A stretch of DNA of 64,000 bases from a virus. The notes beneath the pieces were generated by a model. That model ran no database searches. It was not told the DNA's origin and saw nothing but the letters and a program-made list of their open reading frames with translations. The stretch is from IMG/VR virus record IMGVR_UViG_3300010400_000001, positions 62,001-126,000 of that record; one strand, written 5' to 3'. Position 1 is the first letter of the stretch. Every line of letters begins with the position of its first letter. Shown piece after piece: positions 1-64,000 of this stretch. The translations under genes were made by a program, and so were the position numbers.

Positions 1-319
1 GGCGATCGAAGCGAGTCTCGTTGCCCTCGAGCACCGTATCGGCAAGAGCTATTTCGAACCTGGTCCAGCCTTGTCCGTTTGCGTACTCGGCGGCAGCGCC
101 GTAGTTTGCCTGCACGATCATCTGTACTCGCTCGGCCCATTCTTCAGGACTTTCTCCTGGCGCCAGGAGATGCGGGATCGCCTCGGCGGCCCTGAAGAGA
201 GCCGCGACGGCCGCGGTCTCCTTAGCGGTCGGCGCCCGAGGCTCTCCCGCGCTTGGGAGCGTAACCGCCAGCGCTCCAATGATTAGGCCTGCCAAAAAGA
301 ATCGATGCGACAAATTCAT
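1..319 (-). CDS. Exported or membrane-anchored protein, 3' end off window
   Basis: The frame opens at ATG (complement of 317-319) and stays open to base 1, so only about 106 N-terminal residues are visible. GGAGAAG lies a few bases before the start. Residues 7-25 (FFLAGLIIGALAVTLPSAG) form a hydrophobic stretch that reads as a signal peptide or membrane anchor. The rest is mostly helical, with no motif I recognise. It is the last visible gene of the leftward operon. Function unknown. Confidence 0.7.
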   Translation of the reverse strand, partial: MNLSHRFFLAGLIIGALAVTLPSAGEPRAPTAKETAAVAALFRAAEAIPHLLAPGESPEEWAERVQMIVQANYGAAAEYANGQGWTRFEIALADTVLEGNETRFDR

Positions 320-348
320 GATCTTCTCCGGGTTTGGCTCTGCCTCTG

Positions 349-642
349 TCAGAGCTTCACCCTTGTACCATTGCACAAGACACGGAGAAACGGCTCTCCG
401 TTATAGGAAAGCTCGCTCCTATCGAGCGAGTGCGCCCGATACTGCTTTCCGCAGGCGACGCAAATCGATTCTGCAGAAGCGCGAATAAAACCTCGCTGCT
501 CGTCGAGCCACTCCTGCTCATACCGATCGAGACAATCGGTGCACTCGTTGCCGTTCTCAAAGCGCGGCGGCACTCGTCCGCACGTGACGCAGAGCCCGGC
601 AGCGCGCCGTGATGCTTGTTCAGGCGTGTCTCCTTCCATCAC
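349..642 (-). CDS. Small double zinc-ribbon protein, 97 aa
   Basis: Two clusters of Cys pairs are visible: CVTC with CTDC in the first half, and CVAC plus a lone Cys near the C-terminus. This suggests one complete and one incomplete zinc ribbon. The start ATG overlaps the stop of the upstream gene (ATGA at 639-642), so the two are probably translationally coupled. Zinc ribbons in phage early regions often bind nucleic acid or host proteins, but nothing here fixes the role. Confidence 0.7.
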   Translation of the reverse strand: MMEGDTPEQASRRAAGLCVTCGRVPPRFENGNECTDCLDRYEQEWLDEQRGFIRASAESICVACGKQYRAHSLDRSELSYNGEPFLRVLCNGTRVKL

Positions 643-887
643 TTCACCGGAACGACTCGACGGACGTCGTTTCGTCGCTGAGCGATCCGCATCGCGACCT
701 GCCCGAGCACCGTCGACGTGACAGAGAAGCCGGCAGAGAGCGGAGCGTAGGCCTTACTGACAGCCTCGCACTCTTCGACGGCGGCAGTGAGCCCGGCGAG
801 GTACGCCTCGGCGAGTGCTCGCTCGACGGCTTCGTTACTGAAGTCCGCCTCAACGAGCTTGGTCACGATCTCCTCGAACCTATTCAC
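639..887 (-). CDS. Helical protein of unknown function, 82 aa
   Basis: I chose the GTG at 887, not the longer in-frame start at 920. GTG sits in a GTGAATAG junction with the stop of the preceding gene, has an AAAAAGAG stretch just upstream and avoids a 41-base overlap. The protein is rich in Ala, Glu and Val, mostly alpha-helical (for example EEIVTKLVEADF), and has no membrane segment or known motif. It is part of the coupled leftward operon. Confidence 0.6.
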   Translation of the reverse strand: MNRFEEIVTKLVEADFSNEAVERALAEAYLAGLTAAVEECEAVSKAYAPLSAGFSVTSTVLGQVAMRIAQRRNDVRRVVPVK

Positions 888-1068
888 GGCTCTTTTTGCG
901 CGCCTGGATGAGGAGCGCATTGCCGATGGCGACGGCGTCCTCTTCAGTCAGAAAGGCAAGGCCGCTCGGCCCGCTCACACGGAGAGCGACCAGGCCTCGT
1001 TCGACGAGGTGTCCGGGCTCACTTCCGCCCACTTCGATTTCGTAGCCACCTGCAGTGATGAGCTTCAT
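880..1068 (-). CDS. Small conserved-looking phage protein, 62 aa
   Basis: The protein has a short beta-rich N-terminal half (MKLITAGGYEIEV) and a helical C-terminal half (EEDAVAIGNALLIQARKK). The pattern resembles a compact beta-alpha domain. Its start overlaps the stop of the upstream gene (ATGA at 1065-1068). No function recognised. Confidence 0.65.
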   Translation of the reverse strand: MKLITAGGYEIEVGGSEPGHLVERGLVALRVSGPSGLAFLTEEDAVAIGNALLIQARKKSRE

Positions 1069-1457
1069 TGGTTTTCTGTTCCTTTTTTGTCCAAGTACTG
1101 ACGAGGGACGACGAGCTCGATTGCGTCGAGCAGTGCCTCTGTCTCCTCAAGGGGCACTGCCGGGGTAGCCTCCACTCGGTACTCGTCCGCAATCCGACAA
1201 AGGAGCGCGTGCGCTCGCGCCAGGAGCGTCCATTCTGACTCCTTGACGTTCTTTCTCAGCCAGTCTTTCAGGCGCCGAAGCTCGGCTTGATTCTTTCTGA
1301 GGTTCGCAATCAGCACCGTCCTCCACGCTTGCGTCTCTTCAACCGAGAGATCGTCCTGGATCTGCTCGATCTCCGCGATGACACGCTCGCGCCGCACCAG
1401 AAACTCCTCGTGAGTCGCCGGCGGCTCGAATTCGACGACTTCGACTCGTTCGCTCAC
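1065..1457 (-). CDS. Coiled-coil protein, 130 aa
   Basis: GTG at 1457 was chosen over an in-frame ATG at 1490 because it forms a GTGA junction with the stop of the preceding gene. Residues from about 20 to 95 are dense in Glu, Arg, Leu and Gln with a heptad-like pattern, so a coiled coil is likely. No catalytic motif is seen. Unknown role in the leftward operon. Confidence 0.65.
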   Translation of the reverse strand: MSERVEVVEFEPPATHEEFLVRRERVIAEIEQIQDDLSVEETQAWRTVLIANLRKNQAELRRLKDWLRKNVKESEWTLLARAHALLCRIADEYRVEATPAVPLEETEALLDAIELVVPRQYLDKKGTENQ

Positions 1458-1768
1458 TTGGCTCTCGCCCTTCGGACGAGAGGAGCCCACGGCATCTCCT
1501 CGATTTTCCAGCGACTGCTGTCCTGTCCGTGGTTGTCGTCACAAATGTAGGACTCGTCCGAGATGAGCCTTGTTGCCGGCTCGTCGCAGCCCTCTTCTTC
1601 GCAGCGCGGCATGGCGTCCCGCCATGCATCGAGCTCAGCCGCCAGTCCCTCAATATGCTCAGCAAAGATCCGAGCGCGCGTCTCTTGTTCGTCTCTCTCC
1701 GCAATAAGGTCGTCGAGCTTTGCGAGGGCGCGCCTTCCCGCGGCGATTGCCGGTGACCGCTCCGTCAT
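1454..1768 (-). CDS. Helical protein with Cys-containing C-terminal segment, 104 aa
   Basis: ATG at 1768 overlaps the upstream stop (ATGA), so I prefer it to the ATG at 1792. The N-terminal two thirds are helical (REDQETRAR-like spacing of charged and Leu residues). The C-terminal third has CEEEGC, then a further Cys and His, which may bind a metal. Function unknown. Confidence 0.6.
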   Translation of the reverse strand: MTERSPAIAAGRRALAKLDDLIAERDEQETRARIFAEHIEGLAAELDAWRDAMPRCEEEGCDEPATRLISDESYICDDNHGQDSSRWKIEEMPWAPLVRRARAK

Positions 1769-1914
1769 CGCTTCCTCCGCTTCGGCAACCACTGACCTCT
1801 CGCGACGGGCTTGACACAGCGCTCACAGCACCCGCACAACATACGCCTGCAGTAAATGCCGCACTGGCAGAACCGCTCGGCATGCTTCGGCTCGACTGGA
1901 CAGATGCGCTTCAT
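1765..1914 (-). CDS. Cys-rich miniprotein, 49 aa
   Basis: A very short protein starting MKRICPVEPKHAERF, with eight further Cys in a dense cluster (CQCGIYC, CGCCERC). It probably folds around one or two zinc ions. It is coupled on both sides by ATGA junctions, which supports it as a real gene despite its size. No function assigned. Confidence 0.6.
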   Translation of the reverse strand: MKRICPVEPKHAERFCQCGIYCRRMLCGCCERCVKPVARGQWLPKRRKR

Positions 1915-2117
1915 GGCTCTTCCTTCGTTCGGTTCAGAATCCAAGCGCCCCATAACGCAAGCCCCAGGACAACCACGAGCTGGACAACTACCTGCCAGGC
2001 CGGCTCCGGAGGTCGGGGTCGAGGATACTGCTGCAGCGCGAGCGACAGCAGCGCTCCCACCGCCTGAAGCGCGGCCCACACGGCCACAAACCGAACGAAG
2101 GCGCGCGCGGCGTTCAC
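1911..2117 (-). CDS. Two-pass membrane protein, downstream copy of a tandem pair, 68 aa
   Basis: The GTG start at 2117 overlaps the stop of its neighbour. Hydrophobic segments lie at about residues 9-28 and 44-62, and the end (WGAWILNRTKEEP) is polar. It aligns over its full length with the 68-aa product of the next upstream gene (shared pattern WilnRTK/WILIRTK, PAWQxVV), so the two are a tandem duplication. Small paired membrane proteins in phages can act as holin and antiholin; this is a possibility only. Confidence 0.65.
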   Translation of the reverse strand: MNAARAFVRFVAVWAALQAVGALLSLALQQYPRPRPPEPAWQVVVQLVVVLGLALWGAWILNRTKEEP

Positions 2118-2320
2118 GGCCCGTCCTTCGTTCGGATCAGAATCCAAACCCCCCATAGACAAAGGGCAAGGAACATCACAAGGGCGACAACCTCTTGCCA
2201 CGCCTGGACAGGCGGACGCGACACGGGGAACTTCTCGGTAGCAAGAGTCATTAGCTTCGCCATGATGTTGCCCCCGGCCCACATCGTCAGACAGAGCACA
2301 AAGTAGCGGGAGGCATTCAT
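2114..2320 (-). CDS. Two-pass membrane protein, upstream copy of a tandem pair, 68 aa
   Basis: It has the same length and layout as the following gene: membrane segments at about residues 7-30 and 44-61 and a conserved end, WGVWILIRTKDGP. The central segment shares the pattern RPPVQAWQEVV with the paralogue. ATG at 2320 overlaps the preceding stop. Divergence between the copies is high in the first segment and low at the C-terminus. Function unknown, holin-like at best. Confidence 0.65.
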   Translation of the reverse strand: MNASRYFVLCLTMWAGGNIMAKLMTLATEKFPVSRPPVQAWQEVVALVMFLALCLWGVWILIRTKDGP

Positions 2321-2604
2321 GGCCTCCTCCTCTCCGCGCGCCGGCGCGCTGCCTGCTCAGCAACGAGCTGGTCGCGCATCCGCTTGTTGAGGGCTCTCAG
2401 CTGAGGGAGCTCGGCAGCGATCTGCCGCAGCCTAGCTTCGTAGTTTCCGATTTCCTCCTCTTCGGGCGACGCCCAGCCGATGTCGTCGTCGATGATGCTG
2501 CGCAAGCGCCGGAGGCGTTCGGAATCCTCCGGGTCGACGCCGAACCCGCCCACATCGGTCGGCATCGGATAACGGAGCTTCACTTCGCGTGTTTTCGGTT
2601 TCAC
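2317..2604 (-). CDS. Basic coiled-coil protein, 95 aa
   Basis: The GTG start at 2604 sits in a GTGA junction. The N-terminal third is polar. From about residue 30 onward it is helical, ending in an Arg-rich coil (EQAARRRAERRRP). It may bind nucleic acid or form oligomers. No family recognised. Confidence 0.6.
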   Translation of the reverse strand: MKPKTREVKLRYPMPTDVGGFGVDPEDSERLRRLRSIIDDDIGWASPEEEEIGNYEARLRQIAAELPQLRALNKRMRDQLVAEQAARRRAERRRP

Positions 2605-2825
2605 GGCATCTCCTTTTGCCACCGATTCTCGACTCCAGTCTCCTCCTCGAGTTCGAAGGCACAGAAGCTTTTGCCGTACGCTTTCTCCTTGTCCTCGCCC
2701 CAGCGATCGATGCAGTGCGCGTACCACGTGTGCGCGATGCGAGACTCGGTAAACGCCATGCCGAGCCAAAAGCCGAAGGCCGTCGCGAGGCAGAGCGCCG
2801 TCGTAAAAAGGAGATGAGCGATCAT
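2601..2825 (-). CDS. N-terminally anchored membrane protein, 74 aa
   Basis: ATG at 2825 is the start, overlapping the upstream stop (ATGA). Residues 2-22 (IAHLLFTTALCLATAFGFWL) are a membrane segment. The remaining 50 residues are polar, with two Cys (CIDRW, FCAFE) that would face one side of the membrane. Small single-pass proteins like this occur in phage lysis and superinfection modules, but no specific role can be given. Confidence 0.6.
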   Translation of the reverse strand: MIAHLLFTTALCLATAFGFWLGMAFTESRIAHTWYAHCIDRWGEDKEKAYGKSFCAFELEEETGVENRWQKEMP

Positions 2826-3229
2826 AGACGCCTCGTGTAGGCGTATGCCGCGACAATGCCAGCTGCAAGCACGCCAAGCTGGCTCCACGTCGGCAGCTCG
2901 AGAACTTGGAGGTCACGACCGTTGAACGACACAACGTGGCCTCCGTAGCATTCGAGCCGCACCGCAAGCGGCGGAACTGGCACAGGCATCGGCTGGACGG
3001 CCCAGTGCTCAGCAAAGAACCGTCCTCCCATCGGCCAATCCGGAATGAAGCCCACGTGTGTGTAGTGCACGAAGACCGAACCGCAGCGTGGACAACCGAC
3101 TGACGGTGTCAGAAACGGTGGGAGCTCATCGAGATTTCCCTCGCCCACGCGAATCCAATTCATGGAGTCGCCGCGCTCGGCGCTGCCGCCGCTCATAACG
3201 AGCTCGCCCAGATCGCCTCCTCCAGTCAT
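2822..3229 (-). CDS. Single zinc pair protein with C-terminal membrane segment, 135 aa
   Basis: ATG at 3229 overlaps the preceding stop. A CPRCGS knuckle is at residues 46-51 and a hydrophobic tail (LGVLAAGIVAAYAYTRRL) ends the protein. The topology of a soluble head plus C-terminal anchor with a basic end matches many proteins of the late module. No function recognised. Confidence 0.6.
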   Translation of the reverse strand: MTGGGDLGELVMSGGSAERGDSMNWIRVGEGNLDELPPFLTPSVGCPRCGSVFVHYTHVGFIPDWPMGGRFFAEHWAVQPMPVPVPPLAVRLECYGGHVVSFNGRDLQVLELPTWSQLGVLAAGIVAAYAYTRRL

Positions 3230-3780
3230 CGAAGCCACCCGAGGTAAGCGGCGAGCATCAGGAGCAGGACTAAGAGAACGCTCAGCCAAAACACCCCCAC
3301 GTACAGCCATCGGGGCAAAATCGCCTTGTGCTTCTGTCTCATTTTCTCGTCGACCGCGACGAGGATGGCGTCGATCTTACGCTGCTCTTCCTCTGGAGTT
3401 AGCTTCTCGCGCAAGCCGGTAGCCGCATCTTCACGACTGAGCGCACGCTCGTGGTCCGCTGGAGAACTCACCTCGATCCGCTCTGCCGGAATATCCCTGA
3501 ATCCACCTAGCGACTCTTCTATCGTTCGCTTTTCGTAAGACTCGAACGGAAGCGCGAGGAATCCCGGCTTCTGCTCTCCGAGCCTGAAGCTCGTGGGCAG
3601 GGACTGCTGCGAGCGGCGGAGATCTTTCTCCTCGCCGAAGATGCCGCCGAAGATCCCACCGCCCTCGAGCCGCCCGGTCGACTCGAGCTCGTCGGCCATC
3701 TCGAATTGCTTGCGATAGTGCTCGCGCACCGCCGGCTCCTTGATCTTGGCAAGGACCTCTTCCATCTGCTTCTTGTCCAT
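3226..3780 (-). CDS. Helical tail-anchored protein, 184 aa
   Basis: AGGAGAG precedes ATG at 3780. The first 140 residues are charged and helical, with a Gly-rich break (GGGIFGGIFG) near residue 41. The end is a strong membrane segment (about residues 158-181) followed by Arg. The family is unknown. It follows a 12-base gap after the upstream gene, one of the few uncoupled junctions here. Confidence 0.65.
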   Translation of the reverse strand: MDKKQMEEVLAKIKEPAVREHYRKQFEMADELESTGRLEGGGIFGGIFGEEKDLRRSQQSLPTSFRLGEQKPGFLALPFESYEKRTIEESLGGFRDIPAERIEVSSPADHERALSREDAATGLREKLTPEEEQRKIDAILVAVDEKMRQKHKAILPRWLYVGVFWLSVLLVLLLMLAAYLGWLR

Positions 3781-3792
3781 CGCTCTCCTTTT

Positions 3793-4107
3793 TCAGTGCT
3801 CCTTCGGCACGCCCAAAACAGTCTTGACCTCGATCGCCGGGCAGTTCTTGCACGTGAAGACGAGCCTGGTGGCGCCGGACGCTCGGCGCTCTATAGCCAA
3901 TAGGAGATCCGGCAGCGCCGTCTCTGGCACCTCTCTGATGTTCACGTCCCCAGCTATGGGGATCGCAACGACTTCCGCGCGGAGCTCCCACTGGTGAAGG
4001 CACGGAGCCAACGCCGGGTGACGGCCCCAATGTCTGAGTATCAAGGCCCACACGAAGACCACAAGCGAGAAGGCCAGGGAGAACCCAACGAAGTAGACTA
4101 TGGTCAC
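3793..4107 (-). CDS. N-terminally anchored protein with CxxC, 104 aa
   Basis: The GTG start at 4107 forms a GTGA junction with the upstream stop. Residues 3-24 (IVYFVGFSLAFSLVVFVWAL) are a membrane segment. The soluble part ends in a CKNC motif with beta-strand character, which could be a redox or metal site. No homologue recognised. Confidence 0.6.
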   Translation of the reverse strand: MTIVYFVGFSLAFSLVVFVWALILRHWGRHPALAPCLHQWELRAEVVAIPIAGDVNIREVPETALPDLLLAIERRASGATRLVFTCKNCPAIEVKTVLGVPKEH

Positions 4108-4430
4108 GACGCCGTCTTCCCCTCTACTTCGTCCGCCTTCTTTTCGTACGCGCGAGAGAGCGCGACACACGCGTCCTTCCGCTGCTCGGCCGAGACTGCC
4201 TGATCGACGTAAAAGCGAGCTAGGTCTCGCCATCCCTCGGCAAGCTCATGCCGCTCGGCGATGATGCGCTCTTGCTCGCGAAGAGCCCTGTCGGCCGCCG
4301 CGATGAGCCCCGAATGCCTAGCACGCTCTCGACCGAGCTCTCGCTGGGCGACAACGCCTTCCTTTGCCGCAGCGATCATCTCGCTCCAGTTATGGAAGCC
4401 CTGCTGCCTGGCGAAGCGCTGTTTATTCAT
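4104..4430 (-). CDS. All-helical protein, 108 aa
   Basis: The start MNKQRFARQQGFHNW is followed by long Ala/Glu/Arg helices with no membrane segment. One Cys is near residue 88. It overlaps the next gene upstream by eight bases (4423-4430). No motif or family recognised. Confidence 0.6.
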   Translation of the reverse strand: MNKQRFARQQGFHNWSEMIAAAKEGVVAQRELGRERARHSGLIAAADRALREQERIIAERHELAEGWRDLARFYVDQAVSAEQRKDACVALSRAYEKKADEVEGKTAS

Positions 4431-4779
4431 AGCGCTTTCCGTAGAGCCTCTCGGCTGCGTCCCGCACTCCGTCCTGAAGATGGCCGAGGTTTTTTGCCTC
4501 GTGCTCGACGATCGTCGCGAGCAGGCGCCTGGCCTCGACGAGGCGACCGAGAGCCCAGAGCGCTCGCTCTCGACTGTAGGGAGATCCGGTAGGCGTCAGC
4601 GCATCGAGCGTCGCCGCGATGCCGTTCGCCATCTCGAGCGAAGTCGTATCGATCTCGATGTAGCCCGAGGCGATCACCGAGAAGATCTCGACTCCCTTGT
4701 CCCAGTTCTTGCTCTTCCTCACCACCACCGTGCCACTGCTCGACCGATAGCACCCGTCGTCGTCAAAATTAATGCTCAC
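4423..4779 (-). CDS. Unknown phage protein, 118 aa
   Basis: The N-terminal half is beta-rich (TVVVRKSKNW, EIFSVIASGYIEI) and the C-terminal half is helical with many Leu, Ala and Arg. The layout resembles small phage proteins of unknown role. ATG at 4779 overlaps the stop of the putative lysin gene upstream. Confidence 0.6.
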   Translation of the reverse strand: MSINFDDDGCYRSSSGTVVVRKSKNWDKGVEIFSVIASGYIEIDTTSLEMANGIAATLDALTPTGSPYSRERALWALGRLVEARRLLATIVEHEAKNLGHLQDGVRDAAERLYGKRYE

Positions 4780-5693
4780 CGTTTTCCTCCGATTGTGATG
4801 TTCATCGCCTTTTCAAGAAACCCGAAAGCACGTAGCCCTCGATCCCGAAACCCCCCAAGTGCTCCGCCGACAAGGAGGTCCTTCACTCGGCCGAGCATGA
4901 ACTCCGGAGAGCAGTCGGCGTCGCTGCCGAGCCCCCTGGCAGCGTCCAAGAGAACCTCTGTCGCGTACGCGTTCGTCATCGACATGATGAGAGCGAACGA
5001 CCAGAGCATCTGCTGCTCCTTCGTGTGCTGCCACGTATCCTCTCCCGAGTTCGGAGACCACCGGATGTCCTGCCTCGCCGGCGGCCCGAGAAGCTCGGGG
5101 AGCACCTCGGCTGCAAACGCACACTGCGCGGCGTCCATGGACTCATCGCGAAGGAGCTCGCTCGTCACCGAAACCCAAAGACGGGCGACCGATTTCTGCT
5201 TGCTCGTCCACTTGCCGCGCACGGCGCCGCCGGTGACTAGGGATCGAAGCTCCGTCTCGGTCAGAAGCGGATGCCCCTTCTCGTCCATGAGCGCGATGCC
5301 GCTCGGGCTCTTCGCGCATGGCTTCACGAACACGCCGGTCGCGTGAACCACCGGCGCCAAGACTTCGAGAAATCGAGCTGGGCTCTGTTCGAGACACTTG
5401 TAGAGGAGCTTCTGGGCGTAGCCAGACGAGAGCGTCACACCGAGTCCGCCGAGAGAGAGGATGCCCGAGCCGACGGCGTGGACCTGATCGACGTTGCTAC
5501 CCGCAGCCTGGCAAGCGACAGCGAACGTGGTTTCCCAAAAAGTCTTCGTGCCGAAGCCCGGGGCGCGGGCGCCGGCGGCGCACCAGCCGCTGTCCTCTGC
5601 CCGCATGCACCACCTGACCCACGGCCGGCCCTGAGGCGTCCGTGCGGGCGCATCCTCGGGCACGTACTGGGAGCCCAGGACGTCGAAGATCAT
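4776..5693 (-). CDS. Possible peptidoglycan hydrolase (endolysin-like), 305 aa
   Basis: This is among the larger proteins of the leftward operon. From about residue 52 the sequence FWETTFAVACQAAGS, VGSGILSLGGLG and then YAQKLLYKCLEQSP resembles the 'SfGilQw ... LL' layout of some phage lysozyme-like domains, in which an early acidic residue is catalytic. Residues E33 or E54 could serve here. I cannot confirm the fold by eye. If correct, the tandem membrane proteins at 1911-2320 would be candidate holins in the same operon. It could instead be an unrelated phage protein. Confidence 0.35.
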   Translation of the reverse strand: MIFDVLGSQYVPEDAPARTPQGRPWVRWCMRAEDSGWCAAGARAPGFGTKTFWETTFAVACQAAGSNVDQVHAVGSGILSLGGLGVTLSSGYAQKLLYKCLEQSPARFLEVLAPVVHATGVFVKPCAKSPSGIALMDEKGHPLLTETELRSLVTGGAVRGKWTSKQKSVARLWVSVTSELLRDESMDAAQCAFAAEVLPELLGPPARQDIRWSPNSGEDTWQHTKEQQMLWSFALIMSMTNAYATEVLLDAARGLGSDADCSPEFMLGRVKDLLVGGALGGFRDRGLRAFGFLEKAMNITIGGKR

Positions 5694-6067
5694 TCGGCCT
5701 CCTCCGTCGCTGCTTTAAAGCACTTCGACCATGTCGTGTGCATGTCTCGCACTCGCGAGACGGGAATGTAGCGAGCAGAGTCGTCTCCTACGAACGCTCG
5801 AATGCCGAAGAATCCTGTTTTTTGTGTGTGCACGAGGATGTCGCTCAAGCGCGCCACGGCGTCGATGACGTACGCCTTTCCATCCGCGAGGAGCACAACC
5901 CGACCGGTGCATACGAATGACACCTTCTCCCCGTCGTCGAGAGTGAGAAGAATAAAGAGCTTGCCCACGTTGAACTTCTGAGGCTCCGGCGCGGCCGCCG
6001 GCTCTGGTTCCGATGCTGGCGCATCCGGCGCATCCGGCGACGATTGCTTTTTTGCAAACGGCCACAT
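5690..6067 (-). CDS. Unknown protein with Pro/Ala linker, 125 aa
   Basis: After MWPFAKK comes an acidic Pro/Ala-rich linker (residues 8-30) and then a beta-rich domain (KLFILLTLDDGEKVSFVCTG, VVLLADGKAYVI). The short aromatic-basic head suggests a membrane or partner contact. No family recognised. Confidence 0.6.
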   Translation of the reverse strand: MWPFAKKQSSPDAPDAPASEPEPAAAPEPQKFNVGKLFILLTLDDGEKVSFVCTGRVVLLADGKAYVIDAVARLSDILVHTQKTGFFGIRAFVGDDSARYIPVSRVRDMHTTWSKCFKAATEEAE

Positions 6068-6441
6068 CAGAGCGGCCTCCCTGTAGTCGGTGGGCTACCC
6101 GCGCGGGCACGATGCACAGTGAACCAGAGCACCGCGCTGTCGGTGAGCCTCCTGCAGCGATTACCCGCGGTGGCGCCGCACGTCGGACAGGCGACGAAGT
6201 GCGGCGACGAGCCTTCCTGGTCCTCTGCCACCACGTCGGGCTCCAGATCGCTTTCCCGCCTGGCGCCTTCTTGCCTTCTGATTTTCTCGTGCGCGGCAAA
6301 AATGCTTGACGCAACGGCTAGCGCGCGATCCGGAGGGATCGCGTGGACGACGCGCGTGAGTCCCCACGCGAGAACGACACGAAGCCCGCCGTCGCCGAGG
6401 ACCTCGAAGCTCGATGTGTGCTCTACGTCTTTGGCTATCAT
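6067..6441 (-). CDS. Phage zinc-finger protein (CPTCGA...C...H..R type), 124 aa
   Basis: The C-terminal third has CPTCGATAGNRC and then WFTVHRAR. This is the layout of a small zinc module common in phage and actinobacterial proteins (CPxCxA-pG-xxC ... fHxxR). The N-terminal 80 residues hold a beta-rich segment and a helix. ATG at 6441 touches the preceding gene. Role unknown; nucleic-acid contact is a reasonable guess. Confidence 0.65.
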   Translation of the reverse strand: MIAKDVEHTSSFEVLGDGGLRVVLAWGLTRVVHAIPPDRALAVASSIFAAHEKIRRQEGARRESDLEPDVVAEDQEGSSPHFVACPTCGATAGNRCRRLTDSAVLWFTVHRARAGSPPTTGRPL

Positions 6442-6839
6442 CAGTACCGCTTCCCGTTGATGATCTGCACGTTCTCTTCGTCGATGCAGACGACGGTGAA
6501 ACCGAAACCCACGACGGGCACGCCGTGCTTGGCAACGCAGGCATTCCACCGGAGGTTCTTGTCCACCTCGATCTGTCGCTCAGTCGGCTCTTGAATCGCC
6601 TCCGCAGAGTGCACGATCCGAGGCGTCTCGCTATCGAACTCCGCGGGCAGCCACGCAGAGACGCTTGGCGCCGCAGAGGGCGACGGCTTCGCGCTGTCAC
6701 GCAAGCCATCTCGCATGCCCCACAGCGCGCCGGTCGTGCCCGCCGTGGCGCCTACGACGAGAAAAAAGCAGCTGACCACGGTGAATGCGGTCGTGAGCGA
6801 GACCGGGTACTCGAGAATTCGTTGCCTCAGGGTCTTCAT
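6441..6839 (-). CDS. Single-pass membrane protein, 132 aa
   Basis: ATG at 6839 was chosen because GGAGGAG lies about 9-15 bases upstream and it overlaps the preceding stop. A membrane segment spans about residues 13-38 (TTAFTVVSCFFLVVGATAG). The following domain is polar, with two Cys. The protein probably has a short inner N-terminus and a soluble outer domain. Confidence 0.6.
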   Translation of the reverse strand: MKTLRQRILEYPVSLTTAFTVVSCFFLVVGATAGTTGALWGMRDGLRDSAKPSPSAAPSVSAWLPAEFDSETPRIVHSAEAIQEPTERQIEVDKNLRWNACVAKHGVPVVGFGFTVVCIDEENVQIINGKRY

Positions 6840-7059
6840 CGCCTCTCGCTCCTCCTTCCCTGTTCGGGCGGCGTCTCGTTCTTGAATCCCGGCAGGAAAC
6901 GGACGCCACCGTGCACTCCACCGCGGGCCGCCAGGTGAGGCCACAGTACTGGCACGAGTGCGTGTGATGAGGCTTCGTGGCGAACTCCCCCTCGTCGACG
7001 TGAAGCTCCCCGCAGGCCTCGCATGGCAGTCGCATCGGGATCGGTTCGCGCTCGCTCAC
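6836..7059 (-). pseudogene. Zinc-ribbon protein interrupted by an apparent -1 frameshift
   Basis: From ATG at 7059 the frame encodes CEACGELHVDEG, then HTHSCQYCGLTWRP, a well-known phage zinc-ribbon layout (C-x2-C ... H-x-H-x-C-x2-CG-x-x-WRP). In this family the ribbon is normally followed by a TVGVRF-like end. Here the frame runs on as TVASVS, while the -1 frame at about 6904-6906 gives GVRFLPGFKNETPP and stops at 6836, overlapping the next ATG at 6839. One base may be missing (assembly or true mutation), or the ACGGTGGCG stretch may be a slip site. Coordinates cover both parts. Confidence 0.55.
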
Positions 7060-7364
7060 GCTTTTCCCCGTTCTCGATCGCCCATCATGGCGTCGAAGAC
7101 TTCCGGGCCGAGTTCCTGCCGCATCTCTTCGATCTGCTCTAGCGTCGGGCTCTCGTCGTCGTATGCGCCATCGACTACCTTCTGCGCCAGATCGACAAAG
7201 CCCGCTGCCTGGAGGTCGGCGACCAACTGTATCTTCGGCGTCGCAAGCTCGGAATCGAAGTCGTGGTAGACGCCGGCCTTAGCTCGCTGCTCGATGTAGG
7301 CGCGCTTGAGCGAGTACGGCTTCTTCCAGAGATCTTCGACGAGCTCTTTCTTGGTCGTTCCCAT
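7056..7364 (-). CDS. Helical protein of unknown function, 102 aa
   Basis: Starts MGTTKKELVEDLWKKPYS and continues as amphipathic helices, ending FDAMMGDRERGKA. No Cys or membrane segment. The composition suggests a small soluble oligomer. The stop overlaps the start of the following gene. Confidence 0.6.
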   Translation of the reverse strand: MGTTKKELVEDLWKKPYSLKRAYIEQRAKAGVYHDFDSELATPKIQLVADLQAAGFVDLAQKVVDGAYDDESPTLEQIEEMRQELGPEVFDAMMGDRERGKA

Positions 7365-7720
7365 CAGCGGGCCTCCTGAGCGGTAAAGCGACGGATGAGT
7401 TCCATCACGAGTTCGTCGCCACCCTGGCGCCGGTCAATGTACTCCGATGCGACGTAGTGCTCGTCCGCTACGCCGCGCCCGGCCTTGCGGCGCACGTACC
7501 CGGGCTTGTCGGGATCATCTTCGTTCGTGGAACATGCCCAAACCGTCGGCTCCCCGCCGCCCATCCGCTGAGGCGAGAGCGGTCCGCCGCAAACAGGACA
7601 TGGCGGGATCACGCTCGGCCGATAGCGCTCGGTCAGCTCTTCGACGAGCTCCGCATTGCTCCAGTCCGGCGGTTCCTTTTCGTAGCGCTCGTTTCGTTTC
7701 TTGCGCTCGGCTGGTGTCAT
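7364..7720 (-). CDS. Zinc-ribbon protein of phage type, 118 aa
   Basis: CPVCGGPL near residue 41 is followed by WACSTN. Later come HYVASEY and a helical end. The order 'CPxCGGxL ... WxC ... eHYxxS' matches small phage proteins with an uneven zinc ribbon. ATG at 7720 overlaps the preceding stop by four bases. Role unknown. Confidence 0.65.
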   Translation of the reverse strand: MTPAERKKRNERYEKEPPDWSNAELVEELTERYRPSVIPPCPVCGGPLSPQRMGGGEPTVWACSTNEDDPDKPGYVRRKAGRGVADEHYVASEYIDRRQGGDELVMELIRRFTAQEAR

Positions 7721-7950
7721 CCTGGCCCCCCTCTCGCCGGCGAGTCACTCACGAATCGAATGGCGCGCTTAGGAACAAGCGCGGACCCCAATGCCCCGAG
7801 AAAACGACCGCGCCCACCAAGCCGCACTGCGCGCTCGTCCACTGTTCGGATCCGGTACCGTGTTTTCGTTTCCCCAACGACGAGAACCGCCGTCTCGTGA
7901 TAGCCGGCCCAGTCGTTCATACACAGCCAGGCCATGCGCTCGGTAGTCAT
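7717..7950 (-). CDS. Small beta-rich protein, 77 aa
   Basis: The core pattern ETAVLVVGETKTRYRIRTVD, then AIRFVSD, suggests a compact beta-barrel. An N-terminal Cys (AWLCMNDW) is present. It overlaps both neighbours by four bases. No family recognised. Confidence 0.6.
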   Translation of the reverse strand: MTTERMAWLCMNDWAGYHETAVLVVGETKTRYRIRTVDERAVRLGGRGRFLGALGSALVPKRAIRFVSDSPARGGPG

Positions 7951-8801
7951 CTAACCCTCCCTACTTCCTCACCGCAATCCGGACAGCGACCGACGATGGT
8001 ACTCGGGTGTTCGCACTTGGCTGGCGCATCACCGAGAACCGAGCGGGCTTTTTCGAGCCACGGCATGACGAGTTCTTGATTGTGCGGACTGATAGACCGG
8101 GCTGCCTGAGCGAACGGCATTGCCTCCCGCACGAGCGCGCGGAGTTCGTCGAGCGTGGCATCGCCACGAGCCGGCTCAGCCACGGATACGATGTCCGAGC
8201 TCGCGAATGCTGGCGGCCCGTACGGCACATGTGCCTTCGGCTCCCGGTTGCGTTCCCAACATTCGGCGTGGAGCCCCTGCCAAATCGTGGCACCACCGAC
8301 ACGCATTCGGACAAGCCACTCCACCGGCTTGCCGTCATAGAAGCCAGCTTCGTCCCGCGGCTTGTGGCAAATAACACACGAGCAACGGCAGTCCTCGCCT
8401 GTCGCCGGGACTGGTAGGAAGACGAGTTGATCCTGCCTGGCTTCGCGGAGGGCTGCGGCTTCCGCGCGCGCCTCGTTGCGTTGCCCGACCAACACCGCCA
8501 CGGATCTAGGAAGCTGGTAGTCCTCGCTGTCGAATTCGTCGCCGGGCAACGCATCCTCGGTTTGCACGTATGCCTCACATGCCCAGAGAATCTTTCGACC
8601 CTTGCCGACGTCGTCATCCCCGAGACCGAGCCTGCCGTCGATGGCGGAGTAAGCGGCATCGCGGAGCTTTCTGAGCTCGGTGACCTCTCTAGCCAGCTCA
8701 CGTATTACAGCGATCTCTGGCGCCTCTTCCTGCTTCGGCGGACAAATCAGGTGGCGTCCGGGCTGCCCGCAACGCTCGCAGTAGCGAGGAACGAGGCTCA
8801 T
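7947..8801 (-). CDS. Multi-zinc-knuckle protein with repeated C-terminal module, 284 aa
   Basis: ATG at 8801 overlaps the stop of the next gene upstream. Cys pairs occur at the N-terminus (YCERCGQ ... HLIC), in the middle (CRCSCVICHKPR, with a nearby HAEC) and at the end (KCEHPS ... CPDCGEE). The central part is helical. Before the last zinc pair comes LRALVREAMPFAQAA ... KARSVLGD, a module repeated in the neighbouring 78-aa protein. It looks like a scaffold made of zinc knuckles. No enzyme motif is visible. Confidence 0.6.
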   Translation of the reverse strand: MSLVPRYCERCGQPGRHLICPPKQEEAPEIAVIRELAREVTELRKLRDAAYSAIDGRLGLGDDDVGKGRKILWACEAYVQTEDALPGDEFDSEDYQLPRSVAVLVGQRNEARAEAAALREARQDQLVFLPVPATGEDCRCSCVICHKPRDEAGFYDGKPVEWLVRMRVGGATIWQGLHAECWERNREPKAHVPYGPPAFASSDIVSVAEPARGDATLDELRALVREAMPFAQAARSISPHNQELVMPWLEKARSVLGDAPAKCEHPSTIVGRCPDCGEEVGRVR

Positions 8802-9034
8802 GTGCCGCTCCCATCGCCTAGGACGGAGCGGGCTTTGTCGAGCCACTCTCGCGCATCGTCAGAGCCCCGCACGTCGGCGTACTCGAGTGCATCGCACATC
8901 GGCATTGCCTCCCGCACGAGCGCGCGGAGCGTATCGATCTCGCAAACGAGCTCTCGCACCATGACCCGAGCGCCCTTGGGGTACTCCGACCTGGCTCCCC
9001 AGTCGCGACATTCAGCCAACTTGCTCTCCTTCAT
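8798..9034 (-). CDS. Short protein sharing a module with its neighbour, 78 aa
   Basis: ATG at 9034 lies in an ATGA junction. The C-terminal half (LRALVREAMPMCDAL ... WLDKARSVLGDG) is nearly the same as the module in the 284-aa protein encoded next, and the DNA is close too. This looks like a local duplication of one helical module. Function unknown. Confidence 0.6.
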   Translation of the reverse strand: MKESKLAECRDWGARSEYPKGARVMVRELVCEIDTLRALVREAMPMCDALEYADVRGSDDAREWLDKARSVLGDGSGT

Positions 9035-9312
9035 GGCCACTCCGAACAGCCGAGCACCCGCGGCTCGTCGCTATGCTTGAGCTCGTCCCACATGGAGACC
9101 GTTCCACGCTCCGTATCCGTGTTGCACTTCAGTTTCCGGGCGCGCTCTTCTGAGCATTCCGAGATCGTCGCTTCCTCGAAGTCTTCCGGGTCTGATCCCT
9201 GCTCCTCACCCACGACGTAAAGAAGCTCTCGAGCGTGCTCCGGATGCAGGGCAGCGACCCAGTACGTTGCGCCGCCCACCGCGGCCTGGAAGATCTTGAG
9301 CGGCAGCGTCAT
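9031..9312 (-). CDS. Conserved-looking phage protein, 93 aa
   Basis: Starts MTLPLKIFQAAVGGATYW, followed by VAALHPEHARELLYVV. This hydrophobic strand-helix opening resembles short phage proteins whose N-terminus reads 'kiFxxxvxxxxYWvAaxspexA'. The C-terminus is acidic and polar. It overlaps both neighbours by four bases. Role unknown. Confidence 0.6.
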   Translation of the reverse strand: MTLPLKIFQAAVGGATYWVAALHPEHARELLYVVGEEQGSDPEDFEEATISECSEERARKLKCNTDTERGTVSMWDELKHSDEPRVLGCSEWP

Positions 9313-10340
9313 GGCTCGAACCCGAGCCTACCGAGCTCCGCGGCGATGAGGTCGAGGTCCCCCCACGCTTCGTCGGTCACTTTTCCGTGTTTGTTCATCC
9401 AATGGCGCATCATCTGGCACAGGGCGCGGAGCTCGAAGTGCTCGGCGGCGAATTGGCGGCGACTGTATGCCGGACAGAGCCGAGCTTCCTGAATCGCGTC
9501 TTCGATATCGGCGCCGCAGTCGCCGCACATGTCGGCGCCGCCCTCTGCCGGGGTGACAGGACGGTGCGTCTCCACGATGGTGACGAGCGAGTCGTGAACT
9601 CTAGAAACGATCGACTCGAAGTTCTCTTCGTCGGGACACCCAGCTGCTTCGGTTAGGCGCGCCAAGGATGCGCGGAGCGTCGTGTTCTCGGCATGAAGCC
9701 GTTTCAGCGAGTCCCGATCTGCTTCCGCGAGCGCCCTCGGCAGGCGCTGGCGATTGAGCCTCACGATCTGCTCACGCAATTCGACGTTCTCGCGCCGAAG
9801 CTCCTCGACCTCTTTCGTAGGTTCCTGCATTTCCCTCACCTCCATGTGCCGGATTGCGTCCGCGAACACGCGGAGACCAACTTCCGTATCGATGTGGTAG
9901 ACGTCGACCACGATTCGCGCGGCCGCGGCCTTCTTATCGACTACGCATCGCCATGTGTTTTCGATCCATTTAAGCCTTTCGGGCACGCTCTCTTCTCTCC
10001 CATCAGGGTCTTCGTACAAGCGCACGCCGTCAGCGTCGTAGTATTTCGCGCCGTAGGACTCCGGGTGAGGACAGGCGCAATGGCCGCCGCTCCGAATGTC
10101 GGTCCTGCCCACCGGATCGGCGTACAGCTCTCGCGCGAGTTCGATCGGCACCGGCCCCTCGGCTACCCAGTAGGTCCACGCGCGATGGAAGTTAATGAGG
10201 CCGAGTTTGCCCTGGAGCGTTGCCGCTACCTCGCCAGCCAAGCGGGGGCCCTTGACGATCGAAATCCGCGCGCGCGTGAGCTCCTCTCGGATGTGCTCGT
10301 CACACTCGGCCGAGCCGGCTAGATTCACGAGTCCGCTCAC
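9309..10340 (-). CDS. Two-part phage protein: conserved N-domain plus coiled coil and zinc site, 343 aa
   Basis: GTG at 10340 was chosen for its GTGA overlap with the preceding stop. The first 150 residues contain AWTYWVAEGPVPIELARELY, then a Cys/His cluster (GHCACPHPE) and YHIDTEVGLRVFADAIR. I associate this arrangement with uncharacterised phage proteins. Residues about 160-225 form a coiled coil (EELRRENVELREQIVRL). A CGDCGADI knuckle follows near residue 255, and the end is helical. It could be a fusion of two neighbouring genes. No enzyme motif is seen. Confidence 0.6.
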   Translation of the reverse strand: MSGLVNLAGSAECDEHIREELTRARISIVKGPRLAGEVAATLQGKLGLINFHRAWTYWVAEGPVPIELARELYADPVGRTDIRSGGHCACPHPESYGAKYYDADGVRLYEDPDGREESVPERLKWIENTWRCVVDKKAAAARIVVDVYHIDTEVGLRVFADAIRHMEVREMQEPTKEVEELRRENVELREQIVRLNRQRLPRALAEADRDSLKRLHAENTTLRASLARLTEAAGCPDEENFESIVSRVHDSLVTIVETHRPVTPAEGGADMCGDCGADIEDAIQEARLCPAYSRRQFAAEHFELRALCQMMRHWMNKHGKVTDEAWGDLDLIAAELGRLGFEP

Positions 10341-10573
10341 TTCTTTTTTCCTTGCGCCGGGTACACGATTCGCACGAAGGCATACTCCCAGATGACAACG
10401 TCCTGGCCGCGCGCCCACTCCTGAATCCCTTCGAGCGGCTCCTTCTCGAGCAGGAAGTGTTCGCCGTTCGGACGGACAATGATCCAGTGATTCGCGCCCG
10501 AGAGCGGAGCGGGGACGAGCGCTTCCGGATCTGCCGTTGCATGCGCGTCCACCTTGGTTGGTTCTTTATTCAT
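10337..10573 (-). CDS. Unknown protein, 78 aa
   Basis: ATG at 10573 is preferred because the longer frame upstream has no coding character. The core HWIIVRPNGEHFLLEKEPLE, followed by VVIWEYAFVRIVY, is beta-rich. The C-terminus is Lys-rich (QGKKK). No family recognised. Confidence 0.55.
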   Translation of the reverse strand: MNKEPTKVDAHATADPEALVPAPLSGANHWIIVRPNGEHFLLEKEPLEGIQEWARGQDVVIWEYAFVRIVYPAQGKKK

Positions 10574-10578
10574 GTGCC

Positions 10579-10767
10579 TCACAGTTTCGCTACTACTACA
10601 GCGATGGCCACGCTCCCCGCGCACCAGCGCGGGCTCGCGCCAAGAGCGAAGGCGCACGCTCCAACGAAGAGCGCGTTACCGAGAATGGTCGTCATGTGCT
10701 CCACTTTCTCTGCCACGAGCTTCATTGCCGGGTCGACCCGTTCCGCTTCGTCGAACACGTCTCTCAC
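10579..10767 (-). CDS. Tail-anchored small membrane protein, 62 aa
   Basis: The GTG start at 10767 overlaps the preceding stop (GTGA). The first 25 residues are charged and helical. From about residue 29 to the end the chain is hydrophobic (TTILGNALFVGACAFALGAS ... SVAIAVVVAKL), giving one or two membrane passes. Unknown function. Confidence 0.55.
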   Translation of the reverse strand: MRDVFDEAERVDPAMKLVAEKVEHMTTILGNALFVGACAFALGASPRWCAGSVAIAVVVAKL

Positions 10768-11279
10768 TTCTCGGCCTCGAGCTCTTTCCTCAAAAGCTCC
10801 TGAAGTCGCGGGAGCGCGACCGTCACCCAGTGCTTGAGCCCGTAGCTCATCCTGTAGACGGCGAACTCGTGCGGCGACTCGAAACTCGTCTCGCGGTACC
10901 AATCGTAAAAGCCCACGATATCGTCCTCGACACTCGAGGCGATTTCCCACTCGCGGAGGGCGTCTTCGTGGCTCAGGCGCTGAGCGCGTCGCTCGGTCCG
11001 GATGTGCTCCCGAATTTTCTCGAACGTTTCCTGCCCGTCGTAGACCTGGAGTTCCTCTTTCTTCCCCATGCCGAACTTCCCGGCAACGTAGTCCGGGCCA
11101 GTGGACTCGAAGAACTGCCGGAAGTCTGGAAACCCCGTGTGCGCAGTCACCCACCGGAAGCACCAGGTCCCGTAGTCCGACAGAACGGCCACGCATCCAG
11201 TCGAATCAATGAAGACGATCGACCACGAGTCGCTTCCGTCCGGAAGCGCGGGAAGTTGGTAGCGCCACGTCGTCGTCAT
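10764..11279 (-). CDS. Unknown phage early protein, 171 aa
   Basis: The N-terminal half is beta-rich with many Trp (TWRYQLPALP, WSIVFIDSTGCVAVLSDYG). The middle has DYVAGKFG. The C-terminal half has a helix pair around DIVGFYDWYRETSF. The order 'WSivfid ... vlSDYG ... dYvxxKl ... fYdWyxxT' looks like a family found in phage early regions, but its function is not known to me. Confidence 0.65.
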   Translation of the reverse strand: MTTTWRYQLPALPDGSDSWSIVFIDSTGCVAVLSDYGTWCFRWVTAHTGFPDFRQFFESTGPDYVAGKFGMGKKEELQVYDGQETFEKIREHIRTERRAQRLSHEDALREWEIASSVEDDIVGFYDWYRETSFESPHEFAVYRMSYGLKHWVTVALPRLQELLRKELEAEK

Positions 11280-11280
11280 C

Positions 11281-11520
11281 CTAGAGCGTCGCTCCCAAGT
11301 CTTCCAAGACTCTCGCCATGGCGCCGAGCTCCCTCACGTAGCGCTGCACCTTCCTGTTGACGCGGCCAGCGCGGGAGTCGGAGGCAATATTGCCGAGGCG
11401 TTCGGCGCGCCGGAGGACGGCGATCGCTTCCCGCACGTGACGGGCGGCGTCATCAAAAGCGATGAGTTGGTCACCGACAGTCAAAAGCTCAGTGACGTGC
11501 TGCGGAAGCTTCGCGTGCAT
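11281..11520 (-). CDS. First gene of the leftward operon, helical, 79 aa
   Basis: GGAG lies 9-12 bases before ATG at 11520. The protein is helical and basic (EAIAVLRRAERLGNI, RKVQRYVRELGAM). As the promoter-proximal gene it may be a regulator, but no HTH pattern is clear. Confidence 0.6.
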   Translation of the reverse strand: MHAKLPQHVTELLTVGDQLIAFDDAARHVREAIAVLRRAERLGNIASDSRAGRVNRKVQRYVRELGAMARVLEDLGATL

Positions 11521-11589
11521 CGTTTTTCTCCTGGCGCGTCGTTGCTCGGCGCGACAGGACTCGGGCCCAAGGACAATCCTCGAGCTTCG

Positions 11590-11604
11590 GCTAGCACTGC
11601 TAGC
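11590..11604. promoter_or_regulatory. Palindromic operator candidate in the divergent control region
   Basis: GCTAGC, ACT, GCTAGC forms a symmetric element of two six-base palindromes. The outer flanks CGAGCT and AGCTCG extend the symmetry. It overlaps the -10 box of the leftward promoter candidate and lies between the divergent genes at 11520 and 11672. Confidence 0.4.
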
Positions 11605-11625
11605 TCGCCTGTGATTCACTGTCAA
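11597..11625 (-). promoter_or_regulatory. Leftward promoter candidate (TTGACA, 17 nt, TAGCAG)
   Basis: On the minus strand TTGACA (complement of 11620-11625) is followed by 17 bases and TAGCAG (complement of 11597-11602). The box lies about 76 bases before the first leftward gene and would drive the whole operon. The -10 box falls inside a palindrome, which suggests repression at this site. Confidence 0.45.
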
Positions 11626-11671
11626 GCAGGACTGAAGACGCGGGCACCATCCCCCGTCAAAAGGCTACAAA

Positions 11672-12364
11672 ATGGGACGTTTTCTCGTGCGACTATCGAC
11701 CGATGAGATGAAGGAGGCGCGAGGGATCGCGCGCCATCGCGGCGACACTGGACCAATGGAGGCCCTCGGCGAGCAGGCGATTGCGATCGGTTTTCGGCGG
11801 AAGTGGGACGGAGAATTTACGAACCTTCACAAGTGGGATTCGTGGAAGCGGATTGGCGTGACGCCTGCCGGCCTTATCGTGAAGCTCACTAGGTCGGGTC
11901 TTGCAGATCTCGAGCTCGATGAGGCGGTGCCCGGCGACCACGCCGTCGTCCTGGTCGCCACGCCCGAGCCCGGGCTCTTCGTCTTTCTCGGCTGGACGAT
12001 GGCGAGTGAAGCGAAGAAGGAGACCTTCTGGCGCGCTACCACGAAACAGTTCGTGTTTCCGCATGCGTCTCTTCGCTCGTGCTGGGAGCTACGACGTCGG
12101 CCGCGGAACTCGAGCGGACGACTGAACGCAAACGATCCGGCGGACGACTTCGCCGGCGGCGGCCGCTACCCGCACATGCTCGACACGGACACGGGGAAGC
12201 ATCCGGCTACGTACGGGAACATCATCACGTCGAAGTGGGCCCTTCCGTGCCGGCGGTGCCAGAAAATTATCCCCGTTGGGGTAGCTGTCGGTGGTAACCA
12301 GCGTACCGGGACGATCCATGGTGACCCGAAGGACTGCGGCTTCAAGGCGACCACCGACGAGTGA
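11672..12364 (+). CDS. Unknown protein, first rightward gene, 230 aa
   Basis: The start is ATG right after GGCTACAAA, close enough for leaderless translation. The chain is mixed alpha/beta with no membrane segment. A zinc-like CRRC pair is near residue 192, followed by a lone Cys (KDCGFK). The central part (GDHAVVLVATPEPGLFVFLG) is beta-rich. No family recognised. Confidence 0.6.
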   Translation: MGRFLVRLSTDEMKEARGIARHRGDTGPMEALGEQAIAIGFRRKWDGEFTNLHKWDSWKRIGVTPAGLIVKLTRSGLADLELDEAVPGDHAVVLVATPEPGLFVFLGWTMASEAKKETFWRATTKQFVFPHASLRSCWELRRRPRNSSGRLNANDPADDFAGGGRYPHMLDTDTGKHPATYGNIITSKWALPCRRCQKIIPVGVAVGGNQRTGTIHGDPKDCGFKATTDE

Positions 12365-12379
12365 GCGCGCATTCAGAAC

Positions 12380-12412
12380 TTGACTGGGATATGCCATCGA
12401 CAGTATGTCGAT
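12380..12412 (+). promoter_or_regulatory. Promoter with overlapping operator for the ribbon-helix-helix gene
   Basis: TTGACT (12380-12385) is followed by 18 bases and TATGTC (12404-12409). The perfect inverted repeat ATCGACA-GTA-TGTCGAT (12396-12412) covers the -10 box. The DNA-binding protein encoded eight bases later is the obvious candidate to bind here and repress its own promoter. Confidence 0.6.
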
Positions 12413-12419
12413 AGGTCCC

Positions 12420-12626
12420 ATGTCCGACAAAATTTCTACGATGCCGGTGAGAAAGAAACGCGGGCGACCTCGCCCCAATCACTTCTTCGTCATGCTCGAC
12501 GAGGAAGATCGCATTGCGCTCGAGGAAGCAGCGAAACTCGAGAAGCTTACAAAGAGCGACGTGCTTCGGCGCGCGCTCCGCGCTTACTACCGAGAACTAC
12601 GTAAAACACAGGCCATCGCCAGCTAG
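12420..12626 (+). CDS. Ribbon-helix-helix (Arc/CopG-type) transcription regulator, 68 aa
   Basis: The N-terminal arm is basic and contains an AT-hook-like RGRP (residues 14-17). Next come NHFFVMLDEEDRIALEEAAK and then TKSDVLRRALRAYY, the strand-helix-helix pattern of the Arc/CopG/MetJ class, which binds DNA as a dimer with the beta strand in the major groove. ATG at 12420 was chosen over the ATG at 12405 because the latter lies inside the promoter-operator. The 17-base palindrome just upstream supports autoregulation. It may also control early replication genes. Confidence 0.75.
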   Translation: MSDKISTMPVRKKRGRPRPNHFFVMLDEEDRIALEEAAKLEKLTKSDVLRRALRAYYRELRKTQAIAS

Positions 12627-12644
12627 CCCGAGGAGTCAACCAAA

Positions 12645-13487
12645 ATGGGATTCCTCATCGATCCACGCATGTGGGACGACCCGTGGTTTCGTGGGCTCAA
12701 GTCGCCAGGAGCTCGAGAACTCTGGATGGGGTGCCTTCTCAGCCGTATCCGAACGAGCCTTCCTGGGCTCGTAGCGAATGCTGGCGTTCTCGTGCTCGGC
12801 GAGACGTTGGCGAGGCCCGTCGAGTTCATCCAAGAGGGCATCGAAGAGCTGCTTTTGCCGGACAAAAACGGAAAGCAACACTTTTTTTGGGATTCTGATT
12901 CGAGGGTCATTCGCATCCCGATGGCGCCGAAGTACCAAAAAGCCGAAAACCCGAATCAGCTGCTCGGTTGGTACCGAAACTGGCGGGACATCCCAGAGTG
13001 CCAGCTCAAGTGGGACCACCTCGGGACGCTGCCGCTCGGGGTGAACTTCGAAAACAAGAACATGCGGCAGCTGTGGGCGGAGATTTTTGGCCCCATCGTC
13101 GACGCTCACAACCGCGGGGTGAAGCTCACGAGCAACGCCGAGCTTCCAGCAGGCTGGCGGCCGTCGCGAGGCAAGAAGCCTCTGGATCTGGATCTGAAAG
13201 GGGATCTGAAAGGGGATCGGGATCTGGATCTGGATCTGGATCCCACGGTTACCCAAACCGTTTCGAAACGGTTACAAGTTGTTAAAATCACACCAGAACC
13301 CCAGAATCGGAAAAATCCCGCAAGTCGTTCGCAAAATCACAGCACGACCGGTCGTAAAAGTTTAGTGGGGTCGGGCGGGGCCACCGATAGCACCAGTCTC
13401 CGGGCTACCGATGACCCGGAAGTACTTGAAAAGAATGGGTGGAAGAAGACGAAGGGCGGCACGTGGATGCCTCCCGGTTACTGTTAA
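12645..13487 (+). CDS. Phage replication initiator, winged-helix (O/DnaD-like), 280 aa
   Basis: The first 120 residues follow the pattern of phage replication proteins: ARELWMGCLLSRIRT, LPGLVANAG, EFIQEGIEELLLPD, VIRIPMAPKYQKAENPN, with the end of the winged helix near IPECQL. The C-terminal half is low complexity (a DLDLKGDLKG-type stretch near residues 182-200) and disordered. As in lambda O, the origin repeats lie within and just after this gene. The gene is followed by a loader ATPase and DnaB, so its job is probably to open the origin and recruit the helicase complex. Confidence 0.7.
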   Translation: MGFLIDPRMWDDPWFRGLKSPGARELWMGCLLSRIRTSLPGLVANAGVLVLGETLARPVEFIQEGIEELLLPDKNGKQHFFWDSDSRVIRIPMAPKYQKAENPNQLLGWYRNWRDIPECQLKWDHLGTLPLGVNFENKNMRQLWAEIFGPIVDAHNRGVKLTSNAELPAGWRPSRGKKPLDLDLKGDLKGDRDLDLDLDPTVTQTVSKRLQVVKITPEPQNRKNPASRSQNHSTTGRKSLVGSGGATDSTSLRATDDPEVLEKNGWKKTKGGTWMPPGYC

Positions 13488-13560
13488 ACCCTTTCGAAAC
13501 CGTTTACCTAACCGTTTCGAAACGGTTACCCAAACCGTTTACCTAACCGTTCCGGAACCC
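13240..13560. other. Probable replication origin: palindromic iteron-like repeats
   Basis: The 18-base palindrome AACCGTTTCGAAACGGTT occurs perfectly at 13256-13273 and 13510-13527, with imperfect copies around 13488-13503 and 13547-13562. The 20-base block AAACCGTTTACCTAACCGTT is repeated at 13497-13516 and 13532-13551. The cluster starts inside the 3' half of the initiator gene and fills the gap to the loader gene. It contains AT-richer DNA than its surroundings (around 13280-13330). Initiator binding and origin melting here are inferred from position and from the lambda O precedent. Confidence 0.65.
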
Positions 13561-13572
13561 TTCCGAAGGCAC

Positions 13573-14466
13573 ATGGACCACGTTCAGAAGTCATTCGACG
13601 ACGTAACTGCCGAATTTTCCTTGGCAAGGTCCAGGGACCAACAAGAACTCAAGGCTGCCTCGAGTGCCGCGGGAAGCCCCGGGAAGGTCCTAGCAACGCT
13701 CGCCCCGCTCGTTTCCGCGGCGTGCCCGGTCGACATCAGCGAAGCGGGTCTCGTGTCGCACCCGACCGTTTGGTACCGGGACTCCGAGCGTCGACTGAAG
13801 CTTTGTGGGCAATGCCCCCCGCACGGCGGCGCCTGCGCGGAGGACGAGACGTCGCTCCGTGTGGGCAAGGTGCCTACCTGGGAGGGCGAGGTACTCCGGG
13901 CGCTGCCGTGCGCGCGCTGGCAAGAGCATCGGGTGCGAGAGCGTCTGCGCGGGAGCGGCGTCCCCCGGGCGCTCCTGAACTCGACCTTCAGCGATTTCGA
14001 TCAGCCAACCGCGGGCTCGGAGCTCTCGAAGCTTCCGGAGTTCGTCTCGAGTCTGCTTCGGCACGAGCCCGGTTGGCTAGTCGTCACGGGTCCGCACGGC
14101 AGCGGCAAGACGCGTCTCTCGGTCGCGACGCTTCGAAGTCTCGTTACACGCGCGCCTCGAGCGCTGCTCTGGTACGCCGACGTCCCGTCAGTCCGTGCGT
14201 TCATGAAACAACGCTACGACTCGGACGAGACGATGGGCGATCCGTTCGAGCACGCGCGCATGGCCGACGTCACGGTGATCGACAATCTCGATCCGCAGAA
14301 AGCCGGAACCGAATCCTGGTTCACAGAGCGGCTCGAGGCCGTACTGCGACAACGCTTTCTCGATGAGCGCGCGACGATCGTGACCACGCGCTCGACCACC
14401 GAAGAGCTCGCCAAACATTTTCGTTCGGTAACGTTCGACGAGGTCCCTGTTTGCAGCCTGCAGTAA
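13573..14466 (+). CDS. DnaC/IstB-type helicase loader ATPase, 297 aa
   Basis: Walker A is TGPHGSGKTRLS near residue 172 and Walker B is VTVIDNLD near residue 233. A sensor-like TTRSTTEELAKHF follows close to the end. This is the AAA+ layout of DnaC-like loaders. The N-terminal part has a Cys cluster (LCGQCPPHGGAC and a later CARW), like the zinc site in some DnaC and DnaA-related loaders. ATG at 13573 was chosen because the upstream part of the frame runs through the origin repeats. The end overlaps the dnaB start by 16 bases. Confidence 0.8.
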   Translation: MDHVQKSFDDVTAEFSLARSRDQQELKAASSAAGSPGKVLATLAPLVSAACPVDISEAGLVSHPTVWYRDSERRLKLCGQCPPHGGACAEDETSLRVGKVPTWEGEVLRALPCARWQEHRVRERLRGSGVPRALLNSTFSDFDQPTAGSELSKLPEFVSSLLRHEPGWLVVTGPHGSGKTRLSVATLRSLVTRAPRALLWYADVPSVRAFMKQRYDSDETMGDPFEHARMADVTVIDNLDPQKAGTESWFTERLEAVLRQRFLDERATIVTTRSTTEELAKHFRSVTFDEVPVCSLQ

Positions 14467-15890
14467 AGCAACCCGCTGAGCTTCGGCCGCGAGAGGGTAG
14501 GCCGCCGCCGCTAGATCTCGACGCGGAGGCTGCGGTGCTGAGCACCGTGCTGCTCGTCCCAGCAGCGTTCGATGAAGTCGCCGGCGTGCTCCAGGCTCAC
14601 ATGTTTTACTCCGAGGCGAACAAACGCATCTTCGAAGCCGCGACCTCGCTCAGGCAAGCCGAGAGCGCGATCGATTTCGTGACGGTCGCCGCGTGGCTCA
14701 ATCGCGAAGGGAAACTCGCCGTCGTCGGTGGGACGCCGTATCTCACGATGCTGACGGACGAGACGCCGTTCGTGAACAACGTTCTCCACCACGCCGAGAT
14801 CGTGCGCGACCGATGGCAACTCCGCCGGCTCATCGTCGAGTGTCAGAATTACGCCGCGCTCGCATACACGTCGAGTGAGCCGGCGATCACGATCGTTCAA
14901 GCCGCGGAGGGCGCGATCGCCGAGCTCTCGGTGCACGGCGCCGGCAAAGACCTCGAGCACGTCGGCACGATCATCGAATCCGAAGTCGAAGTGCTCGCAA
15001 CGATCCAAACCGACGGCGTTCGTAATCACGGGACCGGGATCCCAACCGGCTTCGAAAATCTCGACGGGCTCATGGGCGGTCTCCATCGCGGCGACCTGTA
15101 CATCGTCGCTGGTCGCCCCGGCATGGGCAAATCGTCGCTCGCAAGAAACGTTGCCGTGAACGTAGCGCGCCCCCGCCGTCACGCAGTTGCATTCTTCACG
15201 CTCGAGATGCCGAAGAGCCAAGTCGCGATCGGTTTCGCATGCAGCGAGCGCGACGTCCGAATGGCGAACGTCAGAAAAAATGCACTTGGTCCAGACGAGT
15301 GGGAAAACTTCAAACTCGGCGCGCGCGAACTCGCGTCTTACCCGATTTGGATCGACGACACGCCGGCGCTCTCGCTCTTCGACATTCGGGCTCGCGTGCG
15401 AAAGCTGCAGCGAGACATAGCGGCCAAGCGGACGCCGGTCGAGTGTGAAGAACTCGGTCTCGTTGTCGTGGACTACTTGCAACTCATGCGCGGCGTCAGG
15501 AGCTACAACGACAATCGAGAGAACGAAGTGTCGAGCCTGAGCCGCGGACTGAAAGAGCTCGCCAAAAACTTCAACGTGCCCGTGATGGCGCTCAGCCAAC
15601 TCAATCGCTCCGTCGAAACGAAGCCGAAGAAAGATCGCCGTCCACAGCTTTCAGATCTCCGCGAGTCGGGAGCGATCGAGCAAGACGCCGACGCCGTCGG
15701 GTTCGTTTACCGACCGGAGTACTACGACAAGGAAGCGCGCAAGGGCGACGCCGAGTTCATCATCGCGAAACAGCGTAACGGCCCGCCAGGAACCGTCACG
15801 ATGCACTTCAAGGGCGACTCGATGCGCTTTTACGAACGAGCGCACGAGACCCTCGAAGAGCTCGAGTCCGACTTCATCGAAGACCGATGA
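14451..15890 (+). CDS. dnaB: Replicative DNA helicase DnaB, 479 aa
   Basis: The N-terminal domain follows LDAEAAVLSTVLL and GGTPYLTMLTDETPF. The RecA-like domain starts with GIPTGFENLDGLMGGL, and Walker A AGRPGMGKSSLA is near residue 220. Walker B is VVVDYLQLM near 336, then SQLNRSVETKPKKDRRPQLS and SGAIEQDAD with its DnaB-type arginine region. Length and motif order match complete DnaB. The start is a TTG at 14451, with GAGGT seven bases upstream and inside the end of the loader gene, suggesting coupling. It unwinds DNA at the phage fork. Confidence 0.93.
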   Translation: MQPAVKQPAELRPREGRPPPLDLDAEAAVLSTVLLVPAAFDEVAGVLQAHMFYSEANKRIFEAATSLRQAESAIDFVTVAAWLNREGKLAVVGGTPYLTMLTDETPFVNNVLHHAEIVRDRWQLRRLIVECQNYAALAYTSSEPAITIVQAAEGAIAELSVHGAGKDLEHVGTIIESEVEVLATIQTDGVRNHGTGIPTGFENLDGLMGGLHRGDLYIVAGRPGMGKSSLARNVAVNVARPRRHAVAFFTLEMPKSQVAIGFACSERDVRMANVRKNALGPDEWENFKLGARELASYPIWIDDTPALSLFDIRARVRKLQRDIAAKRTPVECEELGLVVVDYLQLMRGVRSYNDNRENEVSSLSRGLKELAKNFNVPVMALSQLNRSVETKPKKDRRPQLSDLRESGAIEQDADAVGFVYRPEYYDKEARKGDAEFIIAKQRNGPPGTVTMHFKGDSMRFYERAHETLEELESDFIEDR

Positions 15891-15914
15891 ATCCTGCCGT
15901 ACGCGCGATGGCGC

Positions 15915-15943
15915 TTGAGCCTGCCCGGGCCTGCCGCTAGTCT
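15915..15943 (+). promoter_or_regulatory. Promoter candidate TTGAGC, 17 nt, TAGTCT
   Basis: TTGAGC (15915-15920) and TAGTCT (15938-15943) are 17 bases apart. The ATG at 15955 begins 11 bases after the -10 box, so the transcript would have little or no leader. Confidence 0.5.
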
Positions 15944-15954
15944 GTGACTCACCG

Positions 15955-17439
15955 ATGGCCAGGGACGACGTCACGCTCTACGACATCCCACCTGCGTTTC
16001 AGAAGCGGCTCCTGAAGTGGCTCGACAAGGGCGACGGCGTCCAGCTCACGGCGTATGCGGGAGGCTTCAACGTGCGGGCACTCGGTCCGTACGGCGAGCC
16101 GTTCACTGCGCGCACGTTCGAAGCGGCGCTCCTCGGCGCGATGAAGTCGCGCGCGGAGCAGCAGATCGATCCCGAGTTCGGTCGGCGCGTGCATGCGTGG
16201 CTCGAGGCGCATGACGCGGAGATGACCATCACGTCGCCGAAGACGAATCAGTTTCGTATGCGTCTCCTCGCGGACGACGGTCGCCTTGTCGCCGCCGCGA
16301 TCGACGAAGATCTCGAGGTCGCTCTCGTGTTCGCCGAAGATCAGTTTCTCGCGCTGCTAGGCGAAGAGCCGGAGGAAGAGCCCGAGACCAGTCCGGCTCG
16401 TACTCGTCATCGCGAAGAAGTCGAACCCGAGACGATCGCGGCAGAGACTCGAGCAGCAGAGACACGCGCCATGGATCCGAAAACGACGCGAACGCTCTTC
16501 GACGATCAGCTCACGATGCCCGCGCGCTACTCGCGCAATGCCGACATGCCGCCGCCCAGGCGCGGAGCGCGCCGCTCGCGCGAGCTTCCGAGCGTGCGTC
16601 GCATGGTCGAGCGCGAAGAAGCTCGGCAGCGCAGAGCCGAGCGTCCGTTCGATCCGGAAGCACCACGCGCGCACTACGCGAAGTCGCATCACTTCGCAGT
16701 GAACGAGTCGGGCTATGGCTACGGGCCAAGCGAGACCGGGCGCTACGTGCTGTTTCACGACAGTCGCGAGGTGATGCGCGGAACCGAAGCAGAGATCTGG
16801 AAAGAGCTCCCCCGGCACCCGTACAGCGTGGAGCACGCGCTTCGCCACGAGGGCTATCACATCGAGGCCGAGGTCCCGTCCATGGCGGTGAACTCGTCGT
16901 GGCCCGAGTACTACGAAGACGTCGTTGAGGAACTGAAGAAGCTCGGTCTTCGTCGCTCGGACGCTGACGACTACGCCTCGAAGATCCGCGCGAGCTGGTC
17001 AACGGCGCAATCGCCCGCGCGAGTCGCGCGCGAGATCAAAGCCATCGAGTCGGGCGAGCTTCGACAGAACCAAGAGCGCGACGTGCTTCGTGACGTGATG
17101 CTCGCCGACACGGGCTACCGACTCGTCGTCTGGGACACGCATCGCACGGATCATCGCGGGCAGACGGTCATGGGTTACGAGTTCTTCGAACCAGGCGAGC
17201 CCGAGCCTCTCTTCACCGGCGAAGACTTTGCGGGTTCGCCGATGCACGGGGATGATTCGGACGAGACCGTGCGATCTCTTCTCGGCTTTCTCACGCTCCG
17301 TCCGGGCGATACGGATCGCGAGTACTTCGACGCCTACACGCCGCGGCAGATGGCGTTTGCCGAGGGCGATGCCGAAGAGCTAGCAATGTTCGGCATGGAC
17401 GACCCAGAGTTCGACCCGCCGCCACTGGTCGATCGCTGA
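15955..17439 (+). CDS. Unknown multi-domain protein, 494 aa
   Basis: Two small alpha/beta segments at the N-terminus (MARDDVTLYDIPPAFQK onward) are followed by an acidic Glu/Pro/Ala/Thr linker (residues 140-175). A basic region comes next, then a second folded part with YAKSHHFAVNESGYGYG and RYVLFHDSREVMRGTEAEIW. The end is acidic. No enzyme motif recognised. It has its own promoter candidate and is not coupled to neighbours. It could be a DNA-binding or virion protein. Confidence 0.6.
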   Translation: MARDDVTLYDIPPAFQKRLLKWLDKGDGVQLTAYAGGFNVRALGPYGEPFTARTFEAALLGAMKSRAEQQIDPEFGRRVHAWLEAHDAEMTITSPKTNQFRMRLLADDGRLVAAAIDEDLEVALVFAEDQFLALLGEEPEEEPETSPARTRHREEVEPETIAAETRAAETRAMDPKTTRTLFDDQLTMPARYSRNADMPPPRRGARRSRELPSVRRMVEREEARQRRAERPFDPEAPRAHYAKSHHFAVNESGYGYGPSETGRYVLFHDSREVMRGTEAEIWKELPRHPYSVEHALRHEGYHIEAEVPSMAVNSSWPEYYEDVVEELKKLGLRRSDADDYASKIRASWSTAQSPARVAREIKAIESGELRQNQERDVLRDVMLADTGYRLVVWDTHRTDHRGQTVMGYEFFEPGEPEPLFTGEDFAGSPMHGDDSDETVRSLLGFLTLRPGDTDREYFDAYTPRQMAFAEGDAEELAMFGMDDPEFDPPPLVDR

Positions 17440-17469
17440 TCTGGCAGGATTAACGCCCCGGCGTTTCTC

Positions 17470-17499
17470 TAGACATGTACCCGGGGAGTCCTGTACTCT
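17470..17499 (+). promoter_or_regulatory. Promoter candidate TAGACA, 18 nt, TACTCT with ATGTACCCGGG box
   Basis: TAGACA (17470-17475) and TACTCT (17494-17499) are 18 bases apart and the ATG follows seven bases later (17507). The spacer holds ATGTACCCGGGGAG (17475-17488), which recurs with one change at 39321-39334 inside another promoter candidate. Confidence 0.45.
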
Positions 17500-17506
17500 T
17501 TGGACC

Positions 17507-18025
17507 ATGCCGTTCACCGTCATCTCGTACCAAGACCCCACCTTTTTCGCGAATGCGTTCCCCCCGCCCGCAGTCGCGTTTCTGACCAAGGTAATCGAGA
17601 GTGCGGATCCGGAAGACATGCGAGTGCGCGTTGCCGCTGCGCTCGCGGAAGTCGTCGCGCTGAACGTGCTCATCGCCGCTGCGTTTCCGGATGACAACGA
17701 TCCGCAGCTCACGCTCACCGACTGCGACCTCGCCGGTGGCGGCGACGGTCATCCGTTCGTGTTCACGATGTTCTTCGTTCCGCAGACGGCGAACGTTCTG
17801 GCGGCGATCATCGACCTCACGCCAGGCGACATGGCGCCGCAAAATTTCCGGTTCGAGTTCGCGCTCGCCGGCGAAGGCGAAAAGCTCGATTCGGAAATCA
17901 ACGCCGCTCTCATCCGGGCCATCGGCGGCATCGACGCGACGATTCTTTTCCAGAACACGCGCGGCGCGGCCAAGGGCACGCGGTTCATGTTCTGCGTCGG
18001 CGGCTTGCCCGAAAACATCGGGTAG
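17507..18025 (+). CDS. Stand-alone relative of the fibre N-terminal domain, 172 aa
   Basis: The sequence KVIESADPEDMRVRV, then LTDCDLAGGGDGHPF and GAAKGTRFMFCVGG, matches the start of the collagen-like fibre encoded at 52168 ([41 protein letters not shown]) in order and spacing. It lacks any collagen region. It may be a capsid-attachment or decoration protein, or a regulator that mimics the fibre base. A promoter candidate precedes it and a strong terminator follows, so it is a monocistronic unit. Confidence 0.65.
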   Translation: MPFTVISYQDPTFFANAFPPPAVAFLTKVIESADPEDMRVRVAAALAEVVALNVLIAAAFPDDNDPQLTLTDCDLAGGGDGHPFVFTMFFVPQTANVLAAIIDLTPGDMAPQNFRFEFALAGEGEKLDSEINAALIRAIGGIDATILFQNTRGAAKGTRFMFCVGGLPENIG

Positions 18026-18033
18026 GTTCCCGT

Positions 18034-18065
18034 AAAAAACCGGAGGCATATCCCTCCGGTTTTAT
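18034..18065 (+). terminator. Strong intrinsic terminator
   Basis: A ten-base perfect stem AAACCGGAGG / CCTCCGGTTT (18037-18046 and 18053-18062) with a six-base loop ends in TTTATT. An A-tract lies on the other side, so it could also work on the opposite strand. It isolates the 172-aa gene from the next operon. Confidence 0.85.
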
Positions 18066-18069
18066 TCGG

Positions 18070-18097
18070 TTGAATCGCTCGCCCCCGTCCGTATCCT
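18070..18097 (+). promoter_or_regulatory. Promoter candidate TTGAAT, 16 nt, TATCCT
   Basis: TTGAAT (18070-18075) directly follows the terminator. TATCCT (18092-18097) is 16 bases further on and ATG at 18105 follows after seven bases. This position should start the operon 18105-22336. Confidence 0.5.
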
Positions 18098-18104
18098 GGA
18101 CGGC

Positions 18105-18344
18105 ATGATCGAAGCCGAGCCGTTCGGTCCGTTTCCGCCGGGGACTCCGGAGCCACCGGCGCACGCGAAAACCATCGAGCTCGGTAACGACGAGGTGCTC
18201 GCGGCCGTGATGGCGTATGTCGGCCGCGAGAGGAATGAGCACTACCCGGGCTACGCTTTCTTGCAGGCCCAGGTCACGAGCGGCCCATCGCCTACCATCA
18301 CGCTGCGCGTGACTTACTGGAAGACCGAGGAAGCGGCGAAGTGA
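18105..18344 (+). CDS. Unknown protein, 79 aa
   Basis: First gene after the terminator. After an N-terminal Pro-rich stretch comes a small alpha/beta part (NDEVLAAVMAYVGRE, TITLRVTYWK). The stop overlaps the next start (GTGA at 18341-18344). No family recognised. Confidence 0.6.
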   Translation: MIEAEPFGPFPPGTPEPPAHAKTIELGNDEVLAAVMAYVGRERNEHYPGYAFLQAQVTSGPSPTITLRVTYWKTEEAAK

Positions 18345-18610
18345 AGAGCGGCACCGCGCACTCTCTCGTCAGCGACGTGACCCCGTGGTGGTGGGCTCAG
18401 CACTGGGAGAAGCGACTGCCCGGCGTCGCGATGACGCTCGACCTCATCGCGGGACGCGAAGACATCGAGACGATCTCGATTTCGCGAGACGGCGTGAAGG
18501 TCACCGTGATGATCGAGGAGGACGAAGACGTGGGCCTGCTCCAGGCGCGCACGGAAGAGCTGCGCTGGAAGCTCGACGAACTCGTGGACGCGGAAGGAGG
18601 GGCGACGTGA
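18341..18610 (+). CDS. Unknown protein, 89 aa
   Basis: GTG start overlapping the preceding stop. A Trp-rich opening (TPWWWAQHWEK) is followed by a beta-alpha pattern (ISISRDGVKVTVMIEEDED) and a helix (RTEELRWKLDELV). Soluble. Unknown function. Confidence 0.6.
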   Translation: MKSGTAHSLVSDVTPWWWAQHWEKRLPGVAMTLDLIAGREDIETISISRDGVKVTVMIEEDEDVGLLQARTEELRWKLDELVDAEGGAT

Positions 18611-18981
18611 GCTGCGACATTGATGGCTACAACGAATTCGAGTCCATCAGCTATCCGAGAGCGCGGAAGGAGCACGAGTGCTGCGCCTGCAAAGAAACGA
18701 TTCGTCGCGGCGATAAGTACGAGCGCATCGCGTTCAAATGGGACGGCGAATTCGAATGCCTCGTGCGGTGCCTTCGCTGCTGCGCCATCGCCGAGGCTTG
18801 TCATGCGCGCTTAGCGGATTGGAACGAGGAGGGCGTGGCGTACCGCCTGAACTGTGGGCACGAGTGGTCGGAGCGCTTTGAAGAAGAGCCCCCGCCCGAG
18901 GTCGCTCGGCTTGCGTTTCTGACTCCGGATGAGGCGCAGCGCGAACTCCTCAAGCCTCCGCTGCGGAAGAGCGATGAGTGA
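18607..18981 (+). CDS. Zinc-binding phage protein, 124 aa
   Basis: GTG at 18607 overlaps the preceding stop. Cys residues are grouped as ECCACKETIRRGDKYERI, CLVRCLRCC and NCGHEW, a treble-clef-like arrangement in which the strand pair 'CxxC..I..Gd.Y' is common in phage HNH-like or DNA-binding modules. No HNH catalytic His is evident. Probably structural or DNA-binding. Confidence 0.65.
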   Translation: MSCDIDGYNEFESISYPRARKEHECCACKETIRRGDKYERIAFKWDGEFECLVRCLRCCAIAEACHARLADWNEEGVAYRLNCGHEWSERFEEEPPPEVARLAFLTPDEAQRELLKPPLRKSDE

Positions 18982-19228
18982 GACAGAGCGCAAGTGGGAG
19001 CTGATCTTCCTTGTCGCTCAGCACGACGGGCCGGGATGGCAACCCCCGTACATCATCGAGCGCGAGGCCTATCATCTGCCCGAGCACAAGTGCTGGAACG
19101 TCAACGTTCGTGAGCCCGGGTGTCGCTCGAGGATGATTCAGTCCGTGCCCGAGGAGCGGGTTTACCGGACGCGAGAAGCCGCGGAGGAGCGCTTGCGAGA
19201 AGTGGCCAAAGAGGAGCCGCGGGAGTGA
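18974..19228 (+). CDS. Unknown protein, 84 aa
   Basis: The ATG at 18974 lies eight bases before the end of the preceding gene. The protein is compact with an aromatic core (KWELIFLVAQHDGPGW) and a basic helical end. The stop overlaps the resolvase start. Confidence 0.6.
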   Translation: MSETERKWELIFLVAQHDGPGWQPPYIIEREAYHLPEHKCWNVNVREPGCRSRMIQSVPEERVYRTREAAEERLREVAKEEPRE

Positions 19229-19749
19229 TCTTCCTGCCGTGGGCGCTCGGCGTCGATCCTGGCTACCGGAATTTCGGCCTTGGGCTCATTACCCGCGACG
19301 CTCCGTCCGAGCCGTGGCGTGCCGTTCATGTGCAAACAGTACGCACGTCCTCGAAGCTCTCGTTTCATGAGCGCTCGGAAGTGATCTACGACGCCCTGGA
19401 GAGAGCCGTCGGGCAGCGCCTCGGCATCTCTAGTGGCGTCATTGGTTGCGAGAGCCAGATTGCGGCAGAGGGAAAGCGGCAACGCGGGCAGACGAGCTAC
19501 GAAGCGATGCTCGTGCAGCAGATCGTCGGCATCGTGCGGGCGATTGCCCTTCGTCACCGCATGCGATTCGAGGAGGTGCCGGTGACCGACGTGAAAGCGG
19601 TGCTCCGCGGCATCCCGCGCACGGCATCCAAGACGCAGGTCGCTCGTGCGACCCGCGCCGTCATCCGCGATTGTCCCGAGAAGATGTCTCCTCACGCCAC
19701 GGACGCTCTGGCCACTGCGCTGGCCGCAGCGAGGCGGTGCGTTCGATGA
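19225..19749 (+). CDS. RuvC-type Holliday junction resolvase, 174 aa
   Basis: The RNase-H-like fold is marked by ALGVDPGYRNFGLGLI (first Asp), VIGCESQ (Glu), VPVTDVKAVLRGIPRT, and HATDALATALAAARR near the end (final acidic residues). Order, spacing and length fit bacterial and phage RuvC. GTG at 19225 overlaps the preceding stop. It probably resolves branched DNA after replication or before packaging. Confidence 0.85.
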   Translation: MIFLPWALGVDPGYRNFGLGLITRDAPSEPWRAVHVQTVRTSSKLSFHERSEVIYDALERAVGQRLGISSGVIGCESQIAAEGKRQRGQTSYEAMLVQQIVGIVRAIALRHRMRFEEVPVTDVKAVLRGIPRTASKTQVARATRAVIRDCPEKMSPHATDALATALAAARRCVR

Positions 19750-20138
19750 CGTTAGAAGAGATCCCGGTGCTCTACCGGAACGTCTGGGCCATCTACGAGG
19801 CTCTCCGGCGCTTCGGTTTTTCCGATGACCAGATCCTGTACATCGCCGGCCCAGTCGTGCTCGTCACTGGCGAGGCTTATAGCGAGCCGTGGCTCTCCAT
19901 CGAGCTCCAGGCGCAGGGCACGACGTTCGTTGCCAACGTAGGGCCGCTCGATCGCGGGATCGACGAGGCCCGCGTGCTCTGGGAGAAGATCCGAGCTGGG
20001 ATCGGCGACCACTCGATTGAGGATGAGACGCTGCAGCGAATCTGGAAAGAGTCCGCAATGTCCGACGAGCGCGCCGTGCAGTCACTGGCGCTCGCGATCA
20101 TGAACCGAGGGATCGACATCCCGCTTCTCGCGAACTGA
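19746..20138 (+). CDS. Unknown protein, 130 aa
   Basis: Coupled to the resolvase by an ATGA overlap. Helix-strand alternation (WAIYEALRRFGFSDDQI, LSIELQAQGTTFVANVG) is typical of a small alpha/beta domain. It ends in a helical segment. Possibly linked to the resolvase in function, but only by position. Confidence 0.6.
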   Translation: MTLEEIPVLYRNVWAIYEALRRFGFSDDQILYIAGPVVLVTGEAYSEPWLSIELQAQGTTFVANVGPLDRGIDEARVLWEKIRAGIGDHSIEDETLQRIWKESAMSDERAVQSLALAIMNRGIDIPLLAN

Positions 20139-20521
20139 TGGCAGACGAGCCGAAAGAAAAACGCTGGCTCGTCGCCGATAAGCGTGGCGGCGCGTACGGC
20201 ACCGTGAGGGGGCCCAGTTGGTTTGCGGCCCGACAGAAAGCGGAGCTCCGGTGGCGTGTCCCGCTTGCCTATCTGGCGGCGCGCGAGCAGCCCGTGCTTC
20301 CCGGAGAAGATGGGACAGACGACACGTTGTTCCGGCTTCTTGGAATTAACTACAGAGTCTTTCCGTTGGACTGGGTGTTGGGGGTTACGGATGCGCAGCC
20401 GTCCCCGCTGCCCTCGCTGGTGTGGTTTCCCGAGTGCACGTTGAAGTTTCCCGAGCTACCGCTGCTCCAGAAACGAAAGCCACGGAAGAAACGAAAGCGA
20501 CGACAAAAACATGGCCGATAA
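20138..20521 (+). CDS. Basic-tailed unknown protein, 127 aa
   Basis: The N-terminal 105 residues are mixed alpha/beta with many Trp and Pro. The C-terminal 15 residues are Lys/Arg (KRKPRKKRKRRQKHGR) and should contact nucleic acid. It overlaps the DUF3310 gene by 11 bases. A DNA- or RNA-binding early protein is plausible. Confidence 0.6.
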   Translation: MADEPKEKRWLVADKRGGAYGTVRGPSWFAARQKAELRWRVPLAYLAAREQPVLPGEDGTDDTLFRLLGINYRVFPLDWVLGVTDAQPSPLPSLVWFPECTLKFPELPLLQKRKPRKKRKRRQKHGR

Positions 20522-20942
20522 CGTGAACCACCCTCCGCACTACACGGCGCACGCCTCCGGCCACGAGGCCGTCGACATCTGCGAGCACATGAACTTCAAC
20601 CTCGGAAACGCCGTGAAGTATCTCTGGCGTCACTCCCACAAGGGAGCGCCGAAGGAAGATCTCAAAAAGTGCGCGTGGTATCTCCGCCGAGAGCGGGAGC
20701 GACTCATGAAGCGCGGGCTCCTCCGGACGCTTGTCGACTGGATCCGCCAGCGACACTTGGACCCAGTCGTGCTCTCGGCGATCGAAGACGTCTACCGAGT
20801 CGACCCGGGGATCCTCGGACAGGTGCTCATGCATCTCGCCGAGATGCCGCCAGCGATCGAAGGCGCACTCGAGCTCGTCGAAGAATTCATTCGCATGCGC
20901 GAGCAGTCGGAGAAAACAGCGACAGAGGAAACGGTGAACTAA
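20511..20942 (+). CDS. DUF3310 family protein (SaV-like), 143 aa
   Basis: The N-terminus NVNHPPHYTAHASGHEAVDI, then MNFNLGNAVKYLWRHSHKG and DLKKCAWYLRRE, is the signature of DUF3310, a small domain common in phages and often placed among nucleotide-metabolism genes. The C-terminal half is an extra helical part not required by the family. It lies directly before thyX, which agrees with a role in nucleotide supply. Confidence 0.88.
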   Translation: MADNVNHPPHYTAHASGHEAVDICEHMNFNLGNAVKYLWRHSHKGAPKEDLKKCAWYLRRERERLMKRGLLRTLVDWIRQRHLDPVVLSAIEDVYRVDPGILGQVLMHLAEMPPAIEGALELVEEFIRMREQSEKTATEETVN

Positions 20943-21776
20943 ATGGTCAGAATTCTTACAGAGGAACCAGTCGTCGCGCTCATCGGTCAGATGGCGCTCT
21001 GCCCCGAGGGCGTGAACGAGATGGCGGAGTGGGTTCGTTCACGAAGACCTGAATGCATGCCTGATGATTACGATCCGGCGGACGACGGGCGCTGGCGCAC
21101 GCTTTTCCCTCACAATCACACCGCCTCGCTCAGTGGCAACGAGCTCCTAGTCGAGCTCTCCGGGAGAAAGTGTTACGACTCGTTTGGGCTCAAAGCTGGC
21201 AAGAAGACGAACGCCGAGTACATCGCGAACACGCAAGCAGGCGACGTGCCGCACGCGAGCATCATGTATCATGCGAAGATGAGCTTCTTCATCGCCGGCG
21301 TCTCGCGCCGCGTATCGCACGAGCTCATTCGGCACTACGTCGGCGCCGATCGAACCGAGGAGGGCTCGCCCTCGCAGGAGTCAACACGCTACGTCGAGCA
21401 CTCCGGGTGCTACGTCGCTCACCCGGCGATCTTGGATAACGCGGACGAGCTCGGCGAATTCCACGAATCGATGGCCGATAACTACAGGGACTATCGCCGC
21501 TACATCAACCGACGTAGCGACCATTTCGAAGCGGCGCACGGCAAGCGACCGACCGGCATGGATCGGAAACGCATCTTCGAGAGCGCGAGTCCGTACCTGT
21601 CGCATGCGTGCGAAACCTCGTTCGTGTGGACGACGAACCCGATTGCGCTCGCCAAGATGTTTCGCGAGCGCGACCACGAGGCGGCAGATCTCGAATACCT
21701 CCGTCTCGCGCGGAAGTGGAAGCGGTTCTGCAAGGCGACGTGGCCGGGACTCTTTCCGCAGCCTTGGATGGCGTAG
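20943..21776 (+). CDS. thyX: Flavin-dependent thymidylate synthase ThyX, 277 aa
   Basis: The core region reads SHELIRHYVGADRT and then SPSQESTRYVEHSGCYV, corresponding to the ThyX signature RHRxxSxNexSxRY with the second Arg replaced and a short insertion. Downstream YLSHACETSFVWTTNPIALA and FRERDHEAADLEYLRLA match the FAD/dUMP-binding end. It converts dUMP to dTMP using methylene-tetrahydrofolate and NADPH. It starts one base after the DUF3310 stop. Confidence 0.88.
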   Translation: MVRILTEEPVVALIGQMALCPEGVNEMAEWVRSRRPECMPDDYDPADDGRWRTLFPHNHTASLSGNELLVELSGRKCYDSFGLKAGKKTNAEYIANTQAGDVPHASIMYHAKMSFFIAGVSRRVSHELIRHYVGADRTEEGSPSQESTRYVEHSGCYVAHPAILDNADELGEFHESMADNYRDYRRYINRRSDHFEAAHGKRPTGMDRKRIFESASPYLSHACETSFVWTTNPIALAKMFRERDHEAADLEYLRLARKWKRFCKATWPGLFPQPWMA

Positions 21777-21787
21777 CCAAGGTGACC

Positions 21788-22336
21788 ATGAGCGCAGAAG
21801 ACGCCGCCGGCATGTACGCGGGTCGTCCGGTGACGATCCAGCGCTGGCCCGTTCTCGAGCGGAAGGTCGACGACGACGGGAAGGTCGTGAGATCGCCCGA
21901 CGGATACATTCGCACCAAAAATCCACTCGAGGAGCGGCAGGTCCGTCTCGTCGAGTTTCCGGGCCCCTCGCGAGTCACCGTGCACTTCATTCTCGGCGAC
22001 TTCCGGAACTTCAGTCTCCGGAGCGGCCGTGGCGTTCGAATGCCCGACTGGGTGCTCTCGAAAGAGTCCCTGAAGGAGCTCCGGAAGCTCGCAAAGGAGA
22101 TCTTCCCGAAGATGCACCAGGCCGGCTATTGCGCCGCCTGCGAGCATCATCATTCGGGACCGGAGCTCGCCAACATCTGCGTCGGCTGTCCGTGTCCGAG
22201 GCGCGGGCCGTTCAAGCGCGAAGTCGACGACGCCGTGGTGCGAGCGATCGACGGAAAGCCCGCGAACGACCTAGCGGCGATGCCCGATGGTGATGCTCCC
22301 GAGTCCGAGGCCGAACACGAGATCGAGGAGCCATAG
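21788..22336 (+). CDS. Unknown zinc-binding protein, 182 aa
   Basis: AAGGTG lies three bases before ATG 21788. The N-terminal part is beta-rich, with an opening that reads like a decoration or DNA-binding domain. The middle has CAACEHHHSGPE and CVGCPCPR, likely one zinc site. The end is acidic. The last 66 bases overlap a gene on the opposite strand. Confidence 0.6.
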   Translation: MSAEDAAGMYAGRPVTIQRWPVLERKVDDDGKVVRSPDGYIRTKNPLEERQVRLVEFPGPSRVTVHFILGDFRNFSLRSGRGVRMPDWVLSKESLKELRKLAKEIFPKMHQAGYCAACEHHHSGPELANICVGCPCPRRGPFKREVDDAVVRAIDGKPANDLAAMPDGDAPESEAEHEIEEP

Positions 22337-22462
22337 GCACACCGCGACGATGACGACGACGCGGATGATCTTTGCAATCGTCGCGTCGATCGGAAATTGG
22401 CCAAGTCCCCAGAGCAAGAGCCCGACGATGGCCAGGATGACCACTACATGAATTAATGGCAT
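22271..22462 (-). CDS. Small membrane protein of Thivi_2564 type, 63 aa
   Basis: The start MPLIHVVVILAIVGLLLW, then a break with PIDATIAKIIRVV, and a second membrane segment VIVAVCLWLLDL match the short two-pass membrane protein family widespread in bacteria (Thivi_2564-like). AGGAG lies nine bases before ATG 22462. It is the only minus-strand gene in the rightward block and overlaps the preceding gene tail to tail. Function unknown in any organism, to my knowledge. Confidence 0.75.
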   Translation of the reverse strand: MPLIHVVVILAIVGLLLWGLGQFPIDATIAKIIRVVVIVAVCLWLLDLVFGLGLGSITIGHRR

Positions 22463-22512
22463 GTTCTCTCCTGAGTCGTCAGTGTATCATGTGAGCGAAA
22501 GGGCAGAACGCG

Positions 22513-23064
22513 ATGGCTCAGGATGACGACTTCGAGCAGGCCCTCGAAGCTCTTGCGCGAGTCGAGGGGAAAACCGTTGCCGAGCTGAAGCACGAGATGC
22601 TTCGCGAACGCGTCATGGGAGCGAGACAAAAAGACCCAGCGCCGGCCGCGATCGTTCCAAGCACCGGCGACGCAAGTGCGCCGCTCGCGCGCGTACGGCG
22701 AGACGCGATCGACCGACATCAGCGCCAGGAGTATCCCGGAAGCCCCGTCGTGCGTTACGGGCGCGACCCCTACGGCGAGACGGCCGAAGAGGCCCAAGAG
22801 CGCTGGCTCGAGGAGGAGGCCATGCTCCCGGACGGGGTACACGGGCTCGGTGGCCAGTCTGCCGGCGGCATTTTCGGAGGCGGGGCCATCGCGACGAGCA
22901 TTTACGATCCGGAAGCCATGGGCCGTGCAGACAGCCGCGCCGGCCAACTGGTCAACGCCAAGCTCCTCCAAGTCATCGAACGCCTTGAGCGCCGCCTGCC
23001 CCCCGCTGAGGACGAGCGACCGAGCCTGCCGCGCGGCAGCGACCGCCGGCGCCTCGGGCGCTAA
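22513..23064 (+). CDS. Unknown protein, 183 aa
   Basis: The N-terminal 40 residues are helical. A polar linker follows, and a Gly-rich segment (GVHGLGGQSAGGIFGGG) near residue 115 separates a C-terminal helix (LLQVIERLERRL). It could be a small scaffold or adaptor. No family recognised. Confidence 0.6.
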   Translation: MAQDDDFEQALEALARVEGKTVAELKHEMLRERVMGARQKDPAPAAIVPSTGDASAPLARVRRDAIDRHQRQEYPGSPVVRYGRDPYGETAEEAQERWLEEEAMLPDGVHGLGGQSAGGIFGGGAIATSIYDPEAMGRADSRAGQLVNAKLLQVIERLERRLPPAEDERPSLPRGSDRRRLGR

Positions 23065-23073
23065 GCAAGCGCC

Positions 23074-23544
23074 GTGCCAGAACACGTTTCACGTGAAACG
23101 TTCCACGCGGCGGGAACGCTGATTCTCGCGGAAACTAGCGGCCGCGTTCTGCTCCTAGACCGGTCCGACGGGGGCGGCTGGAGTCATCCCGGTGGATGGG
23201 CGGAAGAGGGCGAAACACCAGAGGAAACGGCGATTCGGGAGCTCTACGAGGAGACGGGGCTGCCGGCGATTCTGACGGAGCCCGTCCTGTCATTCTCGCT
23301 CGCCGTAAATGCGGACGGGGTAGTTTTTGTGCCGCCAGCCGACATGTCGCTTCGTGCCGTGTCACTGGTTTACGACCTCTTCGTGGTTACCGTGCGGGAG
23401 GAGTTCGTGCCAGACTTGAACGACGAGCATCGCGACTGGGCATGGGCGGACGCTGCGGCTCCCGGAAAACGGCTGCACCCCGGATGCGCCGTGGCGCTAG
23501 AGTGGATTCAGATGCTCGCAAAAGAGAGAGCCAAATGTCCGTAA
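23074..23544 (+). CDS. Nudix hydrolase, 156 aa
   Basis: The Nudix box reads GGWAEEGETPEETAIRELYE followed by ETGL, with every signature residue (G5xE7xREUxEExGU) in place. A beta-rich core surrounds it. Such enzymes cleave NDP-X compounds; in a phage the substrate may be a modified nucleotide or a capped RNA. The GTG start at 23074 is ten bases after the previous stop. The first codons contain an 18-base parS-like palindrome, so the N-terminus (HVSRETFH) may be shaped by that site. Confidence 0.85.
   Translation: MPEHVSRETFHAAGTLILAETSGRVLLLDRSDGGGWSHPGGWAEEGETPEETAIRELYEETGLPAILTEPVLSFSLAVNADGVVFVPPADMSLRAVSLVYDLFVVTVREEFVPDLNDEHRDWAWADAAAPGKRLHPGCAVALEWIQMLAKERAKCP
23084..23101. promoter_or_regulatory. 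parS-like ParB binding site
   Basis: The 18-base perfect palindrome ACGTTTCACGTGAAACGT holds the 14-base core GTTTCACGTGAAAC, identical to the core of the bacterial parS consensus (TGTTTCACGTGAAACA). No parA or parB is visible in the window. A host or off-window ParB could load here. Confidence 0.75.
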
Positions 23545-24074
23545 TCCCCTGGGTAATTACCGGTTGGGTCGCCGTTTTTGCCCTCGTGCGGGAGCTTCGC
23601 GTGAGAAAACGTGAGGCCCTGACCAGTGCCGCAACTCTCGCCGCGGCGTCGATAGTCCGGCGAACCGACGAGCAGGCCGACTTTCAAAAGCGCCGCGCCG
23701 ACGAGTTTTTCGGAATCATCGAGGGCATCCTCGGCGAGCGCGACCAGTGGAAGACAATGTATTACAAAATGTCGCAACAGGCCGGTGTCGCCCAGGCTTG
23801 GTTACTACGTGAGCTCTCGACTTCGGTCCTCCGGTCGAACCGGTATGCCGAGGTGCTCCGCGAAAAAGGGGTGAACGTCCAGAAAGTGGCCATCGATCCG
23901 GCGCTGAAGACGATCGTCGAAGAGTTTGGCGGACGGCATCCGAGCGCTGGCGATAGTGTTATTGCCTCACCGACGCTCGATGATGCGAACCGGGCCAGGG
24001 ATAGATTCGCGCTCGAAGAGAAACAGATGGCAGAGGCGTCAAAAGGCACCGCAGAGCCTATTTTGCCTGGTTAG
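23535..24074 (+). CDS. N-terminally anchored helical protein, 179 aa
   Basis: ATG 23535 overlaps the Nudix end by ten bases. Residues 2-19 (SVIPWVITGWVAVFALV) form a membrane anchor and the next 100 residues are helical with a coiled-coil look. The end is polar. The topology suits a spanin-like or membrane-tethered scaffold. No lipobox Cys is present. Confidence 0.6.
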   Translation: MSVIPWVITGWVAVFALVRELRVRKREALTSAATLAAASIVRRTDEQADFQKRRADEFFGIIEGILGERDQWKTMYYKMSQQAGVAQAWLLRELSTSVLRSNRYAEVLREKGVNVQKVAIDPALKTIVEEFGGRHPSAGDSVIASPTLDDANRARDRFALEEKQMAEASKGTAEPILPG

Positions 24075-24095
24075 CCGGAGGGGTAGCTACGAGAC

Positions 24096-24124
24096 TTGCT
24101 CGAAGATGTGCTCGTGCTTAGTCT
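24096..24124 (+). promoter_or_regulatory. Promoter candidate TTGCTC, 17 nt, TAGTCT
   Basis: TTGCTC (24096-24101) and TAGTCT (24119-24124) are 17 bases apart; ATG 24134 follows nine bases later. The -10 box is identical to that at 15938. It should start the operon beginning at 24134. Confidence 0.5.
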
Positions 24125-24133
24125 GAAAAGCAC

Positions 24134-24931
24134 ATGTCCGACGAAACAGAGGGCCCTGCGGGCGAGCCCCGCGATGAGGCTTCGCCTGGCGATTGCGTGA
24201 TCGAGGAGGAATCGGAGGAGAGCGAGACGGAGTTTCATCCGTTCTCGGAGCTCGACGAAGATTTCAAACCGGGGCCAGCTGTCCGGATCATGGGAGAGGA
24301 CGGGCTCCCCGTCACAGTCGATCAAACAGCGACGAGCGACATCCCAGCTCTCTCGACTGAGTCGCTGATCTGCATGGGGGACTTTTCGAAGTTCGTGCTC
24401 CGTGACGAGTGGGGCGATGTCGTTGCCGAATTTCCGCCGTCGTTCGTTAGTCGAGCGCCGAACGGCCAATGGCGTATTCCGACTGACGTGGCGATTTCCG
24501 AGCCCACGCTTGTCGCGTGGCGGGAACGCATCCGAAGTGAGGAAACGTCGGTGCCGTGGACGGACCTCATGCTCTTGCAGCATCTGCTTGGCGTACGAGG
24601 TTTGATGGTGAACAGCACCTGGACCGAAGTCGAGCCGCTCCGTCCGCCGTGCCGCAACTACGTGCAGCAGAAGACGGTGTTTCATCTGAACGCGGAGAAC
24701 CGTCTTTTTCCTCGCCTCTGCTCTGCGCGCCGAACGACGGAGGGCACGTTCATGACGGTGCGTGACTCCGGCATGTGGGCCTGCACGATGCGCGAGCCGC
24801 GTGACATCGAAAGCGAGAAAGCGCTCGAGGCGTTCGATCGTTTGAAGATCGAGCAGGGGAAAAACAGACAGCACCTTCCGATGTTCGGCGGAGGCGCCGG
24901 CATCTTCGACTCCAATGCTGAAAGGAAATAG
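24134..24931 (+). CDS. Unknown protein at the head of the late module, 265 aa
   Basis: Acidic N-terminus (residues 1-45), then a mixed domain with SLICMGDFSKFVLRDEWGDV and a Trp/Arg-rich middle. The C-terminal third has FPRLCSARRTTEGTFMT and CTMREPRDIESEK. No membrane segment. It precedes two coiled-coil proteins and may form a complex with them. Confidence 0.55.
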   Translation: MSDETEGPAGEPRDEASPGDCVIEEESEESETEFHPFSELDEDFKPGPAVRIMGEDGLPVTVDQTATSDIPALSTESLICMGDFSKFVLRDEWGDVVAEFPPSFVSRAPNGQWRIPTDVAISEPTLVAWRERIRSEETSVPWTDLMLLQHLLGVRGLMVNSTWTEVEPLRPPCRNYVQQKTVFHLNAENRLFPRLCSARRTTEGTFMTVRDSGMWACTMREPRDIESEKALEAFDRLKIEQGKNRQHLPMFGGGAGIFDSNAERK

Positions 24932-24937
24932 AGATCA

Positions 24938-25489
24938 ATGACGGACATGGCGGCTCAGGTTTTGGAAGAGGATCCGGACACCGAGGAAGAATTTCGCGCG
25001 CTCTTCATGGAAGCGGAGGAAGCGCAGGCTCGCCTAAAGGCCTTAGGGCTCGCCGAGCAGCAAGCGGGCAGGCCTGAACTTGGGAAGATCTACCAGGAGC
25101 TCGCTGGTACGGTGGTTTCCCTCCTCGGCGACTTTGCCGCGACGAGCGGCGGCGCGTTCCGTGCGCTCGAGGAGACGGTGGATGGGCTTGCCGATCAGGT
25201 CGAGACCGACGCTCCGACCGAGTCGGTGCTCCTCCCCGAAGATGCGGAGGACTACCAGAAGTACTTCGCCCAGATGTCGGAGCTTTTGACCGGCCTCTCG
25301 AAGTCTCTCTCGGATGGCGACGCGGAGCAGCGCACGGTGATCGAGGCTCTGCAGCGCCTGACGCAGGACCGAATCGAGTTCACGAAAGAGATCACGTTCG
25401 AAGAAGAAGACGTGGACGAGCCGCCGGCGCCGAATGGCAAACCGAAGGAAGAGACTGAAGAAGAGGACGAGGACGACGACGAGGAATGA
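24938..25489 (+). CDS. Acidic helical protein, 183 aa
   Basis: Long helices rich in Glu, Leu and Ala make up most of the chain, and the last 20 residues are almost all Glu and Asp. The stop overlaps the start of the 844-aa gene (ATGA). It looks like a scaffold or chaperone for the next protein. Confidence 0.6.
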   Translation: MTDMAAQVLEEDPDTEEEFRALFMEAEEAQARLKALGLAEQQAGRPELGKIYQELAGTVVSLLGDFAATSGGAFRALEETVDGLADQVETDAPTESVLLPEDAEDYQKYFAQMSELLTGLSKSLSDGDAEQRTVIEALQRLTQDRIEFTKEITFEEEDVDEPPAPNGKPKEETEEEDEDDDEE

Positions 25490-28020
25490 CAGAAGCCGCC
25501 CCTCAGGAAAGTCCGGAGCCGCCGCGAGAGCTAGATCGCAAGCTTCTCGCGGAGGCGAATCTCTATGGCGTCGCCTATAAGCCCTATGCGGCGATGACGT
25601 CGCGTGAGCGCGGCGCCGTCAAGGGTCGCTGGGCGCACAAGATCCGATCGGAGGCGAAGCGCCGGGGCATCGACCCTGACGAGTTTCTTGCGATGTCGGA
25701 GGACGCCCGCGAGGAAGTCAGAAAAGAGTATCCCGAGCGTCCGCCCGCGCCGAAGCCGCCGCAAAAGAAACGGTCGATCGAAGACGTCGCCGCAAAGCGA
25801 GTCGCCGCTGAGTACGTGGACGAAGGGCTCACGCGAGGTGACGAGACGTACTCACCGGAGTCGCTCGTGCCCCCTACTGAGTCCGATCCTCGGCTTCGAG
25901 ACAAGCCGACGCTCGGCGAGGTGACGCCGGCGGACAATGAGGATCTGGTCGGTTGGACGCCGCCCTCGAACCTACTCGACATCTACGCTCGCTTCACGAT
26001 CGGCGACGGCCAGCACTTCATTCGTGTCGAACGGCTCGAGCCGAAGATCTGGCAGTCCGTTCCGTGCGCCGGCTACCTCGGAGAGATTCGAGAGCCGATT
26101 TCAGAAGAGCAGTTTCGCGCCTTCTACGGCGGCAGGGTCTACAGCCTGACCGTCTATGGGCCAGATCCGCACGGGCGAAGAGATCCAACGAACGACACGC
26201 CGATCATCAAGGCGAAGACGCAACCCTTCCGGTACACGGTTGCGAACATGCCTTATCCCAATTTCAAGGCGCTTCCGGGAGTCAGCCCGTCGGCGCATGG
26301 AGTAAATCCAATGCAACCGTTTCCAGTAGGCATGTTCCCGAGTGGCGAGATGCCGACGACCCCGGCAGCTGCGCAGCAGTTCAAGTCCACGCTCGACTTC
26401 GTGAGCGACATGGTGGAGCGCGGCGACAAGAAGGCTGAGGAGGCTCGCCGAAACAACGGTCAGACGAGCGACGTCCTGAAAGTCGTGAGCGATGCGGGCA
26501 GGGAGGCGATCGAGCAGGCAAACAAGGCTGCCGCCACGAGGGAAAAGGCTCTGCTCGATCAGCTGGCGAGCGAGCGAGAGGATCGAAAGAAGCTCGAAGA
26601 CAAGATCGACAAGCTTGCCGCTGCGCCGAAGACGAGCTCGGTGCAAGAGGCGACGGAGCTCCTCAAGACTTTGAACCCGGCGGAAAACGCTCAGCAGCAA
26701 GTGGTGCGTCTCGAGCAGCAGCACAAGGACGAGATTTCGCGGATCCGAGAGCAGCACAAGGAGACCCTCGACGCGCTCCGGATCCGTCACGACGACGAGG
26801 TGAAGCGACTTCGCGATCGCATCGACGATATCGAGCGCATGTACAAGAGCAAGCTCGAGGACGCAGAGAAGCGCCTGCTCGAACGAGACCGCGAGCTCCG
26901 GCTCGACATCGACAGAGAGCGCAAGGATGGGCAGGACCGAGTGAGGGAGACCGAGGCGCGAGAGCGGAGCGTCGCTGCCGAACGGATCAAGGAAACCGAA
27001 AAGCTCTTCGAGGGGCGCCTTGCCGATCTCAGGAGTCAGAACGAACGGGAGCTCCGCGACGCAAAAAGCCAGAACGAGCGTGAGCTTCGAATGCAAAAGG
27101 AGCAGTTCGATACCCGCGTCGAGACATCGAAGAGCACGATGGACATGCAGCTCGCCGCGGCCAAGGAGCGAGTGAAGCGGCTCGAAGAAGAGATCGAGGA
27201 AGCCAAGGAGGAACTCGCAGCGGCCAAGGATCCAATCGCGATCATGGAACGAGCGAAGAAGGAAGCAGAAGCGCTCGGGTTCGAGAAGAAGGAGGACGCC
27301 GGTCCGCAGACGACTGGCGAGCGCTTCGCAGCCACGGTCGGCATGGGGCTCTCGAAGGCTCTGGAGACCTTGCCCGAGTGGGGACCGAAGATGATGTCGT
27401 CCTTTGGTCAGCGCTCGCAGCCGGCGCTCGGCTCCGTTCCGGTGCAGCGCCTCCCGCAGGGTCAGCAGGCTCCCGGGCAGAGACCGCCGCAGCAGCGAGT
27501 CGCGAGTCGGCGCACGGTCGCGTGGGCGACGCAGGGCTCTGTGCCGATTGCCGGCCAGGAACCGGTCATCCCGCCCGAAAGACCGAGCGCGCCGCAGGCG
27601 GCCCCGCCCGTAACGGCGCCTCAGGCTGCGCCGCAGGCGGCCGCGCCTCCGCCGCCCGCGACGTCGATTCCTGAATCAGCGGCGGCGCCCGCGCAGGCGC
27701 CTGCCGCTCCGCCCGGACCCGCAACGAATCCGATGGGTCTCATTTTCCCGGACGACGTCGTCGTCGAATTCAGGATGCGAGTCGAGCAAGCGATCAACGC
27801 GAACTATTCGGCGGAGACATTCGCGGATCAATTCCGTGGGCAGTTCCCTGACGCTGCGGTCGCGCTCGCGAGTACCTACAAGCCCGAGCATCTCGCCGAG
27901 GTCGTGAAGGGCATGCCGAATTCCGGCGACTCTCCGATCTTGCGCCGTGACGGCAAGCGGTGGGTCGAAAAGTTCTGGGCGCGCCTCTCGGCGCCGGCCG
28001 GCGCGCCCGCGCCATCGTGA
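25486..28020 (+). CDS. Large coiled-coil protein with Pro/Gln/Ala-rich C-terminus, 844 aa
   Basis: Residues about 1-300 form a basic then mixed alpha/beta region (including ITIGDGQHFIRVERLEPKIW-like strands around 170-190). Residues about 305-610 are an unbroken coiled coil with dense Glu/Arg/Lys heptads. Then come a Pro/Gln/Ala linker (about 640-750) and a helical C-terminal domain with FADQFRGQFPDAAVAL. It is the longest gene here. It could be a scaffold or internal structural rod. The collagen fibre lies far away, so a direct link is not indicated. Confidence 0.6.
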   Translation: MTEAAPQESPEPPRELDRKLLAEANLYGVAYKPYAAMTSRERGAVKGRWAHKIRSEAKRRGIDPDEFLAMSEDAREEVRKEYPERPPAPKPPQKKRSIEDVAAKRVAAEYVDEGLTRGDETYSPESLVPPTESDPRLRDKPTLGEVTPADNEDLVGWTPPSNLLDIYARFTIGDGQHFIRVERLEPKIWQSVPCAGYLGEIREPISEEQFRAFYGGRVYSLTVYGPDPHGRRDPTNDTPIIKAKTQPFRYTVANMPYPNFKALPGVSPSAHGVNPMQPFPVGMFPSGEMPTTPAAAQQFKSTLDFVSDMVERGDKKAEEARRNNGQTSDVLKVVSDAGREAIEQANKAAATREKALLDQLASEREDRKKLEDKIDKLAAAPKTSSVQEATELLKTLNPAENAQQQVVRLEQQHKDEISRIREQHKETLDALRIRHDDEVKRLRDRIDDIERMYKSKLEDAEKRLLERDRELRLDIDRERKDGQDRVRETEARERSVAAERIKETEKLFEGRLADLRSQNERELRDAKSQNERELRMQKEQFDTRVETSKSTMDMQLAAAKERVKRLEEEIEEAKEELAAAKDPIAIMERAKKEAEALGFEKKEDAGPQTTGERFAATVGMGLSKALETLPEWGPKMMSSFGQRSQPALGSVPVQRLPQGQQAPGQRPPQQRVASRRTVAWATQGSVPIAGQEPVIPPERPSAPQAAPPVTAPQAAPQAAAPPPPATSIPESAAAPAQAPAAPPGPATNPMGLIFPDDVVVEFRMRVEQAINANYSAETFADQFRGQFPDAAVALASTYKPEHLAEVVKGMPNSGDSPILRRDGKRWVEKFWARLSAPAGAPAPS

Positions 28021-28061
28021 AAGCTCGGACGAGCTCGGGGAGCCTGAGCTATCATCAGAAG

Positions 28062-28883
28062 ATGAAGCCCACGCTCGCGATCATGAATCGCTCGACTGTA
28101 GTCCCGGACGCCGCCTTCCCACCTGTCGTTGCCGCCAACCAGAAGCAGGTCTCGGGAGACTTCGCCGAGTACTACGGCAAGGACGCCTCACTCGTATTCG
28201 TAGCGAAGTCAGAGCAGCCGCCCGTAGGAAGCTGGCAGATCGTCGTCAGCGACACGGTGCCGATGGCGGGAGCGCTCGGCTATCACGATTTCACGAAAGA
28301 GGGCAATCCCATCGGCAAAGTCGGCGCGATGACGAGCATGAAGGCGAACGCGCTCTGGGCCGTGACGTTGTCGCACGAGATCTTGGAGATGCTCGCCGAC
28401 CCCGACATCATCCGCGCGGCGTTCGTGCAGCAGACGGCGGTCCGAGCGATGATCTTCGCGTACGAGATTTGCGATCCCGTAGAGGCGGACGAGCTCGCGT
28501 ACGAAATCGACGGCGTGAAAGTGAGCGACTTCGTGACGGAGCAGTGGTTCGAACCGCATCGCGTCGGCGTTCCGTTTTCATTCCGGAAGACTGTGCAGCG
28601 TCCGATGACGCTTGCGCCGGGCGGCTACATCAGCGTGTACCGACCCGGCGGCGGCCGCTGGCAGCAGATTAACGCGCGCGCAGATCTGCATCCTCCCGGC
28701 GCCGCGACAGAAGAACTGCGAAACATCGTTTACCTGGCGCACCGCGCCGAGGTCGATGACGAGCGAGCGATCCGGGGTCGCGCCTTGCCGTACTCGAAGA
28801 TCCCGAACGTCGGGAGCCGGCGCGAGCGGAGAAACCGTGCGCGTGCCGAGTGGTGCGTGAGCACGGAGGACAGCGGTTCATGA
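28062..28883 (+). CDS. Metallopeptidase-like phage protein with SHEILEMLADP motif, 273 aa
   Basis: The middle contains GYHDFTKEGNPIGKV and then SHEILEMLADPDIIRAAF, followed by YEICDPVEADELAY and VSDFVTEQWFEP. The order 'GYHd..G.P...vf... SHEilEmlaDP ... Dpve ... vsdFvt' is a recurrent pattern in phage and bacterial proteins. The HE pair and later acidic residues suggest a zinc site, but it lacks a classic HExxH. I chose ATG 28062; a GTG at 28017 overlapping the previous stop is the alternative. Confidence 0.55.
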   Translation: MKPTLAIMNRSTVVPDAAFPPVVAANQKQVSGDFAEYYGKDASLVFVAKSEQPPVGSWQIVVSDTVPMAGALGYHDFTKEGNPIGKVGAMTSMKANALWAVTLSHEILEMLADPDIIRAAFVQQTAVRAMIFAYEICDPVEADELAYEIDGVKVSDFVTEQWFEPHRVGVPFSFRKTVQRPMTLAPGGYISVYRPGGGRWQQINARADLHPPGAATEELRNIVYLAHRAEVDDERAIRGRALPYSKIPNVGSRRERRNRARAEWCVSTEDSGS

Positions 28884-29125
28884 GCAAGGATCCGAAGGAC
28901 AGTCCGTTCGTGCGGCATGTTCTCTACACGAACGACGTCACTCGCCTGGTCGCAAGCTTCGTGCAGTCGCTGATGACCGTGGCGCCGCCCGAGAACGTGC
29001 GCCAAGCGCTCGAGTCGATGCTCGTAAATTGGCCAGACCGAGTGCGACACACGAAGGAGATGCATGAGGCCCTTGCGGCCCAGCTCGGCGAGCCGTCGGG
29101 GTGGCCTGACGAATCGAAGAACTAG
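28880..29125 (+). CDS. Small helical protein, 81 aa
   Basis: ATG 28880 overlaps the preceding stop. Two or three helices, with a hydrophobic middle (VTRLVASFVQSLMTV), may associate with a membrane surface. No family recognised. Confidence 0.6.
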   Translation: MSKDPKDSPFVRHVLYTNDVTRLVASFVQSLMTVAPPENVRQALESMLVNWPDRVRHTKEMHEALAAQLGEPSGWPDESKN

Positions 29126-29130
29126 CCTTC

Positions 29131-29213
29131 GGGGCGGACGGAGCATGATGCGCGGGGAGATCCCGCGATGTGAAAACGGTGAGTCGTTCATGATGAAACA
29201 CTCCGTCCGGCCC
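29131..29213. ncRNA. Candidate structured RNA or attenuator between 29125 and 29267
   Basis: Outer arms GGGGCGGACGGAG (29131-29143) and CTCCGTCCGGCCC (29201-29213) pair over 13 positions with one mismatch. Inside them lies a perfect hairpin CGCGGG-gagat-CCCGCG (29151-29167). Together they form a branched fold of about 83 bases, followed by GAGTTTTC. The gene before it ends six bases upstream, so it could be a 3' processing or termination element. Confidence 0.4.
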
Positions 29214-29230
29214 GAGTTTTCGGTAAGCGC

Positions 29231-29259
29231 TTGTCCCCGGGGGCCTTCGTAGATAAAGT
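29231..29259 (+). promoter_or_regulatory. Promoter candidate TTGTCC, 17 nt, TAAAGT
   Basis: TTGTCC (29231-29236) and TAAAGT (29254-29259) are 17 bases apart and ATG 29267 follows seven bases later, the same geometry as at 15915, 18070 and 24096. Confidence 0.5.
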
Positions 29260-29266
29260 TCTCTCC

Positions 29267-29749
29267 ATGCTCCACGGTAACGGGCTTGGTCGAGGCGGCG
29301 GCGGAGGCGGTCACGGTGGCGGTGGTCACGGTGGAGGCGGCGGTCACCACGGCGGTGGCGGAGGCGGGCATCATGGCGGTGGCGGTCACCACGGCGGCCA
29401 TCGCGGTGGACGCGGGCGCGGCTTCGGTCCGACTGTGGTCGTTCAAGATGGCGGCGGATGGTGGGGTCCGGGCTGGTACGCCGATCCGCTCGTCGTCGAG
29501 CGGACGTGCGCGGTCGTCGACACGGAGGGTGTGTGCATCTGTCAGACGCTCAATCCGGACGGCACGTGCGCTCGGCCGCTCGTCGGCTGGGTTGGCGGTC
29601 GTCCCATCTACGGCATTGGAGAGGAAACGCTCTCGGCATCGAGCGGAGCGACGAGCTGGATCGCGGGAGGCCTGCTCGTTGGCCTCGCGATTGGCGTCTA
29701 TGCCCTGGATAAAAAGGGCCCTGGCGGCTCCAGGCGCGCCTCAGCTTGA
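29267..29749 (+). CDS. Gly/His-rich protein with C-terminal membrane segment, 160 aa
   Basis: Residues about 4-50 are nearly all Gly and His with a few Arg (GRGGGGGGHGGG type repeats). A central domain follows with Trp and Cys pairs (VVERTCAVVDTEGVCICQT). A membrane segment lies at about residues 130-148 (SWIAGGLLVGLAIGVYAL), with a basic end. ATG 29267 was chosen by the leaderless promoter in front. Gly/His stretches can bind metal ions or stay flexible. A virion or envelope protein is plausible given the module. Confidence 0.6.
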   Translation: MLHGNGLGRGGGGGGHGGGGHGGGGGHHGGGGGGHHGGGGHHGGHRGGRGRGFGPTVVVQDGGGWWGPGWYADPLVVERTCAVVDTEGVCICQTLNPDGTCARPLVGWVGGRPIYGIGEETLSASSGATSWIAGGLLVGLAIGVYALDKKGPGGSRRASA

Positions 29750-29774
29750 GTTAGACCGGATCCCCTTGTAGAGT
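29746..29774 (+). promoter_or_regulatory. Promoter candidate TTGAGT, 17 nt, TAGAGT
   Basis: TTGAGT (29746-29751) and TAGAGT (29769-29774) are 17 bases apart. The -10 box overlaps a GTG at 29773, so that codon cannot be the start of the next gene if this promoter is used. Confidence 0.45.
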
Positions 29775-29790
29775 GAGGGCTGCTGGGCGC

Positions 29791-29813
29791 TTCCCGACGC
29801 CAGGCATCGGGAA
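29791..29813 (+). promoter_or_regulatory. Leader hairpin with hidden ribosome-binding sequence
   Basis: TTCCCGA (29791-29797) pairs perfectly with TCGGGAA (29807-29813) around a nine-base loop. The right arm carries the GGGAAAG that precedes GTG 29818, so the fold could limit translation. A related sequence, CTTCCCGACGCC, occurs in the leader after the promoter at 39309. Confidence 0.4.
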
Positions 29814-29817
29814 AGTT

Positions 29818-30357
29818 GTGCGCCAGCTGTCGAACCAGCCCCCATCGACCCTGTCGGGTTTCCGCGGACACCCGGACACGCTCCGGGCCATGGTTCGGGC
29901 CGTTCACGGTCAGCGAGGCGAGCAGAGCATGCTCGTGAAATCGGTGGCCGAGCACATTGTGCAGAAGGTGCAGCCGAAGGATTACCTCGGAGAGATCTTG
30001 GCGGTGAGGTACTGGGTGACCGAGCACGTCAGGTACCTGAACGATCCGCTGCACGTCGAGGTCGTGAAGGATCCGCAACGCATCGTCGAAGAGATCGATG
30101 CACGCGGCCAAGCGGCGGAAGACTGCGACGGCATCGCGCTCCTCATCGGATGCCTCTGCCTTCTCATTGGCCGCGTGTGCGAGTTCGTCGTCGTCGGTTT
30201 CGGCGAGCCCGGGAGCTACAGCCACGTCTTCGTACGCGTAAAGGAACCCCGGAGCGGGAAATGGATCGTGTGCGATCCGGTTGCGGGCTCTGACGAGCGC
30301 GGCATGCTCGATCGCGTGACGACTTTTTACACGAAGAGTCTCGACGAGGCGGCGTAA
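29818..30357 (+). CDS. Transglutaminase-like cysteine peptidase or amidase, 179 aa
   Basis: The catalytic triad of the transglutaminase-like fold is visible: Cys in AEDCDGIALLIG, His in SYSHVFVRVKE, and Asp in WIVCDPVAG, with the usual spacing. The preceding VRYWVTEHVRYLNDPLHVEV is the conserved helix and strand before the Cys. Such domains act as peptidases or crosslink proteins or peptidoglycan. In a phage late module it may process virion proteins or open the cell wall. GTG 29818 was chosen because earlier starts lie in the promoter; ATG 29890 is another option. Confidence 0.72.
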   Translation: MRQLSNQPPSTLSGFRGHPDTLRAMVRAVHGQRGEQSMLVKSVAEHIVQKVQPKDYLGEILAVRYWVTEHVRYLNDPLHVEVVKDPQRIVEEIDARGQAAEDCDGIALLIGCLCLLIGRVCEFVVVGFGEPGSYSHVFVRVKEPRSGKWIVCDPVAGSDERGMLDRVTTFYTKSLDEAA

Positions 30358-31073
30358 TGTCGAATCGATTCAAAAATCTCCGCCCGAACTATCCGCTCTA
30401 CGAGAGTCAGCCGATGTTCGGCGGCGCCCTGCCGACGATCGACGAGATCGGGCCGCCCGACATGCGGCCGAGCGGATTGAACCCGTACTACGACATGTAC
30501 AGAGGGGCTCACGGGCGAAACTTTGCCGGCCTCGGAGGAAATACGATGAGTGCTGATCCAGGGATCCGCGACTATCCGAACGAGCTCAACATGCTCGCGG
30601 AGGCCGACGACGTGCAAGGAAACGGCGTCTTCGATCCTCACGGAAGCCAGGGCAACGTCCACGTCGACCAGGGAGTCTTCGCCGATCACGAAAACCTCCC
30701 GGGCTACATCGTGAAGGACCAGTACTACGCGCCCTCTTCGGTCATCGACGCGACGACGGGAAACCCCGTCATGTACGTCCCGGGCGGCGCAGTGCCGATC
30801 GATCAGAACCAGCTCGACACGTACAGAGAGCGCCAGCTTCTCTGGGAATTGCAGCCAGGCCTCAGCCCCGAGAGCCTGCCCGAGCCGCCCGACGGGGAGA
30901 CGTGGATCCCGCACGAGTACTCGTGGCCCGTGTCGGGCATCGGCGCAGATCCGCCGCCGGGCGCAGATCCCGCGTCGCTCCCGTCATCCGGCTCCAAGGT
31001 TCCTCTCATCGCGTCGCTCGGCATCGTCGGCGTCGCCGTCGGCATCTTCGTCGCCACCCTCATGAAGAAGTAA
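30357..31073 (+). CDS. Tail-anchored late protein, 238 aa
   Basis: The N-terminal domain is rich in Tyr, Pro and Asn, with a repeat-like middle (GVFDPHGSQGNVHVDQGVFA). A Pro-rich linker leads to a membrane segment at residues 216-235 (LIASLGIVGVAVGIFVATL) and KK. It is the first of many proteins here with a soluble head and a C-terminal anchor. Probably a virion membrane or envelope protein. Confidence 0.6.
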   Translation: MSNRFKNLRPNYPLYESQPMFGGALPTIDEIGPPDMRPSGLNPYYDMYRGAHGRNFAGLGGNTMSADPGIRDYPNELNMLAEADDVQGNGVFDPHGSQGNVHVDQGVFADHENLPGYIVKDQYYAPSSVIDATTGNPVMYVPGGAVPIDQNQLDTYRERQLLWELQPGLSPESLPEPPDGETWIPHEYSWPVSGIGADPPPGADPASLPSSGSKVPLIASLGIVGVAVGIFVATLMKK

Positions 31074-31079
31074 CCACGC

Positions 31080-31472
31080 ATGGACCACTACCAGAGCATC
31101 CTGCCCGAGTTCGACGTCTTCACGCCGCCGCCGGCGCCGCGCGAGCCGCCCGGCGGTCAGATGCTTGGCGCCGTGCGCCCGAAGAGAGCCGCGCGCTGGC
31201 TCATGAGCCCAGCGTCCGCTGTCTTTTCCGGTCTCGGGCAGGACGAGCCGGCCGCTGCGCTCGCTGTCGAGCCGCCGTCGACGGGGCACCTCGTCGTTGG
31301 TCTCCTCATCCTCACGGGCCTCGGCTACCTCTGCTACGAGGTCGGGACAGCGATGGCGCCCGCCGGCTCGAAGAAGGTGCAGTGGGGCATCGTCGGCATT
31401 CCCGCGGGTCTTCTTGCTGGGCCGCTTGGCCTCGGCGCGATGGCCGTCTACGCGAATCACGGAAGGGGATAA
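31080..31472 (+). CDS. Late membrane protein, 130 aa
   Basis: A Pro-rich start is followed by a polar middle. Two hydrophobic stretches lie near the end (HLVVGLLILTGLGYLCYEVG and GIVGIPAGLLAGPLGLGAM) and the terminus is NHGRG. It probably crosses the membrane twice. No family recognised. Confidence 0.55.
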   Translation: MDHYQSILPEFDVFTPPPAPREPPGGQMLGAVRPKRAARWLMSPASAVFSGLGQDEPAAALAVEPPSTGHLVVGLLILTGLGYLCYEVGTAMAPAGSKKVQWGIVGIPAGLLAGPLGLGAMAVYANHGRG

Positions 31473-31475
31473 GCG

Positions 31476-31781
31476 ATGGGATGCGGCTGCGCTCAAGGTA
31501 TCGGTGATTCGATGAACACGTACGACGGGCCTGTCCCGTCGGGTGTTCCGAATCCGTTCGGTCCGATGCTGCACTCGTACCCGACCAGGTACCACGGCCC
31601 GATCTACACGCGGCCGATGTTCGGCTTTCCGTGGCGCGAGCGTCCGAACGACTTCGCGCGAGAGCGCGGGCTCGAGGGCCTCGGCGTGGAAGACGTCCCG
31701 TCCGGCACGAGTGACGGGCTCAAGGCTCTTCTCGTGCTCGGGCTCATCGGCGGCGTAGTCATCTTGACGAGGAATCTCTGA
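31476..31781 (+). CDS. Late tail-anchored protein, 101 aa
   Basis: Starts MGCGCAQGIGDS. The middle is rich in Pro, Tyr and Arg, and residues 80-98 (GLKALLVLGLIGGVVILT) are a membrane segment followed by RNL. The Cys near the N-terminus (CGC) could be lipid-modified or form disulfides. Confidence 0.6.
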   Translation: MGCGCAQGIGDSMNTYDGPVPSGVPNPFGPMLHSYPTRYHGPIYTRPMFGFPWRERPNDFARERGLEGLGVEDVPSGTSDGLKALLVLGLIGGVVILTRNL

Positions 31782-32152
31782 TGTACCGAAAAAACGGTCA
31801 CTCGATGCCAGAGCGCGAGGAAGGCGCTGCGTACTTGGGTCTCTTCGGAGACGAAGACGATCGCATCTGGGGCGTGAATCCAAGTCTTCTGACGCGCGGC
31901 TTCGGCGAAGGCGACGCGGCGACCGAGATACCGGAGGTGGCGATCGAGGGAAGCCCCGCGGCGCCGCTCTTTTACGAGACGCCGTTCTGGCGCGTGCTCT
32001 CGATCGCGGGAGCGGCGCTCGGCGCGTATCACGGATACAAGCGAAACGATTCTTTCGGGTGGGCCCTCGGCTGGGCCTTTCTCGGATCGCTCATTCCCGT
32101 CGTGGTGATCCCTGTCGCGTTCGCGCAAGGGATCGGGAAACCAAAGAGGTAA
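31781..32152 (+). CDS. Late membrane protein, 123 aa
   Basis: ATG overlaps the preceding stop. The N-terminal 60 residues are polar with acidic patches. The C-terminal half has two hydrophobic parts (VLSIAGAALGAYHGY and WALGWAFLGSLIPVVVIPV), and the chain ends GKPKR. Likely a virion membrane protein. Confidence 0.55.
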   Translation: MYRKNGHSMPEREEGAAYLGLFGDEDDRIWGVNPSLLTRGFGEGDAATEIPEVAIEGSPAAPLFYETPFWRVLSIAGAALGAYHGYKRNDSFGWALGWAFLGSLIPVVVIPVAFAQGIGKPKR

Positions 32153-32159
32153 AACGGTC

Positions 32160-33008
32160 ATGCTCCAAGTCAAAACTCGAGGCGGTGTGTTCGGTCCCGG
32201 CGGCTACGGCGGCGGGATCTTCGACGGATCGCAAATGGGATTCGGCGGCCTCGGCAGCGTGGCGTTCGAGCAAGCAGCCGCGGGTATCGGCGCCGACACG
32301 GGCGCCTTCAAGTGGTGCAGCAAGGCGTCGCCGTGCCCTACGGGCGACCCGCGAGTCAGCGCACTTCAGAAGGCTCTGAACACGGCGCTCAAGGCGCACG
32401 GTTTCAAGCCGCTGACGGTCGACGGGAAATTCGGAACGAGCACGTGCGGCGCGATCTCGTGGGCAGGAAATCTCCCCCAGTCCGATCCGCTCTTCACGAC
32501 TGCCGGTGTCGAGTACATGACGCCCGCCTACCTCGTCGATAGCTCGGGCCAGCCAGTCTGCAAGTCCTTCACCTACCCGACGAAGGTCGGATCGACGACG
32601 CCGTACATTCCCCCGTCGACGTTCCGCTCGGGCCTCCCCTGGAAAGAGGTGAGCCCGGAGACGGCGACGGTGCAGCGGAACATAAATAACGATCTCACGC
32701 AGCACGGCTACGATCCGATCAGCGAGAGCGGCATGCTCGACGCGCCGACCTGCGGCGCGATGCGGGTCGCGAAAGACGAGTGGGGTATGGACTACCTCAC
32801 GGCGTACGGCGGTAACTGCCAGGAGTTTCAGGCGCCGCGAAAGCACGCGCAGCCAGTCGTCGTGACTCCGACGCCGACTCCGGCGCATGAAGACGAGCTG
32901 CCGCACGCAGTCAGCTCGAAAAAGAGCGGCGTCTCGACGGCGTGGGTGATCGGTGGTCTTGCCGTCGCCGCCGGCGTCGCAGGTCTCTACGCCGCACGAA
33001 AGAGGTAG
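32160..33008 (+). CDS. Membrane-anchored protein with two Cys-containing PG-binding-like modules, 282 aa
   Basis: Module one reads VSALQKALNTALKAHGFKPL, then DGKFGTSTCGAI; module two reads ATVQRNINNDLTQHGYDPIS ... DAPTCGAM. Both resemble peptidoglycan_binding_1 repeats, with an added Cys at the end of each and a partner in CKSF or CQEF. A Pro-rich linker (PTPTPAHED) leads to a membrane segment at about 260-278 with basic end ARKR. It may anchor the virion or an ejection complex to the cell wall. Confidence 0.62.
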   Translation: MLQVKTRGGVFGPGGYGGGIFDGSQMGFGGLGSVAFEQAAAGIGADTGAFKWCSKASPCPTGDPRVSALQKALNTALKAHGFKPLTVDGKFGTSTCGAISWAGNLPQSDPLFTTAGVEYMTPAYLVDSSGQPVCKSFTYPTKVGSTTPYIPPSTFRSGLPWKEVSPETATVQRNINNDLTQHGYDPISESGMLDAPTCGAMRVAKDEWGMDYLTAYGGNCQEFQAPRKHAQPVVVTPTPTPAHEDELPHAVSSKKSGVSTAWVIGGLAVAAGVAGLYAARKR

Positions 33009-33017
33009 CCTCCCCCC

Positions 33018-33662
33018 ATGTCGAACTTCGGTCCCATCGCGTACGAGGACATGAGTCAGCTAAATGCTGAGTGGGGACAGCAGCGTCCGCCGATGGCGGG
33101 CCTCGGAGGGCTCCTCGCGGGTCTCGGCGCCGTCGCGCCCATGGCGCAGCACGAGTACGTCGACGTGTCCTTCCTCAATGCTCGGCTCCGTCCGATCGAG
33201 CCGAAGCGGTTCGGCATGGGCTACGGGATCGGCAACGGCGTCGGCAACGGCAGCATCTCCGGGAACAGTCTCGGCATCGTTGCCGGGCTCGGCGGAGACC
33301 CAGACTACCCCTGGCGGGAATACAGCTCCGACACGAAGGCGCTTCAGGAGCAGACGAACGAAGCGCTCATCGCGAATGGGTATGCTCCTATCACGGCCGA
33401 CGGGAAGCTCGGCCCCGCGACGTGCGGCGCTGTCCGCGCGATGTGCGCGACCTTGTCGCCACCGTGCGACACGCCGGGAACGTGCCAATCGTTCACGGCG
33501 CCGAGCCGCCCGGGCGCGATCGTGAAGACTTCATCGTCGAAGCCCTCCGTCGCGCGAGCGAGCATGATGGGCGGCGGCACGAACTGGCTTCTCATCGGCG
33601 GCGCCATCGGAGCGATCGCGATCGGCGGCGCGCTCATGTTCAAGGCGTCGAAAAAGCGATGA
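33018..33662 (+). CDS. Membrane-anchored protein with one PG-binding-like module, 214 aa
   Basis: After a Gly-rich middle (GYGIGNGVGNGSISGNSLG) comes a module ALQEQTNEALIANGYAPITA with DGKLGPATCGAV and later CQSF, closely related to both modules of the previous gene. The end is a membrane segment (WLLIGGAIGAIAIGGALM) and KASKKR. It overlaps the next gene by four bases. Probably a partner of the preceding protein. Confidence 0.62.
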   Translation: MSNFGPIAYEDMSQLNAEWGQQRPPMAGLGGLLAGLGAVAPMAQHEYVDVSFLNARLRPIEPKRFGMGYGIGNGVGNGSISGNSLGIVAGLGGDPDYPWREYSSDTKALQEQTNEALIANGYAPITADGKLGPATCGAVRAMCATLSPPCDTPGTCQSFTAPSRPGAIVKTSSSKPSVARASMMGGGTNWLLIGGAIGAIAIGGALMFKASKKR

Positions 33663-34012
33663 CGACACCGGTAGAGGCGATCCAGCAGCGTCTCGGTGTG
33701 CCGCGGAGCGGCCACTGGGACGGCGTCACGCGCGGCGCGCTCGTCGCCTACCAGCAGAGCCACGGCCTATCGCCGAGCGGGCATCCCGATCCGGCGACGC
33801 TCGCGAGCCTCGGCTACTACAGGCCCGACGATCTCTTCACTCAAAAGTGGGTGAGCTACCTCGAAGGCGGAGACAAGCCCGGAACCTTCGGTCGCGATCT
33901 CAAGACGTCGATCGATCAGGTGCCGCGCTGGGCGTGGGCGACGCTCGCCGCGAGCTTTTCGGTCTTCGCCTACATGGCGTACCGAACGGATCGAAAGCGA
34001 GAAGGGCACTGA
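33659..34012 (+). CDS. Peptidoglycan-binding-domain protein with membrane segment, 117 aa
   Basis: The first 55 residues (VEAIQQRLGVPRSGHWDGVT, then LVAYQQSHGLSPSGHPDPAT) follow the classic PG_binding_1 pattern, without the extra Cys of its neighbours. A membrane segment (WAWATLAASFSVFAYMAY) and a basic end follow. Three adjacent genes carry this domain, which points to a cell-wall contact at entry or exit. Confidence 0.68.
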   Translation: MTTPVEAIQQRLGVPRSGHWDGVTRGALVAYQQSHGLSPSGHPDPATLASLGYYRPDDLFTQKWVSYLEGGDKPGTFGRDLKTSIDQVPRWAWATLAASFSVFAYMAYRTDRKREGH

Positions 34013-34899
34013 TGTTCGTCGAAAAGCTCTCCTCGATCTACGACGAGCTCGCAGGTCCTCCCGGGATCCCGTGGGCGGGCCTCACTGCCGACGGGCACGG
34101 CATCAGCGAGAACGGCTACGACCCGACGTACATGGACTTCATGTTGAAGGCGGGGTCGGAGTTCTTCGGCGTGATCGGGGAGATGAGTCCGGAGTTCGTG
34201 TCCAGATATCGAAACCTTCGTGGCGACGAGGCGCGCGCGAGCATCAGTCGCCTGACTCTCGTCATCGAGCAGGTCGGCGCCGACGTGTGGCAGGCCGTGA
34301 AGGAGGGCGACTGGGACGCTTTCGTGGCCTTGCCGCGCACGACGACGATGGACGCGCTCGCGACCGTCGCGGCGGCGAGCACGAACGGCGCATTCCTCCA
34401 TTACGACGGGGTGATGGAAGGCGCGATGCGCGCCGGCAAGATGAAGCCCGAAGAGGTGATGGGGCACGCCCAGTCGGTGACGAAGATCTTTCAAACCTTC
34501 GTCGACCTCGACAAGAACGGCCACCTCGACAAGTTCAAAAAAGGCGCGCCCGTTGCGGGGCTCGGAATTGCGCCGGCAATCATCGGGGCGATCGCAGCAG
34601 TCGGCGTCATGCTCCTCATCGCGACCTGCTACCTCTTTTACGTCTTTCAGATCGCTGCGCCCGCTCAGAAGAAAGCGCTCGAGTGGTGCGACAAGGTCGC
34701 CAAGAGCGGAACGAACGACGAGATCATGGCGTGCGTGAACGCCGCGAACGAATCGGCGAAGACTGGAAACCCGAACCTCGGGGGAATGTTCGGCTCTGCC
34801 GTGGCGCCGCTCGTTGCCGTCGCCGCAGTAGGTGGGGCGCTCTACCTCGCTCCCTACATCATCAAGTCCTTTCGGCAGCTCAAGACGGCAAAAGCGTAA
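34012..34899 (+). CDS. Late integral membrane protein, 295 aa
   Basis: The soluble, helical N-terminal 180 residues are followed by membrane segments at about 184-213 (GLGIAPAIIGAIAAVGVMLL onward) and 266-285 (VAPLVAVAAVGGALYLAPYI), with a small Cys-containing loop between them (CDKVAK, ACVNAA). ATG 34012 overlaps the preceding end by one base. Could form a virion membrane pore or channel. Confidence 0.58.
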   Translation: MFVEKLSSIYDELAGPPGIPWAGLTADGHGISENGYDPTYMDFMLKAGSEFFGVIGEMSPEFVSRYRNLRGDEARASISRLTLVIEQVGADVWQAVKEGDWDAFVALPRTTTMDALATVAAASTNGAFLHYDGVMEGAMRAGKMKPEEVMGHAQSVTKIFQTFVDLDKNGHLDKFKKGAPVAGLGIAPAIIGAIAAVGVMLLIATCYLFYVFQIAAPAQKKALEWCDKVAKSGTNDEIMACVNAANESAKTGNPNLGGMFGSAVAPLVAVAAVGGALYLAPYIIKSFRQLKTAKA

Positions 34900-34915
34900 G
34901 GAGTTCGATCGGCCC

Positions 34916-35260
34916 ATGTCGGAGACCATCTACTCACGTTGGCGTCCCGATAGCGGGGGCTACGATTATTTCGTCGCCCCGGGCTCGGTGAACATCAACG
35001 ATGACCTCCCGACTCCAGAGCTCGACCCAGCAACGAAGATTGGCGTTCCCTCGATCGAGGCGGGGAGGCCGGTTCCTTCGGGCGCCAGGGCCGCGGGCTC
35101 GGGCGATGAGGCCATCGGTCTCGTCGCTCCAGTCGACGAGCGGCGCATCGTGAGACGCGTACGGTCTCTCGCGGGCATGGACGCGCCGGGGGGCGGGATG
35201 AAGTGGGCCATTGGTCTCGCTGCCGCCGCGGGCCTCATCTGGTACATAAAGAGTAAGTAA
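34916..35260 (+). CDS. Late tail-anchored protein, 114 aa
   Basis: AAGGAG lies about 13 bases before the start. Residues 93-110 (MKWAIGLAAAAGLIWYI) are the membrane segment followed by KSK. The head is polar with many Pro, Asp and Arg. Same topology as its neighbours. Confidence 0.58.
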   Translation: MSETIYSRWRPDSGGYDYFVAPGSVNINDDLPTPELDPATKIGVPSIEAGRPVPSGARAAGSGDEAIGLVAPVDERRIVRRVRSLAGMDAPGGGMKWAIGLAAAAGLIWYIKSK

Positions 35261-35815
35261 ATGGCCCTTCGAGTCGTCGACACCAAGGAAGCAGCGGCGA
35301 AAACGTTTCGCACGTTTCACGATCGCGCGCCCGAGGAGGAGATCGAGCTCCCGTTCACGTGGCCCCCGCGGCTCCAGGAAGTCGGCGAGGGCAAGGCCGA
35401 GATGTACCGATCGAACAAGTGGAAGAAGAATCGATCGGAGCACGACGATTACAAGCACGTCGTCGAATCGAACCGCACAGTCTACGTGGAGCCGGGCTTC
35501 CTTCGCGAAGGCGTCCGCCCGTACAGGCCCATGAAGCTCTACGGCCCGACCTTGAGCTTCGAGGGGACGATGCCGAAGTACTTCACGTTCTTGGGTCCTC
35601 TCCTCGGAGTGCAGCTCCGTCTCTACGACGAGAGCGAGACGCTCCCGTCGGGCGGCAAGGAGCTCTACGAAGTCAGGATCGCGCGCGCGAAGCTCGGCGC
35701 CGCCAAGCACCCGGATACGAACGAAACCTTTCTCTTCGTGTACACGCCGGACGGCGTTCACATGATCCTCACGGGCGAACGTCTTTCGATCGAGAAGGAC
35801 GGCATCGCTGGATGA
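35261..35815 (+). CDS. Soluble late protein, 184 aa
   Basis: A beta-rich protein with aromatic and charged residues (VVESNRTVYVEPGFL, YFTFLGPLLGVQLRLYDES, FLFVYTPDGVHMILTG). It lacks a membrane segment, unusual for this module. It sits before the 637-aa membrane protein and overlaps it by four bases. May be a minor capsid or vertex protein. Confidence 0.55.
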   Translation: MALRVVDTKEAAAKTFRTFHDRAPEEEIELPFTWPPRLQEVGEGKAEMYRSNKWKKNRSEHDDYKHVVESNRTVYVEPGFLREGVRPYRPMKLYGPTLSFEGTMPKYFTFLGPLLGVQLRLYDESETLPSGGKELYEVRIARAKLGAAKHPDTNETFLFVYTPDGVHMILTGERLSIEKDGIAG

Positions 35816-37725
35816 TCTATTCCCCGTCCATGAATATCTGGACGCCCTATCGCGGCCTAGGCGGAACTCCGGGTCGAATGCCGATCCCCCCGGGCTCGGG
35901 GACGTCGACGAGCCCTGCAGATCTCGCCCGCGGATTCATTAGCCCGGCTGACGCTACCGCGGCGCGGGACCACTTCAGGGAGGCCGTCGGCGACATGCCG
36001 TGGGTGCCGACGGCGCCGACTGAGCTCGGCCCGTGGGCAGCCGAGCAGGTGAAGATCTTCTCTTCGAAAGAGATGACCCAGGGGATCGAGAACGGGAAGC
36101 GCGTCTTCGATCAGAAGATGTCAGCCGGCGGAACCGTGCTCGCCGAGACGTTCCCGCCGATGACCGAGGGCATGATCGAACAGTGGTCGAGGGACTACGT
36201 CGAAAAGAACGGCTTCCCATCGAGTCCAGAGTCGGCCATCGCGATGGGGCGCGCGTTCGTCATCGCGAACTGCGACCAAATCGGGCTCCCGCCGGAGTTC
36301 ATCGCGGCGAGCGATCTCATTCAAAACTTCCCGCAAACGCCAGAGACGGCAATCGGCTGGTCGATTTCGCTGAGCTCGTATTTTCTGAGCTCGTACGGCG
36401 TTCCGATCGTGGACGTCACGGACGTCTCGAGCTTCCTCTCGGCGAGCGCGCGGGCGGCCATCGCGCAGGTTGCCCCCGGCGTGCCCTTCACGCTCTTCGA
36501 TACGACTTTCGAGGCGCTCTCCGACGGGCAGCTCTCGGGCGAAGAGGCGAAGGGCATCGTGATTGGCGCGGCGGGGTTCATCGGCGGCCTCATCGGGCAG
36601 GCGTTTGGTCTCCCGGCTCCGATCGGAGCGCTCCTTAGCCAGCTCCTTGTCGGCGGCCTGGTTCAAGCCTTCGGCTGGGGCCCGAGCGATTCGGATAAGC
36701 TCCGCGCAGCGCAATCGGCGGCGGCGACAGCGGCGCGGCAAGCTCAGAAGGAGTGCACGGCGCTCTCGACGGCGCTCTGGCTCGAGTACCAGCAGTACTG
36801 GGATGCGATCACGCGAGATCTCACGGCCTCGATTCACGAGAACCAGGATTGGCTCGTGCAGGGCTCGTGTAACAGCACGAACGGCATTCGTCTCTTCGGA
36901 TCGACGACGCTCGACTACGTGCGAGATCCGATGGGAAACCCCATCGTGTCGAATCCCGACGAAGTGAAGAAAGGAGCGAAACCAAAGTACCGGAAGTATC
37001 CGTACACGCTGACGAGGGAGTGCAGGGAGGGGAAAGGCTGCCCGTACCTGTCGCTCTCGAGCGATCCCATCGTGAGTCGAGACAAGTTCGCGCTGTCTCC
37101 TTCCGAGCTCAAGCGCGTGCCGTCGATCTCGATTGGTGGTCGCGGTTGCGACGCGGCGAGTGCGCTCGCGTTCTGGGGTGCTCAGCGGTACGTGACGCCG
37201 ATGCACGTGGTCTACGCCATGGGAGGCAAGACCCAGAAGTGGATCGAGCCATCGACGTACACGGAGACCCAGCTCACGAGTCACAACGTCGTGCCCTGGG
37301 ATCAGATCCTCCATTCGGACTCGGACTACCTGAACTACATCGGCTACGTCGGCACCTACGATTTCGGAACGAAGGTGACCGCCTGCATGGCGCCGACCTG
37401 GGCGTCCTTCATGTTCCGCTCACTGGAGCAGGCCGCCGCGTCCGTGGCTCTCGTCCAGCGAGATCTCGCTCGCACGGTGAGCGCGGCAGTCACGGAGTAC
37501 GGGATCCAGTACCACCTCGAACAGGCGGCGGACGTGAAGTGGCAGGTCGCGAGCGCGGCTCAAAAACGCGCGGCGGCTCGCGCGGTCGCCGCCAAAGCCG
37601 CGGCCTACCGGCATAGCATCGTCGAAGCCCGTCGCCGCGGCGCGCGGACGGCAGATCTCGTAAACTACGGGCTCCTCGCCGCGGGGAGCGCCGCGCTCCT
37701 CGGAGTATTTGCGGGCAAGCGATGA
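35812..37725 (+). CDS. Large late membrane protein, 637 aa
   Basis: The first 240 residues are soluble with a Thr/Ser/Glu-rich fold. A Gly-rich hydrophobic stretch follows at about 240-285 (GIVIGAAGFIGGLIGQAFGL, then IGALLSQLLVGGLVQAF), which could be one or two re-entrant or transmembrane segments. The middle has several Cys (STNGIRLFGS, CREGKGCPYL, RGCDAASALA). The chain ends with Ala/Arg helices and a membrane segment (LLAAGSAALLGVFAGKR). A pore or DNA-delivery protein is conceivable. Unknown family. Confidence 0.5.
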   Translation: MIYSPSMNIWTPYRGLGGTPGRMPIPPGSGTSTSPADLARGFISPADATAARDHFREAVGDMPWVPTAPTELGPWAAEQVKIFSSKEMTQGIENGKRVFDQKMSAGGTVLAETFPPMTEGMIEQWSRDYVEKNGFPSSPESAIAMGRAFVIANCDQIGLPPEFIAASDLIQNFPQTPETAIGWSISLSSYFLSSYGVPIVDVTDVSSFLSASARAAIAQVAPGVPFTLFDTTFEALSDGQLSGEEAKGIVIGAAGFIGGLIGQAFGLPAPIGALLSQLLVGGLVQAFGWGPSDSDKLRAAQSAAATAARQAQKECTALSTALWLEYQQYWDAITRDLTASIHENQDWLVQGSCNSTNGIRLFGSTTLDYVRDPMGNPIVSNPDEVKKGAKPKYRKYPYTLTRECREGKGCPYLSLSSDPIVSRDKFALSPSELKRVPSISIGGRGCDAASALAFWGAQRYVTPMHVVYAMGGKTQKWIEPSTYTETQLTSHNVVPWDQILHSDSDYLNYIGYVGTYDFGTKVTACMAPTWASFMFRSLEQAAASVALVQRDLARTVSAAVTEYGIQYHLEQAADVKWQVASAAQKRAAARAVAAKAAAYRHSIVEARRRGARTADLVNYGLLAAGSAALLGVFAGKR

Positions 37726-37871
37726 CGCCGGAAGAGAAAAAGGCAGAAGCCGAGCGCGCCGCCGAGCTTCACAAGACGGAGCTCGCGATGATCCGCTTAA
37801 ACTTCATCGGGCTCATGGGACTCGGCCTCATGGGTCTCACCTCGTACCTCCTCTTCTGGAGGCGCCGGTGA
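37722..37871 (+). CDS. Tail-anchored miniprotein, 49 aa
   Basis: A short gene fitted between two ATGA/GTGA overlaps. A charged helix (PEEKKAEAERAAELH) is followed by one membrane segment (MIRLNFIGLMGLGLMGLTSY) and a basic end, WRRR. Overlaps on both sides support it as real. Same layout as the larger virion-module proteins. Confidence 0.7.
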   Translation: MTPEEKKAEAERAAELHKTELAMIRLNFIGLMGLGLMGLTSYLLFWRRR

Positions 37872-38926
37872 GTTACCAGGGCCTCGGCCTCGATTTTTTC
37901 AATCAGCCGTGCGGCGGCTATCCGCTAAATACCGCCGACTACCTCTACGGCGGGATTGCGCTCTCGACGATTCAGAACGTCGTCGAGGATACGGTGACAG
38001 TGCTCCTTCACGGCGGCGGAGACTACGTCGCGCTCTGCGACAATAAGTACTTCGCCTACGTTCCTGGGCATCCCGAGATTGCCGCGATCTTCGGAAGCCG
38101 AGAAGAGGAGGCGCGGCTTCTCGCGGGCGCAGTGCTCTCGACGATGCTGACTCAAGAGCGAGTACGACCTGGCACGCATCGGACGACGTTGCAGTTTGCG
38201 ACTGACATCGTCACCGAAATCACGAAGACGCTCTACAACGGAGGCGATCCGTCGGCGTGTGAATCGACGTTCGCAGAATCCTTTCTCCGCTGGCAGGGCC
38301 TCTCTGCGCTCTCGGTGCCGACGTCGCTCGCGAAAACCGGTTGGTGCGAAAAGGCGCTCTCGCTTCCCTGGTCGAGTGACGGGCGGCACGTGACGTCGTG
38401 CGAGGCGCAGTCGATCTGCAAGGTGACGACGGCCGCGGACGGAAAGCCCGTCTACTATCCAGTGCCGGCGCCGAGTCCGACAGATCCGGGCGTCGCCGTC
38501 AAAGCAGCAGGAAATAAGCCCGAGCCGCCGCCATCGAAAGCAGAGATAGAGGCTGCAGTCCAAAAGAAGATGGGCCAAACCGGCGAGTCGCTTGCGGAAG
38601 CGGAGCTCTCTCAGGAGTACCTCGAGCTCACGAGCTACTTGAAGGCGCTCACCGAATCGCGAACATGGCTTCGTATGGCGCTCGGGCTTTCGAAGAAGGC
38701 GACCGACAGGGACGTGATGAACACACTTCGGTCCCGCGGCATCTCCGCGAGCGAAGTCCTCGATTGGTTCGACGGGTGTAACTTCGAAACGAATTGCTTT
38801 CGCCGCGAGATGAACGTGGCGATCGGTGAGTCGACCGTGCGCTTGAACGATCGGCGCGCAAAGTTCGCCGTGCTGGGCCTCGCCGCAGTCGCCACGGCGT
38901 TTTTCTTTTACAAGGAGCTCCGATGA
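37868..38926 (+). CDS. Late tail-anchored protein, 352 aa
   Basis: The GTG start overlaps the preceding stop. The soluble domain has several Cys pairs that may form disulfides (CDNKYF, CESTF, CEKALS, CEAQSICK, CNFETNCF). A Pro-rich linker (PVPAPSPTDPG) divides it. The end is a membrane segment (AVLGLAAVATAFFFYKEL) with R. Probably exposed on the particle or in the periplasm. Confidence 0.58.
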   Translation: MSYQGLGLDFFNQPCGGYPLNTADYLYGGIALSTIQNVVEDTVTVLLHGGGDYVALCDNKYFAYVPGHPEIAAIFGSREEEARLLAGAVLSTMLTQERVRPGTHRTTLQFATDIVTEITKTLYNGGDPSACESTFAESFLRWQGLSALSVPTSLAKTGWCEKALSLPWSSDGRHVTSCEAQSICKVTTAADGKPVYYPVPAPSPTDPGVAVKAAGNKPEPPPSKAEIEAAVQKKMGQTGESLAEAELSQEYLELTSYLKALTESRTWLRMALGLSKKATDRDVMNTLRSRGISASEVLDWFDGCNFETNCFRREMNVAIGESTVRLNDRRAKFAVLGLAAVATAFFFYKELR

Positions 38927-39300
38927 TGTCGCTTGGGCTCGTGAAGCTCGCTACGGCGACGCCGGTCGGCGATCCGCCGGAAGTGCGCGCGGCGCGGCGG
39001 CTCGAGTACCTCCTCGTGCTCTTTCAGGAAGCGCACGTCGATCCCGACAAGACGCCTCAGGGCGACATCGTGTACGCGCTCGCGACGCCGTACGAGCAGC
39101 GCGGGCTCACTTCGGCAGACATAGAACGCTGGATCGACGAATGCGACCCGGTAAAGAAGCCCCCCTGGGACGAGGTCGCCTGCTTTCGCGGGAAGGTCAG
39201 GGCCGCGATGAAGGGGCAAATGGGCCTAGGAACGAAGGTGGCGCTGATTGGCGCAGGAGCGTTTTTCGCGGGCTTTGTGCTCTCCCGGGCCCGCCGTTAG
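38923..39300 (+). CDS. Late tail-anchored protein, 125 aa
   Basis: ATG overlaps the preceding stop. Helical soluble part with two Cys, then a membrane segment at about 103-120 (TKVALIGAGAFFAGFVLS) and RARR. It is the last gene before a promoter-like region. Confidence 0.6.
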   Translation: MMSLGLVKLATATPVGDPPEVRAARRLEYLLVLFQEAHVDPDKTPQGDIVYALATPYEQRGLTSADIERWIDECDPVKKPPWDEVACFRGKVRAAMKGQMGLGTKVALIGAGAFFAGFVLSRARR

Positions 39301-39308
39301 GCGTGTTC

Positions 39309-39337
39309 TTGACGGGAGGTATGTACCCGGGTAGGCT
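39309..39337 (+). promoter_or_regulatory. Promoter candidate TTGACG, 17 nt, TAGGCT
   Basis: TTGACG (39309-39314) and TAGGCT (39332-39337) are 17 bases apart. The spacer holds ATGTACCCGGGTAG (39321-39334), nearly identical to a box at 17475-17488. The following leader contains AGGCG-ccttcccga-CGCCT (39352-39370), similar in sequence to the leader hairpin at 29791. Confidence 0.5.
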
Positions 39338-39471
39338 CGTTTCTAGTTAGCAGGCGCCTTCCCGACGCCTCGCAGTCCCTAGTGGTTTGCGAGAGAAGTC
39401 GAGTGAGAGGCAAGCAAAGAGCATACGGGCGAGCGTTTCCGATCCGCGAGGCGGATGTCGGCTCGTACCGA

Positions 39472-41889
39472 ATGACGTCGCCAGGGCGCTATCGGTCAAA
39501 CCCGATGGGCGTGACGACGCTCTCTGCCGTCAACGGTCCCGGAGCGTACGCGGCGACTCGAGGGCTCTCTCGCGCTGAGCGAGTGAAGCGTGCTCGCCGC
39601 CTCATGAAACGGAGCAGAAGCATGAAGGGCAACAAGGTCCACCGAGCGGAGTTCGTTCGCCGCATGAACGCGAACAGCGGTCGCATGACGAGCTCAGCGG
39701 CGCGAAAGCGCGCTGGCAAGCGCCTCGCCGCATTTCAGGCGGCTCGCCGCCGAGGTCTCTCTGTCGAATCGGCAAAGAGATCCGCTGCTCGGAAGGTCCC
39801 GCTGAAAAAGCGTCGCCGGAGCTACCGCCGTAACGATCCGACGCAAGTCGCAACGCCGGCGTACCGCTCGGGGCACGAGCGGATCTACGGAAAGAAGGCG
39901 CAGCGACGCCGCGAGGCTGCCGCGAAGCGGAAAGCGCGCAAGGCCGCGATGGCCGAGCGCAAGCGCACTCGCCGGTCGGCCGCGAAGGCGCGCCGGTCCG
40001 CCGCGACGGCGAAACGGAAGGCACGCGCCGCCGCGCGCCGCGCCGCGATGACGCCGGAGAAACGAAGGGCGCTCGCCAAGCGCCGTCGCAAGGCAAGCTT
40101 CCCGCGCCAGTACAAGAAGGTGCGCGCCCGCCGAGGCAAGATGCGTCGAGTCAGGACCTACTACGGTCCGTACAAGCGCGCGCGCGCGAAAGACCCGCGA
40201 AGTGGCCGCACCCGGTACACGTACATGTACCGAGCGAAGAAGGGCCGTCGCCGAAAGATCCCCCAATGGGCCGTTGCCGGTGCCGTCAGTGCTCGCGACT
40301 ACAAGTCGTCGTCCGAGTACGGGCGTGCCCGGGAGCGGATTGCCCGTAGACGTAAAACAGCCGCCGCTCGCGTTGAGCGGAGCGGAGATGCGTTCGTTCC
40401 GAACGCGGGAGCAAAGAAAGTGGCAAGACGAAAGAAGCGAGGACACAAGAAGACCTCCCGCAAGGCGGGACGCCGCAGGATCCGCAGGGTGAAGCGCAGG
40501 TCGAGCTCACGCAGGCGAGCGAGCCGCGTGGGGCGCCGGAAGGCTCGTCGTCGTCCGCGTCGGAAGACGCGTACGAAGTCGCGTCGCAGGGCAAAGACGA
40601 GGCGCCGAACGGCCAAGCGCAGGCGCTCGAGCGCCAAGCGCCGTACGCGTCGGGCGCCGCGGCGGATCGGTCGTCGCAAGGTCCGTAGGCTTCGCCGAGG
40701 GATCTACCTCGTCGCAAACCGTCGCCGGCGTCGTCGTCGCAAGGTGATGGCGGAAAACCGGAGGACGAGGCGTCATCACCGCCGGAGGCCGCGCCGGTTG
40801 CGCGCAAACCGTCGTCGCCGTCACTACGAGGAGAATCGTAGGCGAAGGCGTCACAGTCGGAAGCGCTACACTGCGAATCGTCGTCGGCGGAGCTACCGCA
40901 GAAACGGCTTCACTGCCGATCTCGGGACCATCGCCAAGACTGGGCTCAGCGTGCTCTTCGGGTTCTTCCTGCACAAGGCGGCAACCGGAGCGCTCGTTGC
41001 GGCTCTGACTTCCACGGACGCGACGAGCGGCGCCATTACCTTCGCGGGTATGGCGACAGTCGGCGCCGACGGGAAGCCGACGATGCTCGCGATGTGGCAA
41101 AAGCCGGCAGCCGGCGCCATCACTGGTCTCATCGCCATCGCGGGCGTCAGCGCCGTGAAGCAGGTGAAGGAGTCCACGAGAATGTCGGTTTCGGCCGGCG
41201 TGGTCGTGTCTCTCTTTCAGAGCGCCGTTCACTCGGCACTCGCGATGCTCGACCAGCCGAAGGTGCTCTCGTATCTCGAGGGCTACCAGAACAGCGCCGC
41301 CTACTCGCTACGCGGCACTCGCGGTCGCCGGCGTCGGGCAGTGCACGGTCTCGGCGTCGCCCGAAACGCGACCTCGATCATGCCGCAGTACGCGCCCGTT
41401 GGAACCTTCCAACAGGCGGCCGCTGGCATGGGCGAGTACTTCGCGCAGAAGGGCGTCGGCGAGTACTTCGCGGGCGCTGGAGTCGAGGGCGTCGGTCACT
41501 ACGAGAAGGCGGGTCCGCTCGCGCTTCTGCCGACGACGAGTCACATGGGACAGCTTCCGATCGATGACGGCATCCGTCCCGATTCGAATCTCGACCACGT
41601 GATGGATCTCGCGGAGTCCGCAGCTGGCCTCGGTGGCGGCGGCGGATATCGTCAGGCGGCAGCAGGCATGGGCCAGTTCCGTCAGGCAGCCGCGGGTCTC
41701 GGCGAGTACTTCTCGGCCGCGCCGCAGGACGGTGGGTTCAAGGAGTTCTCGGTGCCGACGCAGAGTCAGTGGATCCCGTCCGGGCCTCTCTGGGCCGGGA
41801 CGACTCCCGCTGAAGCCGCGTACACGGAGAGCGAGCTCCCCGCGGGGATCCTCCAGGGTCCCGGCGGAAACGGAGTGCTCTCGGGCTGA
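39472..41889 (+). CDS. Protamine-like DNA-condensing protein with membrane segment and GEYF repeats, 805 aa
   Basis: Residues 1 to about 460 are extremely rich in Arg and Lys with many Ala, Ser and Gly, like a protamine or histone tail, and should bind DNA. Hydrophobic stretches follow (TIAKTGLSVLFGFFLHKAAT and later GAITGLIAIAGVSAV, VSAGVVVSLFQSAVH) that likely cross a membrane. The C-terminal part repeats QAAAGMGEYFA, GVGEYFAGAG and AAAGLGEYFS. The design suggests a link between genome and internal membrane or capsid. I chose ATG 39472; GTG 39382 and ATG 39505 are possible. Confidence 0.6.
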   Translation: MTSPGRYRSNPMGVTTLSAVNGPGAYAATRGLSRAERVKRARRLMKRSRSMKGNKVHRAEFVRRMNANSGRMTSSAARKRAGKRLAAFQAARRRGLSVESAKRSAARKVPLKKRRRSYRRNDPTQVATPAYRSGHERIYGKKAQRRREAAAKRKARKAAMAERKRTRRSAAKARRSAATAKRKARAAARRAAMTPEKRRALAKRRRKASFPRQYKKVRARRGKMRRVRTYYGPYKRARAKDPRSGRTRYTYMYRAKKGRRRKIPQWAVAGAVSARDYKSSSEYGRARERIARRRKTAAARVERSGDAFVPNAGAKKVARRKKRGHKKTSRKAGRRRIRRVKRRSSSRRRASRVGRRKARRRPRRKTRTKSRRRAKTRRRTAKRRRSSAKRRTRRAPRRIGRRKVRRLRRGIYLVANRRRRRRRKVMAENRRTRRHHRRRPRRLRANRRRRHYEENRRRRRHSRKRYTANRRRRSYRRNGFTADLGTIAKTGLSVLFGFFLHKAATGALVAALTSTDATSGAITFAGMATVGADGKPTMLAMWQKPAAGAITGLIAIAGVSAVKQVKESTRMSVSAGVVVSLFQSAVHSALAMLDQPKVLSYLEGYQNSAAYSLRGTRGRRRRAVHGLGVARNATSIMPQYAPVGTFQQAAAGMGEYFAQKGVGEYFAGAGVEGVGHYEKAGPLALLPTTSHMGQLPIDDGIRPDSNLDHVMDLAESAAGLGGGGGYRQAAAGMGQFRQAAAGLGEYFSAAPQDGGFKEFSVPTQSQWIPSGPLWAGTTPAEAAYTESELPAGILQGPGGNGVLSG

Positions 41890-42041
41890 AACGGCGCGCC
41901 ACGCGCGCGCCATGAGCCGCCGCCCCGGTAGGACGCGAAAGCGAGCCCCGGGGCTGCGGTGTCAGAACCGATCGAGAGGCCGCTCATCTCGAGCTGGGAC
42001 GACACCCAAACCAAAAAACGGAACCTCTCGGTCACTAACCC

Positions 42042-42056
42042 GTTTCCAAAGGAAAC
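42042..42056 (+). promoter_or_regulatory. Small hairpin over the ribosome-binding site of the 267-aa gene
   Basis: GTTTCC-AAA-GGAAAC is a perfect inverted repeat ending nine bases before ATG 42065. The right arm includes the AAGGAAA used as ribosome-binding site, so the fold may tune output of this abundant-looking product. Confidence 0.45.
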
Positions 42057-42064
42057 CAACCAGC

Positions 42065-42868
42065 ATGGCAAAGCTCACAAATGTGAGAGAGCGTGTTCAC
42101 CAACCGTTCTTCGACACGCTCGTCCGCACTTCCGGTCTCGGAGGCACCATTCAGGCCGTCAACCAGCGCACGTCGCTCTTCACGAACGCCGCGCGCCAGG
42201 ACGACATCAACGCCCTGACGAACCTCCAGAACGGGTCGACGCTTCCGTCCGACCAGAGCCACGTGACGCTCGCGCTCCGCGTCTTCACTTGGTTCCGCAA
42301 TCCGCAGATCCGCGCGAGCGGTTTTGCGAACGGCGCCATCAAGAACAACGGCGACTTCTCCCAAGCGGGAGCAGCGGCGTTCTTCTCGCAAGGTGGCGTG
42401 GATCCGAACGGCGCGATCGCCGGCCCCGGTCAGTTCAACTACCCGGGTTCGATCGAGGACGTCTACCGCCTCTACTGGCAGGCGGAAGAGCAACTTCACT
42501 GGAGCTATGGCACCGGTGAGAAGTTCTCGATCACGAACATGCCGACGAAGTACTTCCCGGACGGCGGCGGCCTCTGGGGCGACCTCGGCGGTTCCTCGGA
42601 TCTCATCCACTTTAACAACGGAACGCCCGACCACACGGCGATCCTCCGGCTCGCACGCGCGATCCTTCTCCCGCCCCGGCAGAACGTCCGGTGTGTGGCG
42701 GAGATTTCGCCGCTGCCCGACGGCGGAAACGCGCAGCTTGCAGGGACGACTGTCCAGGGCAACGGCCGCAACATGCTGTCGCTCCAGTCGAACCTCAACA
42801 CGGCCGACGGGATCAACAAGGTGATTCAGTTCACCTTCGACGGTCTCTTCGCCCGCGACGTTCAGTAG
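42065..42868 (+). CDS. Putative major capsid-type protein 1, 267 aa
   Basis: AAAGGAAA precedes ATG 42065. The protein has no membrane segment and is rich in Asn, Gly, Phe and Thr with beta-strand patterns (VTLALRVFTWFRNPQIRASG, TGEKFSITNMPTKYFPDGGG, NKVIQFTFDGLF). This composition suits a beta-sandwich virion protein. It is the first of three unrelated beta-rich proteins and is flanked by strong RNA hairpins. The frame is also open upstream to ATG 41913, but that part is low-complexity Arg/Ser/Pro. Confidence 0.5.
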   Translation: MAKLTNVRERVHQPFFDTLVRTSGLGGTIQAVNQRTSLFTNAARQDDINALTNLQNGSTLPSDQSHVTLALRVFTWFRNPQIRASGFANGAIKNNGDFSQAGAAAFFSQGGVDPNGAIAGPGQFNYPGSIEDVYRLYWQAEEQLHWSYGTGEKFSITNMPTKYFPDGGGLWGDLGGSSDLIHFNNGTPDHTAILRLARAILLPPRQNVRCVAEISPLPDGGNAQLAGTTVQGNGRNMLSLQSNLNTADGINKVIQFTFDGLFARDVQ

Positions 42869-42912
42869 TCCGCGCTCTCCCTCGAACTAGTCCCCCCAAA
42901 GGGGCTTGGCAC

Positions 42913-42940
42913 GGACGGCGCGGCTCACCCCGCGCCGTCC
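42913..42940 (+). promoter_or_regulatory. Strong intercistronic hairpin between two capsid-like genes
   Basis: GGACGGCGCGG (42913-42923) pairs perfectly with CCGCGCCGTCC (42930-42940) around a six-base loop. No U-tract follows, so it may stabilise or process the mRNA rather than terminate it. A smaller CCCC-aaa-GGGG hairpin lies just before (42894-42904). Confidence 0.6.
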
Positions 42941-42962
42941 GGTACTCCTAACGGAGGCACAA

Positions 42963-43949
42963 TTGGCTGATCTGCAAACGATTCTGGCTCAGCTCCAGCA
43001 GACCGCTGGAATGGCTGTCGGCAATGCGCGCGACGCCTTGAGAGCGGCTCAAGGCACGCAGGCCGACCAGGCGCTCGTAAGACAAGAGCTCGCGCGGCAG
43101 TCGCGCGATCTTCAAAATCTCGCCAACGCCTTGACCGGCGTCGAGGCATCGACGAAGGGCGCTGGCTACGGAAACGGCAACGTGAACGATCACGTTCGCT
43201 ACATCGAGTCGATCCCGGGCCGCAGGATCCCGTTCGACTTCATCGTCTCGATCCCCATCATCGCTAACTCCATTCAGGAGGCGCAAGGAACGAAGAGCGT
43301 GTCGCAAGACGGGCCCTTCGTCGCCGTCGCGAGGTTCGCGGCGTTCCAGTCGGCGTTCCAGTTCACCCGGCGTGACCCGGTCACGCAAGAGCTCGGCTCG
43401 TTTCAGGGTCGCTCCTTCGGCAGGTATCGCCCGGTCTCTTCCGCCTGGGATCTTGCCGATGCGTCTGCGGGAGTCTTTCAGCCGACGACTGGGATTGCGT
43501 CACCCGGCACGGGCGCTCCGATCGTGGCGAGTCCGTCCAACATGTCGAGCTTTCGCACGATGGAGTTCGACGGGACGATCGATTTCCTGAATCAGGGCTC
43601 GGGCTTCTTCCGGAATAACGACCCTGTGCCGAGCGCCTTCTATTCGGAGTCGATCAACGCGCCGTTTCAGCTCGGAGCCTTGGACTTTTTCGAGCGTGGC
43701 GAGACGCTTCAGTGGAAGGTACGGCCGACGCACGTGAATAACCCTCCAGCGGGTAACCTCTCGGGGTATGCTGCGGGTGGGCTCTTCCCATTCCTGTCGA
43801 GCCAATACGACGTGCAAGAAGGCGTGAACGACCAGCTCGATCCCGATGCGACGACGGATCCGATTCAGAGGCTCCCTGACGGGATCCTCATCCTCGGCTT
43901 CCACGGCTTCAGGATCGTCCAGCCACCGGGCCCAGTCCGGATGACGTAA
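42963..43949 (+). CDS. Putative capsid-type protein 2, 328 aa
   Basis: The start is TTG 42963, because CGGAGG lies four bases in front and no ATG with a site is near. A helical opening (LQTILAQLQQTAGMAVGNAR) leads to a beta-rich body with YIESIPGRRIPFDFIVSIPI, SFRTMEFDGTIDFL and ILGFHGFRIV. No membrane segment. It resembles a major or minor coat protein in composition and position. Confidence 0.5.
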   Translation: MADLQTILAQLQQTAGMAVGNARDALRAAQGTQADQALVRQELARQSRDLQNLANALTGVEASTKGAGYGNGNVNDHVRYIESIPGRRIPFDFIVSIPIIANSIQEAQGTKSVSQDGPFVAVARFAAFQSAFQFTRRDPVTQELGSFQGRSFGRYRPVSSAWDLADASAGVFQPTTGIASPGTGAPIVASPSNMSSFRTMEFDGTIDFLNQGSGFFRNNDPVPSAFYSESINAPFQLGALDFFERGETLQWKVRPTHVNNPPAGNLSGYAAGGLFPFLSSQYDVQEGVNDQLDPDATTDPIQRLPDGILILGFHGFRIVQPPGPVRMT

Positions 43950-43959
43950 GGGGGCCACC

Positions 43960-44865
43960 ATGGCTGGCTCCCCTTACATGACTCCAGACGAATTCTCCCG
44001 CATCGGCGTTCGTCTGCCGCCGGTCGCGGCGCCGCGGAGCGCAGGCGTCCTCATGCCGCGGCCTGGGGACCGCCTGCCGCCGCCGCCCTACCCGGGAGAA
44101 GCGACGATCGAAGGCTGCGGCGCTCAGCGCGTGCAGCTCGCGGGAGGCGCTCTCAATACGCTCCTCGTGCATCCGGAGATTACGCCGTTCGAGCGGCTCT
44201 TCCGACGCCTCCCCGAAGAGGGAATGTTCCTCGATACGGTAAACCCCGAAAACCCGTTCACGTTCGAGCTCGGCGCGTTTCGGGCGCCTGACACGTTCAC
44301 GCTGATGCTCTTCGATCTCCGTCCCGACATCTACCGCTTCAGTGGTGTCGATCCGGGAGACACGGTGCCGGTCGAAGCGCGTCGCTTCTCGTCGGTCTTG
44401 GGCTTTCAGATCAGCGTGGACCAGCGTCAGCCCGGTAACCTCGTCTACCAGCTCGATCCGGTGCCGATTCAGAGCTTCCCCGAAGCGTTCACGAATCCGA
44501 TCGGAGGAAACGAGTTCCCGCAAGCGCTCGCGAATGCAATCGGTGCGGGCAACAATTCGCGCTTCAACATCGCGCAGGCGACGAGCTTCGCGAGCGCATC
44601 GGGCGCGGGGAGCTCGCTTCTTCCTCAGAGGCCGACTCGTCCGGGCGCGCTCAGCATTCCGTACACGCTCTACATCAGGCCGGGGCAAACCTTTCAGGTG
44701 CGCTGCGTGGTGTTCAATCCCGTGCCGAGCCCGATCGCGTTCATCGAGTACGACATTGCGGGTACGATGATTCCCGATCAGTGGCTGACGACGATGACGG
44801 AGTGTTTGAAGCCGCTCTCGCATGCGAGCGGGGGGCCGGGTTCGCTCGGCGGAGGCCCCAGGTGA
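43960..44865 (+). CDS. Putative capsid-type protein 3, 301 aa
   Basis: AAGGGGG lies five bases before ATG 43960. After a Pro-rich arm (residues 15-45) comes a beta-rich body: FTFELGAFRAPDTFTLMLFD, RFSSVLGFQISVDQ, LYIRPGQTFQVRCVVFNPVP, IAFIEYDIAGTMIPDQW. This is typical of a coat protein. The tail is Gly/Pro-rich. Soluble, no membrane segment. Confidence 0.5.
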   Translation: MAGSPYMTPDEFSRIGVRLPPVAAPRSAGVLMPRPGDRLPPPPYPGEATIEGCGAQRVQLAGGALNTLLVHPEITPFERLFRRLPEEGMFLDTVNPENPFTFELGAFRAPDTFTLMLFDLRPDIYRFSGVDPGDTVPVEARRFSSVLGFQISVDQRQPGNLVYQLDPVPIQSFPEAFTNPIGGNEFPQALANAIGAGNNSRFNIAQATSFASASGAGSSLLPQRPTRPGALSIPYTLYIRPGQTFQVRCVVFNPVPSPIAFIEYDIAGTMIPDQWLTTMTECLKPLSHASGGPGSLGGGPR

Positions 44866-44881
44866 TCGATTTCAGCTCTAG

Positions 44882-44987
44882 AGACCAGCCGAACGCTTGT
44901 CGCTCTTCTGCGGGTTATGATGATCGCACCCCCACCGGACAACGGGGAATGCCAAGTCATGCTCGGGAAACGGCGTTCGGTTGGTCT
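44882..44987. ncRNA. Candidate structured RNA between 44865 and 45017
   Basis: AGACCAGCCGAACGC (44882-44896) pairs over 15 positions (one G-T) with GCGTTCGGTTGGTCT (44973-44987). Next inward, TTGTC (44898-44902) pairs with GACAA (44938-44942), and CCCC (44930s) can pair with GGGG. This gives a branched fold of about 106 bases in the only real gap between late genes after the coat-like group. A UUUA follows. It could be a regulatory or packaging RNA. Confidence 0.45.
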
Positions 44988-45016
44988 TTAGGGCTGACAT
45001 CAGCGGGGAGCGCGTC

Positions 45017-45778
45017 ATGGTGATGCGGTCCTACACGGAAAACTGGGGCCGCGGCTCGGCGTGGGACGAGCATCCGATGATCGTTGCTCCGCCCGGGACG
45101 CATCTCGGGCAGATGGACGCGCAGAGTCTCTTTTCGGAAATCACGACGGCGCTCTCCTTGAAGCCCATCGGCGTCTACACGCCTTGGGCGACTCGCGAGG
45201 GCGACGTCTCGTGGACGGAGATCCACAATCCCGACACGAACATCATGCTCTGGGGTCTCACGGACGCGGCGGTGAACGCCGTCCCCGAGGTGACATTCGG
45301 TTCGCCCCTTCCCTTCGTTGCGATTCTCACCAAGGCGCCGCTCTCGGTCGAACGCGTACGCGGGCTCTGGAACGGAACGGCGTACGCGCCGTACGAGACG
45401 CAGGCAGTCTACCGTCAGGACGACGCGAAGTCGGTGCCGACGCTCTACTTCCTTCATTGGGGAGAGCGCATCGACATGTCGAAGCTCCCCGGGCAGGTGC
45501 TGCTTCTCGAGCCCACGGCGTCGAAGGTGGACGGAGCACTCGTCTTCGCGGCTCAGATCCCGTCGCAGGGATCGACGACGAGAGAGCCCCCGTCTCTCTC
45601 CTTCGATCAGGCGTTTCAGTCGACGGTGCCGGTCGTGCCCGGGCCCGCGCCGGCTCCAGTGCCCGCGCCAATTCCGATCGTGCGAGCGCCCGAAGAGAAG
45701 ATGAACATCGGCATTCCAGTGGCCGTTTTTCTCGGGAGCGCTGCTCTCGGCTTCGTCATCTGGAGGGCAAGGCAGTGA
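45017..45778 (+). CDS. Late protein with C-terminal membrane segment, 253 aa
   Basis: GGGGAG lies seven bases before ATG 45017. The head is beta-rich (TNIMLWGLTDAAVNAVPEVT, KVDGALVFAAQIPSQGST). A Pro/Ala linker (PGPAPAPVPAPIPIV) leads to a membrane segment near the end (IGIPVAVFLGSAALGFVIW) with RARQ. Probably a spike or vertex protein anchored in the virion membrane. Confidence 0.58.
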   Translation: MVMRSYTENWGRGSAWDEHPMIVAPPGTHLGQMDAQSLFSEITTALSLKPIGVYTPWATREGDVSWTEIHNPDTNIMLWGLTDAAVNAVPEVTFGSPLPFVAILTKAPLSVERVRGLWNGTAYAPYETQAVYRQDDAKSVPTLYFLHWGERIDMSKLPGQVLLLEPTASKVDGALVFAAQIPSQGSTTREPPSLSFDQAFQSTVPVVPGPAPAPVPAPIPIVRAPEEKMNIGIPVAVFLGSAALGFVIWRARQ

Positions 45779-45791
45779 CAAGGAGATCGGC

Positions 45792-46055
45792 ATGTACGGC
45801 CTAGGACAAGAGGTCATTTTCGATCCGAGCTCGATACGGCCGAGGTCGCATCTCGTTCGGCTTCCGACTGCGACGCCGGCGCCGCCGAGGGTGCGGCTTC
45901 CTGACGCGACGCCGACAAAGCCCTTGCTGCCGATGATCGTGCCGGCAGAGGAAGAAGTGCCTCCGCCGGCGGAAGAGCGGAACATGATGCCCTACTACAT
46001 TGCAGGAGGCGTCCTCGCGCTCGGCGCAGTCGTGCTCCTCATGAGGAGACGGTAG
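45792..46055 (+). CDS. Late tail-anchored protein, 87 aa
   Basis: A polar, Pro-rich head is followed by a membrane segment at residues 67-84 (YYIAGGVLALGAVVLLM) and RRR. Same design as its neighbours. No other motif. Confidence 0.6.
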   Translation: MYGLGQEVIFDPSSIRPRSHLVRLPTATPAPPRVRLPDATPTKPLLPMIVPAEEEVPPPAEERNMMPYYIAGGVLALGAVVLLMRRR

Positions 46056-46871
46056 ATGTCCTTCTCGGGCTCAGGGCTTGGCGGATTCCAAGGTCTCGGC
46101 GGCGTCATTCAGGCGACGAGGACGGGCGCGCAAGTGCTCGACAGGCCGTCCTGCGTGACGGCGGCTGAGCGCCAAGAGGCGAACGAGAACTGCCAGAACG
46201 TGTCTCTTCACGGGCTCGGCACGATGGTCGCGCGGGCGCCGATGACTGGGCGCTTCGCCGGTCGAAGCCCGTGCGAAGTGAAGGAGTTCCCTGATTGCCC
46301 GACGCCGACGTGCATCGACGAGCAGTCGTCGGCAATGATCGTCGGTTGCCTTTCGGGACAGGGGTATCCGGGTCTCGATTGCAACGATCCGACCGTCAGC
46401 ATGTACCTCTACTTCATGACCATGCTGCCGTTCTGTAAGACGCCGCCGCTCCCGCCCGGCTGCGTGCCGAAGGAGATGGCGCCGATCGTTCAGTACTGCC
46501 AGAAGTACCCAGAGAAGAACGGGCCCGACAAGAAGCTCAACGCGCTCTGCTGGGGCGTGACGCACGACGCGGCGTACTGGTCGGCGCTCCAGAAGATGAA
46601 AGTCTGCGCGCCGCCGAAGCTCCCGTCGGCGACGCCGGCGCCGGTAAAGCCTCCCCCGCCGCCGACGATGACGAAGCCGCCGGCCTACAAGCCTCCGCCG
46701 GCTCCTCCACAGGAAGTGCCGCCACTTCCGCCCGTGCATGAGACGAGCGCGCCTCCCGACGTCGAGGAGCCGCCCGAGCATCGGGAATCGGCCATGATGG
46801 GCATGTGGGGCATTCTCGCTCTCCTCGCCGTAGGAGGAGGCGGCTACTACCTCTACCGCCGGTACAAATGA
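46056..46871 (+). CDS. Cys-rich late protein with membrane segment, 271 aa
   Basis: GAGGAGACGG precedes the ATG. The head has about ten Cys (RPSCVT, ENCQN, PCEVK, DCPTPTCIDE, GCLS) that could form disulfides in an extracellular domain. A long Pro-rich stalk (PPPPPTMTKPPAYKPPPAPP) leads to a membrane segment (MGMWGILALLAVGGGGYYLY) with RRYK. A receptor-binding or surface protein is plausible. Confidence 0.6.
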   Translation: MSFSGSGLGGFQGLGGVIQATRTGAQVLDRPSCVTAAERQEANENCQNVSLHGLGTMVARAPMTGRFAGRSPCEVKEFPDCPTPTCIDEQSSAMIVGCLSGQGYPGLDCNDPTVSMYLYFMTMLPFCKTPPLPPGCVPKEMAPIVQYCQKYPEKNGPDKKLNALCWGVTHDAAYWSALQKMKVCAPPKLPSATPAPVKPPPPPTMTKPPAYKPPPAPPQEVPPLPPVHETSAPPDVEEPPEHRESAMMGMWGILALLAVGGGGYYLYRRYK

Positions 46872-47065
46872 ACCTGAACCTCGTCGCCATCGCGGGGGTG
46901 CCGCCGTCGCCTGATGGCGGGCTCATTTCGTGCACCGGCGAAGGGATCGGCGTCGTCGAAAGTCCCTTTGCGGGGACGACTGCGGGTCAGAAGTTCCTGT
47001 TCTTTGGCAGCTTCACGACAGGGTTTCTCGTCGGCTTTTTCTTCGCCAGGAGAAACGTCCGGTGA
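46868..47065 (+). CDS. Small late membrane protein, 65 aa
   Basis: ATG overlaps the preceding stop. Residues 43-60 (FLFFGSFTTGFLVGFFFA) are the membrane segment, followed by RRNVR. Its end overlaps the next gene by four bases. Confidence 0.6.
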   Translation: MNLNLVAIAGVPPSPDGGLISCTGEGIGVVESPFAGTTAGQKFLFFGSFTTGFLVGFFFARRNVR

Positions 47066-47286
47066 AAGATCCACTCGGGAGCGCCGCGACAGCGGCGGAA
47101 ATCCTCGGGCCGGCGATGGATGGCGTCGGCGGCCCGCTCGGCCTGGTCGGCCGCGTCGCGGGGCTCGGCGCGGACGAGCTCGACGCTGGGATCCCGGGAT
47201 GGTCGTGGTTTTTGATCGGCATGGTCGCCGGGAGCGCGGCCATGTACTTTATGAAGGACCGCGTGGAGGCTTTCGTCGAGCGCTAA
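47062..47286 (+). CDS. Late membrane protein, 74 aa
   Basis: GTG start overlapping the preceding stop. A hydrophobic Gly/Val-rich middle (GPLGLVGRVAGLG) and a stronger membrane segment (WSWFLIGMVAGSAAMYFM) come before a charged end. Function unknown. Confidence 0.55.
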   Translation: MKDPLGSAATAAEILGPAMDGVGGPLGLVGRVAGLGADELDAGIPGWSWFLIGMVAGSAAMYFMKDRVEAFVER

Positions 47287-47319
47287 GCGGCGGTATTCTC
47301 GGGTAGGAAGAGGATTCAG

Positions 47320-48282
47320 ATGCAAAACGGAATGGGCGCATACTTCGGCAGCACGAAAATCATCCAGGGCGCCGCCGGTCTCGGTGACGGGCCGCTTCAG
47401 GCATTCGCCGACGGAGTCGTCGGCGGGAGCGCCGAAAATCCCGACATGCCGGGTCCGCTCTTCGCCTACCACGACGGGAGCCTCGGCGACGCAGACGGGC
47501 AGCTCCTCGCATTCGCGGACGGAGTCGTCGGCGGCGCGCCGCCGGCCTACCAAATGCCGGGCGAGCTTCTCGCCTACAAGGACGGAAGCCTCGGCTGGTA
47601 CGACCAGGCGGCGCAGGGGATCGGCGCGAACGACGAAGAAGTCGATCCGACGAGCTCGTGGCACGACGGGATCTTGGGGAGCCGCACGGTGAACATCCCC
47701 GGTGGGACGCTGATGGCGTACCACGACGGAAGCCTCGGGGCGTACGCGCGCGCGATCGGAGCAGCAGAGCAAAACGTGCTCGACCTCGGCGACGCCAACG
47801 TCCTCAAGGAATTGAAGACGGCGATGGCGCTCATCGCTCCCGAGAACACGGCGACGATGGAAGCGCAGAAGGTTTACACGCCCGATTGGTACACGAGCGG
47901 CGTGTGGGATCCACAAGCGAGCCTCCTCTGGCAGTACATCGTGTCGAAGACTGCGGCGTTCAAGGGCAAGACCGTGTCGGCCGACATGGGCGCGAACTCG
48001 TACCCGAACGCCACCGGCATAGGCTTCATGGTGGCGGCGCTCTCGGCTCCCCAATCGGGCACGTACGGTCCCGAGTGGACCAAGAACAATCTCCCCGCGC
48101 TCTATGCGTGGTTCACGTCGGGCGGCGGCACGGTGCTGCCTCCCTACCTGTCGCTCGCGGATAAGACCAAAGGCGTTCGCGCGGCGACGAGTGAGATGAA
48201 GATGAGCACGGTCGCGATGTACGGCCTCGGCGCAGTCGCGCTTCTCGGCGTCGTACTCGTGATGCGAAAGAAGAGGAGATAG
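47320..48282 (+). CDS. Late protein with DGxxG repeats and C-terminal membrane segment, 320 aa
   Basis: The N-terminal 150 residues contain repeats FADGVVGG, AYHDGSLG, FADGVVGG, AYKDGSLG, SWHDGILG and AYHDGSLG, about 20-30 residues apart. The middle is mixed with aromatic residues. The end is a membrane segment (VAMYGLGAVALLGVVLVM) and RKKRR. AGGAAGAGG precedes the ATG. The repeats may form a beta-solenoid or bind calcium through Asp. Probably a surface protein. Confidence 0.6.
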   Translation: MQNGMGAYFGSTKIIQGAAGLGDGPLQAFADGVVGGSAENPDMPGPLFAYHDGSLGDADGQLLAFADGVVGGAPPAYQMPGELLAYKDGSLGWYDQAAQGIGANDEEVDPTSSWHDGILGSRTVNIPGGTLMAYHDGSLGAYARAIGAAEQNVLDLGDANVLKELKTAMALIAPENTATMEAQKVYTPDWYTSGVWDPQASLLWQYIVSKTAAFKGKTVSADMGANSYPNATGIGFMVAALSAPQSGTYGPEWTKNNLPALYAWFTSGGGTVLPPYLSLADKTKGVRAATSEMKMSTVAMYGLGAVALLGVVLVMRKKRR

Positions 48283-48284
48283 CC

Positions 48285-48548
48285 ATGTATACCGGAGTAG
48301 GAGCAGCCCCAGATTTGCGTCAGAGGTACCGTACCCGTCGCCGCCGCCTCGTCCGCCTTCCGTCGGCGACGCACGGCATGGGCGAGTACTTCGCGCCCGC
48401 AAGCGGCATCGGTGAGTACTTCGCAGCCAATGGCCTCGGCGTCGATGAAGCGCCGCTCGCCGAAAAGAGCTGCAACGCGATGGTGCTCGCAGTCGGGGCA
48501 GTGAGCCTCGGCGCGGGCATGATCCTCGCGATGGTCGCCTTCAAGTAG
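48285..48548 (+). CDS. Small late protein with GEYF motifs and membrane segment, 87 aa
   Basis: An Arg-rich start (RQRYRTRRRRLVRLP) is followed by HGMGEYFA and GIGEYFAANGLG, as in the end of the protamine-like protein at 39472, and then a membrane segment (AMVLAVGAVSLGAGMILAMV). The shared motif suggests a common partner or fold. It may assist the DNA-membrane link. Confidence 0.62.
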   Translation: MYTGVGAAPDLRQRYRTRRRRLVRLPSATHGMGEYFAPASGIGEYFAANGLGVDEAPLAEKSCNAMVLAVGAVSLGAGMILAMVAFK

Positions 48549-48561
48549 CGCTCCCTGCCAA

Positions 48562-48768
48562 ATGGAGGATGCTCCGCACAAGTACTACCGCTGGGACGAA
48601 GGCACATCGAGATTCATAGAAACGACTGCCGACGATCCGCAGCGCATCGTTTATCAAAGCGAGCTGCCCGGCCTCGTCGCGCACCAGGCAGCCCGCTCTC
48701 TCGGTTTGATGATCCTCCTCGTCGGCGGCACTCTTCTTGTGCGGCATTTGTGGTCGAGAAAAAAGTAG
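48562..48768 (+). CDS. Late tail-anchored protein, 68 aa
   Basis: A polar, aromatic head (YYRWDEGTSRFI) is followed by a membrane segment (GLMILLVGGTLLV) with RHLWSRKK. No other feature. Confidence 0.58.
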   Translation: MEDAPHKYYRWDEGTSRFIETTADDPQRIVYQSELPGLVAHQAARSLGLMILLVGGTLLVRHLWSRKK

Positions 48769-48771
48769 CCC

Positions 48772-49371
48772 ATGGATCTCTTCGAGCGCCTCCGTCGTGA
48801 CGCCAGGAAAATCCCCTGGGGCGCGGCGCTGTCGCTCATGACCGAAAGTCTCCATGAGCGGAAGGACGCTGCCGGCGCCGTCCTCGAGCAGCTTCGCGAG
48901 TGGGGGACGCATCTCACGAAGAACGCTCTTCTGAAGTGGACCGTGAGCATCGCGACGCCGCGAGCCTGCGAGTCCCCCGACGTCAGCAGCGGAAGACCGC
49001 GGCGGTGTCACAACCACGCGATCGTGACGTGCGACGTGTGCGGCCGGCCCTGCTGCCTCGCGCACAGCCGAGTCGACTTCATGGGCGACGGGATCTGCGA
49101 GGTCTGCATCGGCGAGGCGAAGGCGCGGACCCGCGGCGAGGCGGCGAAGCCTTCGGGGATGACTGTCGCCGAGGCCTTCCGCGTTCTGAAGCTCAAGCAA
49201 ACGGCAGACTTTGCCGAAGTGAAGAAGCGCTACCGAAAGCTCGTGTTCGATCACAGTGCGGATAGGCCACAGAGCTCGAAGAGGCGCGCCACGAACACGG
49301 AGAAGTTGAAAGAGATCAATCGCGCCTTCAAGGTGCTGCAGGATCACTTCCAGAAGGCGGAGGCGGCGTAG
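48772..49371 (+). CDS. J-domain-like zinc protein lacking HPD, 199 aa
   Basis: Residues about 79-115 hold a zinc cluster (RCHNHAIVTCDVCGRPCCLAH then CEVCIGEAKA). From about residue 130 the sequence AFRVLKLKQTADFAEVKKRY, a helix, VFDHSADRP, then LKEINRAFKVLQDHF follows a DnaJ J-domain in length and helix pattern. The Hsp70-activating HPD tripeptide is replaced by HSAD, so it may bind DnaK weakly or not at all. Possibly an adaptor for assembly. Confidence 0.55.
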   Translation: MDLFERLRRDARKIPWGAALSLMTESLHERKDAAGAVLEQLREWGTHLTKNALLKWTVSIATPRACESPDVSSGRPRRCHNHAIVTCDVCGRPCCLAHSRVDFMGDGICEVCIGEAKARTRGEAAKPSGMTVAEAFRVLKLKQTADFAEVKKRYRKLVFDHSADRPQSSKRRATNTEKLKEINRAFKVLQDHFQKAEAA

Positions 49372-49574
49372 TGGCGCTCTACAACGTCAAAGTCCAGGTC
49401 GAGTACACCGCTCAGGTAGCGGTCGACGACGTGGACTCGGCGGAGGAGGCCATGGCGCTTGCCGAGGCACGCGCGAAAGCGCTGATTCATGATGCGTTCG
49501 AGAACCCGGACATGGGGCTCGGAGCCGTCGGCAAGGCAGAGGCGCGCTCGGCCGTCTGCGTGAGTGGGTGGTGA
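49371..49574 (+). CDS. Small alpha/beta protein, 67 aa
   Basis: GTG start. Pattern LYNVKVQVEYTAQVAVDDVD followed by a helix (EEAMALAEARAKALIH) is a beta-alpha unit seen in many small phage proteins. Soluble. Unknown function. Confidence 0.6.
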   Translation: MALYNVKVQVEYTAQVAVDDVDSAEEAMALAEARAKALIHDAFENPDMGLGAVGKAEARSAVCVSGW

Positions 49575-49575
49575 G

Positions 49576-49929
49576 ATGCCGGCCGCGAACAAGAAGAACC
49601 TCCTCGAGTTTCTGCGAATAAACGAAGTCGATGCGGCTGCGATCGCTGCGGCGATCAAGGCGGCGAGAGAGGACAGGGCAGAGCCCGAGGTCGCCGTCGA
49701 CGACGCGCTCGAGGTAGCGAACAAGATCCTGAAGGGACACGGCATCGAAGCGCTGCGGTCCGAGCAATACCTCGTCGATCACTACTACCGAGACATCGTC
49801 GCCCTCTACGTGAACATGGGCGACACGTACGAGACGACGCTGCTCTACGAGACGGACAAGGATCGATTCCTCGTGACCTCATGGGGCGATTGGGTCGAGC
49901 GAAACGAACGAAAGTACGGGATCACATGA
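49576..49929 (+). CDS. Unknown soluble protein, 117 aa
   Basis: ATG 49576 follows GGTGGTGAG. Helical N-terminal half (FLRINEVDAAAIAAAIKAAR), then EALRSEQYLVDHYYRDIVAL and a short beta end. No family recognised. Overlaps the next gene by four bases. Confidence 0.6.
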   Translation: MPAANKKNLLEFLRINEVDAAAIAAAIKAAREDRAEPEVAVDDALEVANKILKGHGIEALRSEQYLVDHYYRDIVALYVNMGDTYETTLLYETDKDRFLVTSWGDWVERNERKYGIT

Positions 49930-50309
49930 GCTACCGCGGCGTCGGCGCGGGCCCTGGTCCCGTCGAAAAGTACAAGGTCGACGCTCCGTTTCCGTGGGGA
50001 GACGACACGGAGATCACGCTTCCGATCCAGGAACTCGTAAACGATGCCTGGTCTGCTGTCACTCCGCGAATCAACGAGCTCGAAGCGAAGCTCATTGAGG
50101 ACATGGAAAACGAAGCGTCGCTCTACGCTCCTCGGATCGTAAAGCAGGTTATGGACAGCGTCGTGACGCCCGAGATGAATCGCCAGATGGAAGTGGCGTT
50201 CGCCGAGCTCGACATGATGGAGACGGACGCACTGAAGGCGCTCATCGCCGTCGGCGCTTCGATGGTTCTCGCCGTGGGCCTCGCTGCCTGGTGGGTGAAG
50301 AAAGGGTAA
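49926..50309 (+). CDS. Late membrane protein, paralogue of 50843-51079, 127 aa
   Basis: The N-terminus (GAGPG, then VDAPFPWGDDTEITLPIQEL, VNDAWSA) and the C-terminal membrane segment (AVGLAAWWVKKG) align with the 78-aa protein encoded 530 bases downstream. This copy carries an extra helical insert of about 50 residues. The membrane segment spans about 103-122. Confidence 0.62.
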   Translation: MSYRGVGAGPGPVEKYKVDAPFPWGDDTEITLPIQELVNDAWSAVTPRINELEAKLIEDMENEASLYAPRIVKQVMDSVVTPEMNRQMEVAFAELDMMETDALKALIAVGASMVLAVGLAAWWVKKG

Positions 50310-50312
50310 GCC

Positions 50313-50540
50313 ATGTCAGCTTGGAGCCGATTGCGAGCCTGGAACAGGAATTATCGACCCGAATTGGCGGCTGTCGTGGAGACCGTGCGAGACGGATTTC
50401 TGGTCTCTGTGCGGGACGTAAAAGGGGGCCACGTGGAGGACATTGTCGGTGTGCATCGCGCTGCTGTCGCAACGGGTCGCACCGTGGACACGGCTCTGGG
50501 CAGAGCACTGGATATCGCTGAGGAGGAGCTCGGGCAGTAA
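50313..50540 (+). CDS. Unknown soluble protein, 75 aa
   Basis: Small alpha/beta protein (WSRLRAWNRNYRPE, VRDGFLVSVRDVKGGHVEDI). No Cys, no membrane segment. Lies between the paralogues at 49926 and 50843. Confidence 0.55.
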   Translation: MSAWSRLRAWNRNYRPELAAVVETVRDGFLVSVRDVKGGHVEDIVGVHRAAVATGRTVDTALGRALDIAEEELGQ

Positions 50541-50843
50541 ATGTCGCGCCGCGGACCATTGTTTTTTGAGATCCCAGTCGAGCTCACGTTCACCGTGTCT
50601 GTGCGTGTGCCGGTTGGTGAGGATTTCGAAAGCGCATGGATGGACGTGCCAGAGGGGATGACCCCGCGGCTGACTCAGGCCGACGAGCGGCGGCTTCGCG
50701 CCGAGGCTGAGGGCGTTGCTTGGGACTACTTGGAACGAAAGATTGATGTCGGTGGAGGCGAGTCGGTGGCGGCACAGACGAAAGAGTGGGAACTCGATCG
50801 CGGTGGACGCGCCGGAGTGCAGCCAAGGAGACGTGGGCGCTAA
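50541..50843 (+). CDS. Unknown soluble protein, 100 aa
   Basis: Beta-rich start (FFEIPVELTFTVSVRVPV), then helical, with a basic end (RGRAGVQPRRRGR-like). Ends one base into the next gene. No family recognised. Confidence 0.55.
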   Translation: MSRRGPLFFEIPVELTFTVSVRVPVGEDFESAWMDVPEGMTPRLTQADERRLRAEAEGVAWDYLERKIDVGGGESVAAQTKEWELDRGGRAGVQPRRRGR

Positions 50844-51079
50844 TGCGAGGCAGCGGATTAGGAGCAGGCCCGGGCGACACGATTAGCTACCGCGTAGATC
50901 TTCCGCTCCCCTGGGGCGCGAACACCGAGGTGACGCTACCGATGCAGGCCCTGGTCGACGACGCGTGGGCGGCAATGGAGCCGTCGGCGACGGCGGCCAT
51001 CAACCGCGGCGCAGCGCTCGTCGCCGTCTCCTTCGCGCTTGCGATCGCCGTCGCGGCGGTCTGGATCAAGAAGGGCTAG
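50843..51079 (+). CDS. Late membrane protein, short paralogue of 49926-50309, 78 aa
   Basis: Shares GLGAGPG, then DLPLPWGANTEVTLPMQALV, DDAWAAM, and a C-terminal membrane segment (FALAIAVAAVWIKKG) with the longer paralogue, but lacks its central insert. Tandem duplication with later deletion or insertion is the simplest account. Confidence 0.62.
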   Translation: MRGSGLGAGPGDTISYRVDLPLPWGANTEVTLPMQALVDDAWAAMEPSATAAINRGAALVAVSFALAIAVAAVWIKKG

Positions 51080-51083
51080 CCCG

Positions 51084-51329
51084 ATGGATCACCGTCGTCT
51101 CTGGCGCCTCGTCGTCGATATCTACGAGCCCGGAAACACGACCGCGTACCCGGTACTCCGCCACGTTTTTTACGGAAGGGATCGGGACGAGGCGAACGGC
51201 ACCCTGGAGGCGCACATGGGAACTGATGAGTTTCTAAGGGGTTGCATCGAAAAAGAACGCTGGAACGGCCTCGAGTGCTACGCCGTTGCAACCTGGCTTG
51301 CCCCTGGGCAGGCGATCGACGAAGATTGA
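51084..51329 (+). CDS. Conserved-looking phage protein, 81 aa
   Basis: The order WRLVVDIYEPG, YPVLRHVFYGRDRDEANGTL, HMGTDEFLRGC, CYAVATW resembles a short phage family ('yxliv.iy ... YPvlxHvFyGrtxxEAxg ... aHmxtDxFfxxC'). Its function is unknown. Soluble. Confidence 0.68.
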   Translation: MDHRRLWRLVVDIYEPGNTTAYPVLRHVFYGRDRDEANGTLEAHMGTDEFLRGCIEKERWNGLECYAVATWLAPGQAIDED

Positions 51330-51337
51330 CGAGGGAT

Positions 51338-51523
51338 ATGTCCCAGCAATCTTCCGGCACCTACCCGAGCGGCGCGTATTGGGACGAAGGTCTCAAGCGC
51401 TACGTCGCGCCAGGCGACGAGGGATGGGACGCGGAGCGCTTCGGCGCGCTCGTCGGAAACTCGAGCGAAGCATACCTCGCAGAGCGGGACACGCTTCCCT
51501 GCGGTCCACCGAACGGAGAGTAA
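51338..51523 (+). CDS. Unknown small protein, 61 aa
   Basis: Starts MSQQSSGTYPSGAYWDEGLK. Polar, with a helical middle. Same strand and tight spacing support it. No other feature. Confidence 0.5.
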   Translation: MSQQSSGTYPSGAYWDEGLKRYVAPGDEGWDAERFGALVGNSSEAYLAERDTLPCGPPNGE

Positions 51524-51527
51524 CTCG

Positions 51528-51883
51528 ATGTCGTATTGGATGGTTCCTGATGCGGACTACCGCGAGCTCGCGGTCGCAACTCCTGGTTGGCAGAACGCCC
51601 CGGTACCCGGATGGGGAATCAATCCGCTCCGCGCAGGGCCCGCGCGGGTAGGAGTCGGGCTCAGCGGCGGTATCTCGTGCGAGGACGATTTCCTTCCGCA
51701 TTGGGCACCGCTCGGTCGCTGCGGCGAGTGCGGCGACGATTACCTCTGCGGGCTCGGCGACGTGCCGGGCGACAAATACAACGAGACGAGCTACGGCGTC
51801 GTTGCTCTGTCGGGCGCCGGCGGGATCATGCTCGGGCTTCTCTTCGGATACTCGTGGTGGGGTCTCCGGAAGAGAACGGCATA

Positions 51884-51884
<1 letters not shown>
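51528..51884 (+). CDS. Late protein with zinc-like pair and membrane segment, 118 aa
   Basis: Cys are spaced as CEDDFL, RCGECGDDYLCG near residues 50-75. A membrane segment (GVVALSGAGGIMLGLLFGY) precedes a basic end RKRTA. Ends one base into the next gene. Confidence 0.58.
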
Positions 51885-53733
<1,849 letters not shown>

Positions 53734-53749
53734 GGAAAGGAGCCGCGCC

Positions 53750-54055
53750 GTGGAGCTCAGCGTCATTCCAGAAACCGAAGCCGATAGGCAGACGGCGTTC
53801 CTCGCGTTCTCCGCAATCCTCGGCGGCGGCGTCGTCGCTTACCAAGCGGGCCGATCGATTCGGGACGGAGATCTCTTCAAGACGGAGCCGTTCGAAGGCA
53901 ACGCAGAGGTGGGTCTCGTCGCCACGGCAGCCGGCGTCGGTATGCTCGGTTTTGCTGCGAACGAAGCAGCGAAGTCCGTCGGCTGGAAACCCCTCATCCT
54001 CGGCAGCGTCGGTATCTTCGCGTTCGCGATCGTTGCGCGAGCGATCCGGAAGTAG
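53750..54055 (+). CDS. Late multi-pass membrane protein, 101 aa
   Basis: GTG start with AAAGGAG upstream. Hydrophobic segments at about 17-33 (AFLAFSAILGGGVVAYQAG), 54-72 and 80-97. It ends two bases before the stop of the convergent minus operon. Could be a holin or a virion membrane protein. Confidence 0.58.
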   Translation: MELSVIPETEADRQTAFLAFSAILGGGVVAYQAGRSIRDGDLFKTEPFEGNAEVGLVATAAGVGMLGFAANEAAKSVGWKPLILGSVGIFAFAIVARAIRK

Positions 54056-54057
54056 CT

Positions 54058-54396
54058 TCAGTCGTCGCCGAGCAGGGCCATGAGGCGCTTCTGAAGCGGC
54101 CTGACGACCTTGTCCCAGCCGATCTGGGCTTTGCCTCCGAGCTGGAAGTCGTCCGAGCCGCTACACCAGTTCAGTGCGTCGAGGCACTCTCGAAGGAGCG
54201 GCTTACCGCGGAGCGCGGCGTTGCCGTCTTCTTCGAGGCAAAAGAGCGAAAACAGGACGAGCTCTCGCCATTCGCACTCGCCCGTTGGGAGCTCACGAAA
54301 CCGCGCCGCGAGCGTCGGGTACTTCGACCAGTCGACGCGGGACTTGATGAGATTCGTTGCGTAGTCGAGTTGTTCGTTACTCATGTTCTCGGACAT
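54058..54396 (-). CDS. Unknown soluble protein, 112 aa
   Basis: ATG 54396 follows AAAGGTCC. Helical, with Trp and three Cys (GECEWRELVLFSLFCLE, LNWCSGSDD). It is the last gene of the leftward operon and ends tail to tail with the plus-strand late module. Confidence 0.6.
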   Translation of the reverse strand: MSENMSNEQLDYATNLIKSRVDWSKYPTLAARFRELPTGECEWRELVLFSLFCLEEDGNAALRGKPLLRECLDALNWCSGSDDFQLGGKAQIGWDKVVRPLQKRLMALLGDD

Positions 54397-54412
54397 GTAA
54401 GGACCTTTCTCT

Positions 54413-54715
54413 TCAGTCGTCGTCCTCGAGTGGGCTCCCGTCCTCGTCGGTTTCTGTGGGTGGTGCCGGGACAACTGAGTCCCAGCGGCGCCATTCGCGT
54501 AGTCCGGGATGGAAGCGAAAGCCGATCGACTTCAAGAGGAAGCGCGACTTGGGAGAGATGCTGCCAGGGCAACGGAAGACCCACGCAAGGCTCGAGCCGT
54601 TGCTGATGCGCTGCACGATGCCCCCGTGCTCTTCCCGAATGTCGAGGAGGAGGTCGGGCGGCGCCGCCCTGTCAAACTCGTTCATGTACCGCCGCCCGGG
54701 AAATCCGAAGCTCAC
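54413..54715 (-). CDS. Unknown beta-rich protein, 100 aa
   Basis: The GTG start at 54715 overlaps the preceding stop. Core pattern VSFGFPGRRYMNEFDRAAPP, LAWVFRCPGSISPK, IGFRFHPGLREWRRW. The acidic end (TETDEDGSPLEDDD) is unstructured. No family recognised. Confidence 0.55.
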   Translation of the reverse strand: MSFGFPGRRYMNEFDRAAPPDLLLDIREEHGGIVQRISNGSSLAWVFRCPGSISPKSRFLLKSIGFRFHPGLREWRRWDSVVPAPPTETDEDGSPLEDDD

Positions 54716-55125
54716 GATGGTCTCCGCTTGCGATGTCTCACTCGAAATCCGTAGGCAAGGCAGCCGAAGCCCACGTCGCGGCTGGTGTGGCCGCGGATAA
54801 AAAAGATCCTGCGGCCTATGATCGATACGACCTCGGTGCCGTTCGGGATGCTCGAGTACCACTCGGCAGGAAAGAGCATGAGCGCCTTTCCGTCGGCGTC
54901 TGGCGCGTCCCACGCGCCGCAGCCCATCTCTTTCAGGGCGATCGTGTCGAGCTCCCGAAGCGCCTCGAAGTCGACGGGCGGCGCGGCGGGCGCCGGCATG
55001 CCGGGGAGCCTCTCGGCCGGTCTCGACGACACGTGGACCTCTTCATTCGGCCCGGCTCCGATCGCTCGCCGAATCGCCCCTGCCGTACGAGACTGCTTGG
55101 CGGTTTTCAGTTTTCCTCTCGGCAT
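54712..55125 (-). CDS. Unknown protein, 137 aa
   Basis: ATG 55125 begins MPRGKLKTAKQSRTAGAI; the rest of the longer frame upstream is unlikely to be coding. A Lys/Arg-rich N-terminus is followed by a beta-rich domain (TEVVSIIGRRIFFIRGHTSR). Could bind nucleic acid. Confidence 0.55.
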   Translation of the reverse strand: MPRGKLKTAKQSRTAGAIRRAIGAGPNEEVHVSSRPAERLPGMPAPAAPPVDFEALRELDTIALKEMGCGAWDAPDADGKALMLFPAEWYSSIPNGTEVVSIIGRRIFFIRGHTSRDVGFGCLAYGFRVRHRKRRPS

Positions 55126-55132
55126 GGACGGC

Positions 55133-55381
55133 CTATGGGCACAAGACAGTGCGAAGCGAGCGACACTCGAGCACGAGATACGTGCCGGTTTCTGAGCTCG
55201 AACAGAAGAGAGGACCGTTCGGTCCCTGAATGAAAGCTGCCGGCCTGGAGGACGCGTGCGGAGCTTGAGGCATGCTGCTCCAGCATTCGTCGTGCGCACG
55301 AAGGCGCCAGAAAAGCCAAGCCATTGCACTGAGACCCAAGAGCGCCGCCATAACAATGACAACGTCCAGAAACTTTTTCAT
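55133..55381 (-). CDS. N-terminally anchored small protein, 82 aa
   Basis: Starts MKKFLDVVIVMAALLGLSAM, a signal-anchor, and continues as a 55-residue Cys-containing domain (ECWSS, FCSSSE, LECRS). The exported Cys-rich part suggests periplasmic exposure. Spanin-like or superinfection protein possible. Overlaps its neighbour by four bases. Confidence 0.6.
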   Translation of the reverse strand: MKKFLDVVIVMAALLGLSAMAWLFWRLRAHDECWSSMPQAPHASSRPAAFIQGPNGPLFCSSSETGTYLVLECRSLRTVLCP

Positions 55382-56178
55382 GGTCGACTCTGCATGGCGA
55401 AGGAAGAGCGCTGCTGGGAGAAAAGGGAGAGCAGGCGCATGGCGTTCTGCTTGAAGAGGAAGGCGACGTCGTCTTCGAAAATGGGGAGGGCCGGGGAAGA
55501 ATAAGTTGGTCGCTCGGTGGGCGGGGTTTGCAGCGCGACGCGCGCAGGAAAGCGTACCGTCCGCGGTAGTTTGTGCGGCGTGCCAGAAACCATCTTCTCT
55601 GGCTCGAGGACGATCGAGCCATCGAGCAGGCCGGTCACGGGCGCCGTTGCATCGGCCTCCCACTCGTGGACGCCGGCATTCGGCATGAGAGCGGGGCAGA
55701 GGTGTTCGGTCGAGAGCATCCGCATGTCCGCCCCCTTGATGACGGTATCCTGCCAGGGCGTTGGGGCCGTGAGGCCGAAGTGCTGGAGGACAGCGCGCTG
55801 CACGCGCGCGTTGATCGCATCGAGCGAGGACGTGACCGGTTTCGGCGTGAAGCGCGGATCTCCGGTCGCGCGTGACCGGGACTCTAGGAGTCGAAGAGCG
55901 GCCTTTAGCGGGCCAGAGACATCTCCGGTGTACGCCTCGTGGCCATCGTGAAACTGACCGAGGAGCTGCAGCAGGTAGTCCTCCGGATATTCGAGCTCGA
56001 TGAGCTTCCAGACCCAGAGGCAGTGCTCGCCGACGGAGTACGAGCGCGCCGTGTGCCCAGTGAAGCGACTGAGGTGCGCCAGGCTGTGCGACAGGTCAGT
56101 GAGATCGACGGCGTCCGCATCGGGTGCGAGCAGGTCGAAGCGTTTGCCGCTTAGGGTTTCTATCCAGGGAGCTATCAT
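55378..56178 (-). CDS. HD-domain phosphohydrolase, 266 aa
   Basis: The HD pattern reads LSHSLAHLSRFTGH, YSVGEHCLWVWKLI and LLGQFHDGHEAYTGDVSGPL, which fits 5'-deoxynucleotidases and related HD enzymes (His, HD and Asp ligands of a metal). The C-terminal 130 residues are Pro-rich and unique. It probably hydrolyses nucleotides in phage DNA metabolism. ATG 56178 overlaps the preceding stop. Confidence 0.78.
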   Translation of the reverse strand: MIAPWIETLSGKRFDLLAPDADAVDLTDLSHSLAHLSRFTGHTARSYSVGEHCLWVWKLIELEYPEDYLLQLLGQFHDGHEAYTGDVSGPLKAALRLLESRSRATGDPRFTPKPVTSSLDAINARVQRAVLQHFGLTAPTPWQDTVIKGADMRMLSTEHLCPALMPNAGVHEWEADATAPVTGLLDGSIVLEPEKMVSGTPHKLPRTVRFPARVALQTPPTERPTYSSPALPIFEDDVAFLFKQNAMRLLSLFSQQRSSFAMQSRP

Positions 56179-56678
56179 GGGGACTCTTTCTCGGTGACGG
56201 TGAACTCGAGCTCTTCGATGACAGCGCCGGCGATCCCGTTCTTCACGAGGCTGCCGACGGCTCCGCCGAGCGCCCGCTCGAGACGCTCTCTCACGAGCGA
56301 GGCGTTTGCCCGTGTCGGCGAGCACTTCAGGCGGATTTGAAACGCAATCTCTCGCGGGCCGCTTTCGGTAAGCGACGGCTCTTCGGCGACGCGCTCGAGG
56401 AGGAGTTCCATTTCCTCTTCGGTCGGCATGTGCCGATTCGGCGAGCCGCTTGCCGACCGGAGAAGCGTGACCGCGACGTCCCCGTCCGGCCCTGGTTTCG
56501 TCACGACGAGCGTGCCGCTCGGGAGTTCCCAGAGCGAGTCGCCCTTGTGCGTCCGCTCTCTAAGCCGCGTTGCGTAGCGGATCTGAGTCTCGAGCTCTTT
56601 GTGAGCCGCGGCAGGGGACAGGCTTCGGTCGCAGCGCGAGATGTACTGCTCGACAGCGTGATGGGTGAGGATGATCAT
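56175..56678 (-). CDS. Phage protein with 'tHHAVEQYISR' start, 167 aa
   Basis: The opening MIILTHHAVEQYISRCDRSL is a motif common in small phage and toxin-like proteins ('itdHAveRYieRvrp'). The middle is beta-rich (LWELPSGTLVVTKPGPDGDV), then acidic helices. The last 60 residues may be an added domain. Role unknown; a nuclease or RNA-binding function has been proposed for such folds but nothing here proves it. Confidence 0.6.
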   Translation of the reverse strand: MIILTHHAVEQYISRCDRSLSPAAAHKELETQIRYATRLRERTHKGDSLWELPSGTLVVTKPGPDGDVAVTLLRSASGSPNRHMPTEEEMELLLERVAEEPSLTESGPREIAFQIRLKCSPTRANASLVRERLERALGGAVGSLVKNGIAGAVIEELEFTVTEKESP

Positions 56679-56688
56679 GGGCCGCGCT

Positions 56689-57015
56689 TCACTCTGCGCC
56701 CCTGCTCTTCTCCCAAGGAGGCCGCATGTGCGGAAGAGCCGGGAGCTCGAACTCGCGGTGGAGCTCTAGAGGCGGGAGCGCGTCAGTGCACGTGCGACCG
56801 TCGAGGCAGCGCTCGTACCAGGAAAAGATTCGGTCACAGCCTTGCTCTTCTCTCTGGAGTTCGTCCTGAGCAAGGATCTTTTGCGCGAGGACTATCTCGA
56901 GCTCCTCTTTTGAGTCGCGACTGTCGCTCTGTCCGACGTCGAGACCGAGCTCGAACGAAGAGAGGGCGACTAGCGCGCACGAGGTCACGACGACGAGCTC
57001 TGCGTGGAGCTTCAT
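56689..57015 (-). CDS. N-terminally anchored protein, 108 aa
   Basis: Starts MKLHAELVVVTSCALVALSS, a signal-peptide-like stretch with a Cys at residue 13, so lipoprotein processing is possible but not clear. The rest is helical with four Cys (EEQGCDRIFSWYERCLDGRT). Exported small protein, function unknown. Confidence 0.58.
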   Translation of the reverse strand: MKLHAELVVVTSCALVALSSFELGLDVGQSDSRDSKEELEIVLAQKILAQDELQREEQGCDRIFSWYERCLDGRTCTDALPPLELHREFELPALPHMRPPWEKSRGAE

Positions 57016-57317
57016 CGGGATTGCCGTTCGTCCATGAGCTTCAGCCAGTGGAGGGCCGCCTCGCCGGTCCTGTCCGGCATGTTCGGTGTGTCGTCGCAAA
57101 GCCAGCCCCGCAAGAGATTCAGCGTGTCCGAGAGCGAAACCGTCGCGCCGTAGCCGTCAGTGAAGCAGGGCCACTCGTGCGCTTCTGCCGGCATCCGCTC
57201 TAGCCAGTGCACGGCCGAGAAGGCCGTTTCGATCGGATACATCCTCTTACCGTGATTGGCCCACCCATCGAGAGATCCGATCGTTTCGGACAGGTCGTAC
57301 TCGCAGTCGTGGCTCAT
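57012..57317 (-). CDS. Unknown protein, 101 aa
   Basis: ATG 57317 gives a compact domain with Trp, Cys and His (HWLERMPAEAHEWPCF, LHWLKLMDERQSR). The chain mixes short helices and loops. No motif recognised. Confidence 0.55.
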   Translation of the reverse strand: MSHDCEYDLSETIGSLDGWANHGKRMYPIETAFSAVHWLERMPAEAHEWPCFTDGYGATVSLSDTLNLLRGWLCDDTPNMPDRTGEAALHWLKLMDERQSR

Positions 57318-57321
57318 GGTC

Positions 57322-57525
57322 TCACTCGTAGTAGTCGCCATCGTCGTAGCAGTCTGGGCACGGCCCGCTCTCGAATTGTTCGTAGTCGTGGAAGGGACAC
57401 AAGAAGAGAGGCCCAATGGGCTTTGGTGCCGGCTCCGCGCGCCTAATGGACTCGGTGCAGATGCCGTCCTTGAACTCCATGCGAACTTCGTAGAAGACGT
57501 GCGGTTCGAGGTTTTCGAGCTTCAT
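57322..57525 (-). CDS. Small zinc-like protein, 67 aa
   Basis: MKLENLEPHVFYEVRMEFKD, then Cys at CTESI, FLCPF and CPDC. Two CxxC-like pairs with one His suggest a zinc site. Overlaps the preceding stop at 57522-57525. Confidence 0.58.
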   Translation of the reverse strand: MKLENLEPHVFYEVRMEFKDGICTESIRRAEPAPKPIGPLFLCPFHDYEQFESGPCPDCYDDGDYYE

Positions 57526-57929
57526 TGCTCGCCTCCGTCCCACTTGTCTCCAATCATCTCAGCGCAAACGCGAAACACGTTCCGCATTGCTGCGTGGGAG
57601 GCCTCGAAGTCTTCCATGTCGTCGACATGGAACAAAAGCCTGTCCACGTCGTCTTCAGTCGGCGCGAACCACTGCGTGCAGCCGTCCCATTTGCGGAAGC
57701 CAGTGATGCGCGGTTCGCACTCGAGCGGATCGTAGCTCCGGTGCATGAGATCCCGCGAGTCGCCAGTGTCCTTTTTGACGAAGATATTGCGACCGTCGTC
57801 CTCGTAGGCCTGCACTTCCCACATGCGGAAGCTGACGCTGAGGCCGTTCTCGTGGAGCTCCCAATCCGCGAACCAGGTCGGGTGCTTCTTGCCGGGCGGA
57901 TCGACGCATTCGGGGCCGCGCCTGCTCAT
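57522..57929 (-). CDS. Unknown protein, 135 aa
   Basis: Mixed alpha/beta, with WFADWELHENGLSVSFRMWE and LLFHVDDMEDFEASHAAMRN. Several Cys, no clear cluster. The stop overlaps the next start. Unknown. Confidence 0.58.
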   Translation of the reverse strand: MSRRGPECVDPPGKKHPTWFADWELHENGLSVSFRMWEVQAYEDDGRNIFVKKDTGDSRDLMHRSYDPLECEPRITGFRKWDGCTQWFAPTEDDVDRLLFHVDDMEDFEASHAAMRNVFRVCAEMIGDKWDGGEQ

Positions 57930-58348
57930 GGGGAAGGAGTCTCCCTGTCTGTCATCTTAGGCGGCGCGCGAACGAACGTATGATCTTTCTTCGGCGGTCG
58001 GTCCCGGAACATCGCCTCCTTCGCGCGTTCGTATGTTGCGTCGTCCACCACCGGTCGGAGCGCTGCCAAAGCCTTCTCGAAGTCCGCTCGGCTGCTGTCG
58101 TGGTGGGCATCCAGGTGCTCGCCGCACACGGTGCAGTAAGGCGGCCCTGGGCACTCGGTCGGCGCCGCCGCTGGGCTGTACCGGCAGTGCATGCAGTGTT
58201 CGACCTTGGTGTCGAGGCCGACCCAGAAGTGCCCGTTCCGACGTTGCCTTGACTCGTCGGCTACGCCGCCGAAGATGTCTGTTACGTGGCCCATGGTTGC
58301 AGTCTCCTCCGCGCGCGGACGCGCGCCTGGTTCGTCGGGCTTGCTCAT
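57926..58348 (-). CDS. Zinc-ribbon-like protein, 140 aa
   Basis: Cys/His groups CMHC, ECPGPPYCTVCGEHLDAHHD are compatible with one zinc ribbon in the middle. Polar ends on both sides. ATG 58348 overlaps the previous stop. No function assigned. Confidence 0.58.
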   Translation of the reverse strand: MSKPDEPGARPRAEETATMGHVTDIFGGVADESRQRRNGHFWVGLDTKVEHCMHCRYSPAAAPTECPGPPYCTVCGEHLDAHHDSSRADFEKALAALRPVVDDATYERAKEAMFRDRPPKKDHTFVRAPPKMTDRETPSP

Positions 58349-58665
58349 AAAAGGCGCTCCTGCTTCCGAGTCCGGTTCTCGAGATCTGCGATCATCTCCC
58401 TCATGTATGCGCGCTCGTTTTCTCGGTGCTCGCACTCGCGAACGAGCGCCTCGCGGAACTCGGCGTCGGTGTACGTGCCGTCGATGCGGCGGAGAACCTT
58501 CCGGACCGCGCCGCTCGACACGGTTCCGAGAGCGACCTCGAAGATGTGCACGACGCGAAGCCGCTCGGCGGCAATGCCGGCAGGGCGCCCCAGAAAGTAT
58601 CCGAAGCCAATGAGGCACACGTTCTCTAGGAGAAAGAAGACTGCGAGTACGAAAAAATAGCTCAT
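58345..58665 (-). CDS. N-terminally anchored helical protein, 106 aa
   Basis: MSYFFVLAVFFLLENVCLIG forms a membrane segment. The rest is a long charged helix (REALVRECEHRENERAYM). Topology like a spanin inner part or a signal-anchor protein. No lipobox partner identified. Confidence 0.58.
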   Translation of the reverse strand: MSYFFVLAVFFLLENVCLIGFGYFLGRPAGIAAERLRVVHIFEVALGTVSSGAVRKVLRRIDGTYTDAEFREALVRECEHRENERAYMREMIADLENRTRKQERLL

Positions 58666-58904
58666 CTGCCCCGAGGCTCTCTTTTGGTCTTTGCCGAGCG
58701 CTCATGCCTGGCGAACTCTTGGACGTCAGTCCAGAAGCGTTTAGTCACCGCATCAGTGCATGAGCCGATGAGCCCTTGCACTTCATGTTCGAATGCCTCC
58801 GGATCCGTAAGGAGGATCGTCCGGAGTTCTTCGACGGTGATCCTTGCCGAGCGTCGTTCCGCCACGACGTCCGTAATTCTACCTGGTTCGAGCTCCTGGT
58901 CCAC
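58662..58904 (-). CDS. Unknown helical protein, 80 aa
   Basis: GTG 58904 with GGAGG about 11 bases upstream, just inside the end of the preceding gene. Helices (ITVEELRTILLTDPEAFEHE) and a basic end. One Cys. Unknown. Confidence 0.5.
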   Translation of the reverse strand: MDQELEPGRITDVVAERRSARITVEELRTILLTDPEAFEHEVQGLIGSCTDAVTKRFWTDVQEFARHERSAKTKREPRGR

Positions 58905-58912
58905 CCCGAGTA

Positions 58913-59221
58913 CTAGCCTCCGTATAGCTCCATTGCCGCCATGCGGAGCGCGCGTTGCCACGCGGACGGCGCGCACTTCCAGGGTAAGCCCTCGGGCGCG
59001 TAGCCCTCTCTCCAGAGAAAATCGTGGATACTGGCCGCGATGAACTCCGGATCTGGAAAGCGGGCCTCGAGCTTCGTTTCGAGCTTATCGATGTCGTTGT
59101 GGAGCCCCGCCGTGGTCTCCTCGGCCATCGCGAGCTCTCCTTCGAGGGCTTTGACGGCGGAGTCGATGTTGATCGTTTCCTCGAGCGCTTTCTGGAGGAG
59201 AGTTTTTAGGTCTTCAGTCAT
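58913..59221 (-). CDS. Coiled-coil protein, 102 aa
   Basis: MTEDLKTLLQKALEETINID starts a coiled coil that runs to about residue 55. The end has WREGYAPEGLPWKC and AWQRALRMAAMELY, a short folded helix pair. ATG 59221 overlaps the preceding stop. Confidence 0.58.
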   Translation of the reverse strand: MTEDLKTLLQKALEETINIDSAVKALEGELAMAEETTAGLHNDIDKLETKLEARFPDPEFIAASIHDFLWREGYAPEGLPWKCAPSAWQRALRMAAMELYGG

Positions 59222-59973
59222 GGCGTGCACAGGATGGTTTCGGCGTCTTCGATCTCTGCCGCCTGAGAGACTTCCATCGGCGGCCCGAGATGTCCCGAGT
59301 GCCGTACGTGCTGGAGACAGAACCCTCGGTCTTTCAACATGGCCAGGAGTTCGATGTTTTTCTCGGCACGGTGGTGCTCGAGAAAGATGGTCGGTTTCCG
59401 GTCGAGGAGCTTCGGCGCGCCTCCCAGCACTTCTGGCTCGAAGCCCTCGACGTCGATCTTCAGGATGATCGGCGCTGCCAGCGGGTCGTTCTCTATCTCG
59501 TCGTCGAGCCGCACGACGAGGACCGACTGACGCTGGAGCGCTGGATCGTCAGTATGACTGACAAGGCTCGCGCCGCCGAGCGCCTGAGGATCGACGACAA
59601 GCGTTCGCATGTCCCTTTCGGACCCGCACGCCGCCGGCAAGAGAGTGCAGCGCTTTCTGTACCCGTTGACGGTCAGGCTGCGAGCGAGAAGCTCGCAGAG
59701 GTGCACGTTCGGCTCGAAGGCGTACACGCGGGCGCTCGCGAAACGACAGGCGAGTAGCGTGTACCAGCCGAAGTTTGCGCCGACATCGATGACGGTGGCT
59801 CCCGGCGCTTCGGAGAGCTTTGCCAGGAAGGCTTTGGTGACCCACTCCTCCCACATGCCGTCGAGCATGAGGTGCGGGGCGAGGCTCGTGTCGCGTGTGT
59901 CGACGTAGATCTTGTCTCCCCAGTGCGTGACAGCGAGCACCGTGTGGTCTCCGAGGTAGATGGCGGGTCTCAT
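59218..59973 (-). CDS. FkbM-type SAM-dependent methyltransferase, 251 aa
   Basis: The Rossmann motif is VIDVGANFGWYTLLACRFAS, followed by YAFEPNVHLCELL and later LKIDVEGFEPEVLGGA. The strings 'VGANFGxYT', 'AFEPN' and 'KIDVEGFE' are the FkbM signature. FkbM enzymes methylate hydroxyl groups on sugars and small metabolites. In a phage it may modify host surface glycans to block other phages, or glycans on its own particle. ATG 59973 overlaps the preceding stop. Confidence 0.88.
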   Translation of the reverse strand: MRPAIYLGDHTVLAVTHWGDKIYVDTRDTSLAPHLMLDGMWEEWVTKAFLAKLSEAPGATVIDVGANFGWYTLLACRFASARVYAFEPNVHLCELLARSLTVNGYRKRCTLLPAACGSERDMRTLVVDPQALGGASLVSHTDDPALQRQSVLVVRLDDEIENDPLAAPIILKIDVEGFEPEVLGGAPKLLDRKPTIFLEHHRAEKNIELLAMLKDRGFCLQHVRHSGHLGPPMEVSQAAEIEDAETILCTP

Positions 59974-60302
59974 TTTGGGCGTCTCGCGCGACGATGGTTT
60001 CGCAGCGTGGTTTGCAATCCGGCGTTCTCCAGCGCGCGCGCATAGCCCTTGCCCAGCGTGGTGAGTCGATAGCCGAACCGATCGCGTGAGCTGTCCGTGC
60101 ATGCCGCGAGCCCGTGGGCTGCGAGAATTCTCAGGGTGGCGAGATTCTTGCGAGGAAAGTACCAGGTGCCGTCCTTGTTCCGATTCGGCTCGGCGAGCTC
60201 TAGGAGCATGCGGCACTGGGGTAGCGATAGCTTCACCCTGGTGGTCTGCACGAGTATTCCAGTAACCGGCTCGTCCGCTGTAGCGGATTGCGACCGCTTC
60301 AT
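59970..60302 (-). CDS. Winged-helix-like protein, 110 aa
   Basis: The middle reads SLPQCRMLLELAEPNRN, FPRKNLATLRILAAHGLA, RFGYRLTTLGKGYARALENA. This alternation resembles a winged helix ('L..L...g.v...... GyrlT..G...a...'). A DNA-binding regulator is plausible. No family name can be given. Confidence 0.5.
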   Translation of the reverse strand: MKRSQSATADEPVTGILVQTTRVKLSLPQCRMLLELAEPNRNKDGTWYFPRKNLATLRILAAHGLAACTDSSRDRFGYRLTTLGKGYARALENAGLQTTLRNHRRARRPK

Positions 60303-60586
60303 GGCTGCACCGGAGACCGTGCTGGTTCGCTCACCCATTGCGCATGTCTCGGCGACGCCGAGTTCGGCGTCCACTGCAGCGAGTCGGATCCATCAAACGC
60401 CGGCACCCGAAGTGCCCAGCAGTCACGGCACTTCTCGAGTACGGTGCCAACGTCCACGAACCCGGTGCGAGCATGCGAGCATCCTTGAAACCGGCGCGAC
60501 GCGGCAAGGTATTCGCGATCCCACTTCCAGAACAGGAACTGAGCGTGCGCCTGACTGAGTAGGCTCTGCAGCAGCGACTGCTTCAT
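60299..60586 (-). CDS. Unknown protein, 95 aa
   Basis: MKQSLLQSLLSQAHAQFLFW starts a short helical region with Trp. Cys pair KCRDCW later. No membrane segment. Coupled by ATGA to both neighbours. Confidence 0.55.
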   Translation of the reverse strand: MKQSLLQSLLSQAHAQFLFWKWDREYLAASRRFQGCSHARTGFVDVGTVLEKCRDCWALRVPAFDGSDSLQWTPNSASPRHAQWVSEPARSPVQP

Positions 60587-60843
60587 GAGTCGGGCCCCGC
60601 TAGCCGGTAGCCGGCGTCCGTCGCGTGCAGAATGGCCTCTTCGCGCGTGGCAAAAGCGCCCACGCTTCCTTCGTCGCGGTACTCGTCGTCCCAGTAGTAC
60701 CAGCCCGGCCCGTCATGCGCGTTGTCAGCGTCATTGAAGTACTGTAGCTCGGCGAGCGGCTGCTCTTCGAGCATGCCGGTGTGGCCACAGTTGGCGCAGC
60801 CCTTGCCGGCGCAGCACGTGGAGGGGGCATCCGATATCGTCAT
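60583..60843 (-). CDS. Small zinc-binding protein, 86 aa
   Basis: TCCAGKGCANCGHTGML holds a Cys cluster compatible with one zinc. An aromatic stretch (GWYYWDDEYRDEG) and a helix (EEAILHATDAGYRLA) follow. Unknown function. Confidence 0.58.
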   Translation of the reverse strand: MTISDAPSTCCAGKGCANCGHTGMLEEQPLAELQYFNDADNAHDGPGWYYWDDEYRDEGSVGAFATREEAILHATDAGYRLAGPDS

Positions 60844-61220
60844 GTCCCTGTCTGTCTCACGATGTTCCCGTCGTCGTCTCGCTTGTTGCCGAATGGATCG
60901 AAGCCCGTGCATGCCGCGCGAAGACCCCAGCCGACGCCCTTCATGCAGTAGCCGGGCTCGACGAGGCCGAGCTCGAGAGCGAGTGCGACGCCGGCGTCGG
61001 TCGGCTCGAAGAGCGCCACGTCGCCCTCGACTTCGCCGTCGATGTCGTAGCCCATGCACCGGAACTGAAGAAGCCCGCGCGCGACTAGCGAGTCGACGGT
61101 CCGGTGCTGCCCGGAGCCGCGCGGAAAGACGCACGGCGCGCCCCACGTGTCGGCGATGTGGCAGCAGCGAAAGCAGCCCGCGAGCATGCCTTTTTGTCGG
61201 TCAGAGAGAGAAAACTTCAT
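60840..61220 (-). CDS. Unknown phage protein, 126 aa
   Basis: FSLSDRQKGMLAGCFRCC, then QHRTVDSLVARGLLQF and FEPTDAGVALALELGL. The order 'S...q...L ... rTv.sLv.rGLl ... fepTdaG' is winged-helix-like, so this may be another small DNA-binding protein. Two Cys pairs may also bind metal. Confidence 0.52.
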   Translation of the reverse strand: MKFSLSDRQKGMLAGCFRCCHIADTWGAPCVFPRGSGQHRTVDSLVARGLLQFRCMGYDIDGEVEGDVALFEPTDAGVALALELGLVEPGYCMKGVGWGLRAACTGFDPFGNKRDDDGNIVRQTGT

Positions 61221-61399
61221 GACGGTAGACTGTTGAGCTCTTTGATCATCCATCCGTTGCGCCGCATTGCCTCGGCTGCTTTTGCCCAGACGGCGCCGAT
61301 TTGAAGCGGAGCACGCGAGGACATTGAAGCCACTCGTCCTTGGATGACAAGAACGAAGAAGGCGCCGCCGTCCGTGTGAAGTATCTGAAACCAGGTCAT
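61217..61399 (-). CDS. Small beta/alpha protein, 60 aa
   Basis: MTWFQILHTDGGAFFVLVIQ is a beta hairpin, followed by a helix (AVWAKAAEAMRRNGWMI). Soluble. Unknown. Coupled to both neighbours. Confidence 0.52.
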   Translation of the reverse strand: MTWFQILHTDGGAFFVLVIQGRVASMSSRAPLQIGAVWAKAAEAMRRNGWMIKELNSLPS

Positions 61400-61590
61400 C
61401 GGATTTTCGGCCTCCGTTCTTGCATCCGTGCACGGGCCAGGATGATCTCCTGCTCGGTGCGCTGCGTGATGGCCCCATGCCAGACGCCGAGCTTATTCGC
61501 CGCCTCGCGAAGCGAGCGCGAGCTGTCGAGTGCCCGAACGACCTCACGGGTGGTCACGATACGAGGGCGGCCGCGCGCGGGAGCGATCAA
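61396..61590 (-). CDS. Small helix-turn-helix DNA-binding protein, 64 aa
   Basis: A GRPR arm (residues 7-10, AT-hook-like) precedes VVRALDSSRSLREAANKLGV, a helix-turn-helix in the style of resolvase or Fis-type HTH ('vv.al....s..eAA..Lgv'), with WHGAITQRT as recognition end. It is a good candidate for control of the leftward operon or of the array. Confidence 0.65.
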   Translation of the reverse strand: MIAPARGRPRIVTTREVVRALDSSRSLREAANKLGVWHGAITQRTEQEIILARARMQERRPKIR

Positions 61591-62072
61591 GAGCGCTTCC
61601 CTCCTTCGCCGTCAGCGAAGTACCGCTCGGCGCCTCCGAGACCCGGGCCCTCGATGCGCTCGTCGGGAGCCTTGAGCCCGGGATGGCGAAGCGGATCGAT
61701 TGTTTCCCAGCGCCCATCCTCGGTCTCGTAGTCGAGAAAGAGAGTCCAGGAGCGATCGTAGCGTGCCGCCACGAACCGACAGCAGATCCCTAGGCTTCCG
61801 GCGAGCGCCGCAACGAAGATGCAGGCGTCATCGACATCCACGGTGTTTCCAGGCGTGCGCGGCATCGAGCCCAAAACCTCGGTGGGATCCGGAGCATATC
61901 GGAACCGACGGTGGAGTTCGTCCACGAGGAGTCGCATCGTGTCGCGACGATTCGAGCTCGAGGCCGTTACCTCGAGCGCCAGGACGTGAACGTCCGGACT
62001 GGCGCGTTCTCGCATGGCCACAGTGGCTAGCGCGGCGAGTTGTTCGTCGAGCGCTACGGGCCGCGTGCTCAC
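61587..62072 (-). CDS. Transglutaminase-like fold, catalytic residues missing, 161 aa
   Basis: The fold pattern RLLVDELHRRFRYAPDPTEV, VDVDDACIFVAALAGSLGIC, FVAARY, GRWETIDPLRHPG matches the transglutaminase-like family. The position of the nucleophile (normally GDCDD) reads VDVDD, so Cys is replaced by Val. The His strand reads SWTLFLDYE without His. Only the Asp of TIDPL remains. This is probably a pseudoenzyme with a binding role, in contrast to the intact member at 29818. The GTG start overlaps the preceding stop. Confidence 0.6.
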   Translation of the reverse strand: MSTRPVALDEQLAALATVAMRERASPDVHVLALEVTASSSNRRDTMRLLVDELHRRFRYAPDPTEVLGSMPRTPGNTVDVDDACIFVAALAGSLGICCRFVAARYDRSWTLFLDYETEDGRWETIDPLRHPGLKAPDERIEGPGLGGAERYFADGEGGKRS

Positions 62073-62383
62073 GATACGAACCCCATGAGCATCCCCATGA
62101 TGCTGTCGTCCGCGTCGTCCGCCCACGCGGGCATCACTTGACCCGGGCCTCCAGAGAGAACGATGCGGACCATGTCGGCGAGCTCTGTCAGAATCTCGAC
62201 ACGGTCAGGGGCTCCTCCCTCAAGAAGGTCCGGAAGTTTTACGAGCGCCGCTTCGACGAGCGTTCGGCGAAACATGAGCTGCATGGCAGGAATGCCGTTG
62301 AATTCGTAGCTCAGCGAAACGTAGGGCTCGTCGAGCCACACGCGTACGCAGGAATTCACCGGAGGTTTGTTGGATTCAGTCAT
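62069..62383 (-). CDS. First gene of the right-hand leftward operon, 104 aa
   Basis: ATG 62383. A beta-rich domain (VNSCVRVWLDEPYVSLSYEF) is followed by a helix and a Met/Gly-rich end (DDSIMGMLMGFVS). The start lies only 16 bases from the first repeat of the array, so the operon may be transcribed through or from the array. Confidence 0.58.
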   Translation of the reverse strand: MTESNKPPVNSCVRVWLDEPYVSLSYEFNGIPAMQLMFRRTLVEAALVKLPDLLEGGAPDRVEILTELADMVRIVLSGGPGQVMPAWADDADDSIMGMLMGFVS

Positions 62384-62398
62384 CGATCGACCGCGCCC

Positions 62399-63222
62399 CT
62401 GACAATGGACGCCTGTTACGAAGTCTATTCCGAAGTGTCATCCGATCAGCTCACGCCGCTGATAATCGCCGCCCATCACGAGGTGCTACTGGACCTGACA
62501 ATCGCTGCCCGTCACGAGAGGTACCGCGCCTGACAAGCGCCGCCCGTCACGAAGCGACTTTCGAGACCGCTGCGGTCGTCGACCGAACGACTTCGGGGTC
62601 GAGCGATTGACAAGCGTCGCCCGTCACGAAGGTGCTTTCTCCTCCGCAAAGCCGCGGAGGAAACAAATGGAGAATTGACATCTGACAAGCGCCGCCCGTC
62701 ACGAGGTGACTCGCGAGTGACGGAGCGTTCTCTGCTCGCAGCGTCAGAGCAACGACTGACAACTCGGCGTCCGTCACGAGGTGCCTCCCAAGAGCTCGGT
62801 GCGCGCGTTGCTTCCGTGGTCGCACCAGTCTGACAAGCGCCGCCCGTCACGAGGTGCCCCCTCGCCCGTTGAACGGGAAGCGTCGTACGATGACGCCCGG
62901 GTACTGATAAGCGGCGCCCGTCACGAGATTCCCCTCGAGCGGGTCGTGCTCGTACAAGTCACCTTCTGACAAGCGTCGCCCGTCACGAGGTGCCCCTCGC
63001 TCCGGCGAGCGACATGCGACTGCACCCAGGGGCGAACCTCTGACAAGCGCCGCCCGTCACGAGGTGCCCCCCGCTTTCGCCAGCGCGAACACACCGGTGG
63101 CGACGAGAGTCGTCTGACAAGCGCCGCCCGTCACGAGGTGCCCCCCGCTGCGCGATCAGCGCAGATCCCAGGAGACTGACTATGGCCTGACAAGCGCCGC
63201 CCGTCACGAGGTGCCCCCCGCT
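62399..63222 (-). CRISPR. CRISPR-like array of 13 repeats next to a TnpB/Cas12-like gene
   Basis: This gene-free stretch is filled by repeats starting at 62399, 62459, 62495, 62530, 62607, 62682, 62756, 62830, 62904, 62966, 63040, 63114 and 63187. On the plus strand each begins CTGACAAGCGCC and continues with CCCGTCACGAGGTGCC; the full length is 36 bases in the three copies nearest the effector. Regular units are 73-77 bases, so spacers are 37-41 bases, except a 62-base unit at 62904. The three units at 62459-62565 abut without spacers and are degenerate, as is 62399. Decay away from the effector suggests the leader is on the effector side and transcription is leftward. No cas1 or cas2 is visible. 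Each repeat is followed by a unit-specific hairpin, which is not normal for CRISPR spacers. Confidence 0.65.
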
Positions 63223-64000
63223 CGGTGCGCCAGGAGACCTGGAAACTCGCTGCGTTGGGGCTCGATTTGCGAGCGGTTCGGATCGTCGGCTCCGAACAAG
63301 GCCGTATCCAGGCCGAATTGCCTAGATCCTAGATGGGCGTCACCAGACTGCTCGAAAGGAACTTCGTGATAGGCGTCGATTGGTCGCACTGAGTGCGACG
63401 CTCCGGAAACCCGATTGCCGGGGCCTGGGGCGCTTGTTACGTCGCCATGCGGGGCCGTGACAGAGGATTTCTCCTCCGCCCGTGCCGTCCGCTTCCGCCG
63501 GCCGTTATCCCCTTTCGGGGGTTTCAAACCCGCGCTCCGCGGGCCTGCTGCTGGGTCGCCCGAAGGCGCCCGGTAGTTCAATAGATTGATCGCCGAATTG
63601 TCGTCGCGATCTTCCTGATACCCGCACGTCGGGCACATGAACGTCGGATAGCCGGCGTTCGTGTCGCGCACGGCATTACAGGCCGAGCATCGGTTCGTCG
63701 TCGGCTCCTCTATCGGAACGAGCTCGAGGCGACCGCCGGCCCACGCCTGCTTGTACTCGAGCCGTCGCCTGAGATCTCCCATGCGAGCGGCGTGAACATT
63801 TTTGGCAAGTCGGTTTCGAGTGCGCGCGGCGTCTCCGCGCTTTCCGGCGCGCGAGAGCATCTTCGCAATGCCGGGTCCTCGCATCCGGACGGTCTCGGCG
63901 CCCATGTCGGCGATCTGACGAGCGGCCTTGCCGCAGACGTCGTCGCGAAGGGATTTGATGCGCGCGTGGTAATGAGCGACTCGCATGGCCGCTTCTTTCC
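63204..64000 (-). CDS. TnpB/Cas12-type RuvC nuclease, C-terminal part, N-terminus off window
   Basis: The frame is open to the window edge, so only the last 260-265 residues are seen. RuvC-II is in ADMGAETVRMRGPGIAKML (Glu), followed by a basic helix (AARTRNRLAKNVHAARMGDL) and LEYKQAWAGGRLELVPIEEP. The zinc ribbon is NRCSACNAV and CPTCGYQE, and RuvC-III is DRDDNSAINLLNYR (Asp). This order is that of OrfB/TnpB and compact Cas12 effectors. About 130 residues beyond RuvC-III have no known fold and coincide with DNA hairpins. The stop codon lies inside the first repeat of the adjacent array. Whether it is a transposon TnpB or a Cas12 needs the missing N-terminal half. Confidence 0.8.
   Translation of the reverse strand, partial: KEAAMRVAHYHARIKSLRDDVCGKAARQIADMGAETVRMRGPGIAKMLSRAGKRGDAARTRNRLAKNVHAARMGDLRRRLEYKQAWAGGRLELVPIEEPTTNRCSACNAVRDTNAGYPTFMCPTCGYQEDRDDNSAINLLNYRAPSGDPAAGPRSAGLKPPKGDNGRRKRTARAEEKSSVTAPHGDVTSAPGPGNRVSGASHSVRPIDAYHEVPFEQSGDAHLGSRQFGLDTALFGADDPNRSQIEPQRSEFPGLLAHRAGGTS
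63223..63543 (-). ncRNA. Candidate omegaRNA-like scaffold in the 3' end of the nuclease gene
   Basis: Three perfect hairpins lie in the part of the gene that encodes the non-conserved C-terminal tail: CCAGG-aga-CCTGG (63230-63242), GTCGCAC-tga-GTGCGAC (63383-63399) and CCCGCG-ctc-CGCGGG (63529-63543). In IS200/IS605 elements the guide-RNA scaffold overlaps the 3' end of tnpB in the same way. The scaffold role is inferred from position. Confidence 0.4.

What the first reader, a model, noticed from the sequence alone, without database searches (positions are those of the whole stretch)
39472..41889. Protamine-like N-terminus fused to membrane segments and GEYF repeats
About 460 residues of extreme Arg/Lys content are followed by membrane segments and C-terminal GMGEYFA-type repeats. 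A protein that condenses DNA and is anchored in a membrane would tie the packaged genome to an internal membrane, an arrangement I do not know from characterised phages.
Basis: partly seen in the sequence, partly recalled or inferred. Interest (0 to 1): 0.78.

Follow-up and report, generated by a model that had tools for sequence, protein, structure and literature searches.

The report
Membrane-anchored protamine-like virion protein
This gene encodes a protein that is half protamine-like (able to bind DNA) and half membrane-anchored; it sits next to the presumed shell genes in a previously unrecognised group of large, apparently tailless bacterial viruses and probably ties the viral DNA to a membrane inside the particle.

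Summary
An uninterrupted relative is found in 23 of 24 related virus records; the 24th is truncated there. It lies directly upstream of three strongly conserved genes, probably capsid genes. Complete genomes are 111-182 kb. No terminase, portal or HK97 capsid was found in any record searched, and no packaging ATPase in this genome. Many single-TM proteins are encoded nearby. The virus is therefore most likely tailless with an internal membrane. GLG is the most over-represented tripeptide of the structural block, so the tail is a multivalent copy of a virion-wide motif. The DNA-membrane tether reading is plausible but unproven: DNA binding, membrane sidedness and capsid folds are inferred, and a topology problem remains. 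It is not without precedent: FLiP virion protein P7 is a miniature (Arg-rich N-terminus plus TM, gene directly before the capsid gene). Homology to the SH1 VP12, P23-77 VP15 and SSIP-1 gp44 membrane proteins was tested and not supported.

The parts
39403..41889 (+). CDS, 828 aa: protamine-like half, three hydrophobic segments, G[LMV]G(EYF) tail
39403..40911 (+). basic N-terminal half, residues 1-503, 207 K+R against 19 D+E; includes the conserved NPMGVTTLSAVNGPGAY element
40441..40911 (+). most extreme polyArg part, residues 347-503, with ANRRRRR-type repeats (best window 60% K+R)
40921..40995 (+). hydrophobic segment 1, residues 507-531 (putative TM1)
41101..41160 (+). hydrophobic segment 2, residues 567-586 (putative TM2)
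41185..41247 (+). hydrophobic segment 3, residues 595-615 (putative TM3)
41311..41886 (+). C-terminal tail, residues 637-828, seven G[LMV]G motifs (GMGEYF, GVGEYF, GLGEYF); net charge -3 here, down to -17 in relatives
42065..42868 (+). 267-aa protein, the most conserved of the block; putative major capsid protein (beta-rich model, fold not established)
42942..43949 (+). 335-aa protein; second putative capsid protein (N-terminal helix plus about 8 strands in a low-confidence model)
43960..44865 (+). 301-aa protein; third member of the conserved capsid block
30357..39300 (+). upstream structural cluster: mostly proteins with one TM at the extreme C-terminus, a short KKR-type tail, and GLG motifs on the N side; includes peptidoglycan-binding-like domains
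44981..54055 (+). downstream structural cluster, same type, including a collagen-repeat protein at 51991-53733
48285..48548 (+). 87-aa single-TM protein carrying the same GMGEYFAP motif
47320..48282 (+). 320-aa C-terminal-TM protein carrying GMGAYFGS
29773..30357 (+). transglutaminase-like (cysteine-peptidase-type) protein with Cys/His/Asp, related to SSIP-1 structural protein gp34

Best explanation
A major virion membrane protein of a group of large, tailless, internal-membrane bacterial viruses. Shown: the single-ORF architecture, its conservation, and its place directly upstream of the conserved block of presumed capsid genes. Inferred: three helices anchor it in the particle's membrane. 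The basic half lies on the DNA side and neutralises and holds the genome (about 720 copies would neutralise half, about 1450 all, of the charge of the 136-kb genome). The acidic-to-neutral C-tail lies on the opposite, capsid-facing side, where its repeated G[LMV]G(EYF) motifs, which other membrane proteins of the virion also carry, dock it to the shell or to those proteins. It would thus link DNA, membrane and shell. Because no packaging ATPase was recognised in this complete genome, the protein may also help to capture the genome during assembly.
For: Architecture conserved in 23 of 24 records, always one uninterrupted frame; the 24th record begins inside the next gene. Directly upstream of the conserved block in all loci examined. 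N-part net +85 to +206 and C-tail net 0 to -17 in 18 relatives. Next most basic of 126 proteins in the genome reaches half its K+R density. No Terminase_6N or portal in 24 records, no HK97 capsid in 15. In this genome no FtsK or HerA, and the recognised P-loop proteins are DnaB, a DnaC-like loader and a ChlI-like ATPase. Genome complete by terminal overlap. 19 TM proteins in the block, C-side more positive in 16, G[LMV]G almost all on the N side; this protein has the reverse order but the same sidedness if it has three TMs. GLG 25 observed against 5.6 expected in the block without this protein; rest of genome at expectation. Precedent: FLiP P7.
Against: No experiment. Hydrophobic segments are weak; with two instead of three TMs both halves would lie on one side. 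If the membrane forms as in PRD1 (my knowledge), a DNA-side N-terminus must be translocated, against the positive-inside rule. Net charge does not clearly track genome size (rho 0.53, p 0.06, n 13, not corrected for kinship; complete genomes only 0.2). Capsid folds unproven: models have pLDDT 43 and 63 and no match with E below 0.001. Virion membership rests on gene position.
Confidence: 0.5

Rival explanations
1. Same virion membrane protein, but the basic half stays on the cytoplasmic face, which becomes the space between membrane and capsid. There it binds anionic lipid heads and the shell, as a glue or size-setting (tape-measure-like) protein, and does not touch the packaged DNA.
For: Positive-inside rule and no N-terminal signal make translocation of a +188 domain unlikely if assembly is PRD1-like (established knowledge; charges). 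A long extended basic chain could span capsid distances as PRD1 P30 does (my knowledge).
Against: The putative capsid proteins are only mildly acidic (-1, -7, -4 here), so the charge has no obvious capsid partner. N-part length varies (321-658 residues) without clear relation to genome size. It would put the GEYF tail, but not the same motif of the single-TM proteins, in the lumen unless those have the opposite topology.
Confidence: 0.22
2. A precursor: it is cut after synthesis, the basic part becoming a free DNA-condensing core protein (as adenovirus pre-VII and pre-mu) and the rest a membrane protein; the G[LMV]G motifs would be sites of a virion peptidase, perhaps the transglutaminase-like protein at 29773-30357.
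For: A peptidase-type fold with Cys, His and Asp, related to a structural protein of SSIP-1, lies at the start of the block. A short glycine motif shared by many virion proteins could be a cleavage site.
Against: The motifs lie in the tail after the TM region, almost never in the basic half or between it and the TMs. In some relatives GLGEYF occurs as tight tandem copies, more like multivalent binding than processing. No relative of the peptidase was found in the flanks of the other loci (those flanks are limited). The fusion is never split into two genes.
Confidence: 0.15
3. The virus is an unusual tailed phage, the hydrophobic segments are not membrane-spanning, and the protein is a soluble basic internal head protein.
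For: Segments are only moderately hydrophobic. Collagen-repeat proteins that match PHROG tail-fibre families are present.
Against: No terminase or portal in 24 records and no HK97 capsid in 15, with working controls. Many bona fide single-TM proteins in the block. Not every terminase, portal or capsid family was searched, and the PHROG list was cut at 25 of 109 families.
Confidence: 0.06

Closest known systems
FLiP structural protein P7 (Finnlakeviridae, ASQ41223.1)
   Same: Arg-rich N-terminus (net +27) followed by a TM; a proven virion protein of an internal-membrane phage; gene directly before the major capsid gene; the virus also lacks a packaging ATPase
   Different: 84 aa, one TM, no GxGEYF tail, ssDNA virus of 9.2 kb with a double-barrel capsid protein; no detectable sequence relation was sought beyond BLAST
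Three-TM or two-TM membrane proteins directly before the two capsid genes: SH1 VP12, P23-77 VP15, SSIP-1 gp44
   Same: Gene position directly upstream of the two capsid genes (as annotated for SH1 and P23-77; gp45-gp46 of SSIP-1 taken as capsid genes by position); several hydrophobic segments; VP12 is the major membrane protein of SH1 and a suggested scaffold for the capsid lattice
   Different: No basic domain, no GxGEYF tail, 94-241 aa; profile comparison no better than decoys
[quoted passage not shown]
   Same: Tailless internal-membrane phage; C-terminal-TM virion-region proteins, several with G[LM]G; structural gp34 is related to window 29773-30357 (E 1.1e-10)
   Different: 43.8 kb; capsid block proteins show no sequence relation; G[LM]G only mildly enriched (z 1.9)
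PBCV-1 basic DNA-associated virion proteins (A278L, A282L) and adenovirus, asfarvirus and baculovirus protamine-like proteins
   Same: Very basic virion proteins thought to neutralise DNA, in viruses of which several have an internal membrane (PMC3281028)
   Different: No membrane anchor reported in the passages read; eukaryotic viruses; not compared by sequence here

Membership tests
FLiP P7-like basic membrane protein | Arg-rich N-terminus followed by TM | tested here: met
FLiP P7-like basic membrane protein | gene directly upstream of the major capsid gene | tested here: inconclusive
   directly upstream of the conserved block in all loci, but the capsid identity of the next genes is not proven
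FLiP P7-like basic membrane protein | sequence homology to P7 | tested here: not met
   FLiP P7 finds only FLiP records by tblastn; profile of the TM region scores P7 below decoys
SH1 VP12 / P23-77 VP15 / SSIP-1 gp44 membrane protein | same gene position with several hydrophobic segments | tested here: met
SH1 VP12 / P23-77 VP15 / SSIP-1 gp44 membrane protein | sequence homology of the TM region | tested here: not met
   hhalign ranks 12, 49 and 38 among targets and decoys
Viruses with two vertical single beta-barrel capsid proteins (Helvetiavirae type) | two single-barrel capsid proteins | tested here: inconclusive
   models pLDDT 63 and 43; best BFVD hit I1ZBH9 (211 aa) E 5e-3, probability 0.97, TM-score 0.34, identity of that entry not verified
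Viruses with two vertical single beta-barrel capsid proteins (Helvetiavirae type) | FtsK/HerA-type packaging ATPase | tested here: not met
   none in this complete genome; HerA-like hit only in G009 and a sub-cutoff one in G021
Tailed phages (Caudoviricetes) | terminase, portal, HK97 capsid | tested here: not met
   0 of 24, 0 of 24, 0 of 15 for PF03237, PF04860, PF05065; other families of these proteins not searched
Protamine-like DNA-condensing protein | extreme Arg/Lys content | tested here: met
Protamine-like DNA-condensing protein | binds and condenses DNA | not testable with these tools
   needs a binding assay
Protamine-like DNA-condensing protein | present in particles | not testable with these tools
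   needs virion proteomics; no isolate known

The most novel reading that the evidence does not exclude
A family of dsDNA viruses of 111-182 kb encapsidates its genome without a dedicated packaging ATPase: a membrane-anchored polycation collects and condenses the DNA against the future virion membrane, while a virion-wide GLG code, carried in many copies on its other end and on some twenty small membrane proteins, recruits the capsid shell.
Probability: 0.2. Interest if true: 0.9.

Novelty: new variant of a known kind. Interest (0 to 1): 0.7.

Why it matters
Internal-membrane phages were known only up to about 44 kb among those compared here; complete genomes of 111-182 kb with this layout would extend the group several-fold. 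A protein joining a DNA-condensing half to the virion membrane would give a concrete, testable answer to how a large genome is held in a vesicle, and perhaps loaded without a recognised motor (the question raised for the small FLiP and Odin groups in PMC5894146). A short motif shared by the proteins of one particle would be a simple assembly code that can be tested with peptides.

Tried and rejected
Chance or wrong frame: rejected by conservation and codon-position pattern. Homology of the TM region to VP15, VP12, gp44: a visual resemblance (GPDGKPD against GADGKPT in a loop) looked convincing but did not beat decoys. Homology of the capsid block to SSIP-1 or any PDB or PHROG family by sequence: none. 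AlphaFold models of the two putative capsid proteins: too weak to name the fold; Foldseek gave no match with E below 0.001. AAA protein 13411-14466 as packaging ATPase: rejected, DnaC-like loader. Charge against genome size as a test of neutralisation: inconclusive. Papers on a tailless family with such genome sizes, or on a GLG motif: none recognised in nine full-text searches, which proves little (subscription papers and preprints are not held).

Full report
What is there. The ORF is real and is best read from GTG 39403 to 41889 (828 codons); relatives share the extra N-terminal residues. Residues 1-503 contain 157 Arg and 50 Lys against 19 acidic residues. Its best 100-residue window has 60 basic residues; the next most basic of 126 predicted proteins in the genome has 30. 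Three hydrophobic segments follow, then a 190-residue tail with seven G[LMV]G motifs, three of them in the GxGEYF form. Substitutions relative to two close relatives favour third positions in every part; protein identity is highest in the tail (83-89%) and the N-terminal 330 residues (75-79%) and lowest in the hydrophobic part (53%).

Where it is. The window is 62001-126000 of a 136,226-base virus record whose ends share 123 bases, so the genome is complete as an assembly. Scans of viral contigs gave 23 further related records; two more relatives lie on contigs binned into bacterial or archaeal MAGs. Six further records show a clean terminal overlap and three more share end sequence, giving complete genomes of roughly 111-182 kb. 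The overlaps of about 120-132 bases are the size of an assembler word, so they indicate circular or circularly permuted molecules rather than true repeats.

Conservation. A profile of the protein finds it in 23 of 24 records, in one uninterrupted frame each time; the 24th record starts inside the next gene. It always directly precedes the 267-aa gene (the most conserved protein of the block), then the 335-aa and 301-aa genes. In 18 relatives the basic half has net +85 to +206, and the tail 0 to -17.

What kind of virus. Terminase_6N and Phage_portal are absent from 24 records and HK97 capsid from 15, with positive controls. PHROG and Pfam scans of 96 other ORFs of the genome gave replication, lysis, integrase and collagen-fibre families, but the lists shown were cut at 25 families. 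The structural block encodes 19 proteins with a predicted TM segment, most of them at the extreme C-terminus with a short basic tail. A transglutaminase-like protein at the start of the block is related to structural protein gp34 of SSIP-1, a tailless internal-membrane phage. The gene order membrane protein - two capsid proteins is that of SH1 and P23-77; SSIP-1 looks the same by position. I therefore infer a tailless internal-membrane particle. The capsid fold itself is not established: the models reach pLDDT 63 and 43 and no structural match has E below 0.001. The best viral match of the 267-aa model, I1ZBH9, has 211 residues, as have SSIP-1 gp46 and gp35, but I could not verify which protein it is.

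The motif. In the 29 other structural-block proteins GLG occurs 25 times against 5.6 expected from composition, the most over-represented tripeptide; G[LM]G is at expectation in the rest of the genome (16 against 20.6). The enrichment recurs in most relatives, though not in all (L027 and weakly L022 and L026). The long form appears in other proteins too, for instance GMGEYFAP in the 87-aa protein at 48285, and the profile of this protein picks up such repeats in other ORFs of four records. In single-TM proteins the motif lies on the N side and the basic residues on the C side; in this protein the order is reversed, and with three TMs the sidedness would be the same. This is an argument from arrangement, not a demonstration: in proteins with a C-terminal TM nearly all of the sequence lies on the N side anyway.

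How it may work. I favour a protein that spans the virion membrane, holds DNA on the inner side and docks to the shell on the outer side. About 1450 copies would neutralise the genome completely. No packaging ATPase was recognised in this genome: no FtsK or HerA profile match, and the P-loop proteins found are DnaB, a DnaC-like loader and a ChlI-like ATPase. The HerA-like match in G009 shows that this need not hold throughout the group. The main difficulty is topology: in PRD1-type assembly the vesicle lumen corresponds to the periplasm, and a +188 N-terminus would have to be translocated. Either assembly differs, or the basic half lies between membrane and shell (first rival).

Compared with what is known. 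FLiP P7 has the same layout in 84 residues and is a proven virion protein of a phage that also lacks a packaging ATPase. The membrane proteins VP12, VP15 and gp44 share position but not detectable sequence. PBCV-1 and adenovirus-type core proteins are analogues for the basic half.

Noticed in passing
window 29773-54055: GLG is the most over-represented tripeptide across the structural proteins, a possible virion-wide docking or processing motif.
   Followed up: yes
L002:9272-9966: In the relative IMGVR_UViG_3300036861_001052 the 267-aa gene is interrupted after codon 12 by an insert with a LAGLIDADG-type ORF; a sub-threshold group I intron match lies at 9676-9933.
   Followed up: partly
L031: A relative of the capsid block lies on a 4.3-kb contig of a Methanomicrobiales MAG and another (L030) on a 122-kb contig of a Pseudomonadota MAG; binning error or host signal not decided.
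   Followed up: no
L005:1323-1552: ARAGORN calls a tRNA-Pyl (cta) and a tRNA-Ile (aat) side by side in the left part of the genome.
   Followed up: no
window 48772-49371: A DnaJ-domain protein is encoded inside the structural block.
   Followed up: no
L012:6345-9005: The most distant relative of the protein carries a DUF6582-like domain within its basic half.
   Followed up: no
L134 (G009:79441-79569): A HerA-like DUF87 match in one record of the group only.
   Followed up: no
L079:38488-38631: SSIP-1 gp51 is an Arg-rich 47-aa predicted protein in the structural region.
   Followed up: no
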